The notes below the pieces were generated by a model, which made no database searches, was not told where the DNA came from, and was given only the letters and a program-made list of their open reading frames with translations. 41,498 bases of DNA, from assembly GCA_001899855.1 (NCBI GenBank), contig MKWR01000034.1:1-41498 (forward strand), read 5' to 3'. The stretch is from Lysobacterales bacterium 63-13 (GTDB lineage Bacteria > Pseudomonadota > Gammaproteobacteria > Xanthomonadales > Rhodanobacteraceae). Positions 1 to 41,498 of the stretch are shown piece after piece. The position numbers were made by a program, and so were the translations under genes. The number at the start of each line of letters is the position of its first letter. The first letter of the stretch is position 1.

Positions 1-114
1 TGCACCTCGTCTCCCTGCCGGTCCAAAAGGTCGGCAGGTTAGGTCAGAACACCCTGGTCAATTTTCAGCGAGCAGAACCCTCGTTTTCTGGTCAATTTTC
101 AACGGGCAGCAACA
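1..114. mobile_element. Terminal part of an IS21-like element
   Basis: Two imperfect direct copies of CTGGTCAATTTTCANCGNGCAG lie at 54-75 and 88-109, the second running into CAACA at 110-114. Repeated terminal motifs of the CTGGTCAATTTTCAACCGGC kind, ending in CA, are characteristic of some IS21-family elements, so this is probably one end of such an element whose istA/istB genes lie to the left of the window. A short inverted repeat (CCTGCCG/CGGCAGG, 14-39) precedes them and may be a terminator. No transposase coding is visible, so the family call rests on the repeats alone. Confidence 0.45.
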
Positions 115-123
115 CAGTGGCGC

Positions 124-900
124 TCAATGTGAGTGCGAGGGAGCATCGGGCCATCCCCGACGCAAGGATTCTTGAACACCGTGCACCAGTCCTTCGCTTG
201 GAGGCCAAACGCTGTCTTCGAAAATCAGAAGCCCTTGGTCGGCCCAAATTTTGACTTTGCTGTATGCCAGGCCGATTGGTATTTCAGCGGCATTCGCCAA
301 AGTTTCAAGTCGTTCGCTAGCGGTTCTGTCCGGCAGTGCGCGTCGGAGTCGCTCAATCGCTTCGGGGGCTGAAGGATCGGTTGCGGTCCACGTGAAATCG
401 AGGCCGGCCGCAGTCGGCGAGCAGCTCCAGCCGCCCGAAAATTCCGCGACCACTATCCATCCATTCTCTTCTAGCCACCGCACGCTACTAATGATTTTTG
501 CGCTGGAGGCACCTAAAGCTGACTCAAGATCGCCTGATTCGAAGTGTTGGAACGGCCCTTCGTCGCTCGCGCGATCAAACATGTACAACATCAGCGCTCG
601 GTCTAAGTTCTGTAGTTTGGCAATTGTCACTGAGGGATGCGGAGTCACTACAGCCGCATAGATCAAATGAACCTTGTTCAACAGTTCTTGCAGCTGCTCG
701 TGCTGATCTGCCTTCATTGAAATTACAGAAGCTAGCGTTTGATCTGCCTGCTTAAGCAGCAATGGGAAGGCTTCATGCTCAAGCCAGTCTCGGAACGTGG
801 CGGCATCCAGCGCTTCCCCTCTGCTTTCCTTTCCAGTGAGATATGTCGCGGCCAGGGAAAGTAGGGTGCTGGTCAATTCGAAAGAGTAAGGGTCTATCAT
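124..900 (-). CDS. Hypothetical protein with winged-helix-like C-terminal part
   Basis: A 258-residue protein that I do not recognise. It has no signal peptide or membrane segment. The first 90 residues are helical in character. Residues about 100-175 read like a winged-helix domain (a short helix pair, then SSVRWLEENGW followed by a hydrophobic hairpin), as in DNA-binding or adaptor proteins. The C-terminal third is again helical, with a second possible wHTH around LETLANAAEIPIGLAY. It stands alone, converging on the IS21-like repeats. Codon use is less GC-rich than in the imu genes, consistent with recent acquisition. A DNA-binding role is inference. Confidence 0.6.
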   Translation of the reverse strand: MIDPYSFELTSTLLSLAATYLTGKESRGEALDAATFRDWLEHEAFPLLLKQADQTLASVISMKADQHEQLQELLNKVHLIYAAVVTPHPSVTIAKLQNLDRALMLYMFDRASDEGPFQHFESGDLESALGASSAKIISSVRWLEENGWIVVAEFSGGWSCSPTAAGLDFTWTATDPSAPEAIERLRRALPDRTASERLETLANAAEIPIGLAYSKVKIWADQGLLIFEDSVWPPSEGLVHGVQESLRRGWPDAPSHSH

Positions 901-1011
901 TGAACCGTACAGGTTTTGATCTGTTAGCGTGGGGGCGGCCTAGGTGTCCGAAAGCCGAAAAAGGTCGGCGCACGAATTCCTACGCCACCCATAATCATTA
1001 CTCAATAATAG

Positions 1012-1263
1012 TCACTTTAGCCGAATCAAGGCATAGCCGCCGTCAGAGAGGTTGGCGAATAGGTCTCGATCTAATTCGATGATGTCTGGAAGCGGTCGAT
1101 GCGGCGGTGCCAGCTCTCGAAGCCAGATCTCAACAGCTGCGATGGCGGCTAGGTGCTCGGGCAATTGAGGATTTGCTGGATCCAGATTGAATGAAATAGC
1201 AGACCTCAGAGGTGGTGCTTGGGTGTCGGAAGGCGTGCTCGCGATTGTAAGCAAAAGCAACAA
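1012..1263 (-). CDS. Small hypothetical protein
   Basis: An 83-residue frame opening with a TTG codon. The N-terminus is hydrophobic (MLLLLTIA) but too short to be a confident signal peptide. The middle reads like ordinary protein sequence (EHLAAIAAVEIWLRELAPPH, then PDIIELDRDLF). No clear ribosome-binding site is visible, and the gene may be the 3' part of something longer whose start was lost. It has the same orientation as the 258-residue gene that follows it. Function unknown; existence only moderately supported. Confidence 0.35.
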   Translation of the reverse strand: MLLLLTIASTPSDTQAPPLRSAISFNLDPANPQLPEHLAAIAAVEIWLRELAPPHRPLPDIIELDRDLFANLSDGGYALIRLK

Positions 1264-1303
1264 AGACGTGCCAAAAGTTATGTGCTAATTTTTGGGAATT
1301 TCC

Positions 1304-1468
1304 TCAAGCAGCGAGTATGCGTTTACGCTCATCTGCCAGCGTGGCCGGCAGGATGAAAAATCCAGTGACGCGGCCGCGGTATTTCGTTGCGAGACGCTCG
1401 GCCAATGCGTCCGCCGGACGGACGTTGAGGTCGGCACGCTGGGCGGCGCGGGTGGCCAATTCGGACAT
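1304..1468 (-). CDS. 54-residue hypothetical protein divergent from lexA-like gene
   Basis: A 54-residue frame that starts at an ATG preceded by GGAG at a good distance. The protein (MSELATRAAQRADLNVRPAD and on to RKRILAA) is helical and basic at the end, with no Cys and no membrane segment. It is transcribed away from the lexA-like gene, with 157 bp between the two starts, so both could share one operator region. No family recognised. Confidence 0.45.
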   Translation of the reverse strand: MSELATRAAQRADLNVRPADALAERLATKYRGRVTGFFILPATLADERKRILAA

Positions 1469-1625
1469 CAGGGGTCTCCTAAAGAAGGGCCTTGTGGCGC
1501 GTCGACTTCTCATTCCGTGCGACATGTGGTGTCGAATCTCTGCAGCGACGCAGTTAAGCCGGGGAATTCGCTGGCCCCACAGTGACTTGTGCATAGTCCC
1601 CGTGTTGTGATTATTATTAGTCATC

Positions 1626-2240
1626 ATGAGCCTCACTGCACAACAGCGCGCCATCCTGATCTTCATTGAAGACCGCTTGCGCCTCGACGGCTTTCCGCCG
1701 ACGCAGCTGGAGATCTGTGCGGCGTTCGGGTTCGCGCAGAACGCGACGGCGGCATACCACTTACGCGCGTTGGAAGAGGCAGGGGAAATCACGCGGGTGC
1801 CAAGGGCGGCGCGCAGCATCCGTCTCAGTCGGTTACCGCCCTCGGCGAAGATCGATGTGCTGCGGCTTCCGATCTTCGGGCGTGTCGCGGCGGGCAATCC
1901 CATCGGGCCAGGCGTCGAGGCTGACGAGGCGATCGAGGTAGGGCGCGGGGTGTTTTCGCCCGTGCCGGACTACCTGCTGCGCGTGCGCGGCGACTCCATG
2001 GTGGACGACGGCATCTTCGACGGAGATCTCGTGGCCATCCGCCGCAGCACCACCGCGCGCAACGGGCAAATCGTCGTCGCCCGAATCGACGACGAAGTCA
2101 CCATCAAGCGCCTGAAGACGCGGGGCCGCGACATCCAGTTGTTACCGCGAAATTCGGCGTTCGAACCCATCAGCGTGCCCCGCGGCGCCGACTTCGCCAT
2201 CGAGGGTATCTTCTGTGGCCTCATCCGGTCGGGCGACTGA
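1626..2240 (+). CDS. lexA: LexA-family SOS repressor of the imu cassette
   Basis: A 204-residue LexA-type self-cleaving repressor. The N-terminal winged helix (residues 1-70) starts LTAQQRAILIFIEDRL. The C-terminal S24-type domain has the scissile bond A89-G90 (VAAGNP), nucleophile S124 (GDSM) and lysine K161 (VTIKRLK). The spacings between these (35 and 37 residues) equal those of E. coli LexA. The ATG at the TCATC|ATG junction gives a full-length protein. It overlaps imuA (TGATG), the usual order lexA2-imuA-imuB-dnaE2, and so probably represses its own operon until RecA filaments trigger cleavage. The 157-bp upstream gap is AT-rich near the start (GATTATTATTAG), a plausible operator, but I see no textbook SOS box. 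Confidence 0.93.
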   Translation: MSLTAQQRAILIFIEDRLRLDGFPPTQLEICAAFGFAQNATAAYHLRALEEAGEITRVPRAARSIRLSRLPPSAKIDVLRLPIFGRVAAGNPIGPGVEADEAIEVGRGVFSPVPDYLLRVRGDSMVDDGIFDGDLVAIRRSTTARNGQIVVARIDDEVTIKRLKTRGRDIQLLPRNSAFEPISVPRGADFAIEGIFCGLIRSGD

Positions 2241-2866
2241 TGGGCGCCGTCGTGGCTCTGGACCAGTTGCTCGCCGAGCGCACCATTTGGCGCGGAAAGG
2301 CACCCGCGCGAGCGTCGTCCCGCGCGCAACCGACGGGACTCGCCGCGCTCGATGCGGCCCTCCCCTTCGCGGGATGGCCTCCAGCAAGCCTCAGTGAGGT
2401 GCTCGTGGCCTGCGATGGCTTGGGAGAGCTGTCGCTGCTGTGGCCGACGCTCGCGCGCCTCACGGCAGAGGGTCGCCCCGTCGTGGTCATTGGGCCGCCG
2501 TACCTGCCATACGCACCGGCTTGGCACCTCGCTGGAGTGGCCCTCGACAAAGTGACAGTCGTCCACGCCGATGCCACCCGTGCGATGTGGGCAGCCGAGC
2601 AGTGCCTGCGTTCGTCCGCATGCGGTGCGGTGCTATGTTGGCCCAAGAATCCGACCGACCAGGCATTACGCCGCCTCCAGGTGGCCTCGGAAACCGGGCA
2701 CGCCCTAGGTTTCGTGTTCCGTCCGGAGCGCGCGGCGGACAACCCCTCGCCGGCTGCGTTGCGGCTTCACGTCCAGGCGCACCCACGCCGCGTCCGTGTG
2801 TTGAAGTGCCGCGGCGCGAACCCGCCTCCGCACAGCATCCCCATGCCCGCATTCGCGCTCGCCTGA
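2240..2866 (+). CDS. imuA: ImuA, mutasome accessory protein
   Basis: A 208-residue ImuA (RecA/SulA-like) protein of the damage-inducible mutasome. ImuA helps ImuB and the error-prone polymerase DnaE2 (ImuC) carry out translesion synthesis. The family signature near residues 30-75 is visible (GLAALDAALPFAGWPPASLS, then ELSLLWPTLARL), as is a degenerate ATPase-like core without a proper Walker A motif. The start codon overlaps the stop of the lexA-like gene, and imuB follows after 10 bp, so the genes are co-transcribed. With dnaE2 split downstream, this protein probably has no working cis-encoded polymerase partner. Confidence 0.88.
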   Translation: MGAVVALDQLLAERTIWRGKAPARASSRAQPTGLAALDAALPFAGWPPASLSEVLVACDGLGELSLLWPTLARLTAEGRPVVVIGPPYLPYAPAWHLAGVALDKVTVVHADATRAMWAAEQCLRSSACGAVLCWPKNPTDQALRRLQVASETGHALGFVFRPERAADNPSPAALRLHVQAHPRRVRVLKCRGANPPPHSIPMPAFALA

Positions 2867-2876
2867 TACCGATGCC

Positions 2877-4283
2877 ATGCACTGGGCCTGTATTTTGTTT
2901 CCCCATTTTGCCGTCGATGGCGTGCAGAGGCAGCGCCCGCCGTCCGCGCGACCACTGGCTATGCTCACGGGCCCCGCGCACCGGCGCGTGGTTCACGCGG
3001 TCAACGACGCGGCCGCTGCGCGCGGATTGAAGGCCCGGCTCTCGGTCCAGGCCGCGCAGGCGTTGACATCGGACTGCGACTGGGTCGAGTTCGACGCGAG
3101 CGCCATGGAGCGCGACCGGCAGCTCTTGGCAGCTTGGGCCTACGGTTTCAGCTCGCAGGTGTCTCTCGCCTTCGACGACGCCCTGGTACTCGAGATCGGG
3201 CAGAGCATCGCGCTATTCGGGCCGTGGCCGGACTTTGAGCGGCGACTGCGTCTTGAACTTGACGACCTCGGTTTCCGGCACCGCATCGTTGCGGCGCCGA
3301 ACGCGTGGGCCGCGCGAACCCTGGCGAACGTTCACGACGGCCTGGGCGTCGATGCACCGCAACTTTCCGGGGCCATCGGTCGTTTGCCGGTGGCCGCCGC
3401 AGGCTTCGCTCCTGATGTGACAGAGGCATTCACGCGCATGGGTCTGAGACGCCTCAACCAAGTAATGGCCGCGCCGCGCGAAGGCATCGCGCGCCGGTTT
3501 CCGCCGCACGTGCTCGATTGGGTCGATGCGCTGTGCGGACGAGTGGTGCCGCTGCGCATGTACCGGCCGCCGTCAACGTTCCAACGGCGCATGGAGTTCG
3601 ACCATGAAATCGAACTGACGAGCGGACTGCTGTTTCCGCTGCGTCGACTCGTTGGCGATCTCGCGACGTTCGTCCGCGCGCGAGACGGGGGCGTTCAACG
3701 GTTCCAAGTCGTCTTCGAGCACGACCGCTTCGAATCCACCGTGCTCGACGTGGGGATGCTGGCGCCGGAGCGTGACGCCTTGCGCTTGCTCGACGTCGCC
3801 TGCCATCGCTTGGATCGCCTTACGTTGAAGGCCCCCGTACGTGCGGTGTCCATCGTGGCCGATGACCTGCCGCCATTCGTGCCGCCGTCGGGCGATCTCT
3901 TTGAGGAGCACCCGCAAGGCGCACTGTCGTTCGACCAGCTTCGCGAGCGCCTTCGCGCGCGACTCGGGGATACCGAAGTCCACGGGATGGCCACCGACTT
4001 TGACCATCGGCCCGAACGGGCATGGCGACGTCAACGCGAACGCAACGAACCGCTGGCAGCGCTCGCGGATGCGCGTCCCGCCTGGATGCTGGAGAAACCC
4101 ATTCTCTTCCGGGCGCGCCATCGCGTCCTCTTCGGACCGGAGCGCGTGGAAAGCGGCTGGTGGGACGGCGACGACGTGCGCCGCGACTACTACATCGTTG
4201 AAACCGACGCCGGCCAAGTCGCTTGGGTGTACGCGGCATCGGGTGAGCGGGGGCCGTTCATGCTTCACGGGTTTTTCGCGTGA
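2877..4283 (+). CDS. imuB: ImuB, Y-family polymerase-like mutasome protein
   Basis: A 468-residue ImuB. It opens with the Y-family pattern [20 protein letters not shown], continues through palm-like sequence ([20 protein letters not shown]) and a helix-hairpin region (residues about 175-235, [20 protein letters not shown]), and ends with the ImuB-specific domain ([15 protein letters not shown]). ImuB proteins lack the catalytic acidic residues of true Y-family polymerases and act as the hub binding the beta clamp, ImuA and DnaE2. The stop codon overlaps the GTG start of dnaE2 by 4 bp (GTGA), showing translational coupling. Confidence 0.9.
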
Positions 4284-5689
4284 GCCTGTCCGGGTACGCC
4301 GAACTTCATTGCCTGTCGGCGTTCTCGTTCCAGCGCGGCGCGTCTATCGCGAAGGAGTTGTTCCACCGCGCCGCACACGTCGGCTACGAAGCGCTCGCCA
4401 TCACCGACGAATGCTCGCTCGCGGGCATCGTGCGCGCGCACGAAGCGGCGCAAGAAATGGGCGTGCGCCTCATCATCGGCAGCGAGTTCCAACTGCACGA
4501 CGGACCAAAGGTTGTTTTGTTGGTCGTCGACCACGACGGCTACACCGCGCTGTGCCGCCTCATCACCGTCGCTCGGCGCGCGGCGGAAAAGGGGAGCTAC
4601 CGACTGACGCGGGCGGACGTTCGCGATGTGCCGGACGGACTGCTGGCGCTGTGGGTGCCGGCGAAGGAACCCGATGCGGAACACGGACGCTGGTTGAGCG
4701 CGGTGTTTCCGCAGCGGTGCTGGCTGGCCATCGAACTTCACCGCGGCATCGACGACGAAGGGCGTTGCCGCCGCTTGCGGGCGCTCGCTGAGACGCTCGG
4801 CTTGCGCGCGGTCGCGGCCGGCGATGTCCACTACCACGTGCGACAACGGCGCGCGCTTCACGACGTGATGACAGCCATTCGCCACCGCACCACCGTTGCC
4901 CGGGCCGGCGCATTTCGGTTTCCGAACGCCGAGCGCCATTTGCGGAGCCGCCGCGCGCTTTCGGCGATCTACCCGGCTGACTTGCTCGACGAAACGCGCC
5001 GCATCGCGGAGCGCTGTCAGTTCTCACTCAAGGAACTGCGTTACACGTACCCGCGCGAACTGGTACCCGATGGGCACACGCCGACGACCTGGCTCAGGCA
5101 TCTCACAGAGGAGGGGGCGCGCTGGCGATGGCCGGACGGCCCGTCGGAAAAGGCACGCACGCTCATCGAAAAGGAGCTCGCCCTCATTGCGGACCTCAAT
5201 TACGAGTCGTACTTTTTGACGGTGCACGACATCGTTCGCTTCGCGCGCAGACAAGGCATCCTCTGCCAGGGCCGCGGGTCAGCGGCGAACTCGGCGGTCT
5301 GCTTTGCGCTGGGCGTGACCGAGATTGCGCCCGACCTCATCGGGATGCTGTTCGAACGATTCATCTCCAAGGAACGCAACGAGCCGCCCGACATCGATAT
5401 CGATTTCGAGCACGAGCGGCGCGAGGAAGTGCTTCAGTACGTCTTCAACCGCTACGGCCGAGACCGTGCGGCCCTGACCTGTGTTGCGACGAGCTACCGC
5501 GGTCGCAGTGCCGTTCGCGACGTCGCCAAGGCGCTGGGCTTGGCAGCCGACCAGGTCGGCGCGCTGGCGAGCATCCTCGATGCCTGGAGCGTCGAAACCC
5601 CGGCCGATGCGCTTTTGCGCGAGGCGGGTTTTGACCCCGACGCGCCGATCATCCGGCGCGTTACCGCAATGACGGCGGAACTGACGAGG
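4280..5689 (+). pseudogene. dnaE2: dnaE2 (imuC) 5' fragment, cut by a Tn3-family transposon
   Basis: The first 470 codons of the error-prone DNA polymerase III alpha subunit DnaE2/ImuC. The GTG start overlaps the imuB stop. It holds the PHP domain ([17 protein letters not shown] at the N-terminus) and part of the polymerase palm, including PDIDID with D371, D373 and D375. At 5690 the frame enters the transposon repeat and ends at 5737 after 16 foreign codons. The third catalytic aspartate of this polymerase family (in [11 protein letters not shown]) is on the distal fragment at 21955, so neither piece can be an active polymerase. Confidence 0.95.
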
Positions 5690-5691
5690 TT
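5687..5691. repeat. Target-site duplication AGGTT, left copy
   Basis: AGGTT directly precedes the left terminal repeat and recurs directly after the right one at 21799-21803. Five bases is the duplication size of Tn3-family elements. Joining the flanks across one copy restores dnaE2 codons reading [15 protein letters not shown], a normal DnaE2 sequence. Confidence 0.93.
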
Positions 5692-5718
5692 GAGGGTCGG
5701 CAGGGATTCATGTAAAAA
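5692..5718 (+). repeat. Left terminal inverted repeat of the Tn3-family element
   Basis: It begins GAGGGTCGGCAGGGATTC and continues ATGTAAAAA. The right end, read inwards, differs at a single position (A/G at base 19). After 15 diverged bases with scattered matches, both ends share CTAAG at bases 43-47, which suggests a bipartite transposase-binding repeat of about 47 bp. Confidence 0.93.
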
Positions 5719-5770
5719 ACAGCCAAAAGCGAACTAAGTGGTTGTTATTGTTGGCCGGAATCGCTTGGTA

Positions 5771-5798
5771 CAGCGCCGTCAGCGCTGATTTTAGTTTT
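5771..5798 (+). terminator. Candidate terminator inside the transposon left end
   Basis: CAGCGC (5771-5776) pairs perfectly with GCGCTG (5782-5787) around a 5-base loop and is followed by ATTTTAGTTTT. It would stop transcripts coming from the broken dnaE2 before they reach the metal operon, leaving that operon under its own MerR-type promoter. Confidence 0.4.
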
Positions 5799-5861
5799 GC
5801 GTCAGAACCCCGCTTGGAACCCAACGCAACTGCAAGCGAGCTCGCCTTCGGCAAATAGCGC

Positions 5862-5893
5862 TTGACCTTGGAGTATTGTCCAAGGTGTAGCCT
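5862..5893 (+). promoter_or_regulatory. MerR-type promoter/operator of the metal operon
   Basis: TTGACC (5862-5867) and TAGCCT (5888-5893) are separated by 20 bp. Between and overlapping them is a perfect dyad, ACCTTGG and CCAAGGT (5865-5871 and 5880-5886) with an 8-base centre. An over-long spacer with a dyad between the hexamers is the hallmark of promoters that MerR-family activators untwist. Twenty bases matches the ZntR-type spacing, while CueR and MerR promoters usually have 19. It reads into the regulator gene, so the regulator is autoregulated with its operon. Confidence 0.8.
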
Positions 5894-5925
5894 CACTCCG
5901 TGCAAAACGGAATAAGAGGCTATCC

Positions 5926-6369
5926 ATGCAGGCACTGACTGTCGGCGAAGTGGCGAAGCGCGCTGGCGTTGGCTCCGATACGGTTCGGTTCTACGAACGC
6001 GAAGGCTTGATCGACAAGCCTCCGCGCCGTCCGTCGGGCTACCGGCAATACCCCGAGGAGACGGTCTCCCTGATCCGTTTCATCCGGCGGGCGCAGGACT
6101 TGGGCTTCACGCTCAAGGAAGTCGATGAGCTGATCAGCCTCCGCGACGGCGCCAATCGGCACCGGGGCGAGGTTCGCGCGCTCGCGACCTCCAAGCTCCA
6201 GGACATCGACCGCAAGCTCACCCGGCTCCAGGCCATGCGCAGTGCGCTCGCCGGGATGCTGGAGGACTGCGAATGCGGGGCGCGGCCGAGCTGCCCCATC
6301 CTCGCGGTGCTCAACGATCCCGACGACGAATTACCCACTCAAGCGAGGCCATCTCATGACCAGCAGTAA
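5926..6369 (+). CDS. MerR-family metal-responsive regulator, CueR-like Cys pair
   Basis: A 147-residue MerR-family activator. It has an N-terminal winged helix (LTVGEVAKRAGVGSDTVRFY), a dimerisation helix and a C-terminal metal loop with C115, C117 and C123. The C115-C123 spacing of 8 equals that of C112-C120 in the Cu(I) sensor CueR. Divalent sensors such as MerR and ZntR also carry a Cys on the dimerisation helix. Here the matching place (RHRGEV) holds Arg80, whereas CueR has Ser77. This points to a monovalent soft metal (Cu, Ag or Au) but is not decisive. The gene is first in a co-directional run and its end overlaps the next start by 14 bp. Confidence 0.85.
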   Translation: MQALTVGEVAKRAGVGSDTVRFYEREGLIDKPPRRPSGYRQYPEETVSLIRFIRRAQDLGFTLKEVDELISLRDGANRHRGEVRALATSKLQDIDRKLTRLQAMRSALAGMLEDCECGARPSCPILAVLNDPDDELPTQARPSHDQQ

Positions 6370-6718
6370 ACGCGCATCCTCCCGTCCCGTCATCTCGGCC
6401 CTGTTTGCCGGGCTGATTGGCGTGTTCACCCTCACGGCCGCCGCTTGCAGCGAGCCCACACCGCAACCCACCAAGGCAACACAGGAAGCCGGCATGAAGA
6501 CCGTTCTGATCCCGATCGAAGGCATGGCCTGCATGTCATGTGCGGCAAAGGTTACGAAGGCCATCGAATCCCTCAAGGGCGTGTCCGACGCCGAAGTCAA
6601 TCTGGCTGACCGCAATGCGCGCGTGCAATTTGCGCCTAACGAAATTGCGGTGAGTCAGATCGCCGCCGCGGTCAACGGTCTGGGTTACAAAGCGGGTGCG
6701 CCGGTGGAGGCGAAGTGA
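6356..6718 (+). CDS. HMA-domain periplasmic lipoprotein (MerP-like)
   Basis: A 120-residue protein with a basic N-terminus, a hydrophobic segment and a lipobox-like LTAAAC, followed by one heavy-metal-associated domain with the metal loop GMACMSCAAKV (CxxC). Predicted to be exported and lipid-anchored, it would bind a soft metal in the periplasm. It overlaps the regulator gene by 14 bp and the next gene by 4 bp (GTGA), so it belongs to the same operon. It is the likely metal carrier for the downstream CcdA-like protein or ATPase. The partner is inferred. Confidence 0.82.
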   Translation: MTSSKRASSRPVISALFAGLIGVFTLTAAACSEPTPQPTKATQEAGMKTVLIPIEGMACMSCAAKVTKAIESLKGVSDAEVNLADRNARVQFAPNEIAVSQIAAAVNGLGYKAGAPVEAK

Positions 6719-7404
6719 CCCTCGACGCCTTCCTGCGTCAGTTCGGCGGTGGCCTGAGCGACGAGCTCTCGATCATCGGGCTGGGGATCGTGTTTCTGGC
6801 CGGCGTCGTGGCCAGCGCGGTCTGCCCGTGCACGGTGCCCGTGGGGTTGGGCGTTGCCGGCGCCGCCGGCGCCACCGAGACCGAATCCAAGCGCGGCGGG
6901 CTGGCGATCGCTGCTGCGTTCTTCACCGGCATCGTTGTCAATCTGACGGTGCTCGGAATGCTCGCGGGCCGGCTCGGTGCGTTCGCGACCGCACAGTTCG
7001 GGCGTTACTGGTCCCTGGGCATGGCCCTCATGTTTTTCGCCGGCGCTGTTTTCGTGTTCCTGGCGCCGCGATTGAAGGTAAGCCAGTTGGCGGGATGGCG
7101 GCGGCCGGGCGTAACCGGCGCGTTCGGTTACGGATTCGTCTTCAGCCTGGGCACCTCCGTCGCGCCGCTGTTGCTGTTGCTTTCCGTCTCGGCGGCCGCG
7201 GCCAGCCCGATGCAAGGGCTGGTGCTCGCGTTTGTCTTCGGGTTGGGCCGAGGGCTGCCTTTTTTGCTCGCCGGCCTGGCGGCGGGCGCATTGACTGGCT
7301 TCACTCGCCTGAGCGCGTGGAGCCGCCCCCTGCATGTCATCAGCGGGCTCGCCCTACTCGGGGTGAGCCTGTACTACGCGAACACGTTCGCAATCCTGCT
7401 TTAA
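6715..7404 (+). CDS. CcdA/DsbD-like integral membrane protein
   Basis: A 229-residue membrane protein with about six hydrophobic segments and a GTG start coupled to the previous stop. The CcdA/DsbD transmembrane family is indicated by its glycine-rich first helix and the pair in VCPCTVPVGLG, where CcdA/DsbD proteins keep the cysteine that passes electrons across the membrane. A second family-like segment is FSLGTSVAPLLLLLSVS, which has lost the second cysteine. It could move reductant or metal between the cytoplasm and the HMA lipoprotein. It lies 12 bp upstream of the ATPase. Confidence 0.7.
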   Translation: MTLDAFLRQFGGGLSDELSIIGLGIVFLAGVVASAVCPCTVPVGLGVAGAAGATETESKRGGLAIAAAFFTGIVVNLTVLGMLAGRLGAFATAQFGRYWSLGMALMFFAGAVFVFLAPRLKVSQLAGWRRPGVTGAFGYGFVFSLGTSVAPLLLLLSVSAAAASPMQGLVLAFVFGLGRGLPFLLAGLAAGALTGFTRLSAWSRPLHVISGLALLGVSLYYANTFAILL

Positions 7405-7416
7405 GAGATCACCGAC

Positions 7417-9819
7417 ATGGCAACCGAAACCGTCCAGATCAAAGCCTCGGGCATGATGTGCTCGTTCTGCACCATGAGCGTGGAGAAGTCACTCAAGAAA
7501 TTGCCCGGCGTCAACAGCGTGCTCGTCAACCTGGTGCACGGCGTCGTGCTCGTGGAAGCCGACACCGCCAAAACCAGCAAGCAGGTGCTGGCCGAGGCGG
7601 TCAACGCGCTCGGCTACCCCGTCTCGGAGACCGAGGCGCAACAGCTGGCCAAGGATCAGGCGTTCTATCAACTGGTGCGCCAGCGCGGCCTGTTGGGCTT
7701 GGCGCTGTCCGCCGTCGACGTGATCGTCGACCCGCTGAACCTGTTCGGCTTGCCTGAGACGGTACGGGCGATCTTCAGCTTGCTGCTGGCGCTGTTCGTG
7801 CTGATCTGGGTCGGCAAGCCGGTGCTGGTGCGCACGCTGATGGCGATCCGCAAGGGCGTGGTCAACGCCAACGTCCTGCTGTCGCTGGCCGCCTGGGGTT
7901 CGCTGGTCGTGGGCGCGTTGTCGATCGTCAGTCCGCAATGGCCGAACTTCCTGCCGGTCGCGATCTGGCTGATGTCGCTCCACATCTTCTCGAACTATTT
8001 CAAGCTCGGCACCAATCTGAAAGCGGCCGAAGCCGTGCGCAGCATGCTGTCGCTGCAACCGCCGCGGGCGCGCGTCCTGCGCGGCGGCACCGAGGTCGAG
8101 GTCGCGGTCGAGCAGGTGTCGAAGGGCGAGACGATCATCGTGCGTCCCGGCGAGCGGATCGCGTTGGATGGCGAAGTCGTGCGCGGCCTGGCCAGCGTCG
8201 ACGAGTCGAGTTTCACCGGCGAGTCGGTGCCTGTCGGCAAAGAGCCCGGCAGTAGCGTGATCGGCGGCACCCTCAATGTCGACGGGGCGCTGGAGATCCT
8301 GGTCACCAAGGTCGGACAGGAGAGCTTCCTGAGTCAGCTGGTCCGGCTGATGAGCCAGATTTCCGATCGCAAGGTGCCGCTGGAGCTGCTCGCCGACCGT
8401 CTGATGAACTACTACGGCCCGGTCGTGCTGGTGCTCAGCGGTCTGGCTTTCCTCGGCTGGGGTTTGGCGACCCAGGACCTGGTGCTGGCGACGGTCATTG
8501 CACTGGCCACGCTGATCATGGGCTACCCGTGCGCGCTGGGCATGACCACGCCGATGCTCGCGGCGATCGCCGGCGGCAAGGGCATCACCATCGGCCTGCT
8601 GGTCAAGTCGGGCGAGGTGTTCCACCAGTTGGCGCACGTGGACACCGTGGTGTTCGACAAGACCGGCACGCTGACCTACGGGCGCCCGACCGTGACCGAC
8701 GTGGCGACGTTTGGCATCGACCAGCGCGAACTGCTGGCGTTGGCCGCCAGTGTCGAGGTCAAGTCCGAGCATCCGCTCGGACGCGCGATCGCGTTCTATG
8801 CGCAGGCCCAGGGCATCCAGCCGAACGAAGTCACGAACTTCCGCTCGACCGCGGGCCAGGGCGTGATCGGCACGGTGGGCACGAGCGAGCTGCGCATCGG
8901 TAATCCGCGCTTCATGGATCGGGAAGGCATCGAGCTGTCATCCGAGGCGCGGCAGGCGGTCGATGCGTTCACCGTCGCCGGCAAGACGGCCGTGCTTGCA
9001 GCTCGCGATCGGCAGATTGTCGGCGTGATCGCGATGCAGGACACGCCGCGCCCGGGCACCCGCGAGCTGATGGCGGACCTCAAGCGGTTGGGCATTCGCA
9101 CGACGCTGCTGACGGGCGACGCCGAGCCCGTCGCGCGCAGCGTTGCCGACGCGATCGGCATCGACGATGTGCGTGCGCAGCTGCTGCCGGCCGAGAAGGT
9201 CGCCCAGGTCGAGGCCTTGCAGAAGGCCGGCCGGCACGTCGCCATGGTCGGCGACGGCGTCAACGACGCCCCCGCGCTGCTGCAGTCGAATGTCGGCATC
9301 GCGGTCGGAGCCGGCACCGATGTCGCCATTGAATCGGCGGGCGTCATCATGCTCGGCGACCGTATTCGCGACATCGCCGGCGCGCTGGTTCTCGGCAAGG
9401 CCAGCTACCGCACCATGCAGACGAACGTGGGATTGGCCGTCGCCGCAAACGTGGTCGGCATCGTGCTGGCGGCGACCGGCTTCATCACCCCGGTGCTGGC
9501 GATCGCTTTCATCCTCGCCAGCATCGTCGCCATCATGTTGAACACGTTGCGCATCCGCGCGATCGACCTGCGCCAGCACGACAGCGCCGATGCGCCCGCC
9601 GTGGCGCTGGCCGAGACGGAGTTCCGCATTCCCACGATGGTGTGCGGCGGTTGCGCCGAGAAGATCACCGACGTGCTCAAGCCGCTGCCGGGCGTGCGTG
9701 AAATCAAGCCGAAGATCGCCCAGAAGCACGTGATCGTGCGCTACGAACCGGCCCGGATCGAGCGCGATCAGATCCGCGATGCGTTGGGCAAAGCGGGCTA
9801 CGACGCGGTGGAGATCTGA
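7417..9819 (+). CDS. P1B-type metal ATPase with YPC motif and HMA domains at both ends
   Basis: An 800-residue heavy-metal P-type ATPase. An N-terminal HMA domain has GMMCSFC (C15, C18). Then come the TGES actuator loop, the phosphorylation site DKTGT (D414), the SEHPLG nucleotide motif and GDGVNDAP. A second HMA domain with VCGGC (C743, C746) lies at the C-terminus. The metal-site helix reads GYPCALG (Y370-C372) where Cu(I) and Zn/Cd pumps have CPC. The YN and MxxSS signatures of Cu(I) pumps are also absent (VAANVVG and IVAIMLNTL stand there). It therefore exports a metal, but with an unusual site, and specificity cannot be read from known motifs. It sits between the CcdA-like gene (12 bp) and the [2Fe-2S] gene (1 bp). 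Confidence 0.93.
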   Translation: MATETVQIKASGMMCSFCTMSVEKSLKKLPGVNSVLVNLVHGVVLVEADTAKTSKQVLAEAVNALGYPVSETEAQQLAKDQAFYQLVRQRGLLGLALSAVDVIVDPLNLFGLPETVRAIFSLLLALFVLIWVGKPVLVRTLMAIRKGVVNANVLLSLAAWGSLVVGALSIVSPQWPNFLPVAIWLMSLHIFSNYFKLGTNLKAAEAVRSMLSLQPPRARVLRGGTEVEVAVEQVSKGETIIVRPGERIALDGEVVRGLASVDESSFTGESVPVGKEPGSSVIGGTLNVDGALEILVTKVGQESFLSQLVRLMSQISDRKVPLELLADRLMNYYGPVVLVLSGLAFLGWGLATQDLVLATVIALATLIMGYPCALGMTTPMLAAIAGGKGITIGLLVKSGEVFHQLAHVDTVVFDKTGTLTYGRPTVTDVATFGIDQRELLALAASVEVKSEHPLGRAIAFYAQAQGIQPNEVTNFRSTAGQGVIGTVGTSELRIGNPRFMDREGIELSSEARQAVDAFTVAGKTAVLAARDRQIVGVIAMQDTPRPGTRELMADLKRLGIRTTLLTGDAEPVARSVADAIGIDDVRAQLLPAEKVAQVEALQKAGRHVAMVGDGVNDAPALLQSNVGIAVGAGTDVAIESAGVIMLGDRIRDIAGALVLGKASYRTMQTNVGLAVAANVVGIVLAATGFITPVLAIAFILASIVAIMLNTLRIRAIDLRQHDSADAPAVALAETEFRIPTMVCGGCAEKITDVLKPLPGVREIKPKIAQKHVIVRYEPARIERDQIRDALGKAGYDAVEI

Positions 9820-9820
9820 C

Positions 9821-10261
9821 ATGTCGCGCGCGCCCCTTCCCCCGTCGCCACAACGCCGCACGGATGACGGCATCGAGCGCGGCGACGCAATCGAGATCGT
9901 CGTCGACGGTGATCCGGTGTGCGCCTATGAAGGCGAGAGCGTCGCCGCGGCTTTGCTGGCGATCGGTCAACGGACCCTGCGAACGACCAGCCGTCGCAAC
10001 GCGCCGCGCGGACTCTACTGCGGCATCGGCAGCTGCTTCGAGTGCGTGATGGTCATCGATGGCCGACCGGGGATTCGGGCCTGCCAAACCCCCGTCCGCG
10101 ACGGGATGCATATCGAAACACAGCAAGGAGAGGGCCAATGGGCATTCGCTACGCCATCGAAGTCTTCACCCAGGACTGCTGCGCCTGCGCCGGCTTCATC
10201 GCCTATGCGCGAGAACTGGCCGCCTCGCGACCCGGAAGCACCGTGCGGGTGTGGGACGTGA
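9821..10261 (+). CDS. HcnA-like [2Fe-2S] subunit
   Basis: The first ~107 residues match the small [2Fe-2S] subunit of HcnABC cyanide synthases, opine oxidases and related amine dehydrogenases. Cysteines follow a CX4CX2CX12C pattern (YCGIGSCFEC to IRAC), the ferredoxin-type arrangement. It would pass electrons from a flavin subunit. The start is one base after the ATPase stop. The frame runs about 40 residues past the usual end, in Pro/Ser/Ala-rich sequence, and overlaps the next gene by 124 bp in another frame. That tail is probably a lost stop codon or an upstream frameshift, and may not be functional. Confidence 0.8.
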   Translation: MSRAPLPPSPQRRTDDGIERGDAIEIVVDGDPVCAYEGESVAAALLAIGQRTLRTTSRRNAPRGLYCGIGSCFECVMVIDGRPGIRACQTPVRDGMHIETQQGEGQWAFATPSKSSPRTAAPAPASSPMRENWPPRDPEAPCGCGT

Positions 10262-10383
10262 CCCAGCAGGCAACCCGAACGCGCATGCGCGCACTGCACC
10301 TCGCCGAGTTGCCGGCCATCGTCGTTGACGGCGTGCCGCTGCCCTGCTGCAGCCCAGCGCCGGACGGGAACGCACCGACATGA
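10138..10383 (+). CDS. Small thioredoxin-fold protein with CCAC motif
   Basis: An 81-residue frame with a strong AAGGAG-type ribosome-binding site. A beta-alpha-beta start (YAIEVFTQDCCACAGFIAYA) places a CxxC within C14-C15-A16-C17. A later LPAIVVDG carries the cis-proline typical of thioredoxin folds, and a CC pair lies near the end. It begins inside the tail of the [2Fe-2S] gene and its stop overlaps the next start (ATGA). A thiol redox or metal-handing role fits, but no named family is certain. Insertion of such a gene between HcnA-like and HcnB-like genes is unusual. Confidence 0.65.
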   Translation: MGIRYAIEVFTQDCCACAGFIAYARELAASRPGSTVRVWDVTQQATRTRMRALHLAELPAIVVDGVPLPCCSPAPDGNAPT

Positions 10384-11834
10384 CGGCACCGCTGGTCATC
10401 ATCGGCGGCGGGCCAGCTGGCATGGCGACCGCCATCGAGGCGGCCAAGGCCGGACTTGCGTGCACGCTGCTCGACGAAGCGCCGCGCTTGGGTGGACAGA
10501 TCTATCGGCAGCCGCCGCGCGAGTTTCGACTGACCGAGCAACAGATGCACAACCGCGATTATCGCCGCGGCGCCGCGCTGCGCGCCGAGTTCGCGGCCGT
10601 GGGTGACCGGATCGAACTGCGTTCCGAGACCGCGGTGGTGGGGCTGGAAGGCGGTCGCGAAGTCGTCTGGACCTCGCGCGAGGCGTCCGGCACGTTGCGT
10701 GCCGAGCAGCTGGTGATCGCGACCGGCGCCTACGAGCGGCCGCTGCCGTTTCCGGGCTGGACGCTGCCCGGCGTCATGACCGCCGGTGGCGCGCAGTCCC
10801 TGGTCAAGACCATGCACGTCCAGCCCGGTCGCCGAGCACTGGTCGCCGGCACCGGGCCGCTGCTACTGGTCGCAGCGAACCAGCTGCACCAGGCCGGTGT
10901 AGAGATCGTTGCCGTGCTCGAAGCCGGGCGGCCCACGTGGTCGCCCCGCGTCCTGCCGAAGGTCTGGGGCGAGTGGCAGTTGCTGCATGATGCGTGGACG
11001 TACTGGCGCGGCCTGCGCCGGGCGCGGATTCCGGTGCATTTCAATCACACGGTGTTCGAGGCGCACGGTCGCGGCGAAATCGAAGCCGTGAGCTACGGAC
11101 CGATCGATCCCGTGTCCTGGCGTCCACGTCGCGCTCAGACCCAGCGGGTCGAGGTCGACCTGCTGGTCGTCGGCTTTGGGCTGGTACCGAACACGGCCCT
11201 CGCCGATCTGGCCGGATGCCGACACGATTACGTGCACGAGGTCGGCGGCTGGATTCCCGTCCGCACCCCGCACATGGAGACGACCGTACCGGACGTGTTC
11301 GCGGTCGGCGATGGCGCCGGAGTGGCCGGGGCGCTGGTGTCGATCCAGGAAGGGCGGATCGCAGGCATAACCGCCGCCGAACGCGCCGGCGTGCTGTCGA
11401 CCGTGGAGGCCGATCGCCGACGAGCCCCCGCGCTCCAACGGCTGCATTCGCTCGCGCGTGTGCGCGGCCTGCTTGACGAGATGTCTCGGCTGCGTCCGGG
11501 CTTGAGCGAGCTCGCCACGCCATCCACGCTCGCCTGCCGCTGCGAAGAGGTCTCGCTGTCGGAGGTGGACAGCGCGTTCCAGCAAGGCGCGCAGGACCTG
11601 CAGGCGGTCAAGCTGCTGACGCGCCTCGGCATGGGGCCGTGCCAGGGACGCAATTGCGGGCCCTCGATGGCGATGCACCTGGCGAACAAGCTCGGATGTG
11701 GGCCCGCCGACACTGGACGCATCAACCCACGTCCGCCGCTCAAGCCGGTCACGCTTGGCGCGATGGCCCAATTGAATGTCAGCGCGACGGCGGATGCCGA
11801 TCTGGCCGCGCTCGCGCATGGAGGCCCCCGATGA
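10380..11834 (+). CDS. HcnB-like FAD/Fe-S oxidoreductase subunit
   Basis: A 484-residue flavoprotein with an N-terminal FAD dinucleotide-binding motif (IIGGGPAGMATA), GGQIYRQPP, a second nucleotide-binding motif (LVAGTGPLLLVAA) and an FAD motif around VFAVGDGAGVAG. A C-terminal BFD-like [2Fe-2S] region follows (CRCEEVS, then GPCQGRNCGP). This is the architecture of HcnB and of the alpha subunits of opine and D-hydroxyproline oxidases, which oxidise a C-N bond in a small amino compound. It is translationally coupled at both ends (ATGA overlaps). The substrate here is unknown; the name gives ancestry, not proof of cyanide formation. Confidence 0.82.
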   Translation: MTAPLVIIGGGPAGMATAIEAAKAGLACTLLDEAPRLGGQIYRQPPREFRLTEQQMHNRDYRRGAALRAEFAAVGDRIELRSETAVVGLEGGREVVWTSREASGTLRAEQLVIATGAYERPLPFPGWTLPGVMTAGGAQSLVKTMHVQPGRRALVAGTGPLLLVAANQLHQAGVEIVAVLEAGRPTWSPRVLPKVWGEWQLLHDAWTYWRGLRRARIPVHFNHTVFEAHGRGEIEAVSYGPIDPVSWRPRRAQTQRVEVDLLVVGFGLVPNTALADLAGCRHDYVHEVGGWIPVRTPHMETTVPDVFAVGDGAGVAGALVSIQEGRIAGITAAERAGVLSTVEADRRRAPALQRLHSLARVRGLLDEMSRLRPGLSELATPSTLACRCEEVSLSEVDSAFQQGAQDLQAVKLLTRLGMGPCQGRNCGPSMAMHLANKLGCGPADTGRINPRPPLKPVTLGAMAQLNVSATADADLAALAHGGPR

Positions 11835-13084
11835 GTCGCGCTACCGACATCGTAGTAATCGGCGGCGGTGCCATCGGCGGCGCGGTGGCGTACTACGCCG
11901 CCCGCAAGGGCCTGCATGTCACCCTGATCGACCAGCCCAAGCGCGGGCGCGCCACCTCGGCCTCTGCCGGCGGCTTGTGGTCGCTGGGCGAGTCGGTGGG
12001 CCTGGGCTGCGGCGTCATCTTTCACAAGGCCCAGCTCGATGCCGGCACCGCGATACCCGGAAACGGTCCCGCGCAGCTGCCGCCTGCGTTCCTCGATTTC
12101 GCGATGCAGTCCAATGCGATGTTCCCGCAACTCGCGCAGGAACTGCGCGACGACGTCGGCATCGACATCGAGCTGGAGCGCACTTCGCTGCTCTTCCTGA
12201 TCTTTGACGAGGGCGACGAAGCGTTCGCGCGAACGCTCTGGAAAGATTGCCCGTGCGGTCGTCAGCTGATCGACTGGCTGACCCCGGAAGAAGTCGCGGC
12301 CAGCGAGCCGGCGCTCACGCGCGAGCTGCGCGGCGCGCTGCGGTTTAACGGTGACGACCAGGTCAACCCTTACAAGCTGGCCGACGCCTTGCGTGCCGGT
12401 GCGATCCACCACGGCGCGAAGCTGCTGTCGCATACCGAGGTCGTCGGCATCGAAGTGTTCGAGGGCCGCGTTCAGGCCGTGCAGACCAGCACCGACCGCC
12501 TGCCGTGTTCGATCGTCATCAATGCCGCCGGCGCATGGGCGGGCCAGGTCGGGCGCATGGCCGGGCTCGATGTGCCGGTGTACCCGGTCCGCGGCCAGAT
12601 CGTCGGCACGCAAACGCTGCCGCACCTGACCACGGCCTGCATTTCCACGAGCGACTGCTATCTCGCCCAGAAGCACCACGGCGAAGTCATCATCGGCAGC
12701 ACGACCGAGCACGTCGGTTTCGATGTCGGCGTGACCACGTCCGCGATCCAGACGCTCTGCGCCGGCGCGATACGTGCCGTGCCCGCGCTCGCCGATGTCG
12801 ACATCAAGCGCGTCTGGTCGGGGCTGCGTCCCGGCTCGCCCGACGAGCTGCCGATTCTCGGTCCGGTCGACGGGCTGCGCGGGTACTTGAACGCTGCCGG
12901 CCTGTTCCGCACCGGCATCGTCAATGCGCCGCTGACCGGCCTGGTCGTCGCCGACGTGGCGGCGGGTGACCCGGTGTCGCATCCGATCGAGCCGTTTCTT
13001 ATGGCTCGCTTCCAGAACGGTACGCAGACCGTAGTCGACGAGGCGACATCGATGCGGCAGCACGGTATGGCCAGCGCGAAATGA
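11831..13084 (+). CDS. HcnC-like FAD-dependent amine oxidase subunit
   Basis: A 417-residue protein of the DadA/glycine oxidase fold. It has an N-terminal FAD motif (IVVIGGGAIGGAVAYYAARK), a substrate-domain middle (NPYKLADALRAGA, VYPVRGQIVGTQ) and a C-terminal FAD contact region (RVWSGLRPGSPDELPILG). It corresponds to HcnC or the beta subunit of opine oxidase, the likely site of amine oxidation, with electrons leaving through the HcnB-like and HcnA-like subunits. It overlaps the previous gene by 4 bp. It is the last gene of the tightly coupled block; 52 bp then precede a small gene. Confidence 0.82.
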   Translation: MSRATDIVVIGGGAIGGAVAYYAARKGLHVTLIDQPKRGRATSASAGGLWSLGESVGLGCGVIFHKAQLDAGTAIPGNGPAQLPPAFLDFAMQSNAMFPQLAQELRDDVGIDIELERTSLLFLIFDEGDEAFARTLWKDCPCGRQLIDWLTPEEVAASEPALTRELRGALRFNGDDQVNPYKLADALRAGAIHHGAKLLSHTEVVGIEVFEGRVQAVQTSTDRLPCSIVINAAGAWAGQVGRMAGLDVPVYPVRGQIVGTQTLPHLTTACISTSDCYLAQKHHGEVIIGSTTEHVGFDVGVTTSAIQTLCAGAIRAVPALADVDIKRVWSGLRPGSPDELPILGPVDGLRGYLNAAGLFRTGIVNAPLTGLVVADVAAGDPVSHPIEPFLMARFQNGTQTVVDEATSMRQHGMASAK

Positions 13085-13136
13085 ACACAGTCACTGAGAA
13101 GGCGCGAAGCGTTAGCTCTTCGCCGAGGAGGTCACG

Positions 13137-13373
13137 ATGAAAGACACAACGGGGATCCTGATGGTGCTGGATCGGCGGATCCAGGCGTTGCAGCAAAGCC
13201 GTCCCGAGTTCAGCCCCGAACTGCAAGACCTGCTTGGAGCCCGCGCGACCATCGCCGAGCTGATGGCAGTGGTTGAAGCCTTTTTGGAACTGCCGCTACA
13301 ACCCGATGAGCTAGAGGAACGTGCAATCTGCGCCTTAGGGCGCGCGCACGGTGCTCCGTCTGACGATTACTGA
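13137..13373 (+). CDS. 78-residue hypothetical protein
   Basis: A small acidic, helical protein preceded by a strong GAGGAGG ribosome-binding site. It has one Cys near the end (ERAICALGRAHG), no membrane segment and no family that I recognise. It follows the HcnC-like gene by 52 bp in the same direction and probably belongs to the same transcript. Confidence 0.65.
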   Translation: MKDTTGILMVLDRRIQALQQSRPEFSPELQDLLGARATIAELMAVVEAFLELPLQPDELEERAICALGRAHGAPSDDY

Positions 13374-13388
13374 TCGAACTCTTACTTG

Positions 13389-13423
13389 GGGGCGGCGTCG
13401 CGGGCGCGTCGATTTTTCGTCCG
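13389..13423 (+). repeat. Leader repeat, copy 1
   Basis: GGCGGCGTCGCG, a variable base pair region, then CGCGTCGA and TCGTCCG, lying 24 bp before the start of the 67-residue Cys-containing gene. The same sequence recurs exactly 310 bp later in front of the Csp3-like gene with only a few differences. It may be a duplicated leader, a shared regulatory site, or a trace of gene duplication. Confidence 0.7.
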
Positions 13424-13446
13424 CTATGAAGAGTAGGAGAACTACG

Positions 13447-13650
13447 ATGAACCAGCACCAAAACCAAGGCAGCGTTTCGCAAAATATGGAGGCCTTCGGC
13501 GAAATATTGCAGGGTTGTGCGACCTGCTGCGACGGAACGCTTCGAGCGGCCCAGTCTTCTGGTGCGGATGCAGAAGTCACCAGAATGATTGAACAGGCCC
13601 GAGACCTGTGCAATCAAGCTGCGCAGCGGGCCAAATCGGCTACCCACTAG
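13447..13650 (+). CDS. 67-residue Cys-containing small protein
   Basis: A short soluble helical protein with a CATCCDG cluster near residue 25 and a further Cys near residue 55 (ARDLCNQAAQRA). It is preceded by a GTAGGAG-type ribosome-binding site. It is not a Csp, but its spacing of Cys residues in amphipathic helices recalls a minimal metal- or thiol-binding helical hairpin. Its leader repeats that of the Csp3-like gene downstream, and a stable hairpin follows its stop. Function unknown. Confidence 0.65.
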   Translation: MNQHQNQGSVSQNMEAFGEILQGCATCCDGTLRAAQSSGADAEVTRMIEQARDLCNQAAQRAKSATH

Positions 13651-13662
13651 TTGATGGACAAC

Positions 13663-13692
13663 GGCCCCGCCTCCGGAAAAGGTGGCGGGGCC
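13663..13692 (+). terminator. Hairpin terminator or attenuator
   Basis: GGCCCCGCC (13663-13671) pairs perfectly with GGCGGGGCC (13684-13692). The following TCATTT is a poor U-tract, so termination may be partial. It separates the 67-residue gene from the Csp3-like gene, which could give the two different transcript levels. Confidence 0.55.
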
Positions 13693-13698
13693 TCATTT

Positions 13699-13733
13699 GG
13701 GGCGGCGTCGCGGACGCGTCGAATCTCGTCCGT
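13699..13733 (+). repeat. Leader repeat, copy 2
   Basis: Second copy of the GGCGGCGTCGCG...CGCGTCGA...TCGTCCG leader, 22 bp before the Csp3-like start. It matches copy 1 with one indel and three or four substitutions. Confidence 0.7.
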
Positions 13734-13754
13734 ACCCAGCAAGGAGTCATCCTC

Positions 13755-14084
13755 ATGAGCCAACACCTGACCCAGGCCGTCAAGGAATGCATCGCAGCTT
13801 GTAACGATTGCGCCACCGAGTGCGGTAATTGTTTCAGCCAGCTGGTCGGCATGGAAAGCAAGAACGACTGCCCGGCTTGCTGCATCGAGTGTGCGGCGAT
13901 CTGCCGTTTGTGCGCCGATGCCATGGCGCGCAACAGCCCCTTCGCCAAAGAGATCTGCGCGCTATGCGCGAAGATCTGCGAGTGGTGCGCCGAGCAATGC
14001 GCCGCGCACGACGGCGAGCATTGCCAACGCTGCGCCGAGGCGTGCCGGCGCTGTGCGGAAGCCTGCCGCCGCATGGCTGCTTGA
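13755..14084 (+). CDS. Csp3-like cytosolic copper-storage protein
   Basis: A 109-residue, Cys-rich four-helix-bundle protein. It has 21 cysteines, mostly as CxxxC and CxxC along four helices (CIAACNDCATECGNC, CCIECAAICRLC, ICALCAKICEWC, CQRCAEACRRC). This is the pattern of Csp proteins, which store many Cu(I) ions inside the bundle. There is no Tat or Sec signal, so it is of the cytosolic Csp3 kind. It starts after AAGGAG and is followed by a perfect hairpin. Its place beside a soft-metal ATPase and regulator makes Cu(I) the leading candidate metal for the whole cassette. Confidence 0.85.
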   Translation: MSQHLTQAVKECIAACNDCATECGNCFSQLVGMESKNDCPACCIECAAICRLCADAMARNSPFAKEICALCAKICEWCAEQCAAHDGEHCQRCAEACRRCAEACRRMAA

Positions 14085-14092
14085 CGTCACTG

Positions 14093-14116
14093 GAGCGCCG
14101 CCGTCAGGCGGCGCTC
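14093..14116 (+). terminator. Hairpin after the Csp3-like gene
   Basis: GAGCGCCGCC (14093-14102) and GGCGGCGCTC (14107-14116) form a perfect 10-bp stem around the loop GTCA, followed by TCTT. It is a likely terminator, although the U-tract is weak. Confidence 0.65.
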
Positions 14117-14197
14117 TCTTACCGAATGCCGCGGGTGACTTCGTCGGCCATGCCGGTTAGTCATGCTGCAACCAGGACCACCTGCGAGGAAGAGGAT

Positions 14198-14566
14198 ATG
14201 GACCGGACTGAGAAGCGTAGCGCAAGGGAAGTTCTTGACGACCACCTGAAGGAAAGCCAGACCGGTTCGGTCGAAGCTGACTTGGCGCGCAACTACGCTG
14301 AGGATGTGGTCGTGTTGATGCGTGGCGAGGCTCACCATGGACACGAGGGCGTTCGCGGGCTGGCGCGCTTGCTTCGCCAGGAACTTCCGGATGCAAGCTT
14401 TGAATACGGCAGCTGCGTGGTAGCAAGCGAGTTTGGATTTCTCGAGTGGAGCGGTCGCGGTGGCCAGGCATATGTCAAGGACGGCGCGGACAGCTATGTC
14501 ATTCGGGAAGGAAAGATCGTTGCGCAGACCATTCACTACACCGTCCAGCGGTCGTCAGCTTCCTGA
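14198..14566 (+). CDS. SnoaL/NTF2-like small protein
   Basis: A 122-residue protein with the SnoaL-like layout: an N-terminal helix, then NYAEDVVVLMRGEAHHGHEG, the usual beta-strand and loop of the cone-shaped NTF2 fold, and a C-terminal sheet (EWSGRGGQAYVKDGADSYVI). These folds serve as small hydrolases, isomerases or binding proteins. The start is preceded by GAGGAAGAGG. It lies between the Csp3 terminator and the exporter. Its role in the cassette is unknown. Confidence 0.75.
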   Translation: MDRTEKRSAREVLDDHLKESQTGSVEADLARNYAEDVVVLMRGEAHHGHEGVRGLARLLRQELPDASFEYGSCVVASEFGFLEWSGRGGQAYVKDGADSYVIREGKIVAQTIHYTVQRSSAS

Positions 14567-14797
14567 GGCAATCTGCAAGCAGCGGCGCCCTGCGGCCCCT
14601 CGGTCACGCCGGTCAAAAAGCGCTGGGGCCGTCCGGGCTTCGATCCCTGTGCCGCATAGACCTCTAAACCATGTCCGATACACCACGCCAAGGCGCGGAA
14701 TCAGCGGCGCGCGCCCTAGTGCTTGCTGCCTGACCGGGTCGAACTTGCCCGCGGGCCGAATAACGATATCGAGGCGAAGCGTCGCCAAAGGAAGCGT

Positions 14798-16033
14798 ATG
14801 CAAACCCCAGACAAGCCAAGCGGTGTGACCGAAGGCAATCGCCATCGAGTGCTGCTGCTCACGCTGCTGCTGGGCGGCTACACGATGCTTGGGCCGTTCT
14901 CGATCTCAACGTACATGCCGTTCTTCCCGGAGCTGGCCGAAGGTCTGGCAGCCTCGCCCGATGCGGTGCAGCAGTCATTGAGCGCATATCTGGCCGCCTT
15001 CGGATTCATGTTGCTATTCCATGGGCCGCTGTCAGATGCTTTCGGGCGGCGCCCTGTCATCCTGATCGGCCTGCTCGTGTTTGTGGTCGCGTCGTTCGGC
15101 GCGGCTCTCTCCACGTCGATCGAGGTTTTGGTCGCGTTCCGCGTACTGCAGGGATTGTCAGCCGGGGCCGGGTCGATTGCAGGGCGGGCCGTGGCACGGG
15201 ACCTGTTCGAAGGCGCCCAAGCCCAGCGCCTGTTCTCCCACATCACCATGATCTTCGCGATCGCTCCGGCCGTCGCGCCCGTGTTCGGCGGCTGGCTGCA
15301 CCAGGCCTTCCCATGGCAATCCGTCTTTACGTTCCTGGCCGTGTTCGCCTTGATCCAGCTGATAGCGAGCTACTTTTTCCTGCCCGAATCGCTTGCGCGC
15401 GACCAGCGTGATTCACTCCGTCCGGCAGGGCTCATCAAGCGCTACCTCTCTGTCGGTCGCAACGCGCGGTTCTGGCTCCTGACCCTCGCGCTCAGCGGCA
15501 ACTTCGCTGCGTTCTTTCTCTATATCGCAGCGGCTCCCGAGTTCGTCCGTACGACACTTGGACTTGGGCCGAATCAGTTCGGCTGGTTGTTCATCCCAGC
15601 CATGTCCGGGGTGATGCTCGGAGCCTTCCTGTCCGGTCGCGCTGCCAAGCGGTTTGGGCCGCAACGCACAGTGCGTATGGGCTATGCGGTCATGGCTGTG
15701 GCAGTCGCGCTGAGCGTGGGCTACAACCTCACCCAGCCGCCGAATGTGCCGTGGGCGATAGCCCCGATCGCAATCTACACCACTGGCATGGCGATGGCGA
15801 CGCCCAGCATTACGCTGCTAACGCTGGATCTGTTTAGTTCGATGCGCGGGCTGGTCTCGTCCATGCAAGGCTTTGCACAGACAATGCTGATGACGATCGT
15901 CTCGGCGTTCCTGGCGCCCGCCCTGGCGGGTAGCGGGGCCGCGCTTGCGTGGGGCAACCTCGGCTTGATGGTCGTCGGGGCGGCTGGCTGGATCGCCTAC
16001 GAGTTCGCGAAGCGGCGCCAAGAGCGTGCGTGA
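14798..16033 (+). CDS. Bcr/CflA-type MFS exporter
   Basis: A 411-residue, 12-helix major facilitator of the Bcr/CflA drug-resistance type. The start at the ATG after AAAGGAAG is preferred over an upstream in-frame ATG that would add 25 polar residues. Family features include the loop 2-3 motif GPLSDAFGRRPVIL and RVLQGLSAGAGSIAGRAVARDL in helices 4-5. It would export a small organic compound using the proton gradient. In this context it might remove a toxic product or ligand of the flavoenzyme, but this is speculation. The 231 bp before it contain no clear gene. Confidence 0.88.
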   Translation: MQTPDKPSGVTEGNRHRVLLLTLLLGGYTMLGPFSISTYMPFFPELAEGLAASPDAVQQSLSAYLAAFGFMLLFHGPLSDAFGRRPVILIGLLVFVVASFGAALSTSIEVLVAFRVLQGLSAGAGSIAGRAVARDLFEGAQAQRLFSHITMIFAIAPAVAPVFGGWLHQAFPWQSVFTFLAVFALIQLIASYFFLPESLARDQRDSLRPAGLIKRYLSVGRNARFWLLTLALSGNFAAFFLYIAAAPEFVRTTLGLGPNQFGWLFIPAMSGVMLGAFLSGRAAKRFGPQRTVRMGYAVMAVAVALSVGYNLTQPPNVPWAIAPIAIYTTGMAMATPSITLLTLDLFSSMRGLVSSMQGFAQTMLMTIVSAFLAPALAGSGAALAWGNLGLMVVGAAGWIAYEFAKRRQERA

Positions 16034-16170
16034 AGCCAACGATTGGCCGCACGTACGCATCGCGGCTCGATCAACTAAAGACAGAAGAATGGCGCGTCAT
16101 CGCGCGCCCTCTTCATAATTGCTCGAACAATCAGTGCGTGGCAGCCATTCGGCAGATTTCCCGCAGCGCC

Positions 16171-17232
16171 TCACTTCGTCGCTCGGGTGTGCGGCGTGCT
16201 TTCCTGTGCCCGGCCTTCGGCCGCGTCGACCTCTGCGCGGGGATGTAGGCGGGCGAACACCGCTTCGGTCGCCTCCAGTCGGGCGCGCAGCGTGAGCGCC
16301 TCGGTTTCGGCTTGCTGTCGCTGCCCACGCTCTTGCACCAATACCTCATTCGCGCTTGCCATTTCGACCTGCAGCGCGTCCAACCGATGGGTGTCGTCGG
16401 CCCAGCGTGCCTGCAAGGCGGTGTGTTCGGCGGCCACTAGCCGCAATCCATCCAGCTCCTGCTGCTGCCCTGCAGTGTCTTCGCGAGCCTGGCGCAGGTC
16501 CTGCTCCAGCCGTCCGTTGAGTTCAAGCAGCCGCCCGGCATCACGGTTGAGCTGCAGCAGCTCGTGGTTCTTGGCGGTCAGCGCCTCGTTGGCCTGGCGC
16601 AGGGCGACCTGCAGCTCTTGCAGCTGCTGCTCGTGCCGACGCTGCTCCTGCTCACGCTGATCCTTGACCGAGGTCCGGTAGTGCTCCAGTGCCTCGCGCG
16701 CGTGTTGGTGCTTCTCCTCCAGCGAGCGGGCGTGGGCCTCGTGCTCGGCCACGCGGATGGTTAGCCCGGCAATGCGTTCCTCCAGCTGCCGCACCGTGGT
16801 GTTCGCCTCGGTGAGGGTTTGCCGCACCTGTGCGTGCTCCTCGGTTTCGGCCTGCAGAGCGGTTTCGGTTCGTTGCAGCTGTGTGCTCAATGCGGCGGCC
16901 TCCTGGCGCGAAGCCTCCAGTGCTGTCTCGCGCTCCTGCAGCTGCGCTTGGAAGCGCTCCCGCGCATCGGCAATGGCGGCTTCGGCCTCCTCATGCAGGC
17001 GGGCCGCGAGCCGGCCGACCAGGTCCTGCAGCGCGTCGCTGACGGCGATCTTGGCACCCACGCTTTGGCCGTCCTCTTCCTCCAGCTCCTTGAGGTAGCG
17101 GTGGATCGTGGTCTTCGAGCCGGTGTTACCCAGCGCCACCCGCAAGGCGTCAACAGATGGGTGTTTTCCCTGTGCAAGCAAGCTGCTGCGGGCCTTCTGA
17201 ACATCGGATTTGTACAAGCCGCCTCGCGCCAT
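16171..17232 (-). CDS. TnpT-like coiled-coil DNA-binding protein (KfrA-type N-terminus)
   Basis: A 353-residue protein. The N-terminal DNA-binding part (MARGGLYKSDVQKARSSLLA, then GSKTTIHRYLKELEEE) resembles the KfrA_N domain. From residue 70 to the end it is a continuous coiled coil, rich in Gln, Glu, Arg and Leu. It is divergent from the tyrosine recombinase gene across the core site, as TnpT is from TnpS in Tn4651-type transposons, where TnpT aids cointegrate resolution. The chosen ATG begins the KfrA-like domain; an upstream extension of the frame runs through the core-site DNA and is not believed. Confidence 0.75.
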   Translation of the reverse strand: MARGGLYKSDVQKARSSLLAQGKHPSVDALRVALGNTGSKTTIHRYLKELEEEDGQSVGAKIAVSDALQDLVGRLAARLHEEAEAAIADARERFQAQLQERETALEASRQEAAALSTQLQRTETALQAETEEHAQVRQTLTEANTTVRQLEERIAGLTIRVAEHEAHARSLEEKHQHAREALEHYRTSVKDQREQEQRRHEQQLQELQVALRQANEALTAKNHELLQLNRDAGRLLELNGRLEQDLRQAREDTAGQQQELDGLRLVAAEHTALQARWADDTHRLDALQVEMASANEVLVQERGQRQQAETEALTLRARLEATEAVFARLHPRAEVDAAEGRAQESTPHTRATK

Positions 17233-17259
17233 GACTGTCTCCCGGTTATTTCGTAACGT

Positions 17260-17286
17260 ATTACATACCACGTAATTACATACTAC
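17260..17286. promoter_or_regulatory. Direct repeats, likely binding sites for the TnpT-like protein
   Basis: ATTACATACCAC (17260-17271) and ATTACATACTAC (17275-17286) are near-identical and 15 bp apart, 28 bp upstream of the TnpT-like start. They could be operator or accessory resolution sites. The stretch is strikingly AT-rich against GC-rich neighbours. Confidence 0.5.
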
Positions 17287-17324
17287 AAACAACGCGAGCA
17301 TAATTGAAAAAGGCCGATTTGTTA

Positions 17325-17351
17325 GGCGGGATAATATTGAATTATCCCGCC
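17325..17351. other. Core recombination (res/rst) site
   Basis: A perfect inverted repeat, GGCGGGATAAT (17325-17335) and ATTATCCCGCC (17341-17351), around a 5-base spacer ATTGA. Arms of 11 bp with a short spacer are the form of tyrosine-recombinase core sites, and it lies between the tnpT-like and tnpS-like genes where the rst site of Tn4651 relatives sits. A second, smaller dyad (ACCCCAA/TTGGGGT) follows at once. Confidence 0.7.
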
Positions 17352-17449
17352 TTAACCCCAAAATTGGGGTAGAGTCGGCCCGAAGCGGTACGAAACCGCC
17401 ATCGCAGGCGATTCGTCGGTCCGCAGCGCTGGCAAGCGGGAGCACCACC

Positions 17450-18724
17450 GTGAACACGGTCGAGCAGTACCTGGATGCGGCCACCCGCGCCAACACCGAG
17501 CGCGCGTACGCCGGCGCGACCCGTCACTTCGAGGTCGACTGGGGCGGTCATCTGCCGGCGACCGCCGATCAGGTGGCCCGCTACCTGGCCGCCTACGCGG
17601 GGCAACTCGCACTCAACACGCTCAAGCACCGGCTCGCAGCCTTGGCGCAGTGGCACCACGCACACGGTTTTGCCGACCCCACGCGGGCTCCGGTCGTGCG
17701 CAAGGTGCTCAAGGGCATCCAGACCTTGCACCCGAGCCAGGAGAAGCGGGCCACACCGCTGCAGCTCACGCAGCTGGGCCAGGTGGTGGATTGGCTCGAT
17801 GACGCCGCGGCCACGGCCGGCACGCGCGGCGATCCGGCCGGCCGGCTCCGGCACCTGCGCGATCGAGCCCTGGTGCTGCTGGGCTTCTGGCGCGGCTTCC
17901 GCGGCGACGAACTGGTCCGTCTGCAGGTGCAGGACCTGCGCCTGGTACCCGGCGAAGGCATGACCTGCTTCCTGCCGCACAGCAAGGGCGACCGCCAGCA
18001 CGTCGGCCGGACCTACAAGGTGCCGGCGCTGTCGCGCTGGTGCCCGGTCGCTGCGACTTCGGCCTGGATCGCGGCGGCCGACCTCCACGAGGGTTCGCTG
18101 TTCCGCGCGGTCGACCAGTGGGCCGGAATCGCCGCCACGCCGCTGCACCCCAACAGCCTGGTGCGCCTGCTGCGGCGGATCTTCCGCGAGGCCGGGCTGG
18201 CCTCGCCGGATGACTACAGCAGCCACTCGCTGCGCCGGGGTTTCGCCGGCTGGGCCAACGCCAACGGCTGGGACGTGAAGGCGCTGATGGAGTACGTCGG
18301 CTGGCGCGACGTGAATTCGGCGATGCGCTACCTCGACGGCACCGATCCGTTTGCCCGTCAGCGCATCGAAGCCAGTCTGCCGCCGATCGCGCCCCCGCGC
18401 CTGGCGCTGCCGGCGCCGACGGTCGCACCGGTGCCGAGCACGACAGTAGAAGCGACCATCACACTGACGCGGTTCACCCCGCGCGTGCGCGGCCTGACCA
18501 AGGCCCATCGGTTGATCGAGCAGATTTGCCTGCACCCCCACCAAGCGCAGCGGCTCGACGCCGATGGCACCCGCTACCGCCTGGCGATCGCCGCACCCGA
18601 CGAAGCGGCGCTGGAAGAAACCATCGCGATGCTGCTCGACGAGATGCACCGGATCGCCGACAACCACCAGTGCTTCCTCGTCGTCGCCTTGCGCGACGAA
18701 GCGGGCGGCCGCCATTGGGACTGA
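17450..18724 (+). CDS. TnpS-like tyrosine recombinase (cointegrate resolvase)
   Basis: A 424-residue integrase-family recombinase starting at GTG. An N-terminal SAM-like core-binding domain (TERAYAGATRHFEVDW) is followed by a catalytic domain with R151 (GFRGDEL), K179 (HSKGD), H259 and R262 (HSLRR), W285 in the place of the second histidine, and nucleophile Y294 (MRYLDG). It would resolve cointegrates by recombining the palindromic core site just upstream. About 120 extra residues follow the catalytic tyrosine and may contact the TnpT-like partner. tnpA starts 8 bp after its stop. Confidence 0.9.
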   Translation: MNTVEQYLDAATRANTERAYAGATRHFEVDWGGHLPATADQVARYLAAYAGQLALNTLKHRLAALAQWHHAHGFADPTRAPVVRKVLKGIQTLHPSQEKRATPLQLTQLGQVVDWLDDAAATAGTRGDPAGRLRHLRDRALVLLGFWRGFRGDELVRLQVQDLRLVPGEGMTCFLPHSKGDRQHVGRTYKVPALSRWCPVAATSAWIAAADLHEGSLFRAVDQWAGIAATPLHPNSLVRLLRRIFREAGLASPDDYSSHSLRRGFAGWANANGWDVKALMEYVGWRDVNSAMRYLDGTDPFARQRIEASLPPIAPPRLALPAPTVAPVPSTTVEATITLTRFTPRVRGLTKAHRLIEQICLHPHQAQRLDADGTRYRLAIAAPDEAALEETIAMLLDEMHRIADNHQCFLVVALRDEAGGRHWD

Positions 18725-18731
18725 GTTGCGC

Positions 18732-21725
18732 ATGACGACGTTGCACGAAACCGCCTACCCGCGCCTCAAACCCGATCCCACCGCCAAAGAACTGCAGGAG
18801 ATCTACACGCCCACTGAGGCGGAGCGGCTGTGCGTGGCCGCCATTGCCACCGGCTCGGCCACGCGGTTGGCGCTGCTGCTGCACCTGAAGCTGTTCCAGC
18901 GCCTGGGTTACTTCGCAACGTTGGCCGAGGTGCCCGAACGCATCGTGCAGCACGTCGCTCAGGCGGTGGGAATACGTCGCGTGCCGGCCGATCGATTGGC
19001 GAGCTACGACGCCTCGGGTAGTCAGCGCAAGCACCTGGCCCAGCTGCGCACGTTTCTCAACGTCCGTCCGCTCGATGCCGGCGGTCGCGAGTGGCTCAGC
19101 ACCGTGGCCGAAACGGCGGCGCAGACCAAACACATCGTGCCCGACATCGTGAACGTGATGCTCGAAGAGCTGGTGCATCACCGCTTTGAGCTGCCGGCGT
19201 TCAGCACGCTCGAACGCCTCGCAATCGCCGCCCGCGAACAGGTTCACGACATGCACTACCGCCAGATCGCCGACGCGCTGACGCCGGCGATGCGGGCACT
19301 GATCGACGAGTTGCTGCTGACCCCGCCGGGCAGCCACCATAGCGGCTGGCACGCGCTCAAGCGCGAACCCAAGCGGCCGACCAACAAGGAAGTGCGCCAT
19401 TACCTGCAGCACATCCAGCGGCTACGCACCTTGGCCGAGCAACTGCCGCCGATCAATGTCTCGGTGCCCAAGCTCAAGCAGTTCCGCGCGATGGCCCGCG
19501 CGCTCGATGCCAGCGAGCTGGCCGAACTGGTCCCGGTCAAACGCTACGCACTGGCCGCGATCTTTATCCGTTCGCAATACCGCAAGACGCTCGACGATGC
19601 CGCTGACCTGTTCATCCGGCTGATCCAGAACCTGGAGAACACCGCGCAGCAGAAGCTGATCGCCTATCAGCTCGAACACAGCAAGCGCGCCGATGCGTTG
19701 ATTGGCCAGCTCCGGGAGATCCTGCAGGCCTACCAGGTCGAGGGCACCGACACCCAACGCGTCGACGCGATCGAGGGCGTGCTGGTCGCCGACATCGGCC
19801 TGCTGATGTCCGAGTGCGATGAACACATGGCCTACGCCGGCCGCAACTACCTGCCGTTCCTGCTGGCGCCGTACGGGACATTGCGCCCGCTGCTGTTCAA
19901 CTGCCTGGAGATCATGGGCCTGCGGGCCGCCAGCCAGGACCCGGGCATGGAGCGCATGATCGGCGCCGTACTCGCGCTGCGCAGCCAGCGTCGCGAGGCG
20001 ATCGACGCGGCCGGGCTGGGGCTGGACCTGACCACCGACCTGACCTGGCTGTCGGCCGCCTGGCGCAAGCACGTGCTGCCCAAGGCCTTGGCTGCGGCCA
20101 GCCCCGGCTGGATCCACCGCAAGTACTTTGAGCTGGCGGTGCTGGCGCAGGTCAAGGACGAACTCAAATCCGGCGACCTGTACATTCCGCACGGCGAGCG
20201 CTACGACGACTATCGCGAGCAGCTGGTCGACGAGGCGACGTTCCGGCAGGAACTGGGCGCCTACGGCGAGGTGTCGGGGATCGCCACCGACGCGACGGAC
20301 TTTGTGCAGGGCCTGCGCACGGAGCTGACGACGTTGGCCGATGCCGTCGATGCCCGGTTCCCGGACAACTTGCACGCCAGCGTGGTCGACGGGCGGCTGG
20401 TGCTCAGGCGCCTGCAGGGTGCCCAGGTGACGCAGGCGATTGCCGCGGTGGACAGCGCGATCACCGAACGCCTGCCGCCGACCAGCATCGTCGATGTGCT
20501 GGTTGACACCACCCGCTGGCTGGACCTGCACGTGCACTTCCGCCCGATCGCGGGCACTGACGCGCGGGTCGACGATCTGATGCGGCGAGTGATCACCACG
20601 CTGTTCTGCTACGGCTGCAATCTGGGGCCGACCCAGACCGCACGCTCGGTCAAAGGCTTCAGCCGGCGCCAGATTTCCTGGTTGAACCTGAAGTACGTCA
20701 CCGATGAAACGCTCGACAAGGCGATCGTCGAGGTGATCAACCTGTACAACAAGTTCGAGCTGCCCGGCTATTGGGGCAGCGGCAAGAGCGCCTCGGCCGA
20801 CGGCACCAAGTGGAGCGTGTACGAGCAGAACCTGTTGTCGGAGTACCACATCCGCTACGGCGGCTATGGCGGCATCGGTTATTACCACGTGTCGGACAAG
20901 TACATCGCGTTGTTCAGCCACTTCATCCCGTGCGGCGTGCACGAGGCGGTCTACATCCTCGACGGGCTGCTGGCCAACCGGTCCGACATCCAGCCCGACA
21001 CCGTGCACGGCGACACCCAGGCGCAGAGCTTCCCGGTGTTCGGCTTGGCGCACCTGCTGGGCATCAATCTCATGCCGCGGATCCGCAACATCAAGGACCT
21101 GGTGTTCTCCCGGCCGGAGCCGGGAAGAACCTACCAGAACATCCAGGCGCTATTCGGCGACAGCATCGACTGGAAGCTGATCGAGACCCACCTGCACGAC
21201 ATGCTGCGGGTCGCGATCTCGATCAAAGTGGGCAAGATCACCGCCTCGACGATCCTGCGCCGGCTCGGCACCTACAGCCGCAAGAACAAGCTGTATTGGG
21301 CCTTCCGCGAACTGGGGAAGGCGGTGCGCACGTTGTTCCTGCTGCGCTATATCGACGATGTCGAAGTGCGCAAAACCATCCACGCCGCCACCAACAAGAG
21401 CGAGGAGTTCAACGGCTTCGTCAAGTGGGCGTTCTTCGGCGGCGAGGGCATCATCGCCGAGAACGTCCAGCACGAGCAGCGCAAGATCGTGCGTTACAAC
21501 CAACTGGTGGCCAACCTGGTCATCCTGCACAACGTGGAGCAGATGACCCGCGTGCTGGCGGAGCTGCGGCAGGGCGGCTCTAACATCAGCCCGGAAGTGC
21601 TGGCTGGACTGTCACCGTACCGGACCAGCCATATCAACCGGTTCGGCGACTACACACTGGACCTCAAGCGCGAAGTCGCGCCGATCGATTTCTCTAGGCG
21701 GATTCTGGAGAGCATGGACAGCTAG
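18732..21725 (+). CDS. tnpA: Tn3-family DDE transposase TnpA
   Basis: A 997-residue transposase, a normal size for the family. The catalytic triad falls at D690 (ADGTKWS), D761 (HGDTQAQ) and E891 (NKSEEFNG), close to D689, D765 and E895 of Tn3 TnpA. The family-typical YHVSDKYIALFSHFIPCGVH and GYWGSGKSASADGT segments are present. It performs replicative transposition using the terminal repeats at 5692 and 21798. The ATG used lies just after the recombinase stop; the longer frame upstream overlaps that gene and is rejected. The sequence is intact. Confidence 0.95.
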   Translation: MTTLHETAYPRLKPDPTAKELQEIYTPTEAERLCVAAIATGSATRLALLLHLKLFQRLGYFATLAEVPERIVQHVAQAVGIRRVPADRLASYDASGSQRKHLAQLRTFLNVRPLDAGGREWLSTVAETAAQTKHIVPDIVNVMLEELVHHRFELPAFSTLERLAIAAREQVHDMHYRQIADALTPAMRALIDELLLTPPGSHHSGWHALKREPKRPTNKEVRHYLQHIQRLRTLAEQLPPINVSVPKLKQFRAMARALDASELAELVPVKRYALAAIFIRSQYRKTLDDAADLFIRLIQNLENTAQQKLIAYQLEHSKRADALIGQLREILQAYQVEGTDTQRVDAIEGVLVADIGLLMSECDEHMAYAGRNYLPFLLAPYGTLRPLLFNCLEIMGLRAASQDPGMERMIGAVLALRSQRREAIDAAGLGLDLTTDLTWLSAAWRKHVLPKALAAASPGWIHRKYFELAVLAQVKDELKSGDLYIPHGERYDDYREQLVDEATFRQELGAYGEVSGIATDATDFVQGLRTELTTLADAVDARFPDNLHASVVDGRLVLRRLQGAQVTQAIAAVDSAITERLPPTSIVDVLVDTTRWLDLHVHFRPIAGTDARVDDLMRRVITTLFCYGCNLGPTQTARSVKGFSRRQISWLNLKYVTDETLDKAIVEVINLYNKFELPGYWGSGKSASADGTKWSVYEQNLLSEYHIRYGGYGGIGYYHVSDKYIALFSHFIPCGVHEAVYILDGLLANRSDIQPDTVHGDTQAQSFPVFGLAHLLGINLMPRIRNIKDLVFSRPEPGRTYQNIQALFGDSIDWKLIETHLHDMLRVAISIKVGKITASTILRRLGTYSRKNKLYWAFRELGKAVRTLFLLRYIDDVEVRKTIHAATNKSEEFNGFVKWAFFGGEGIIAENVQHEQRKIVRYNQLVANLVILHNVEQMTRVLAELRQGGSNISPEVLAGLSPYRTSHINRFGDYTLDLKREVAPIDFSRRILESMDS

Positions 21726-21771
21726 GGGAAACAGTCGTTTGAAAACATCAGCTTAGGTAGGATTCGGCCCG

Positions 21772-21798
21772 TTTTTACACGAATCCCTGCCGACCCTC
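21772..21798 (-). repeat. Right terminal inverted repeat of the Tn3-family element
   Basis: Read inwards it is GAGGGTCGGCAGGGATTC, then GTGTAAAAA, matching 26 of 27 bases of the left end. The shared CTAAG further in lies at 21752-21756. Confidence 0.93.
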
Positions 21799-21803
21799 AG
21801 GTT
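21799..21803. repeat. Target-site duplication AGGTT, right copy
   Basis: The second copy of AGGTT. With TT of this copy, the dnaE2 frame resumes as Phe-Pro-Arg-His. Confidence 0.93.
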
Positions 21804-23475
21804 TCCTCGCCACCTGTCTCAACATCCCGGCGGTTTCGTCATCTCCGAGCATCCGCTAAGCACCCTCGTGCCCGTCGAGAACGCAGCGATGGAAGATCGG
21901 ACGGTCATCCAATGGGACAAGGACGATCTGGATACCTTGGGTTTGCTGAAGGTCGACTGCCTTGCCCTCGGCATGCTCACCGCCGTACGCAAAACTCTGG
22001 AGATGCTCAAACGTACGGGGCGTCGCGACCTCACGCTGGCCACCATCCCGGCCGAGGATGCGGCCACGTACGAAATGATTGGCCGCGCCGATACGCTGGG
22101 CGTGTTCCAGATCGAATCGCGCGCGCAAATGTCGATGCTGCCGCGCCTTCGGCCCACGTGCTTCTACGATCTCGTCATCGAGGTCGCCATCGTTCGTCCG
22201 GGGCCCATCCAGGGAGAGATGGTCCATCCGTACCTGCGTCGGCGCCAAGGCTTGGAGCCGGTGGATTACCCGCCGGCCCTGAAGAGCATCTTCGAGCGCA
22301 CGCTGGGCGTCCCGCTCTTTCAAGAGCAGGTCATGCAAATCGCCATCGACGCGGCCGGTTACTCCCCGGGCGATGCCGACCAGCTGCGCCGCTCGATGGC
22401 CGCATGGAAGCGACGCGGCGGACTTGAACCGCATCGGGAACGCCTGACGCAAGGAATGTTGCTGCGCGGCTATTCCGCGGAGTTCGCCGAGAAACTGTTT
22501 CAACAAATCCTTGGATTCGGCAGCTACGGGTTTCCGGAGAGCCACGCGGCGAGCTTCGCGCTCATCACGTACGCTTCCTGCTGGTTGAAGCGGCATGAGC
22601 CGGCCGCATTCACAGCAAGCCTCATCAACAGTCAGCCGCTCGGTTTTTACACGCCCGACCAAATCCTGCAGGACGCCCGCCGCCACGGCATCCAGGTGCT
22701 CCCAGTGGACGTGCGCTACAGCGACTGGGATTGCGCGCTCCAAGCCGACACGCGCGGCGGGAATGAACCCGCCATCCGTCTCGGGTTGCGTCTCATCGCG
22801 GGGTTCGTGGAAGAGGTCGCAAGCGCCATTACCGTGGCGCGCACCGCATCGACGTTCTTCGACGTCGAAGACCTGTGCCGACGCGGCGATCTGGACAAAC
22901 GTCACCGCGACCTGCTAGCCGATGCCGGCGCGTTGCGTGGACTGGTCGGCCACCGGCACCGCGCGCGTTGGGCCATTCAGGGCGTCGAAGCGCAGCGGCC
23001 TCTGTTCGAAGACGTCGCGCCGACGGTGGAAGCACGGGTGACGCTGCCCCCACCGACCGTTGCGGAGGACATGCGCACCGACTACGCGACCACCGGGACG
23101 ACGCTGGGGCCGCATCCCCTGAAGCTGTTGCGCGCGCAGCTTCGCGCGCGCCACTGCCGCAGTTCCGCGGATCTCGCACGCCTGCCGCACGGAACAATGG
23201 TTCGCTACGCCGGACTCGTACGTTTGCGTCAGCGTCCGGAGACGGCGAGCGGCGTTACGTTCGTGACTCTGGAAGACGAGGGCGGCATGGTTAACGCCAT
23301 CGTTTGGCGGGATGTCGCCGATCGGCAGCGTCGCGTGATGCTTGAAAGCCAGCTCATGTGCATCCAGGGGAAGGTCGAACGCAAACAGGGCGTCCAGCAC
23401 CTCATCGCGCAGCGTCTGGAGAACTGGAACGAACTGCTCTCCGGGATGAGAACGCCGTCACGCGATTTTCGATGA
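21802..23475 (+). pseudogene. dnaE2: dnaE2 (imuC) 3' fragment
   Basis: The remaining 557 codons of DnaE2, in phase with the left fragment across one AGGTT (470 + 557 = 1027 residues, normal for ImuC). It opens [20 protein letters not shown] and includes the third catalytic Asp ([11 protein letters not shown]), the fingers region ([11 protein letters not shown]), [15 protein letters not shown], the helix-hairpin region and the C-terminal OB domain ([20 protein letters not shown]). No start signal is evident at the transposon edge, so expression of this part is doubtful. A later M codon at 21868 or internal starts could give a headless product of no clear use. Confidence 0.95.
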
Positions 23476-23734
23476 AACTTCGTAGCCAGCGCTTCGGCGC
23501 GGAACCAATTCAGAGCGGACAATAGTTGGTTTCCCGCCGCCTCCGCTGAGGTCGATGGAGTTGAATGCAAACTTGGCACAATACGGCGTTCGATGCCCGA
23601 GCGGTCGAGGCGCAGCGTCCATCAAATTTTAGCAACCGCTGCTCTTCACAGCCGCGCTGGGCTACTCGAACGCGATCTTTGCTTACGCCACGCCTGACCA
23701 GAGTAAGCCCTGCTCACTTTACTCGGCCAGCCGA

Positions 23735-25675
23735 TCATGTTGTATGGGTGCGCGGATCACTGTGTTCCGGTGTGCGGACGAATTTTGGGGGTTCGTCGAA
23801 ACACCTAGTAAGGAAGTTTCCCAAGCTTGCGGTCTTAAGACCTTTTACCGCTAAGCGGCCATCGACACTCACCCGATCATAGGCGTGTTGGTAGCACTCT
23901 GCAGATGCTGGAGAATAGTCCGCAACTACGTTGGGCATCGCGCGACGAAGTCCGTTCCCACGTGCATCAGCAATCGCTTGAAGCGCGTGTTCGATTACCA
24001 AGTGTTCCATTCCAGGCGGCACGTCAAGCAACACGGGCGACAACATCGATGCTTCACTAGGACGGCGCTCGATTTCGATCCAGTACGCTGCGCGACCGTT
24101 CAAAGTGAGCTGCAGAACGAGTGCGGCACGGGGAATGCGTAAGGCGCTGGCGGTTTGGCTTCCCTTTGGATGGAGGGCGACCCATCCGCGACCGGGAACA
24201 CGCCCAATCGAACGCATATTTTCGTCAAGAAAATTCCAGCAATGTAGGCCTTTTCGGTCGGTGCGCAGTGAAGACTGCAGTGGCCCAAACAGGCTGTAGT
24301 CATCAATCACGTCCTCCAATGCTAATTGTTCAAACGCAGCGAACAGGTGGTCAAAATGAACCTGCCCAGGAATCAAAAGGCTTTCTATCAGTGCCTTCCT
24401 ATCCGCATCGTTCTTGGACGAACTCGCACCGGTGGAAGCGCTTTGTTCTTCCGAGGAATCGGAAGATTGCCTTGGTGATGCGGTGTAGCGCTGGTGACTA
24501 TGTTTTTCAAGTTTTCTCATTTTTGGTTGGCGAAGGTAACTGATATTCATGCCTTCAAATGCCAGCGCCGAATATTGCGAAGAGGCATCGTGCTGCGCCG
24601 ACACTTGAGCCCCTTCGTGCGCTCGTTGATTCGAACTTGAAGCCGAATACGGGCGTGGGCCGTCATTCTCACGCGGTTGATCTGAGCCTGCACCACTATT
24701 GAGGCGTTCCCATGCGATCATCGGAACGTTATCCGGCCAATCAAATGCAGCAATATGAGTTGCTAGGAAAGTTCGCGAGCCTTTTCGAGCAACGTCCGCG
24801 AGCCAGTAGCCACGGAGCTGCATTTGTAGCGATCGATCCTCTGGCGGGAGCGGGATATGGCCGCTCGCATACCATGGTGCATGTGAATGGCTTCCTCCGC
24901 GATCTTGCAAAGACTGGGAGTAAATGGCCTCTGCGCATCGACTAGCGTGAGGGTCAAACTGAAAGAGCGCCATCAGCGGCGCATAGGCGTCTGGCACCTT
25001 CGTTTCGAGAATTACCTGCCACTCTCCCGTTATGGAATCAACTTGGGTCTTGAGACCCGATTCCAAGTCGCCGAAGAAGATCAGTTCTCGCTTGATCTTG
25101 GACCATGGGCCCATTGCGAACGCGTTCGCGATGGCCGTATGCGGAAAGTAAAATGTCTGCTCAATGAGCGTGCGGGGAATCACGATGTCCGCAGGAGCTC
25201 GATCATCTCGATATATCCAGCATCGGGATGGGGAAAAATCTTTGGGTAGATGGAACTGGACCGGATTTAGCACACGAAAGGGTGTGTCCCAATTCTCTGG
25301 GCGGGGCAATTCTTCGCCGCAAGTCACCGACGTTCCGGATGACTCACCTGTTGCCAACGAAATCGACTGGGCCTGGGTGGGGAGCGTGCCGACCAATTTC
25401 TTGGTTCGAAAAACCTGCCCTATGCGCAAAGCGGACAGTGATCCGACATGTACGCGTCCACGTTTGTATGTCGGATACGTATCGCGAGGGAGTCTCAGGA
25501 AAGCGGTAACTTGGTCTGTTCGGAACCGGGCAACCTCAGACTTGGAAGAAATTGGCAGCTCTTGGAACAAGATCTCGATCGAGTTGGTTCGACTCAGCGC
25601 ATGTGCTTGTCGGTAGCCGTCAATCCATTTGATGCACCAGAATGCATCTCCTTCGGGAAACTCTAAAAACTCCAT
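23735..25675 (-). CDS. TnsE-like Tn7-family targeting protein
   Basis: A 646-residue protein, less GC-rich than its neighbours. I see the TnsE layout: an N-terminal domain with IPRTLIEQTFYFPHTAIANA and a WYASGHIPLPPEDRSLQM strand region; a Ser/Gln/Asp-rich linker (about residues 340-420) preceded by GMNISYLRQPKMRKLEK; and a C-terminal domain with FDHLFAAFEQLALED and YWIEIERRPSE. These correspond in order to features of Tn7 TnsE. TnsE steers transposition to replicating DNA, with help from the beta clamp. The gene starts 86 bp inside the island end, pointing inward. The assignment is by pattern only, without alignment; it could be another large island protein. Confidence 0.55.
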   Translation of the reverse strand: MEFLEFPEGDAFWCIKWIDGYRQAHALSRTNSIEILFQELPISSKSEVARFRTDQVTAFLRLPRDTYPTYKRGRVHVGSLSALRIGQVFRTKKLVGTLPTQAQSISLATGESSGTSVTCGEELPRPENWDTPFRVLNPVQFHLPKDFSPSRCWIYRDDRAPADIVIPRTLIEQTFYFPHTAIANAFAMGPWSKIKRELIFFGDLESGLKTQVDSITGEWQVILETKVPDAYAPLMALFQFDPHASRCAEAIYSQSLQDRGGSHSHAPWYASGHIPLPPEDRSLQMQLRGYWLADVARKGSRTFLATHIAAFDWPDNVPMIAWERLNSGAGSDQPRENDGPRPYSASSSNQRAHEGAQVSAQHDASSQYSALAFEGMNISYLRQPKMRKLEKHSHQRYTASPRQSSDSSEEQSASTGASSSKNDADRKALIESLLIPGQVHFDHLFAAFEQLALEDVIDDYSLFGPLQSSLRTDRKGLHCWNFLDENMRSIGRVPGRGWVALHPKGSQTASALRIPRAALVLQLTLNGRAAYWIEIERRPSEASMLSPVLLDVPPGMEHLVIEHALQAIADARGNGLRRAMPNVVADYSPASAECYQHAYDRVSVDGRLAVKGLKTASLGNFLTRCFDEPPKFVRTPEHSDPRTHTT

Positions 25676-25761
25676 CGACCTCGTGCCCAGTACCTTTCTG
25701 CCACTACCCTACCTGAGTCGCGTCTATAAGTGGAGGGTCGTCTAATTAGGCGGAATTGACA

Positions 25762-25766
25762 ACCGC
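25762..25766. repeat. ACCGC target bases at the island edge
   Basis: The five comM bases touching the island end are ACCGC. The matching copy should lie at the other island edge, outside the window. Confidence 0.6.
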
Positions 25767-26610
25767 CACCAACCAGGGCGACCGCCGAGGCGGTGTGATG
25801 CGGGGCACGAAAGCCGCGACGCATCCAGTCATCCAGTTCATTGACGCAGCCGGCGACCGAGCGCACGGCGGCGAGTTCGAGCGCCTCGTGTTCGGCGAGC
25901 GGCGGCAGGATGCCGGGCAAGCGGCTGGCCAGCATGGTCTTGCCGGTACCGGGCGGCCCGACCAGGAGCAGGTTGTGCGCGCCGGCGGCGGCGACTTCCA
26001 GGGCTCGCCGGGTCTGTTGCTGGCCGCGCACTTCGCTGAGATCCGGTGCGTGCTGAGCGGGTGCCATGGGCGCGCCGCGTTCGACCCTGGGTAATTCCTC
26101 GCGGCCGCAAAGATGCGCGCAGACTTCGAGCAGGCTGCCGGCGCTGCGCACGTCGGCGGCACTTGCCAGCGCTGCTTCGGCGGCGTTCTGGCGCGGAACG
26201 ATGACGCTGCGGCCGGTGCGCGCGGCGCGCAGCACGGCAGGCAAGACGCCGTGCACGGCACGCAGTTCGCCGGAGAGGGCAAGCTCGCCAAGAAACTCGA
26301 ACTTGTCCAGGCGCTCACGCGGAATGCTGCCGTTGGCGGCGAGGATGCCGACCGCGATCGGCAGGTCGAAGCGCCCGCCATCCTTGGGCAGGTCGGCCGG
26401 GGCCAGGCCGACGGTGATCTTGCGTTGCGGATAATCGAGCTGGCAATTGAGGATCGCCGCACGCACGCGATCACGCGCCTCGCGCACCGCGGTTTCCGGC
26501 AAGCCGACGATGGAGGTGGACGGCAAGCCGCCGGAGAGATGCACTTCGCAGGTGACCAGCGGCGCGCTGACGCCTTCCTGGGCGCGGCTGTAGACGACGG
26601 CGAGACTCAT
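25762..26610 (-). pseudogene. comM: comM (yifB) 5' fragment, cut by the island
   Basis: The first 283 codons of ComM, a Mg-chelatase-like AAA+ helicase that aids branch migration in natural transformation. Present are the N-terminal Lon-like domain (MSLAVVYSRAQEGVSAPLV), the Walker A motif GPPGTGKTMLA and FRAPHHTASAVALVGGG. Full ComM is about 500 residues, so the Walker B and C-terminal parts are missing. The frame runs 32 codons into the island before stopping at 25663. comM is a known insertion site for AbaR/Tn6022-type islands at this same position. Confidence 0.95.
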
Positions 26611-26673
26611 CTGCGGCGGGCCATGGTCGCGACGAGTCGGTGCTGCGGGCCGCTGTGTCGACGGCCGCCGCGA

Positions 26674-26934
26674 TCAGTGTCGCGGTTGCGCGGAAAGCGA
26701 AGCTTCGAGTGCGGCGAGCTGGCGCTCGAGCTGCTCGATCTTCTCGCGCGTGCGCAGCAGCACGCAGCGCTGCACATCGAACTCCTCGCGGGTGACCAGG
26801 TCGAGCTTGCCAAGCCCCGATTGCAGGATCGCGCGGAAATTCTTGCCCAGGTCTTCACGGGCATCCTTGAGGCCGGGCGGAACAACCGCGGCGAGGCGCT
26901 GGCTCAATTCGTCGATGGTGCTGGCACTGATCAT
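26674..26934 (-). CDS. ubiK: UbiK (YqiC), ubiquinone biosynthesis accessory factor
   Basis: An 86-residue BMFP-family protein. It starts MISASTIDELSQRLAAVVPP, followed by GLKDAREDLGKNFRAILQSG and a C-terminal coiled coil (REKIEQLERQLAALEASL). UbiK forms trimers and helps the ubiquinone biosynthesis complex. The ATG at 26934 matches the family start; a longer in-frame start is less likely. comM lies just downstream in the same direction, a common neighbourhood. Confidence 0.88.
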   Translation of the reverse strand: MISASTIDELSQRLAAVVPPGLKDAREDLGKNFRAILQSGLGKLDLVTREEFDVQRCVLLRTREKIEQLERQLAALEASLSAQPRH

Positions 26935-27044
26935 GGTGGACCCCGAAGCAGACAGAAAGGGCAATGGTACGCGGCCACGCCGGCAAAGGATCCAGTTGGC
27001 TTTCCTCGCCCGGCAGTTGCTGCGGCAGGTGCCGGCTGCGCTGA

Positions 27045-27641
<597 letters not shown>

Positions 27642-27662
27642 AAAGAGTCTGGAGTCTGCCCG

Positions 27663-27690
27663 TTGACATGCAAATGCGAATCGTTATCAT
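27663..27690 (+). promoter_or_regulatory. hemP promoter overlapped by a Fur box
   Basis: TTGACA (27663-27668) and TATCAT (27685-27690) with a 16-bp spacer form a good sigma-70 promoter. GCAAATGCGAATCGTTATC (27670-27688) matches 14 of 19 positions of the Fur consensus and covers the -10 box, so iron-replete Fur should block transcription. Confidence 0.75.
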
Positions 27691-27720
27691 CTGAGACCTG
27701 TTCCGCTCGGAGGATTCGCC

Positions 27721-27930
27721 ATGTTGAGCCTTGATTCGCATTCATCCATCGACACGCCGCTTGCCGAGGCACACACGCCTCCACGTGCGCGCCTGCCCAT
27801 GGGTCGCCAACAGACTCGCATCGACAGCGCCAGCCTGCTGCAGGGCACGCGTGAGCTGCTCATTGCCCACGCCGGCGAGGAATACCGCCTGCGCCTGACG
27901 CGCAACGACAAGCTCATCCTGACCAAATAG
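27721..27930 (+). CDS. hemP: Hemin uptake protein HemP
   Basis: A 69-residue protein ending in the HemP signature (RIDSASLLQGTRELLIAHAG, then YRLRLTRNDKLILTK). HemP proteins are short, Fur-repressed products found with haem uptake genes; some are reported to act as transcriptional activators of the haem receptor. A ribosome-binding site CGGAGG lies 7 bp before the start. The Fur-type promoter just upstream supports iron control. No haem receptor follows directly, but an uncharacterised gene 213 bp downstream may share the transcript. Confidence 0.85.
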   Translation: MLSLDSHSSIDTPLAEAHTPPRARLPMGRQQTRIDSASLLQGTRELLIAHAGEEYRLRLTRNDKLILTK

Positions 27931-28143
27931 GCACGTACCTGCAGCAAGCGCTCGGACGCCGCGCTGCGGTAAACGACGCTGGAAGCGCACGTGCTCCATC
28001 GCAACAGCCAGCCTGCGGCCGTCCCGCCATCCACGGTCCTTCGCCAGCCACCACCCGCCCGGCACGCCGTGCCGCGAGTGCTCACCGGAAAGCCAACCCG
28101 GGCCCTGCCGGCCCGACCGCATGACCCGACCTGAGGGACGACG

Positions 28144-28812
28144 ATGAGCGATGGAAGTGGCTTCAATGATTTGACGGGCGTCCTCGACCTGCTCGCCGAC
28201 GAAGGCGATGGTGGTCATTTCGCGCATGCCTCGCGCGTGCCGCGCAAGCCGCCGGCGGCAGTACCCACGCTGCGCGACTTTGCCGAGTGGCTGCCGCGTC
28301 TCGGGCCGGTACTCTGGCTGGAGCGCCAGACCTCCAGCGGTCCGGCGCAGATCTGCCCGGACGCGCGATCCGGACCGCTGCTGCTCGATCATCCGGCCCT
28401 GGTCACCTTGTGCAATGCGCGCAAGCTGTGCGTGCACCATGCCGTCACCGCGCACGGCCCGCGTGAATGGGTGAGTTTCCATTCCGCCAGTGGCAGCGTC
28501 GATGCGCGCCTGTACCTGTTGCCCGATTCCGACGTGCTGGCCTGGGACGAGATGATCCCGGGCCTGCGCATGGCCTGCGCCGGGGCGCAGCAGGACGAGG
28601 CACCGACGCACGCGAATTTCCTGCGCCGCGCGCTGGCCCGGTTTGGCCAACGCTGGCAGGCGCGCCTGCTCGAGTTCCGCAGTTCGCCGCGGCCATGGTT
28701 GAACGTGCTCGATGCGCAGGCGCCGCTGAAGATCTCGCTGCTGGGCATCGAGCTGGCCGGGCACATCGTGCGCGACCAGAACGCCGAATGGATCTCGCCC
28801 CTGCATCGCTAG
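28144..28812 (+). CDS. Conserved-looking protein downstream of hemP
   Basis: A 222-residue soluble protein without signal peptide, with a family I cannot name. It has an acidic N-terminal stretch, then FAEWLPRLGPVLWLERQTSS, a His pair in LCVHHAVTAHGPREWVSFH, and a C-terminal helical part. Aromatic and His residues and its place behind Fur-controlled hemP suggest a role in haem or iron use, possibly like the ChuX/HutX or HmuS proteins, but I see no decisive motif. The start follows GAGGGACG. The 280 bp after it contain an imperfect hairpin and no gene. Confidence 0.7.
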   Translation: MSDGSGFNDLTGVLDLLADEGDGGHFAHASRVPRKPPAAVPTLRDFAEWLPRLGPVLWLERQTSSGPAQICPDARSGPLLLDHPALVTLCNARKLCVHHAVTAHGPREWVSFHSASGSVDARLYLLPDSDVLAWDEMIPGLRMACAGAQQDEAPTHANFLRRALARFGQRWQARLLEFRSSPRPWLNVLDAQAPLKISLLGIELAGHIVRDQNAEWISPLHR

Positions 28813-29092
28813 CAACCGCAAGGCGGACAAGCGCAGCGCATCCACATGTTCCCGGTCGGATCGGTGGATGTGCTGCGCTGATCCATCCACGCACTGGCGT
28901 ACCCGGAGGGCATAAAGGAGAACCCGGCAAGGGCACAGGCAGCCAGCAATGGCCGGGAATCGTGGGTCAGCGCTGTGCGCCCACACTTCTCCTCCAACCG
29001 GCCATGAATGTTCGATCACAGATCGAACCCACCCAGGGGAGAAGCATTCAATGACGACTATTCGCGGGCCGTATCAATGAATCCGCGTTGCC

Positions 29093-30163
29093 CTAGTACC
29101 ACTCGATCAGCGACAGGCCGATGCCGGCATACCAGGCGCGATGGTTATAGTCGATCAGGCTTTCACCGTAGCCGTTGAAGATCTGCACATGGCCACGCAG
29201 CGGCGGTGCAATCGGAAAGGCCCAGTCGAATTGAACGGCACCGTGGCTGCGTGCGCCGCCGCGCAGGGAGTGGCGCAGCATCAAGGCGTACTGCGAATCA
29301 CCGGCAACCTTGATGATCTGCATGTCGCCGCGACCCATGTAGTCGCTGATGTCGGGATTGTCGTCCTCGCCGATCTCGAACATGCGCCACCACGGCCGCA
29401 GCAGCAGCGTCCAGTTTTCACGCTCCAGGCCGAGCGTGGCGGTAGCGCGGTTCCAGCTGCGCGACAACGGATCGCTGCGGCCGTTGGACTGATGCACCAG
29501 GCCAAGGCCGAGCATGCGCGCCTTCCAGCCCAGCACATCGAAGTCGGTGCGGAAGACCAGCTGCGCCTCCGGCTCGTAATTGGTTTCGCGAAACGGCCGC
29601 GAGCGATCACCGTTGAAGATCTGCCAGTGCGAAACCTGGGTGTAGCCCATCCACAAGTCGCCGTTGTCGCCAAACAGGTCGTTGGCCAGCTTGGTCTTCA
29701 GGCTGATCTGGTATTTCAGTTCACCGCGATTGATGCCTTGCGGGCCGGACACGTTGTTTTCCGGCGTCGGCGAGCTTGGCGTCTGGTTGGTGCGCGAGGT
29801 GTAGAACGGCATCAGGTAGATCGGCCGGAACGGGCGGATGCAGAACGTGGCGGGCTTGGGATCCTCGGCCGTGTCGGCATCCAGTTCCCAACGCGCATCG
29901 AGCAGCGAACTGGGCGCGCCCTTGTCGCAGCGATTGACGTCGCCGAGTGTCTCGTTGGAAAACACGTCGGCTGGCCGCGTCGCCGCGATCGTGCGCTCGG
30001 CCGGCGTCTCGCGGCCTACCGCGCGGTCATAGCAGGCCAGGCGGGCAGCGGCCTCGTCGATGCCCGCGCAAGCGCTCGGACCGGCACCCGGCTCAACGGC
30101 ATGGATGAGCGGCGACGCGCCTGCGAGGAGCACCAGCAACAAGGTTTGCAGCGTGCGCGCCAT
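29093..30163 (-). CDS. pldA: Outer-membrane phospholipase A1 (PldA/OMPLA)
   Basis: A 356-residue outer-membrane enzyme. A signal peptide (MARTLQTLLLVLLAGASPLI, cut near HAVEP) precedes a short Cys-containing periplasmic part and a beta-barrel of about 12 strands ending in an aromatic residue (IEWY). The active-site segment GLVHQSNGRSDPLSRSWNR carries the His and Ser of OMPLA. It hydrolyses phospholipids that reach the outer leaflet and works as a calcium-dependent dimer. It stands alone, with the biotin genes upstream. Confidence 0.9.
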   Translation of the reverse strand: MARTLQTLLLVLLAGASPLIHAVEPGAGPSACAGIDEAAARLACYDRAVGRETPAERTIAATRPADVFSNETLGDVNRCDKGAPSSLLDARWELDADTAEDPKPATFCIRPFRPIYLMPFYTSRTNQTPSSPTPENNVSGPQGINRGELKYQISLKTKLANDLFGDNGDLWMGYTQVSHWQIFNGDRSRPFRETNYEPEAQLVFRTDFDVLGWKARMLGLGLVHQSNGRSDPLSRSWNRATATLGLERENWTLLLRPWWRMFEIGEDDNPDISDYMGRGDMQIIKVAGDSQYALMLRHSLRGGARSHGAVQFDWAFPIAPPLRGHVQIFNGYGESLIDYNHRAWYAGIGLSLIEWY

Positions 30164-30253
30164 CGGCGGAACCCGGATCGTGATGAGGGCGCATGGTAGC
30201 GGATCGACGCACCCGGCAGGACATGCGCAGCCGGTTCCAGCCGCTGGTTCCGG

Positions 30254-31135
30254 TCAACGGCGAAGGCGTCGTGAACCGCGCAACTGGTCGATGGGAAAGC
30301 TGGCGATGTCCTGGTTGCCGGAACGCCGTGGCTGCCCGGCATCGGGTGCCCAGGCCTGGGCGTAGACGACTTCATAGGTTGCCGGCAAGAGGCCGTTGGC
30401 GCGCAAGGGTTCATAGGCATCGACCACGCGTTGCAGGTGCGCCTTGCCGGTCAGGCTGCGCGAGCGTTGCGGGTCGGCATTGGTCGCGCCAATGGCGCGC
30501 AACTCGTGCATCAGGCTGCGCAGGTCCGGGTAGGTCAGGACAAAGGTGTCGCGCTCAAGCACCGGATCGCGGAAGCCGGCGGCGAGCATGGCATCGCCAA
30601 TCTGCTGGATGTCGAGGAAGCGGCTGACATGCGCCGTCGCATCGACCTCGGCAAACGCGTTGCGCAACTCGTGCAGGGTCTGCGGACCGAAGCTGCTGAA
30701 CAGGAGCATGCCTTGCGGGCGCATGACCCGACGCATGCCGTCGAACACGGCATCCAGGGATCCGCACCATTGCAGGCACAGGTTCGAGTGCAGCAGGTCG
30801 ATGCTGGCATCGGCCAGGGGCAGGGCCTCGGCATCGCCGCAGACCCGCGCGAAAGGGCGCAGCCAGGTGCGATGCCGGCGCGCCGCCTGCAGCATCGGCA
30901 GGGCCAGGTCCAGGGCGATGGTCTGCGCCTGCGGATAGCGTTGGCGCAGGCTCGCCGTGCCGCGACCGGTGCCGGCACCGAGATCGAGGATGCGTGCAGG
31001 TGCCAGCGCGGCATCGTCGAGGCGTTCCTGCAGGCGCAGGCGCACTTCGTCCTGCAGGGTGGCATGTGCGTCATAGGTAGGCGCAGCACGACCAAACGCG
31101 CGGCGCACCTTGGCCGTGTCGAAGATGCCGCTCAT
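30254..31135 (-). CDS. bioC: Malonyl-ACP O-methyltransferase BioC
   Basis: A 293-residue SAM-dependent methyltransferase that caps malonyl-ACP so fatty-acid enzymes can build the pimeloyl chain of biotin. It opens DTAKVRRAFGRAAPTYDAHA, the BioC signature, and has the SAM motif ILDLGAGTGRGTASLRQ. Its start overlaps the bioH stop (ATGA), fixing both ends. It is the last gene of bioB-bioF-bioH-bioC on the reverse strand. Confidence 0.92.
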   Translation of the reverse strand: MSGIFDTAKVRRAFGRAAPTYDAHATLQDEVRLRLQERLDDAALAPARILDLGAGTGRGTASLRQRYPQAQTIALDLALPMLQAARRHRTWLRPFARVCGDAEALPLADASIDLLHSNLCLQWCGSLDAVFDGMRRVMRPQGMLLFSSFGPQTLHELRNAFAEVDATAHVSRFLDIQQIGDAMLAAGFRDPVLERDTFVLTYPDLRSLMHELRAIGATNADPQRSRSLTGKAHLQRVVDAYEPLRANGLLPATYEVVYAQAWAPDAGQPRRSGNQDIASFPIDQLRGSRRLRR

Positions 31136-31905
31136 GCCGCCAATGTCTCGGCAAACGCCTCGATCGCCGTGGCGACCTCATCGACGTGACTGAGGAACGG
31201 CGCATGCCCGGCGGAAATCTCGAGGAAACTGCCGTGTGCCGATTGCCCTGCCGCCCACTGCATCGCCGCCGCCGGGATGAGGCGATCACGGCGTCCGGCA
31301 ATCCACAGGCTGGGTGCGCGCAAGGCGGCAAGCTCATGCCGATAGTCGGCATGATCGAGGATGGCCAGGCCATCGAGCAGGGCTGCTTCCACCGGCTCGC
31401 CGCGTTCGTAGACATGCGCCTTCAACTCGCGCAGTTCTTCCTGGGCATTGGCCGAACCCAGTGTTTCCAGGGCGAGGAAGCGTTCGATGGCGGGACGGAA
31501 CGCGGCCACCAGGCCGGCGCCGAACTCGCGAAAGATTGTCGCCGGCACCGCGTGTGGCCAGTCATTGGCGCGCACGAAGCGCGGACTGGCGGCAATCTCT
31601 ACCAGACCGTGCACGTGCGCGGGATGATCGAGCGCCGCGCGCAGGGCAATCAGGCCGCCAAGCGACCAACCCATCCAGATTGCCGGCGGTGTGGCTTCGA
31701 CAATCGCCCTGGCCACGGCCGCCGGTTGCAGCGAGCCGGCGACGTAGTCGTGGCTGTCGCCGTGGCCAGGCAAATCGACCAGGTGCAGGCGGAATCGCCG
31801 CGCCAGGCGCTCGCTGAGCGGAGCGAAGATTCCGCCATGCATGGCCCAGCCGTGGATGAGGACAAGATCGGGACCTTGCCCGAGCGTGCGCAGGGAGATC
31901 TTCAT
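31132..31905 (-). CDS. bioH: Pimeloyl-ACP methyl ester esterase BioH
   Basis: A 257-residue alpha/beta hydrolase. The oxyanion region is LIHGWAMHGGIF, the nucleophile elbow GWSLGG, and the catalytic His is in AGHAPFLSHVDE. It removes the methyl group added by BioC once the pimeloyl chain is complete. It overlaps bioF and bioC by 4 bp each (ATGA), a translationally coupled biotin operon. Confidence 0.92.
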   Translation of the reverse strand: MKISLRTLGQGPDLVLIHGWAMHGGIFAPLSERLARRFRLHLVDLPGHGDSHDYVAGSLQPAAVARAIVEATPPAIWMGWSLGGLIALRAALDHPAHVHGLVEIAASPRFVRANDWPHAVPATIFREFGAGLVAAFRPAIERFLALETLGSANAQEELRELKAHVYERGEPVEAALLDGLAILDHADYRHELAALRAPSLWIAGRRDRLIPAAAMQWAAGQSAHGSFLEISAGHAPFLSHVDEVATAIEAFAETLAA

Positions 31906-33077
31906 GGTTCCCTCATCGCGCTGGACAAGGCCACCAGCAGGCGCTCGACGTCGGACTCCTCGTGGCCGGCGGAAATGGTCACGCGCAAGCGCGCCGAGTG
32001 TTCCGGCACGGTTGGCGGGCGGATGGCGGGGACGAGGAATCCGCTCGCCTCCAGTCGCGCCGAGATGACCAGCGCCCGCGCGCTGTTACCAATCAGCACC
32101 GGCTGGATCGGCGTGCGCGAAGCGGCAAGGGCAATGCCGCGCTGCGCGGCACCGTCGCGGAATGCGGCGACAAGGCGGACGAGCTTTTCGCGCCGCCACA
32201 GCTCGTCGCGGGCAAGGCGCAGGGCGACGCGGCTTGCCGCGGCCAGTGCCGGTGGCATGGCGGTGGTGTAAATCTGGCTGCGCGCAAACTGCACCAGGCC
32301 CTCGATCAGGCTGGCCGGGCCGGCGACAAAGGCGCCGGCCACGCCCAGCGCCTTGCCGAGCGTGGCCATGAGCACCGGCACCTGCGTTTCGTCGAGGCCG
32401 GCTTCGACCACGCTGCCGGCACCGTCGCGACCGAGCACGCCAATGCCGTGCGCGTCATCGACCATCATGGTCGCCTGCTGCTGGCGACAGAGTTCCGCCA
32501 GTTCCGGCAACGGAGCGACATCGCCATCCATGCTGAACACCGCATCGCTGGCAAGCAGGGCGGCGGCCTCCGGGTCACTCTGCAGTTGCCGCCGCGCACT
32601 GTCGACGTCGGCATGCACGTAACGCTTCAAGCGCGCCCCGGACAGGCGCGCGCCGTCCAGCAGGCAGGCGTGGTTGAGGCGATCCTGCACGCAGATCGAG
32701 CGCGCATCGAGCAGGGTCTGGATGACGCCGAGATTGGCCATGTAGCCGGTTGAAAAGAGCAGCGCGCGTTCGCGGCCGGTCCATGCCGCCAGCTCGCTTT
32801 CCAGTTGCGCATGCTCGTCACGATGGCCGCCAAGCAAGTGTGCGGCGCTGGCACCGACGCCCCATTGCCTGGCCGCGCGCATCATCGCCTCGGCCAATTC
32901 GGGATGCTGGGCCAGGCCCAGGTAATCATTGCTGGAGAAGCTGAGCAGACGCTGCCCCGCGCTTTCGACGTGGCAACCGTCGACGGCGCTGATCGTGCGC
33001 ATGCGCCGCAGCAGGGAATCGTGCGCGCGCTGCTCGCAGGCAGCGGCAAGCCGCGCCAGCAGTTGCGGGCGGCTCAT
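31902..33077 (-). CDS. bioF: 8-amino-7-oxononanoate synthase BioF
   Basis: A 391-residue PLP enzyme that condenses pimeloyl-ACP with alanine. It has FSSNDYLGLAQHPE, GVGASAAHLLGGH, the PLP-contact MVDDAHGIGVLG and the lysine segment ATLGKALGVAGAFVAG. The ATG 43 bp after the bioB stop is chosen; the open frame runs further upstream inside bioB, which is not believed. It follows bioB and overlaps bioH. Confidence 0.92.
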   Translation of the reverse strand: MSRPQLLARLAAACEQRAHDSLLRRMRTISAVDGCHVESAGQRLLSFSSNDYLGLAQHPELAEAMMRAARQWGVGASAAHLLGGHRDEHAQLESELAAWTGRERALLFSTGYMANLGVIQTLLDARSICVQDRLNHACLLDGARLSGARLKRYVHADVDSARRQLQSDPEAAALLASDAVFSMDGDVAPLPELAELCRQQQATMMVDDAHGIGVLGRDGAGSVVEAGLDETQVPVLMATLGKALGVAGAFVAGPASLIEGLVQFARSQIYTTAMPPALAAASRVALRLARDELWRREKLVRLVAAFRDGAAQRGIALAASRTPIQPVLIGNSARALVISARLEASGFLVPAIRPPTVPEHSARLRVTISAGHEESDVERLLVALSSAMREP

Positions 33078-33120
33078 CGGATTGCTGCTGGCGCGGATTG
33101 CGGCACGAGCGGCGAGCTGT

Positions 33121-34167
33121 TCAGGCCGGCATGGCCGCGATACTGACTTCATCCGCACACGCACCCTCGGTGATGTCGGCATGCACGGTGTTGGCATGCG
33201 CCGCATCGGCTTCGACATCGATCTGCAAGGCGTGGATGCCGAGGCGGGCAAACAGTTGCTGGTCGGCGTGCACGTCGGGATTGCCGGTGGTCAGCAGTTT
33301 CTCGCCGTAGAAGATCGAATTGGCCCCGGCGAAGAAACACAGGGCCTGCAATTCGTCGCTCATCTCGGCGCGACCGGCGGAGAGGCGCACCATCGAGCGC
33401 GGCATGATGATGCGGGCAACTGCCACCGTGCGCACGAACTCGAAGGGATCAAGCAGGGCGGTGCCGGCCAGCGGCGTGCCCTCGACCTGCACCAGGCGAT
33501 TGATTGGCACCGACTGCGGGTGCTCGGGCAGGTTGGCCAGCGCCTGCAACAGGCCGGCGCGCTGCGCGCGCGACTCGCCCATGCCGACGATGCCGCCGCA
33601 GCAGGTTTTCATGCCGGCCTTGCGCACGTGGCCGAGGGTGTCGAGGCGATCCTGGAACTCGCGGGTCTTGATGACATCGGCATAGAACTCGGGCGCGGTG
33701 TCGATGTTGTGGTTGTAGTAGTCGAGTCCGGCCTCGCGCAGCGACTCGGCCTGGCTCTCCGACAACATGCCGAGGGTGGCGCAGGTTTCCATGCCGAGCG
33801 CGTGCACGGCGCGGATCATCGCGGCAACCTTGGGCACATCGCGATCCTTTGGCGAGCGCCAGGCAGCGCCCATGCAGAAGCGTGTCGCACCGGCGGCCTT
33901 GGCCTGGCTGGCGCGCTCGATCACGGTTTCCAGCGGCAGCAGCTTTTCCGCCTCGACCCCGGTCGAATAGCGCGCCGCCTGCGGGCAGTAGGCGCAATCC
34001 TCGGGGCAGCCGCCGGTCTTGATCGAAAGCAGGGTCGAGACCTGCACGGCATTGGCGTCGTGGTGCGCGCGGTGCACGCCGTGGGCGCGCTGCAGGAGGT
34101 CGGCGAACGGCAGATCGAGCAAGGCGAGCACGTCACTGCGCGCCCAGTCATGGCGAAGAGAAGACAT
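33121..34167 (-). CDS. bioB: Biotin synthase BioB
   Basis: A 348-residue radical-SAM enzyme that inserts sulfur into dethiobiotin. The radical-SAM cysteines are in [10 protein letters not shown]. Further family motifs are [25 protein letters not shown] and the second-cluster residues around [12 protein letters not shown]. It begins MSSLRHDW; the frame stays open far upstream across the divergent comF gene, and that part is a shadow. bioA and bioD are not in the window. Confidence 0.94.
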
Positions 34168-34227
34168 CGGGGCATCCGGCTTTCGGTAGAGTTGGAGAGT
34201 CTGGGTTGGGCACCGGAGGCTGTCAAC

Positions 34228-34956
34228 TTGGAATGGAGGCAAAAGGTTGACACGGCCGTCGGCGCGCTGATTGCTGCAGTGCTGCCGCCGCGCTGCCTGC
34301 TCTGCGGAGCGGACGGCGCGCACGGGCGCGACCTGTGCGCGGGCTGCCATGCCGATCTGCCGAGGAATCATTGCCGTTGCGCGCGCTGCGCCCTGCCGCT
34401 GGAGCACGCGGCCGAGCGCTGCGGCATCTGTCTCAAGCACGAACCACCGTTTGCCGCGGCCTGGGCACCTTTTCGCTACGCGCATCCACTGGACCTGCTC
34501 GAAGCGCGCTTCAAGTTCCAGCGCAACCTGGCGGCCGGGCGACTGCTTTCCTCCTTGATGATCGACGCATTTGCCGAACGGCCGCCGGCGGCGCTGCCCG
34601 AGCGATTGCTCTGCGTGCCCCTGCACGACGAGCGCTTGCGCGAGCGTGGCTACAACCAGGCACTTGAACTGGCCAGGCCGCTGGCCCGTGCCTTGGGCAT
34701 TCCGCTGGATGCCGAGGCCTTGCTGCGGCTGCGCAACACGCGCGCGCAAACCGGCCTCGACGCCAACGCGCGCCGGCGCAACCTGCATGCCGCCTTTGCC
34801 GTCGCCGATCCTGCCCGGCTGCCGGCGCATGTCGCCATCATCGATGACGTCATGACCACCGGCACCACCCTGCGCGAATGTGCCCGCGTGTTGCGGCGTG
34901 CCGGCGTCGCACGCGTCGATGTCTGGGCCCTGGCGCGGGCACCGGCACGACGTTAG
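34228..34956 (+). CDS. comF: ComF-family phosphoribosyltransferase-like protein
   Basis: A 242-residue ComF protein. The N-terminal zinc-ribbon-like part has [18 protein letters not shown] and CRCARC, and the C-terminal PRTase domain has the nucleotide-binding loop [15 protein letters not shown]. ComF acts in natural transformation and DNA processing. No ATG precedes the domain; a TTG at 34228 with a perfect GGAGG 8 bp upstream is the best start. It is divergent from bioB with a 60-bp gap. Interest: comM, another competence gene, is broken elsewhere in the same window. Confidence 0.85.
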
Positions 34957-35064
34957 CAGCGAGCGCACCCGACGCGGTGATGGCGCCTCGGGGATCCAGC
35001 ATGGAATCCCCGTGCATGTTCGCGGAAACCTTCGTCGAACATGGCGCAGCAAACTGCCGGCGCA

Positions 35065-35538
35065 CTACAGCAACCAGCCGTGCGCGCCAGCCACCGCGCC
35101 GAGGATCGTGACCAGGCTGATCAGCAGCAGGAACACATGCACGCCGTGCAGGAAGGCAAACGCACGCTGCGGATCGTGTCGCGCCCAGGCCGGGAAGAAT
35201 CGGTGCAGGACAAACGGCTCGCCGACAAACAACAGCAGCATGAAGATGGCCCAGACGCCGAGCATGGCATGCATCCACCAGAATTCGGCGTGGGCGAAAC
35301 GCGGCCACAGGTCGAGCTTCTCGATCATGTAGAAGCCGCTCAGGCCGACCACGAGCACGGCGGCGCGGGCAATCCAGACAAAGCGGCTTTCCACGGCATG
35401 GAAGGCAGCCAGCTTGTCCGCGCCCAATGCACCGCGTTGCACGGCCGGCAGGACCACGACGGTGGCCATGAACACGCCACCGATCCAGATCACCACGCCG
35501 AGCACATGCAGGGCGCGCGCAAGCAGCAATTCATTCAT
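35065..35538 (-). CDS. CopD-like integral membrane protein
   Basis: A 157-residue protein with four hydrophobic helices (HVLGVVIWIGGVFMATVVVL near the N-terminus, then AAVLVVGLSGFYMI, WWMHAMLGVWAIFMLLLFV and VHVFLLLISLVTILGAVAG). Conserved His residues at helix ends suit haem or metal binding, as in the CopD/cytochrome b561-like group. Start at ATG of MNELLLARAL; a longer frame is unlikely. Its role is unknown. Confidence 0.75.
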   Translation of the reverse strand: MNELLLARALHVLGVVIWIGGVFMATVVVLPAVQRGALGADKLAAFHAVESRFVWIARAAVLVVGLSGFYMIEKLDLWPRFAHAEFWWMHAMLGVWAIFMLLLFVGEPFVLHRFFPAWARHDPQRAFAFLHGVHVFLLLISLVTILGAVAGAHGWLL

Positions 35539-35676
35539 CGCATGACTCCGATTGGATGGCCCGTCCAGGACGGTGCATGAAAGCGCAAAGGCGCCTGCGC
35601 CCGGTTTGTGCCAGCGCAACATCGTCGCCTGCGCCGGCGGATGGGCGAGGTTTCATTGCCTGCCCGGAGTGCCGCA

Positions 35677-36522
35677 TCACGCCGCATCGCCGTGGGCAAT
35701 CCGCACCAGCGCCGGCATGTCGTGGATCAGCAGCTGTTGCTCGCAGGTCGCCAGCAGGCCGCATTTCTCCCAGGCGGCGAGTGCGCGGCTGGCGGTGTGC
35801 AGGGTCGTGCCGGCGGTTTCGGCGACATCGCGACGGCGCAGCGGAATGGTGATGGCGCGATGGCCGGCGGCGTCGCGTCCGGCCTGTCCGGCAAGGCGCA
35901 GCAGGGTATGCGCGATACGTTGCTCGCAGCGCTGCGTGGCCAGTTCGCGGACGCGATTGTGGCTCTCGACGAGGCAGTGGCCGACGCTGCCGATGAGATT
36001 GATCGCGATGCGCGGAGAGGCTTCGATCAGGTCGAGCAGTTGCGCCTTGCTCCAACTGGCGATGGTGCAGGGTTGCACTGCAATGGCATCTCCGGAATGG
36101 CGCGCGTCGTTGAACATCGCGGCGATGCCGAAACTTTCCCCGCGTGCGGCGAAACAGCAGATGATCTGGCCCCCGTCGCAGCCAGTCTGCACGATGCGCA
36201 CGCTGCCGGTGACGACGGCACAGGCGCGCCGGGCAAGGCTCCCCTGGGCAAAGATGCGCGCGTCTCGCGGCAGCTGCTCGATGCGTGCCGAGGCCGCGGC
36301 TGCGGCGATCGTCGCCAGCGTCGCACCGGCAAGCATGTGCAGGGCGTGCAGTGATGCCGCGCCGGCTTCGGCGAACGCGAGCGCGGCCGCGTGCGAGCAG
36401 GTGACCGTGCCGGCCTCGATGGCGCTGGGCGGGGCTGCCGCAGGCAACGGATTGGCGGATGCGCCCGATCCGGCACGGTGCGCGCCGGTCGGACAGGATT
36501 CGGGTTGCGCTGGAACAAACAC
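35677..36522 (-). CDS. Crp/Fnr-family transcriptional regulator
   Basis: A regulator of about 281 residues. It has a cyclic-nucleotide-binding-like beta-roll (about residues 75-190, IEQLPRDARIFAQGSLARRA) and a C-terminal Crp-type winged helix (IPLRRRDVAETAGTTLHTAS). The GTG at 36522 with GGAG 6 bp upstream is my start; an upstream TTG would overlap the Fur-box palindrome. The N-terminal extension has two Cys (ESCPTG and VTCSHA) but not the FNR four-Cys pattern, so oxygen sensing is not evident. It is divergent from a TonB-dependent receptor, which it may control. Confidence 0.8.
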   Translation of the reverse strand: MFVPAQPESCPTGAHRAGSGASANPLPAAAPPSAIEAGTVTCSHAAALAFAEAGAASLHALHMLAGATLATIAAAAASARIEQLPRDARIFAQGSLARRACAVVTGSVRIVQTGCDGGQIICCFAARGESFGIAAMFNDARHSGDAIAVQPCTIASWSKAQLLDLIEASPRIAINLIGSVGHCLVESHNRVRELATQRCEQRIAHTLLRLAGQAGRDAAGHRAITIPLRRRDVAETAGTTLHTASRALAAWEKCGLLATCEQQLLIHDMPALVRIAHGDAA

Positions 36523-36545
36523 GGGAAACTCCGGCGTCTCTATGA

Positions 36546-36560
36546 TGCGAATGATTCGCA
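36546..36560. promoter_or_regulatory. Fur box between regulator and TonB-dependent receptor
   Basis: TGCGAAT-G-ATTCGCA is a perfect 7-1-7 inverted repeat, the geometry of Fur sites. It lies 20 bp before the receptor start and 24 bp before the regulator start. The same GCGAAT core appears in the hemP Fur box in this window. Iron repression of the receptor is the likely result. Confidence 0.75.
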
Positions 36561-36579
36561 ATTACATTATAGGACGAAG

Positions 36580-38841
36580 ATGAACGGAAATCCCGGAATG
36601 GTCGCGCGACCGCCTGCGACAACTGCGCGCAGATTGCCGGGGCGGCTGCCTCGGGCCATTGCCGCGACGTTGGCCTGGCTAGGGGCAGGCGCGGGTGCGG
36701 CCCTGGCGCAATCGGCAGCGCCCGGAGCGACCGAGCTCGAGCTGATTGTCGTCGGCGCACCGGCAAACCTGCTGGCGCAACGCATCGATGCACTGGCCGG
36801 CGGTGCCGACCTGGTCTCGACCGCGGAGCTGGTCGATGTTGCCAATCCGACCTTGTCGCGGGCGCTGGCGGCAACACCTGGCGTGGTCGTGCAGAACTTT
36901 TTCGGCGGCAACGACCAGCCACGCATGCAGATCCGCGGCTCGGGCCTGCAGCAAAATCCGGTCGAGCGTGGCGTGCTTGCTCTGCACGATGGCTTGCCGA
37001 TCAATCGCGCCGATGGCTCGTACGTGATCGGTTTTGCCAATCCGGCGCAGGCTGAATCGATCGAGATCTACCGCGGCTACCTGGCCAACCGGCTGGGCGC
37101 GAGCGTGCTCGGCGGTGCCCTCAACTTCATCTCGCCAACGGGTGCCAGCGCGCCGGGAACGCGCCTGAATGTCGGCGCGGGCAGCTTCGGCCAGGTCGGC
37201 ACGCGCGGCCAGTTCGGCTGGGATGGCGGCGACCGCGACCTCCTCGTGCAGGCGGATCTGGCCGAGCGCGACGGCTTCCGCGACTACAACTCCTCGCGCC
37301 GCACGCATGCCGGCGGCAATCTCGGCTTTCGCCAAGGCGAGCATTTCATTTTGCGTATTTTTTCCGATTACACCGATCTGGGTTTCGATGTCAGCGGGCC
37401 GCTGACTGCCGAAGGCCTGCGCCGTGATCCGAGGGCGGTGTTTGCCGGGCCGACCATCACCCCCGGCGGCGCAATCAATCCCGGGCCGAACGTGATCCGC
37501 GACCGCCCGCGTCGCGACGCCGAGCAAAGCCTGCTGGGTGCGCGCTTGAGCGGCAGTTTTGCCGCGCATGTGCTGGATCTTGCCGTCGGTCATTCGCGCA
37601 GCGACGACAGCTTCCGCTTTCCGGTTTCATCCGGTATCCGCACCACGGTCGGCGATGACAACACCGGGGTCCTGCGCTACGCCTGGAAAGCCGACGCCGA
37701 GCGCGCCCTGCCGTTGTTCGAGGGCACCGCGCAGTACGTGCGCGGCGCGGCCGATCGCGACTATTTCCTCAATCGCGCGGGCCGCAAGGGTGAACGCTTT
37801 GCCGCCAACCAGCTCGATGCGGCAACCTTGTCGGTCAATGCCGGGTTCAATATCCCGCTGGGCGATCTTGTCCTGTCACCGTCGATCGCCTGGTCCAGGG
37901 CAAGCCGCGACAATGCCGATGTCTACGGCCTGGCAACCCGCCCGACGCTGGCCTGGAACCCGGCGCAGCCGAGCGTGGCCTTGCCCGATGGCGCGGTGCC
38001 CACGGTTTCCACCAGCTACGCGCGCGATTACCAGGGCTGGAGCCCGGCGCTGGGCCTGAGCTGGCAGGTCGATGCGCGCAACCTGCTGTTTGTCGCCCTC
38101 AGTCGCAGCTTCGAACCGCCCACTCACGATGACTTGCTGGCCACGGTCAACGGCACGCCGAACAGCAGCGCCGGACGCCCGAACCCGGGCAATCCCGGCC
38201 AGCCCGCGGCGGTGTTCGCGACACCGGATCTCGCCGCGCAACGGGCGAGTACGCTCGAACTCGGCTGGCGTGGACAAAGTGATATCTGGAACTGGGATGT
38301 CACCGGCTATGCCTCGCGCATCGACGACGAACTGCTCAGCCTGCGCGATGAAAGTGGTGCCTCGCTGGGCGCGATGAATGCCGAGCGCACCCGCCACCTC
38401 GGCGTCGAGTTGGGCCTCGGCGTGGAGTTCGGCAGCAACCTCTCCAGCCGCCTCGCCTGGACCTGGCAGGATTTCCGTTTTGTCGATGATCCGCAGCGTG
38501 GCAACAACCGCCTTGCCGGTGCGCCACCGCAATCGTTGTACGCGACGCTCGATTACCGCTTGAATCCACGCTGGTCGGCTCAGGCAGCCGTGCGCTGGAT
38601 CCCGACGCGGACTCCGGTCGACAACCACAACACCCTGTATGCCGATGCCTGGGCCGTGTTCGACCTGCGCAGCCGCTGGCGTCTCAACGACACCGTCTCG
38701 GTATTCGCCGAAGTGAGCAACCTGTTCGACACGCACCATGCGTCCTCGACCCTGATCGTCGACCAGGCCCGCGCCGACCAGGCAGCCTTCATGCCCGGTG
38801 ACGGGCGTGGCGTGCATGCCGGAGTGAATGTGGATTTCTGA
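36580..38841 (+). CDS. TonB-dependent outer-membrane receptor, Fur-regulated
   Basis: A 753-residue receptor. The signal peptide is long, ending near GAALAQSAA. A TonB-box-like ELELIVVG is followed by the plug domain (PTLSRALAATPGVVV, QPRMQIRGSGLQQ, ESIEIYRGYLANRLGASVLG) and a beta-barrel with EVSNLFDTHHASS near the end and a terminal aromatic residue (VNVDF). It would take up an iron chelate or another scarce nutrient using TonB energy. The Fur box just upstream points to iron. No siderophore genes are nearby, so the ligand is unknown. Confidence 0.9.
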   Translation: MNGNPGMVARPPATTARRLPGRLPRAIAATLAWLGAGAGAALAQSAAPGATELELIVVGAPANLLAQRIDALAGGADLVSTAELVDVANPTLSRALAATPGVVVQNFFGGNDQPRMQIRGSGLQQNPVERGVLALHDGLPINRADGSYVIGFANPAQAESIEIYRGYLANRLGASVLGGALNFISPTGASAPGTRLNVGAGSFGQVGTRGQFGWDGGDRDLLVQADLAERDGFRDYNSSRRTHAGGNLGFRQGEHFILRIFSDYTDLGFDVSGPLTAEGLRRDPRAVFAGPTITPGGAINPGPNVIRDRPRRDAEQSLLGARLSGSFAAHVLDLAVGHSRSDDSFRFPVSSGIRTTVGDDNTGVLRYAWKADAERALPLFEGTAQYVRGAADRDYFLNRAGRKGERFAANQLDAATLSVNAGFNIPLGDLVLSPSIAWSRASRDNADVYGLATRPTLAWNPAQPSVALPDGAVPTVSTSYARDYQGWSPALGLSWQVDARNLLFVALSRSFEPPTHDDLLATVNGTPNSSAGRPNPGNPGQPAAVFATPDLAAQRASTLELGWRGQSDIWNWDVTGYASRIDDELLSLRDESGASLGAMNAERTRHLGVELGLGVEFGSNLSSRLAWTWQDFRFVDDPQRGNNRLAGAPPQSLYATLDYRLNPRWSAQAAVRWIPTRTPVDNHNTLYADAWAVFDLRSRWRLNDTVSVFAEVSNLFDTHHASSTLIVDQARADQAAFMPGDGRGVHAGVNVDF

Positions 38842-38851
38842 GTGGCTTGAT

Positions 38852-40378
38852 TCAGCGGATTGCCAGTGCCAGCAGCACGCCGATCCACAAGGCGAAGCCT
38901 ACCCAGTTGTTGTTGCGGAAGGCGGCAAAGCAGGCTTCACGTTCGCGTCGGCGGATCAGCCATTGCTGCCAGCCGAACAGGCCGGCGGCAATGCCGAGCG
39001 AAGCGAAGTACGGCCAGGTCAGTTGCGCGCGCGTGCCCGCCAGCAGCATCGCCAGCAGGAACGTGAGCATGAGCACGCCGATGATCGGCCGGTCGGCATC
39101 GGCAAAAAGTATTGCGGTGGATTTCGCGCCGACGCGGATATCGTCGTCGCGATCGACCATCGCATACTCGGTGTCGTAGATCGTCGAGAACAGCACGTTG
39201 GCGAGGAACAACAGCCAGCCCAGCGCCGGCACCTCGCCAGTCACCGCGGCAAAGGCCATCGGGATGGACCAGCCAAAGGCCGCGCCGAGGACAACCTGGG
39301 CCAGGTGCGTGTAGCGCTTGCAGAATGGATACAGCGCCGCCAGCGCGGCGCCGGCAAACGACAGCTTTATCGTCAGCGCATTGGTGAACAGCACCAGCAC
39401 AAAGGCAAACGCGAGCAGGCCGGCAAACAGCAGCATGGCCTCCTTCCGCGAAACCCGCCCCGCCGCCATCGGCCGGTTGCGCGTGCGTTCGACATGCGCA
39501 TCGAGCCAGGCATGATCGGCGTAATCGTTGATCACGCAACCCGCCGAGCGCATGACAAAAACGCCGAGCGTGAAGATCACCAGCAGGCCGATCGGCGGAA
39601 AATCATTTGCCGCAAACCAGAGTCCCCAGAGCGTCGGCCAGAGCAGGAGCAGCGCGCCGACCGGGCGGTCCATGCGCATCAGCACAAGGTATTCGCGGAT
39701 GCGTTCGCGCCAGGGATCACGCAGGGCCGAGGTCAGCCAGTTGATCACCGCCATCGAGCGCGTCGAGGCATCGGCCGGATGCGACGCGGCGGCGCGCTGG
39801 CCGGTCGCCTTCTTGTTTGCTGCGGCAGCCGGGATCGGCACTGCGGCGACTGCCCACGGTGGCGGCGCGGCGCTTTCGGTGGCGTCGCGCACGGAGCCTG
39901 CTGATGCTGATGCTGATGCTGATGCTGATGCTGGTGCTGGTGCTGGTGCTGGCGCGGCGCGGCGCTCACGGGGCGGCGGGGTTGCGACGCCTTTGCCAAC
40001 CGGTGTTGGTGGTGGCGCGGCAGCCGGTCTCGCCGGGGTCGGAGCAACCGCCGCCGGTGCGCGCGCAACCGTCGGTGGCCTGGCCGGGGTTGTGGCTACG
40101 GAAGCCGGTGGGCGTGAAGCTGCCGCAGGCTTGCCCACGGCGGCAGTGCTGGCGCCAGTGCGCGGTGGCGACGTTCGCGGCCGAGGCGCTGCTGGCGAGG
40201 ACGGAGGCACAGGCGCAGGCGCAGGCGACGCCGCAGCCGGATCCCCGGGGGTCTTTGCGGCAACCGTCTTGCGCACCGCCGTCTTGCGCGGGGCAGGCGC
40301 AGCGGGCGATGCGTCCGTCGGTTTCAGGGTGCGCGGGCGCGCTGCAGGGGGTTTGCCCGAAGGCGGAACATCGCTCAT
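38852..40378 (-). CDS. ubiA: 4-hydroxybenzoate polyprenyltransferase UbiA with long Ala/Pro extension
   Basis: The C-terminal 300 residues (from MAVINWLTSALRDPW, codon at 39754) are a complete UbiA: helical membrane protein with NDYADHAWLDAHVERT and DTEYAMVDRDDD, the two Asp-rich motifs. It joins a polyprenyl tail to 4-hydroxybenzoate in ubiquinone synthesis. The frame continues 208 residues upstream through Ala/Pro/Thr-rich, basic, low-complexity sequence including AS and AP dipeptide runs. Either the protein really has a disordered cytoplasmic tail starting at 40378, or translation begins at 39754. I see no strong ribosome-binding site at either. Confidence 0.85.
   Translation of the reverse strand: MSDVPPSGKPPAARPRTLKPTDASPAAPAPRKTAVRKTVAAKTPGDPAAASPAPAPVPPSSPAAPRPRTSPPRTGASTAAVGKPAAASRPPASVATTPARPPTVARAPAAVAPTPARPAAAPPPTPVGKGVATPPPRERRAAPAPAPAPASASASASASAGSVRDATESAAPPPWAVAAVPIPAAAANKKATGQRAAASHPADASTRSMAVINWLTSALRDPWRERIREYLVLMRMDRPVGALLLLWPTLWGLWFAANDFPPIGLLVIFTLGVFVMRSAGCVINDYADHAWLDAHVERTRNRPMAAGRVSRKEAMLLFAGLLAFAFVLVLFTNALTIKLSFAGAALAALYPFCKRYTHLAQVVLGAAFGWSIPMAFAAVTGEVPALGWLLFLANVLFSTIYDTEYAMVDRDDDIRVGAKSTAILFADADRPIIGVLMLTFLLAMLLAGTRAQLTWPYFASLGIAAGLFGWQQWLIRRREREACFAAFRNNNWVGFALWIGVLLALAIR
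39900..39956. repeat. Tandem hexamer repeat in the ubiA extension
   Basis: Tandem units of GATGCT, then GGTGCT, about nine in all, which encode alternating Ala-Ser and Ala-Pro on the reverse strand. Such arrays change length by slippage; units are 6 bp, so frame is kept. Confidence 0.85.
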
Positions 40379-40419
40379 GCCGCCCAGTGTAATCGGCGGC
40401 GCGACAAACCACGATTACG

Positions 40420-40525
40420 AGAAGGCTCTCTTCGTCCTTGGTACAACTCGGGGGGCCAGGTCAGGGGGCCGGGTTTGGCCATGATGAGGACTCCTGAAAG
40501 TTGGTTCAGGGTGTCCACTAAACCG
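40420..40525 (-). mobile_element. Possible IS remnant cutting a cassette site
   Basis: On the reverse strand GGTTTAGTGGACACCCTGAA looks like an IS end. It is followed by AGGAGTCCTCATCATG, a ribosome-binding site and a short open frame (MAKPGPLTWPPELYQGRR) such as begins many orfA transposase genes, which then fades into non-coding sequence. It abuts half of an attC-like site. The element family is not certain. Confidence 0.35.
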
Positions 40526-40537
40526 AAGGAACCGTCC

Positions 40538-40562
40538 CGTCCGCTTGACCGCCCAGTTAGGC
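40538..40562 (-). other. Half attC-like site after the VOC gene
   Basis: Reverse strand GCCTAAC fits the RYYYAAC box and includes the TAA stop of the VOC gene, as is common in cassettes. It is followed by TGGGCGGTCAAGCGGACG. The mirror half with its GTTRRRY box is not found downstream, where the IS-like end begins. Confidence 0.5.
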
Positions 40563-40958
40563 GCCGGTTTTTACGCGATGCAGCGCGCAAAGCTTGTTGC
40601 CATCGGGGTCTCGCACATAGGCTAAGTACATTGGCCCGAGGCTGCCTTCACGGAGGCCGGGTGGCTGCTCGATTGACATCCCGCCAATGGCAACGGCCGT
40701 GTCGTGAAATGCACGCACTTGCTCAGGCGACGTGCATGCGAAGCCGATTGTTCCGCCGTTGGCGAAGGTCGCTGGCTCACCGTTGATTGGTTCAATCACG
40801 CCGAAAGTATTGCCGCCGTGGCGATAGAAGAGCCTCGTTTGACCTGTGGCATTTTTATTGCGCAGCGCTTCTGTGGCGCCAAGAACGGAGAGAACCGCGT
40901 CGTAGAAACGCTTTGAGCGCTCAATGTCGTTAGAGCCAACCATGATGTGACTGAACAT
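40557..40958 (-). CDS. VOC (glyoxalase-like) family protein
   Basis: A 133-residue vicinal-oxygen-chelate protein. It opens MFSHIMVGSNDIERSKRFYD, with a possible metal ligand His4, and continues FACTSPEQVRAFHDTAV and MYLAYVRDPDGNKLCALHR, the usual second beta-alpha-beta-beta-beta half. Such proteins include glyoxalases, antibiotic-resistance proteins and dioxygenases. It has an AGGAG ribosome-binding site, stands between an attC and a half attC, and is compact, like an integron cassette gene. Confidence 0.85.
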   Translation of the reverse strand: MFSHIMVGSNDIERSKRFYDAVLSVLGATEALRNKNATGQTRLFYRHGGNTFGVIEPINGEPATFANGGTIGFACTSPEQVRAFHDTAVAIGGMSIEQPPGLREGSLGPMYLAYVRDPDGNKLCALHRVKTGA

Positions 40959-41029
40959 CGAATCTCCTGATCAAGCTGAATGCTGAATGTGCAGCATATC
41001 AAGGGAGCACCAGGCACGGCCGAAGAGGG

Positions 41030-41088
41030 ACCTAACGCCAGAATTGAGCCGCGTGCGTCAGCACGTCGACTCGAATGATTGGTTAGCC
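41030..41088 (-). other. attC recombination site of an integron cassette
   Basis: On the reverse strand the site runs from GGCTAAC to GTTAGGT (consensus GTTRRRY core). The inner arms form an imperfect hairpin (GTCGACTCGAAT against AATTGAGCCGCG, one extrahelical base) closed by a perfect CGTGC/GCACG stem with loop GTCA. The TAA of the gene on its 5' side is part of the first box. This is how cassette attC sites are built. No integrase gene is in the window. Confidence 0.75.
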
Positions 41089-41376
41089 GCCAACCACGCT
41101 CGCGGCAGGGACCTTCCAGTCCAAGATTTTGAAGCTGTAGTTGGCTCTTGGAATACTGTGGAGGATAAATGAAACCTTAGCGGGCCATCCGCAAGCCATG
41201 ACTGGCTGCCCAGGCAAGTAGTCGGTGAGATCCACCTCAAGGGTCAGTGCCAGCTCATTGCCTGCTAGTACAGCTACAGAACCGCTTCTTCTGACCGTTC
41301 GATTGGAATTCTCCAACTGCCAGAATGAAACTTTCAAATCGCTGTCGGTCAACCATTCGATTGAGACCGTTCGCAT
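41083..41376 (-). CDS. Hypothetical cassette protein
   Basis: A 97-residue protein with beta-rich sequence (MRTVSIEWLTDSDLKVSFW, then GSVAVLAGNELALTLEVDL). No family recognised. Its stop codon is inside the attC site, so it looks like the gene of a cassette upstream of the VOC cassette. An IS end lies 8 bp before its start, so its promoter region or first codons may be lost. Confidence 0.6.
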   Translation of the reverse strand: MRTVSIEWLTDSDLKVSFWQLENSNRTVRRSGSVAVLAGNELALTLEVDLTDYLPGQPVMACGWPAKVSFILHSIPRANYSFKILDWKVPAASVVGG

Positions 41377-41384
41377 TTCGGTTG

Positions 41385-41498
41385 TGAACCGCCCCGGGTT
41401 TCGTGGAGGCTGTTTGGTTTAAGTCACGCCGCCATTGCGACGGGACTGGCGAGATGCCGGTAGTAGTTTGCCTCGGCTTCTGCCGGCGGGATATAGCC
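41385..41498 (-). mobile_element. End of an IS3-family element
   Basis: The IS edge is marked by TGAACCGCCCCGGGTTTCG, typical of an IS3-family terminal repeat, reading into the window edge. It carries the 3' end of its transposase gene (next entry). The insertion separates the hypothetical cassette from whatever lay upstream. Confidence 0.7.
41424..41498 (-). CDS. IS3-family transposase, C-terminal end (partial)
   Basis: The last 24 residues of a transposase enter from the window edge: GYIPPAEAEANYYRHLASPV, then the end. The GYIPPAEAEANYYR pattern is the usual C-terminus of IS3-family OrfB proteins. The start is beyond the window. Confidence 0.75.
   Translation of the reverse strand, partial: GYIPPAEAEANYYRHLASPVAMAA

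Follow-up and report, generated by a model that had tools for sequence, protein, structure and literature searches.

The window analysed here, a 41,498-nucleotide stretch of DNA from Lysobacterales bacterium 63-13, carries a 16.1-kb Tn3-family transposon (5692..21798) inserted in dnaE2/imuC, and the cargo of this transposon is a metal operon that contains a complete HcnABC-family enzyme. The element is recognised as TnXax1-like by its ends, transposase and DNA identity. Its terminal inverted repeats agree in 32 of their 38 positions, and a 5-bp target duplication, AGGTT, stands at 5687-5691 and 21799-21803. A Tn3-family transposase (18564..21725, plus strand), a tyrosine recombinase (17450..18724, plus) and a KfrA_N DNA-binding protein (16171..17496, minus) were each identified by family match and TnXax1 DNA identity. 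These features bear out the suggestion of an earlier note, made from the sequence alone, that the system is mobile; being on a transposon, the module is therefore able to spread as a unit. The cargo DNA matched plasmids only piecewise, no record covering 80% of it, and among the best 40 of 62 matches these were short ATPase pieces only.

The genes from 5926 to 13084 form a single packed operon on the plus strand, in which neighbours overlap or are separated by at most 12 nt and the gene identities given in the earlier note hold. They lie behind a MerR-type promoter read from the sequence (5862..5893, plus; TTGACC at 5862-5867, a 20-bp spacer and TAGCCT at 5888-5893) and a perfect operator palindrome, ACCTTGGA-N6-TCCAAGGT, at 5865-5886, which is its single match in the window and was matched in none of 100 shuffles; the layout proposed for MerR control is present. 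A consensus scan of 5700-16200, taking 16-18 bp spacers only, found no sigma-70 promoter. The operon begins with a MerR-family metal regulator (5926..6369), an HMA-domain lipoprotein-like metal carrier (6356..6718; HMA 61.1 bits, with a lipobox-like TAAAC read from the N-terminal sequence), a CcdA/DsbD_TM-like membrane protein (6715..7404; motif VCPCT, with GTS replacing the second CcdA Cys) and a P1B ATPase (7417..9819). There follow an HcnA-like [2Fe-2S] subunit of the Fer2_4 family (9821..10261), a small thioredoxin-fold-like protein (10138..10383), an HcnB-like FAD/NAD(P)-fold subunit (10380..11834) and an HcnC-like catalytic subunit of DAO fold (11831..13084). The thioredoxin-like ORF shares 124 nt with the HcnA 3' end and has a CCAC motif and an upstream AAGGAG ribosome site; its match, to Thioredoxin_3, is weak and sub-threshold (E 0.016). 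Downstream on the same strand are two small ORFs matching no family (13137..13373 and 13447..13650, the second with the first copy of a 27-nt repeat ahead of it), a Csp-like (DUF326) Cys-rich four-helix putative metal-storage protein (13755..14084; DUF326 36.5 bits with a cut-off of 20.4, TIGR04401 29.1 bits with a cut-off of 100) and a SnoaL-like protein (14198..14566) with relatives in HcnABC loci L044 (43%) and L045 (61%). The Bcr/CflA-type MFS transporter at 14765..16033 (plus) is a putative passenger; it is of a different family from the MFS proteins found beside HcnABC elsewhere (25-28% identity). The metal-pump core, comprising the YPC-type P1B ATPase, the HMA lipoprotein, the CPC-bearing CcdA-like protein and the Csp-like store, also occurs elsewhere without HcnABC.

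The ATPase has HMA domains at both ends, and the CopA-type CPC motif is absent from its TM6, which reads YPC. It passes the copper-ATPase subfamily model TIGR01511 (418.4 bits vs 397) and misses the CopA equivalog PRK10671 (385 vs 1316). YPC pumps group together in a single clade, separate from 12 other P1B rows (SH-aLRT 99), in a tree made without L040 (a duplicate) and L043 (C-terminal half only), with L046 limited to the 850 C-terminal residues of its open frame and with other P1B rows omitted if they had fewer than about 400 aligned residues or at least 50% identity. The regulator aligns with CueR in having two loop cysteines eight apart and a non-Cys residue at position 77, an Arg at the position of CueR S77 and MerR C82; it lacks the third Cys of MerR/ZntR. 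It misses the NCBIfam CueR equivalog cut-off (126.4 vs 147.4 bits) and, likewise, that for MerR. Two sister operons have a regulator with an Hg/Zn-type third Cys. The copper theme of the earlier note is not established: the CueR-like Cys spacing speaks for it, the missed CueR cut-off and these two sister operons against it. Among the sister operons the sensors are Hg-like MerR or atypical CsoR proteins, and a published pump of apparently similar layout (PMC11082258) raised the accumulation of copper in E. coli. A plain CueR-CopA copper operon was rejected on the YPC pump, the missed cut-offs and the mixed regulators in sister loci.

HcnABC is the hydrogen cyanide synthase of Pseudomonas and other bacteria. 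The window has the hcnA-hcnB-hcnC order with Fer2, FAD/BFD and DAO subunits, and one small ORF between A and B. The cysteines of HcnA (C67, C72, C75, C88) and the BFD-type set of HcnB (C386, C388, C421, C426) are kept in metal-linked and ordinary groups, and conservation extends over 105 HcnC positions in the 13 clade rows as well as in the 68 ordinary ones; clade and ordinary rows are told apart by 3 diagnostic differences in HcnC and 6 in HcnB. The HcnC residues W50, E54, C60, Y277, T291-E293, R333 and R360 are invariant in 81 of 81 rows, with the proviso that the choice of the 80 loci via two HcnC peptides accounts for part of the conservation at residues 44-50 and 273-280. The nearest folds to HcnC are glycine oxidases (4ysh, TMt 0.91; 3if9, 0.92), and it has a glycine-oxidase-type active site, matched to R302, Y246 and R329, presumably the active-site residues of glycine oxidase. 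Family match, alignment, tree and fold agree on the HcnC assignment. In a tree that took 25 of the 68 ordinary rows, 38 HcnC rows fall on one side of a branch (83/87), the outgroup branches being long, and identity drops from 43% to 34% between the HcnC family and other homologues. The HcnB clade is monophyletic (support 100), with a support of 96 for its family placement, in a tree of a subset of ordinary rows without L039, L040 and L042, whose frames are short or interrupted. The ordinary HcnC group includes Pseudomonas chlororaphis and P. fluorescens, which are known cyanide producers. As judged by tree, fold and active-site residues, the window enzyme is a member of the HcnABC family and not an opine oxidase. 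Among the homologues compared, opine oxidase and hydroxyproline dehydrogenase were rejected as closest kin on the identity gap and on both trees; the tree suggested earlier as a check places HcnC and HcnB with the Hcn family, away from opine- and hydroxyproline-type enzymes. The option of cyanide as a product is strengthened, because the enzyme groups with the HcnABC family and keeps glycine-oxidase-type residues.

The pairing of this cyanide-synthase relative with an unusual metal-pump family recurs in distantly related bacteria. Among the best 80 of 267 HcnC relatives in a genome scan there were 12 clade loci, or 11 after merging L039 and L040 (99.95% identical), at 58-69% identity in four phyla. 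HcnABC lay within 2 kb of a P1B ATPase in 9 of these 11 distinct loci vs none of 68 ordinary HcnC loci (10 of 12 vs 0 of 68 before merging). Fisher's test gave 2.7e-10, and 6.7e-5 with the 68 collapsed to 12 genus-level groups, neither value being corrected for descent. The nine linked loci are from Pseudomonadota, Planctomycetota and Bacteroidota, and the ATPase motif, visible in eight of them, is YPC and not CPC. Two YPC pump types are involved (type 1, 57-65%, and type 2, 37-40% identical to the window pump), and linkage is scattered over the YPC clade, four Hcn-less rows amounting to 3 changes, at least 2 of them forced. In L039/L040 an HMA domain and HcnA share a single open frame, and hcnB and hcnC of L039/L040 and of L045 are separated by the gene of a metal-exporter-like ArsP_1 permease. 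Because the gene set recurs in other phyla, the neighbourhood is more than chance, an explanation that we rejected on the linkage counts and the pump tree. The system idea, which was to be abandoned if the flavoproteins never occurred with the ATPase elsewhere, has survived in other genomes, and HcnABC is very probably a working component of YPC-pump systems.

The pairing has exceptions. No P1B ATPase lies within 21 kb in L049, the four L049/L050 proteins in an eight-protein set of neighbours of ordinary HcnABC and L049 included no metal genes, and HcnABC was absent at all four YPC loci reached without an HcnC query (L015 spanning only 4.5 kb). The enzyme is disrupted in 2 of the 11 loci: hcnC of L041 is interrupted by a split near residue 22, and hcnB of L039/L040 by an in-frame TGA. 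Relatives of both proteins are rare in the genomes sampled: those of HcnC occur in 2 of 200 genomes from the order and 2 of 398 from the phylum, those of the ATPase in 2 of 369 genomes from the class and, for the phylum to which the L038 host belongs, in 1 of 246, counts that include the window's genome or the central one. Viral contigs had generic P1B ATPases only and no HcnC relative.

Our results may best be explained by a soft-metal-responsive operon in which glycine is oxidised by HcnABC, the probable product being cyanide that serves as a metal ligand, a reading to which we give slightly less than an even chance. The transposon-borne, MerR-controlled operon would handle a soft metal of the Cu/Ag/Au or Hg type: metal-bound MerR would turn it on, and the HMA and CPC proteins would hand metal across the inner membrane, both to the YPC ATPase and to the Csp store. 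Glycine would be oxidised by HcnC, the carboxylate being held by R333, R360 and Y277, with electrons leaving via HcnB and HcnA to the respiratory chain. A complete four-electron oxidation would yield HCN, a very strong soft-metal ligand that could form an M(CN)2-type complex to be exported or stored in inert form. That the enzyme oxidises glycine or some other small alpha-amino acid is likely; HCN acting on metal as the physiological product is a tentative proposal, not far from evenly balanced. We counted in favour the 9/11 linkage, the two YPC pump types, the enzyme identity, the HMA-HcnA frame and the ArsP_1 permease. The host genome has no cytochrome bd and five COX1 matches, cytochrome bd occurs in 6 of 12 clade host genomes (most of them MAGs) vs 4 of 4 Pseudomonas compared, and no gene for cyanide detoxification could be recognised among those of the operon; these were counted against, together with the 30-36% HcnB identity, the disrupted hcn genes in 2/11 loci, L049 without an ATPase and the 0/4 YPC loci. 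A broader version falls well short of probable: metal-triggered cyanogenesis in several phyla, in which soft-metal poisoning would lead the cell to turn glycine into cyanide as a dedicated intracellular ligand, and the YPC pumps, with the CPC carrier and MFS or ArsP-like partners, would be adapted to the metal-cyanide complex and not the bare ion.

It is also conceivable, if unlikely, that the enzyme is a redox partner that makes no cyanide. The oxidation of glycine, or of some other amino acid, would then end after two electrons, and these would pass through FAD and the [2Fe-2S] centres, possibly also through the thioredoxin-like protein, to keep metal or protein thiols reduced. The thioredoxin-like ORF overlaps hcnA and abuts hcnB, its counterparts adjoin YPC ATPases in L011, L041, L047 and L048, the core includes a DsbD/CcdA-type protein, and a host lacking cytochrome bd would suit such a role. 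However, L011, an operon without Hcn genes, has the thioredoxin-like gene too, the second CcdA Cys is missing from the CcdA-like protein, and HcnC shares D275, T292 and Q280-K281 with cyanide-type HcnC, positions at which glycine oxidase differs.

Breakdown of a metal-binding amino compound, such as an opine-type metallophore, which would free or disarm the metal, is improbable. The conserved carboxylate-binding Arg/Tyr would suit any alpha-amino acid, and HcnABC has a dedicated MFS transporter next to it or close by in L041-L045 and L048. Against this, non-Hcn plasmid homologues, Agrobacterium rows included, are 25-34% identical (in a comparison set without Ti-plasmid opine oxidase genes) and a flavin opine dehydrogenase structure 22%, the closest folds are glycine oxidases, and the proteins given to Pfam/NCBIfam included no metallophore synthase or receptor. 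The opine or metallophore option of the earlier note is not supported at these identities of 22-34%. The roles might also be reversed, cyanogenesis being the main trait and the YPC ATPases importing copper to offset the producer's cyanide-caused copper starvation. CopAL6, a YPC pump with an HMA at each of its ends, reduced copper resistance and led to the highest accumulation of copper in E. coli, according to the available part of PMC11082258; its likeness to the window pump is one of described layout. The core is found without HcnABC and under metal-type regulators, and Sulfolobus solfataricus CopA, a YPC pump with verified copper resistance in the available part of PMC4541151, points to detoxification, which makes such a reversal very improbable. 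Most improbable is a flavoenzyme trapped in mobile DNA as an unrelated passenger, since the transposon location, the possible MFS passenger and the 2/11 disrupted loci are set against linkage in 9/11 loci of three phyla, two pump types, tight spacing to the pump and the HMA-HcnA frame.

If metal-directed cyanogenesis is true, cyanide, a known weapon and respiratory poison, would be made also as a metal-tolerance tool, and a P1B clade without the classical CPC site would gain a partner enzyme to account for its odd chemistry. The cargo and transport direction of YPC pumps would become testable. The HcnC tree, which joins Pseudomonas/Vibrio cyanide-type and metal-linked enzymes in one family, offers an evolutionary setting for cyanide synthases. 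The literature searched, from which subscription journals are largely absent, contains no description of HcnABC in a metal operon.

The window element resembles TnXax1-family transposons of Xanthomonas plasmids in its transposase, recombinase and KfrA-like genes (about 86% DNA identity over 69% of a 7.3-kb query) and differs in its metal/HcnABC passenger. By description only, its pump is like CopAL6 (YPC instead of CPC, HMA domains at two ends) and S. solfataricus CopA (YPC instead of CPC), in whose sources HcnABC is unmentioned as far as the available parts extend. Like the HcnABC synthase of Pseudomonas and others, the window enzyme has the A-B-C order, the cofactor cysteines, the 105 HcnC positions and the glycine-oxidase fold; however, it belongs to a separate clade (HcnC 45-48% and HcnB 30-36% identical to the Pseudomonas/Vibrio type), within a MerR-controlled metal operon and with a thioredoxin-like ORF between A and B. 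Finally, the operon shares with CueR/CopA/CopZ and MerR/MerT/MerP operons a MerR regulator, an HMA carrier, a membrane CPC protein and a P1B pump, the whole set under one long-spacer operator, but it has YPC in place of CPC, an HMA lipoprotein with a CcdA-like carrier, and, in addition, a Csp-like store and an HcnABC enzyme.

The association of an HcnABC-family enzyme, the cyanide-synthase type with three subunits, with metal pumps bearing a YPC motif is real, recurrent and mobile. An HcnC alignment was scanned against one genome per species (84,980 species), giving 322 matching stretches, 267 of which encode relatives; the best 80 of these 267 were retained. Twelve loci (L038-L049, the clade) were 58-69% identical to the HcnC of the window, whereas the remaining 68 (the ordinary loci) were 45-54% identical. 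L039 and L040 are one locus (99.95% identical), leaving 11 distinct clade loci, 9 of which have HcnABC no more than 2 kb from a P1B ATPase; the L042 contig starts within hcnB, and L049 has no P1B ATPase across 21 kb. A P1B ATPase reaching 35% identity was seen at none of the 68 ordinary loci (Fisher p = 2.7e-10; merging these loci into 12 genus-level groups gives 6.7e-5; both values ignore kinship). A third HcnABC group, at 51-54%, was seen in Nitrosomonadaceae and Planctomycetota (L050, L053, L055, L061, L063, L107); its six loci had no P1B ATPase at 35% identity, and L050 has two glycosyltransferase-like genes 3' of HcnABC.

The window ATPase has YPC at the CPC site of CopA. Of the 9 distinct clade loci with an ATPase, 8 show this motif (only the C-terminal half is visible in L043), as do all four related pumps without HcnABC; it was seen in none of 24 other P1B motifs inspected. 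A pump tree built by a quick method groups the YPC rows in a single clade (SH-aLRT 99), separate from 12 other P1B rows. The four Hcn-less YPC rows require three changes on this tree, at least two of them forced by supported branches, and the pairing has therefore been gained or lost more than once. A CcdA-ATPase-HcnA-B-C order is common to the window, a Pirellulales locus (L038) and Tautonia (L041). The Bacteroidota locus L048 reads Csp, thioredoxin-like, ATPase, HcnA-B-C, MFS, HMA, CcdA, and a Hymenobacter plasmid (L011) carries this gene set minus HcnABC. One MFS family occurs with HcnABC in L041-L045 and L048, and is also present in the Hcn-less L011; its gene is broken into several frames in L041 and L044. 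An ArsP_1 permease, weakly resembling SO_0444 Cu/Zn exporters (46.1 bits against a cut-off of 300), sits between hcnB and hcnC in L039/L040 and L045. CcdA and HMA are fused in L044. The HcnA ferredoxin domain of L039/L040 (100.6 bits) shares one open frame with an HMA domain (28.3 bits), although an internal start codon could split them.

The window's host genome comprises 36 contigs (3.75 Mb). The plus-strand operon encodes MerR, HMA lipoprotein, CcdA-like protein, P1B ATPase, and HcnA-, thioredoxin-, HcnB- and HcnC-like proteins, with overlaps of 14 nt (merR/HMA) and 4 nt (HMA/ccdA, trx/hcnB and hcnB/hcnC) and gaps of 12 nt (ccdA to ATPase) and 1 nt (ATPase to hcnA). Upstream of merR is a MerR-type promoter with a 20-bp spacer and a perfect palindrome; 3' of hcnC are two small ORFs, then Csp-like and SnoaL-like genes. 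A 27-nt direct repeat (13386-13412 and 13696-13722, 93%), a potential G+C-rich hairpin, precedes a 67-aa ORF and the Csp gene. A Tn3-family transposase, a tyrosine recombinase and a KfrA-like gene occupy 16171-21725, the transposition genes being ~86% identical to TnXax1-family elements on Xanthomonas plasmids (best 15 of 137 records). Terminal repeats matching at 32 of 38 positions, with AGGTT flanking each end, indicate that the element spans 5692-21798. It interrupts a dnaE2/imuC-type gene, whose left piece (4280-5734) has PHP and polymerase domains and whose right piece (21868-23472) has finger, HhH and OB domains. The surrounding mutasome cassette (1626-5734 and 21868-23472) also has LexA-like and ImuB-like genes and, at the place of ImuA, a 208-aa ORF. 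At 23735-26610, a seemingly shortened ComM-like Mg-chelatase gene (315 aa; chelatase domain stopping at position 96 of 207) adjoins a 646-aa ORF that matches no Pfam family; a second insertion here is possible.

Judged from sequence, there is slightly under an even chance that HcnABC oxidises glycine, probably yielding cyanide for metal complexation. Across both HcnC groups (13 clade and 68 ordinary rows) 105 positions are conserved, with 3 diagnostic differences, and R333, R360 and Y277 of the window, invariant in 81 of 81 rows, align with the carboxylate-binding residues of glycine oxidase; conservation at residues 44-50 and 273-280, within the search peptides, is partly a selection effect. 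An AlphaFold model (mean pLDDT 89.8) matched glycine oxidases best (4ysh, TMt 0.91; 3if9, 0.92). The HcnC tree separates clade and ordinary enzymes jointly from eight outgroup rows, whose branches are very long (support 83/87), and does not recover the clade as a single group; a quick HcnB tree makes it one group (support 100). Non-Hcn-type homologues are 25-34% identical. At L049:10001-11644 (Myxococcales), an HcnC-like protein bears a C-terminal cyclic-nucleotide-binding domain. Against cyanide production, cytochrome bd was absent from the window's host (one genome), which has five COX1 matches, and was found in 6 of 12 clade hosts, incomplete MAGs included, versus 4 of 4 Pseudomonas; none of the proteins of the window operon was recognised as cyanide-detoxifying. 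Also against it, hcnC of Tautonia sociabilis is broken near residue 22 by ~0.25 kb containing stops (L041:9634-10028), and hcnB codon 69 is an in-frame TGA at L039:1394 and in L040, two near-identical MAG contigs.

Copper, silver, gold and mercury are all possible as the metal of this system. The window MerR matches both loop cysteines of CueR and has Arg at the third-Cys position of MerR/ZntR, where the pump-adjacent regulators of L038, L041 and L010 have Cys; that of L010 is annotated as Hg(II)-responsive. Cu(I)-sensing CsoR proteins have a Cys-His-Cys set, which the CsoR-like proteins of L047, L048, L009 and L011 lack. Transport may run in either direction, since the published YPC pumps differ: S. 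solfataricus CopA has a verified role in copper resistance (PMC4541151), whereas CopAL6, which has an HMA domain at each end, made an E. coli copA mutant less resistant to copper and produced the highest accumulation of the metal (PMC11082258).
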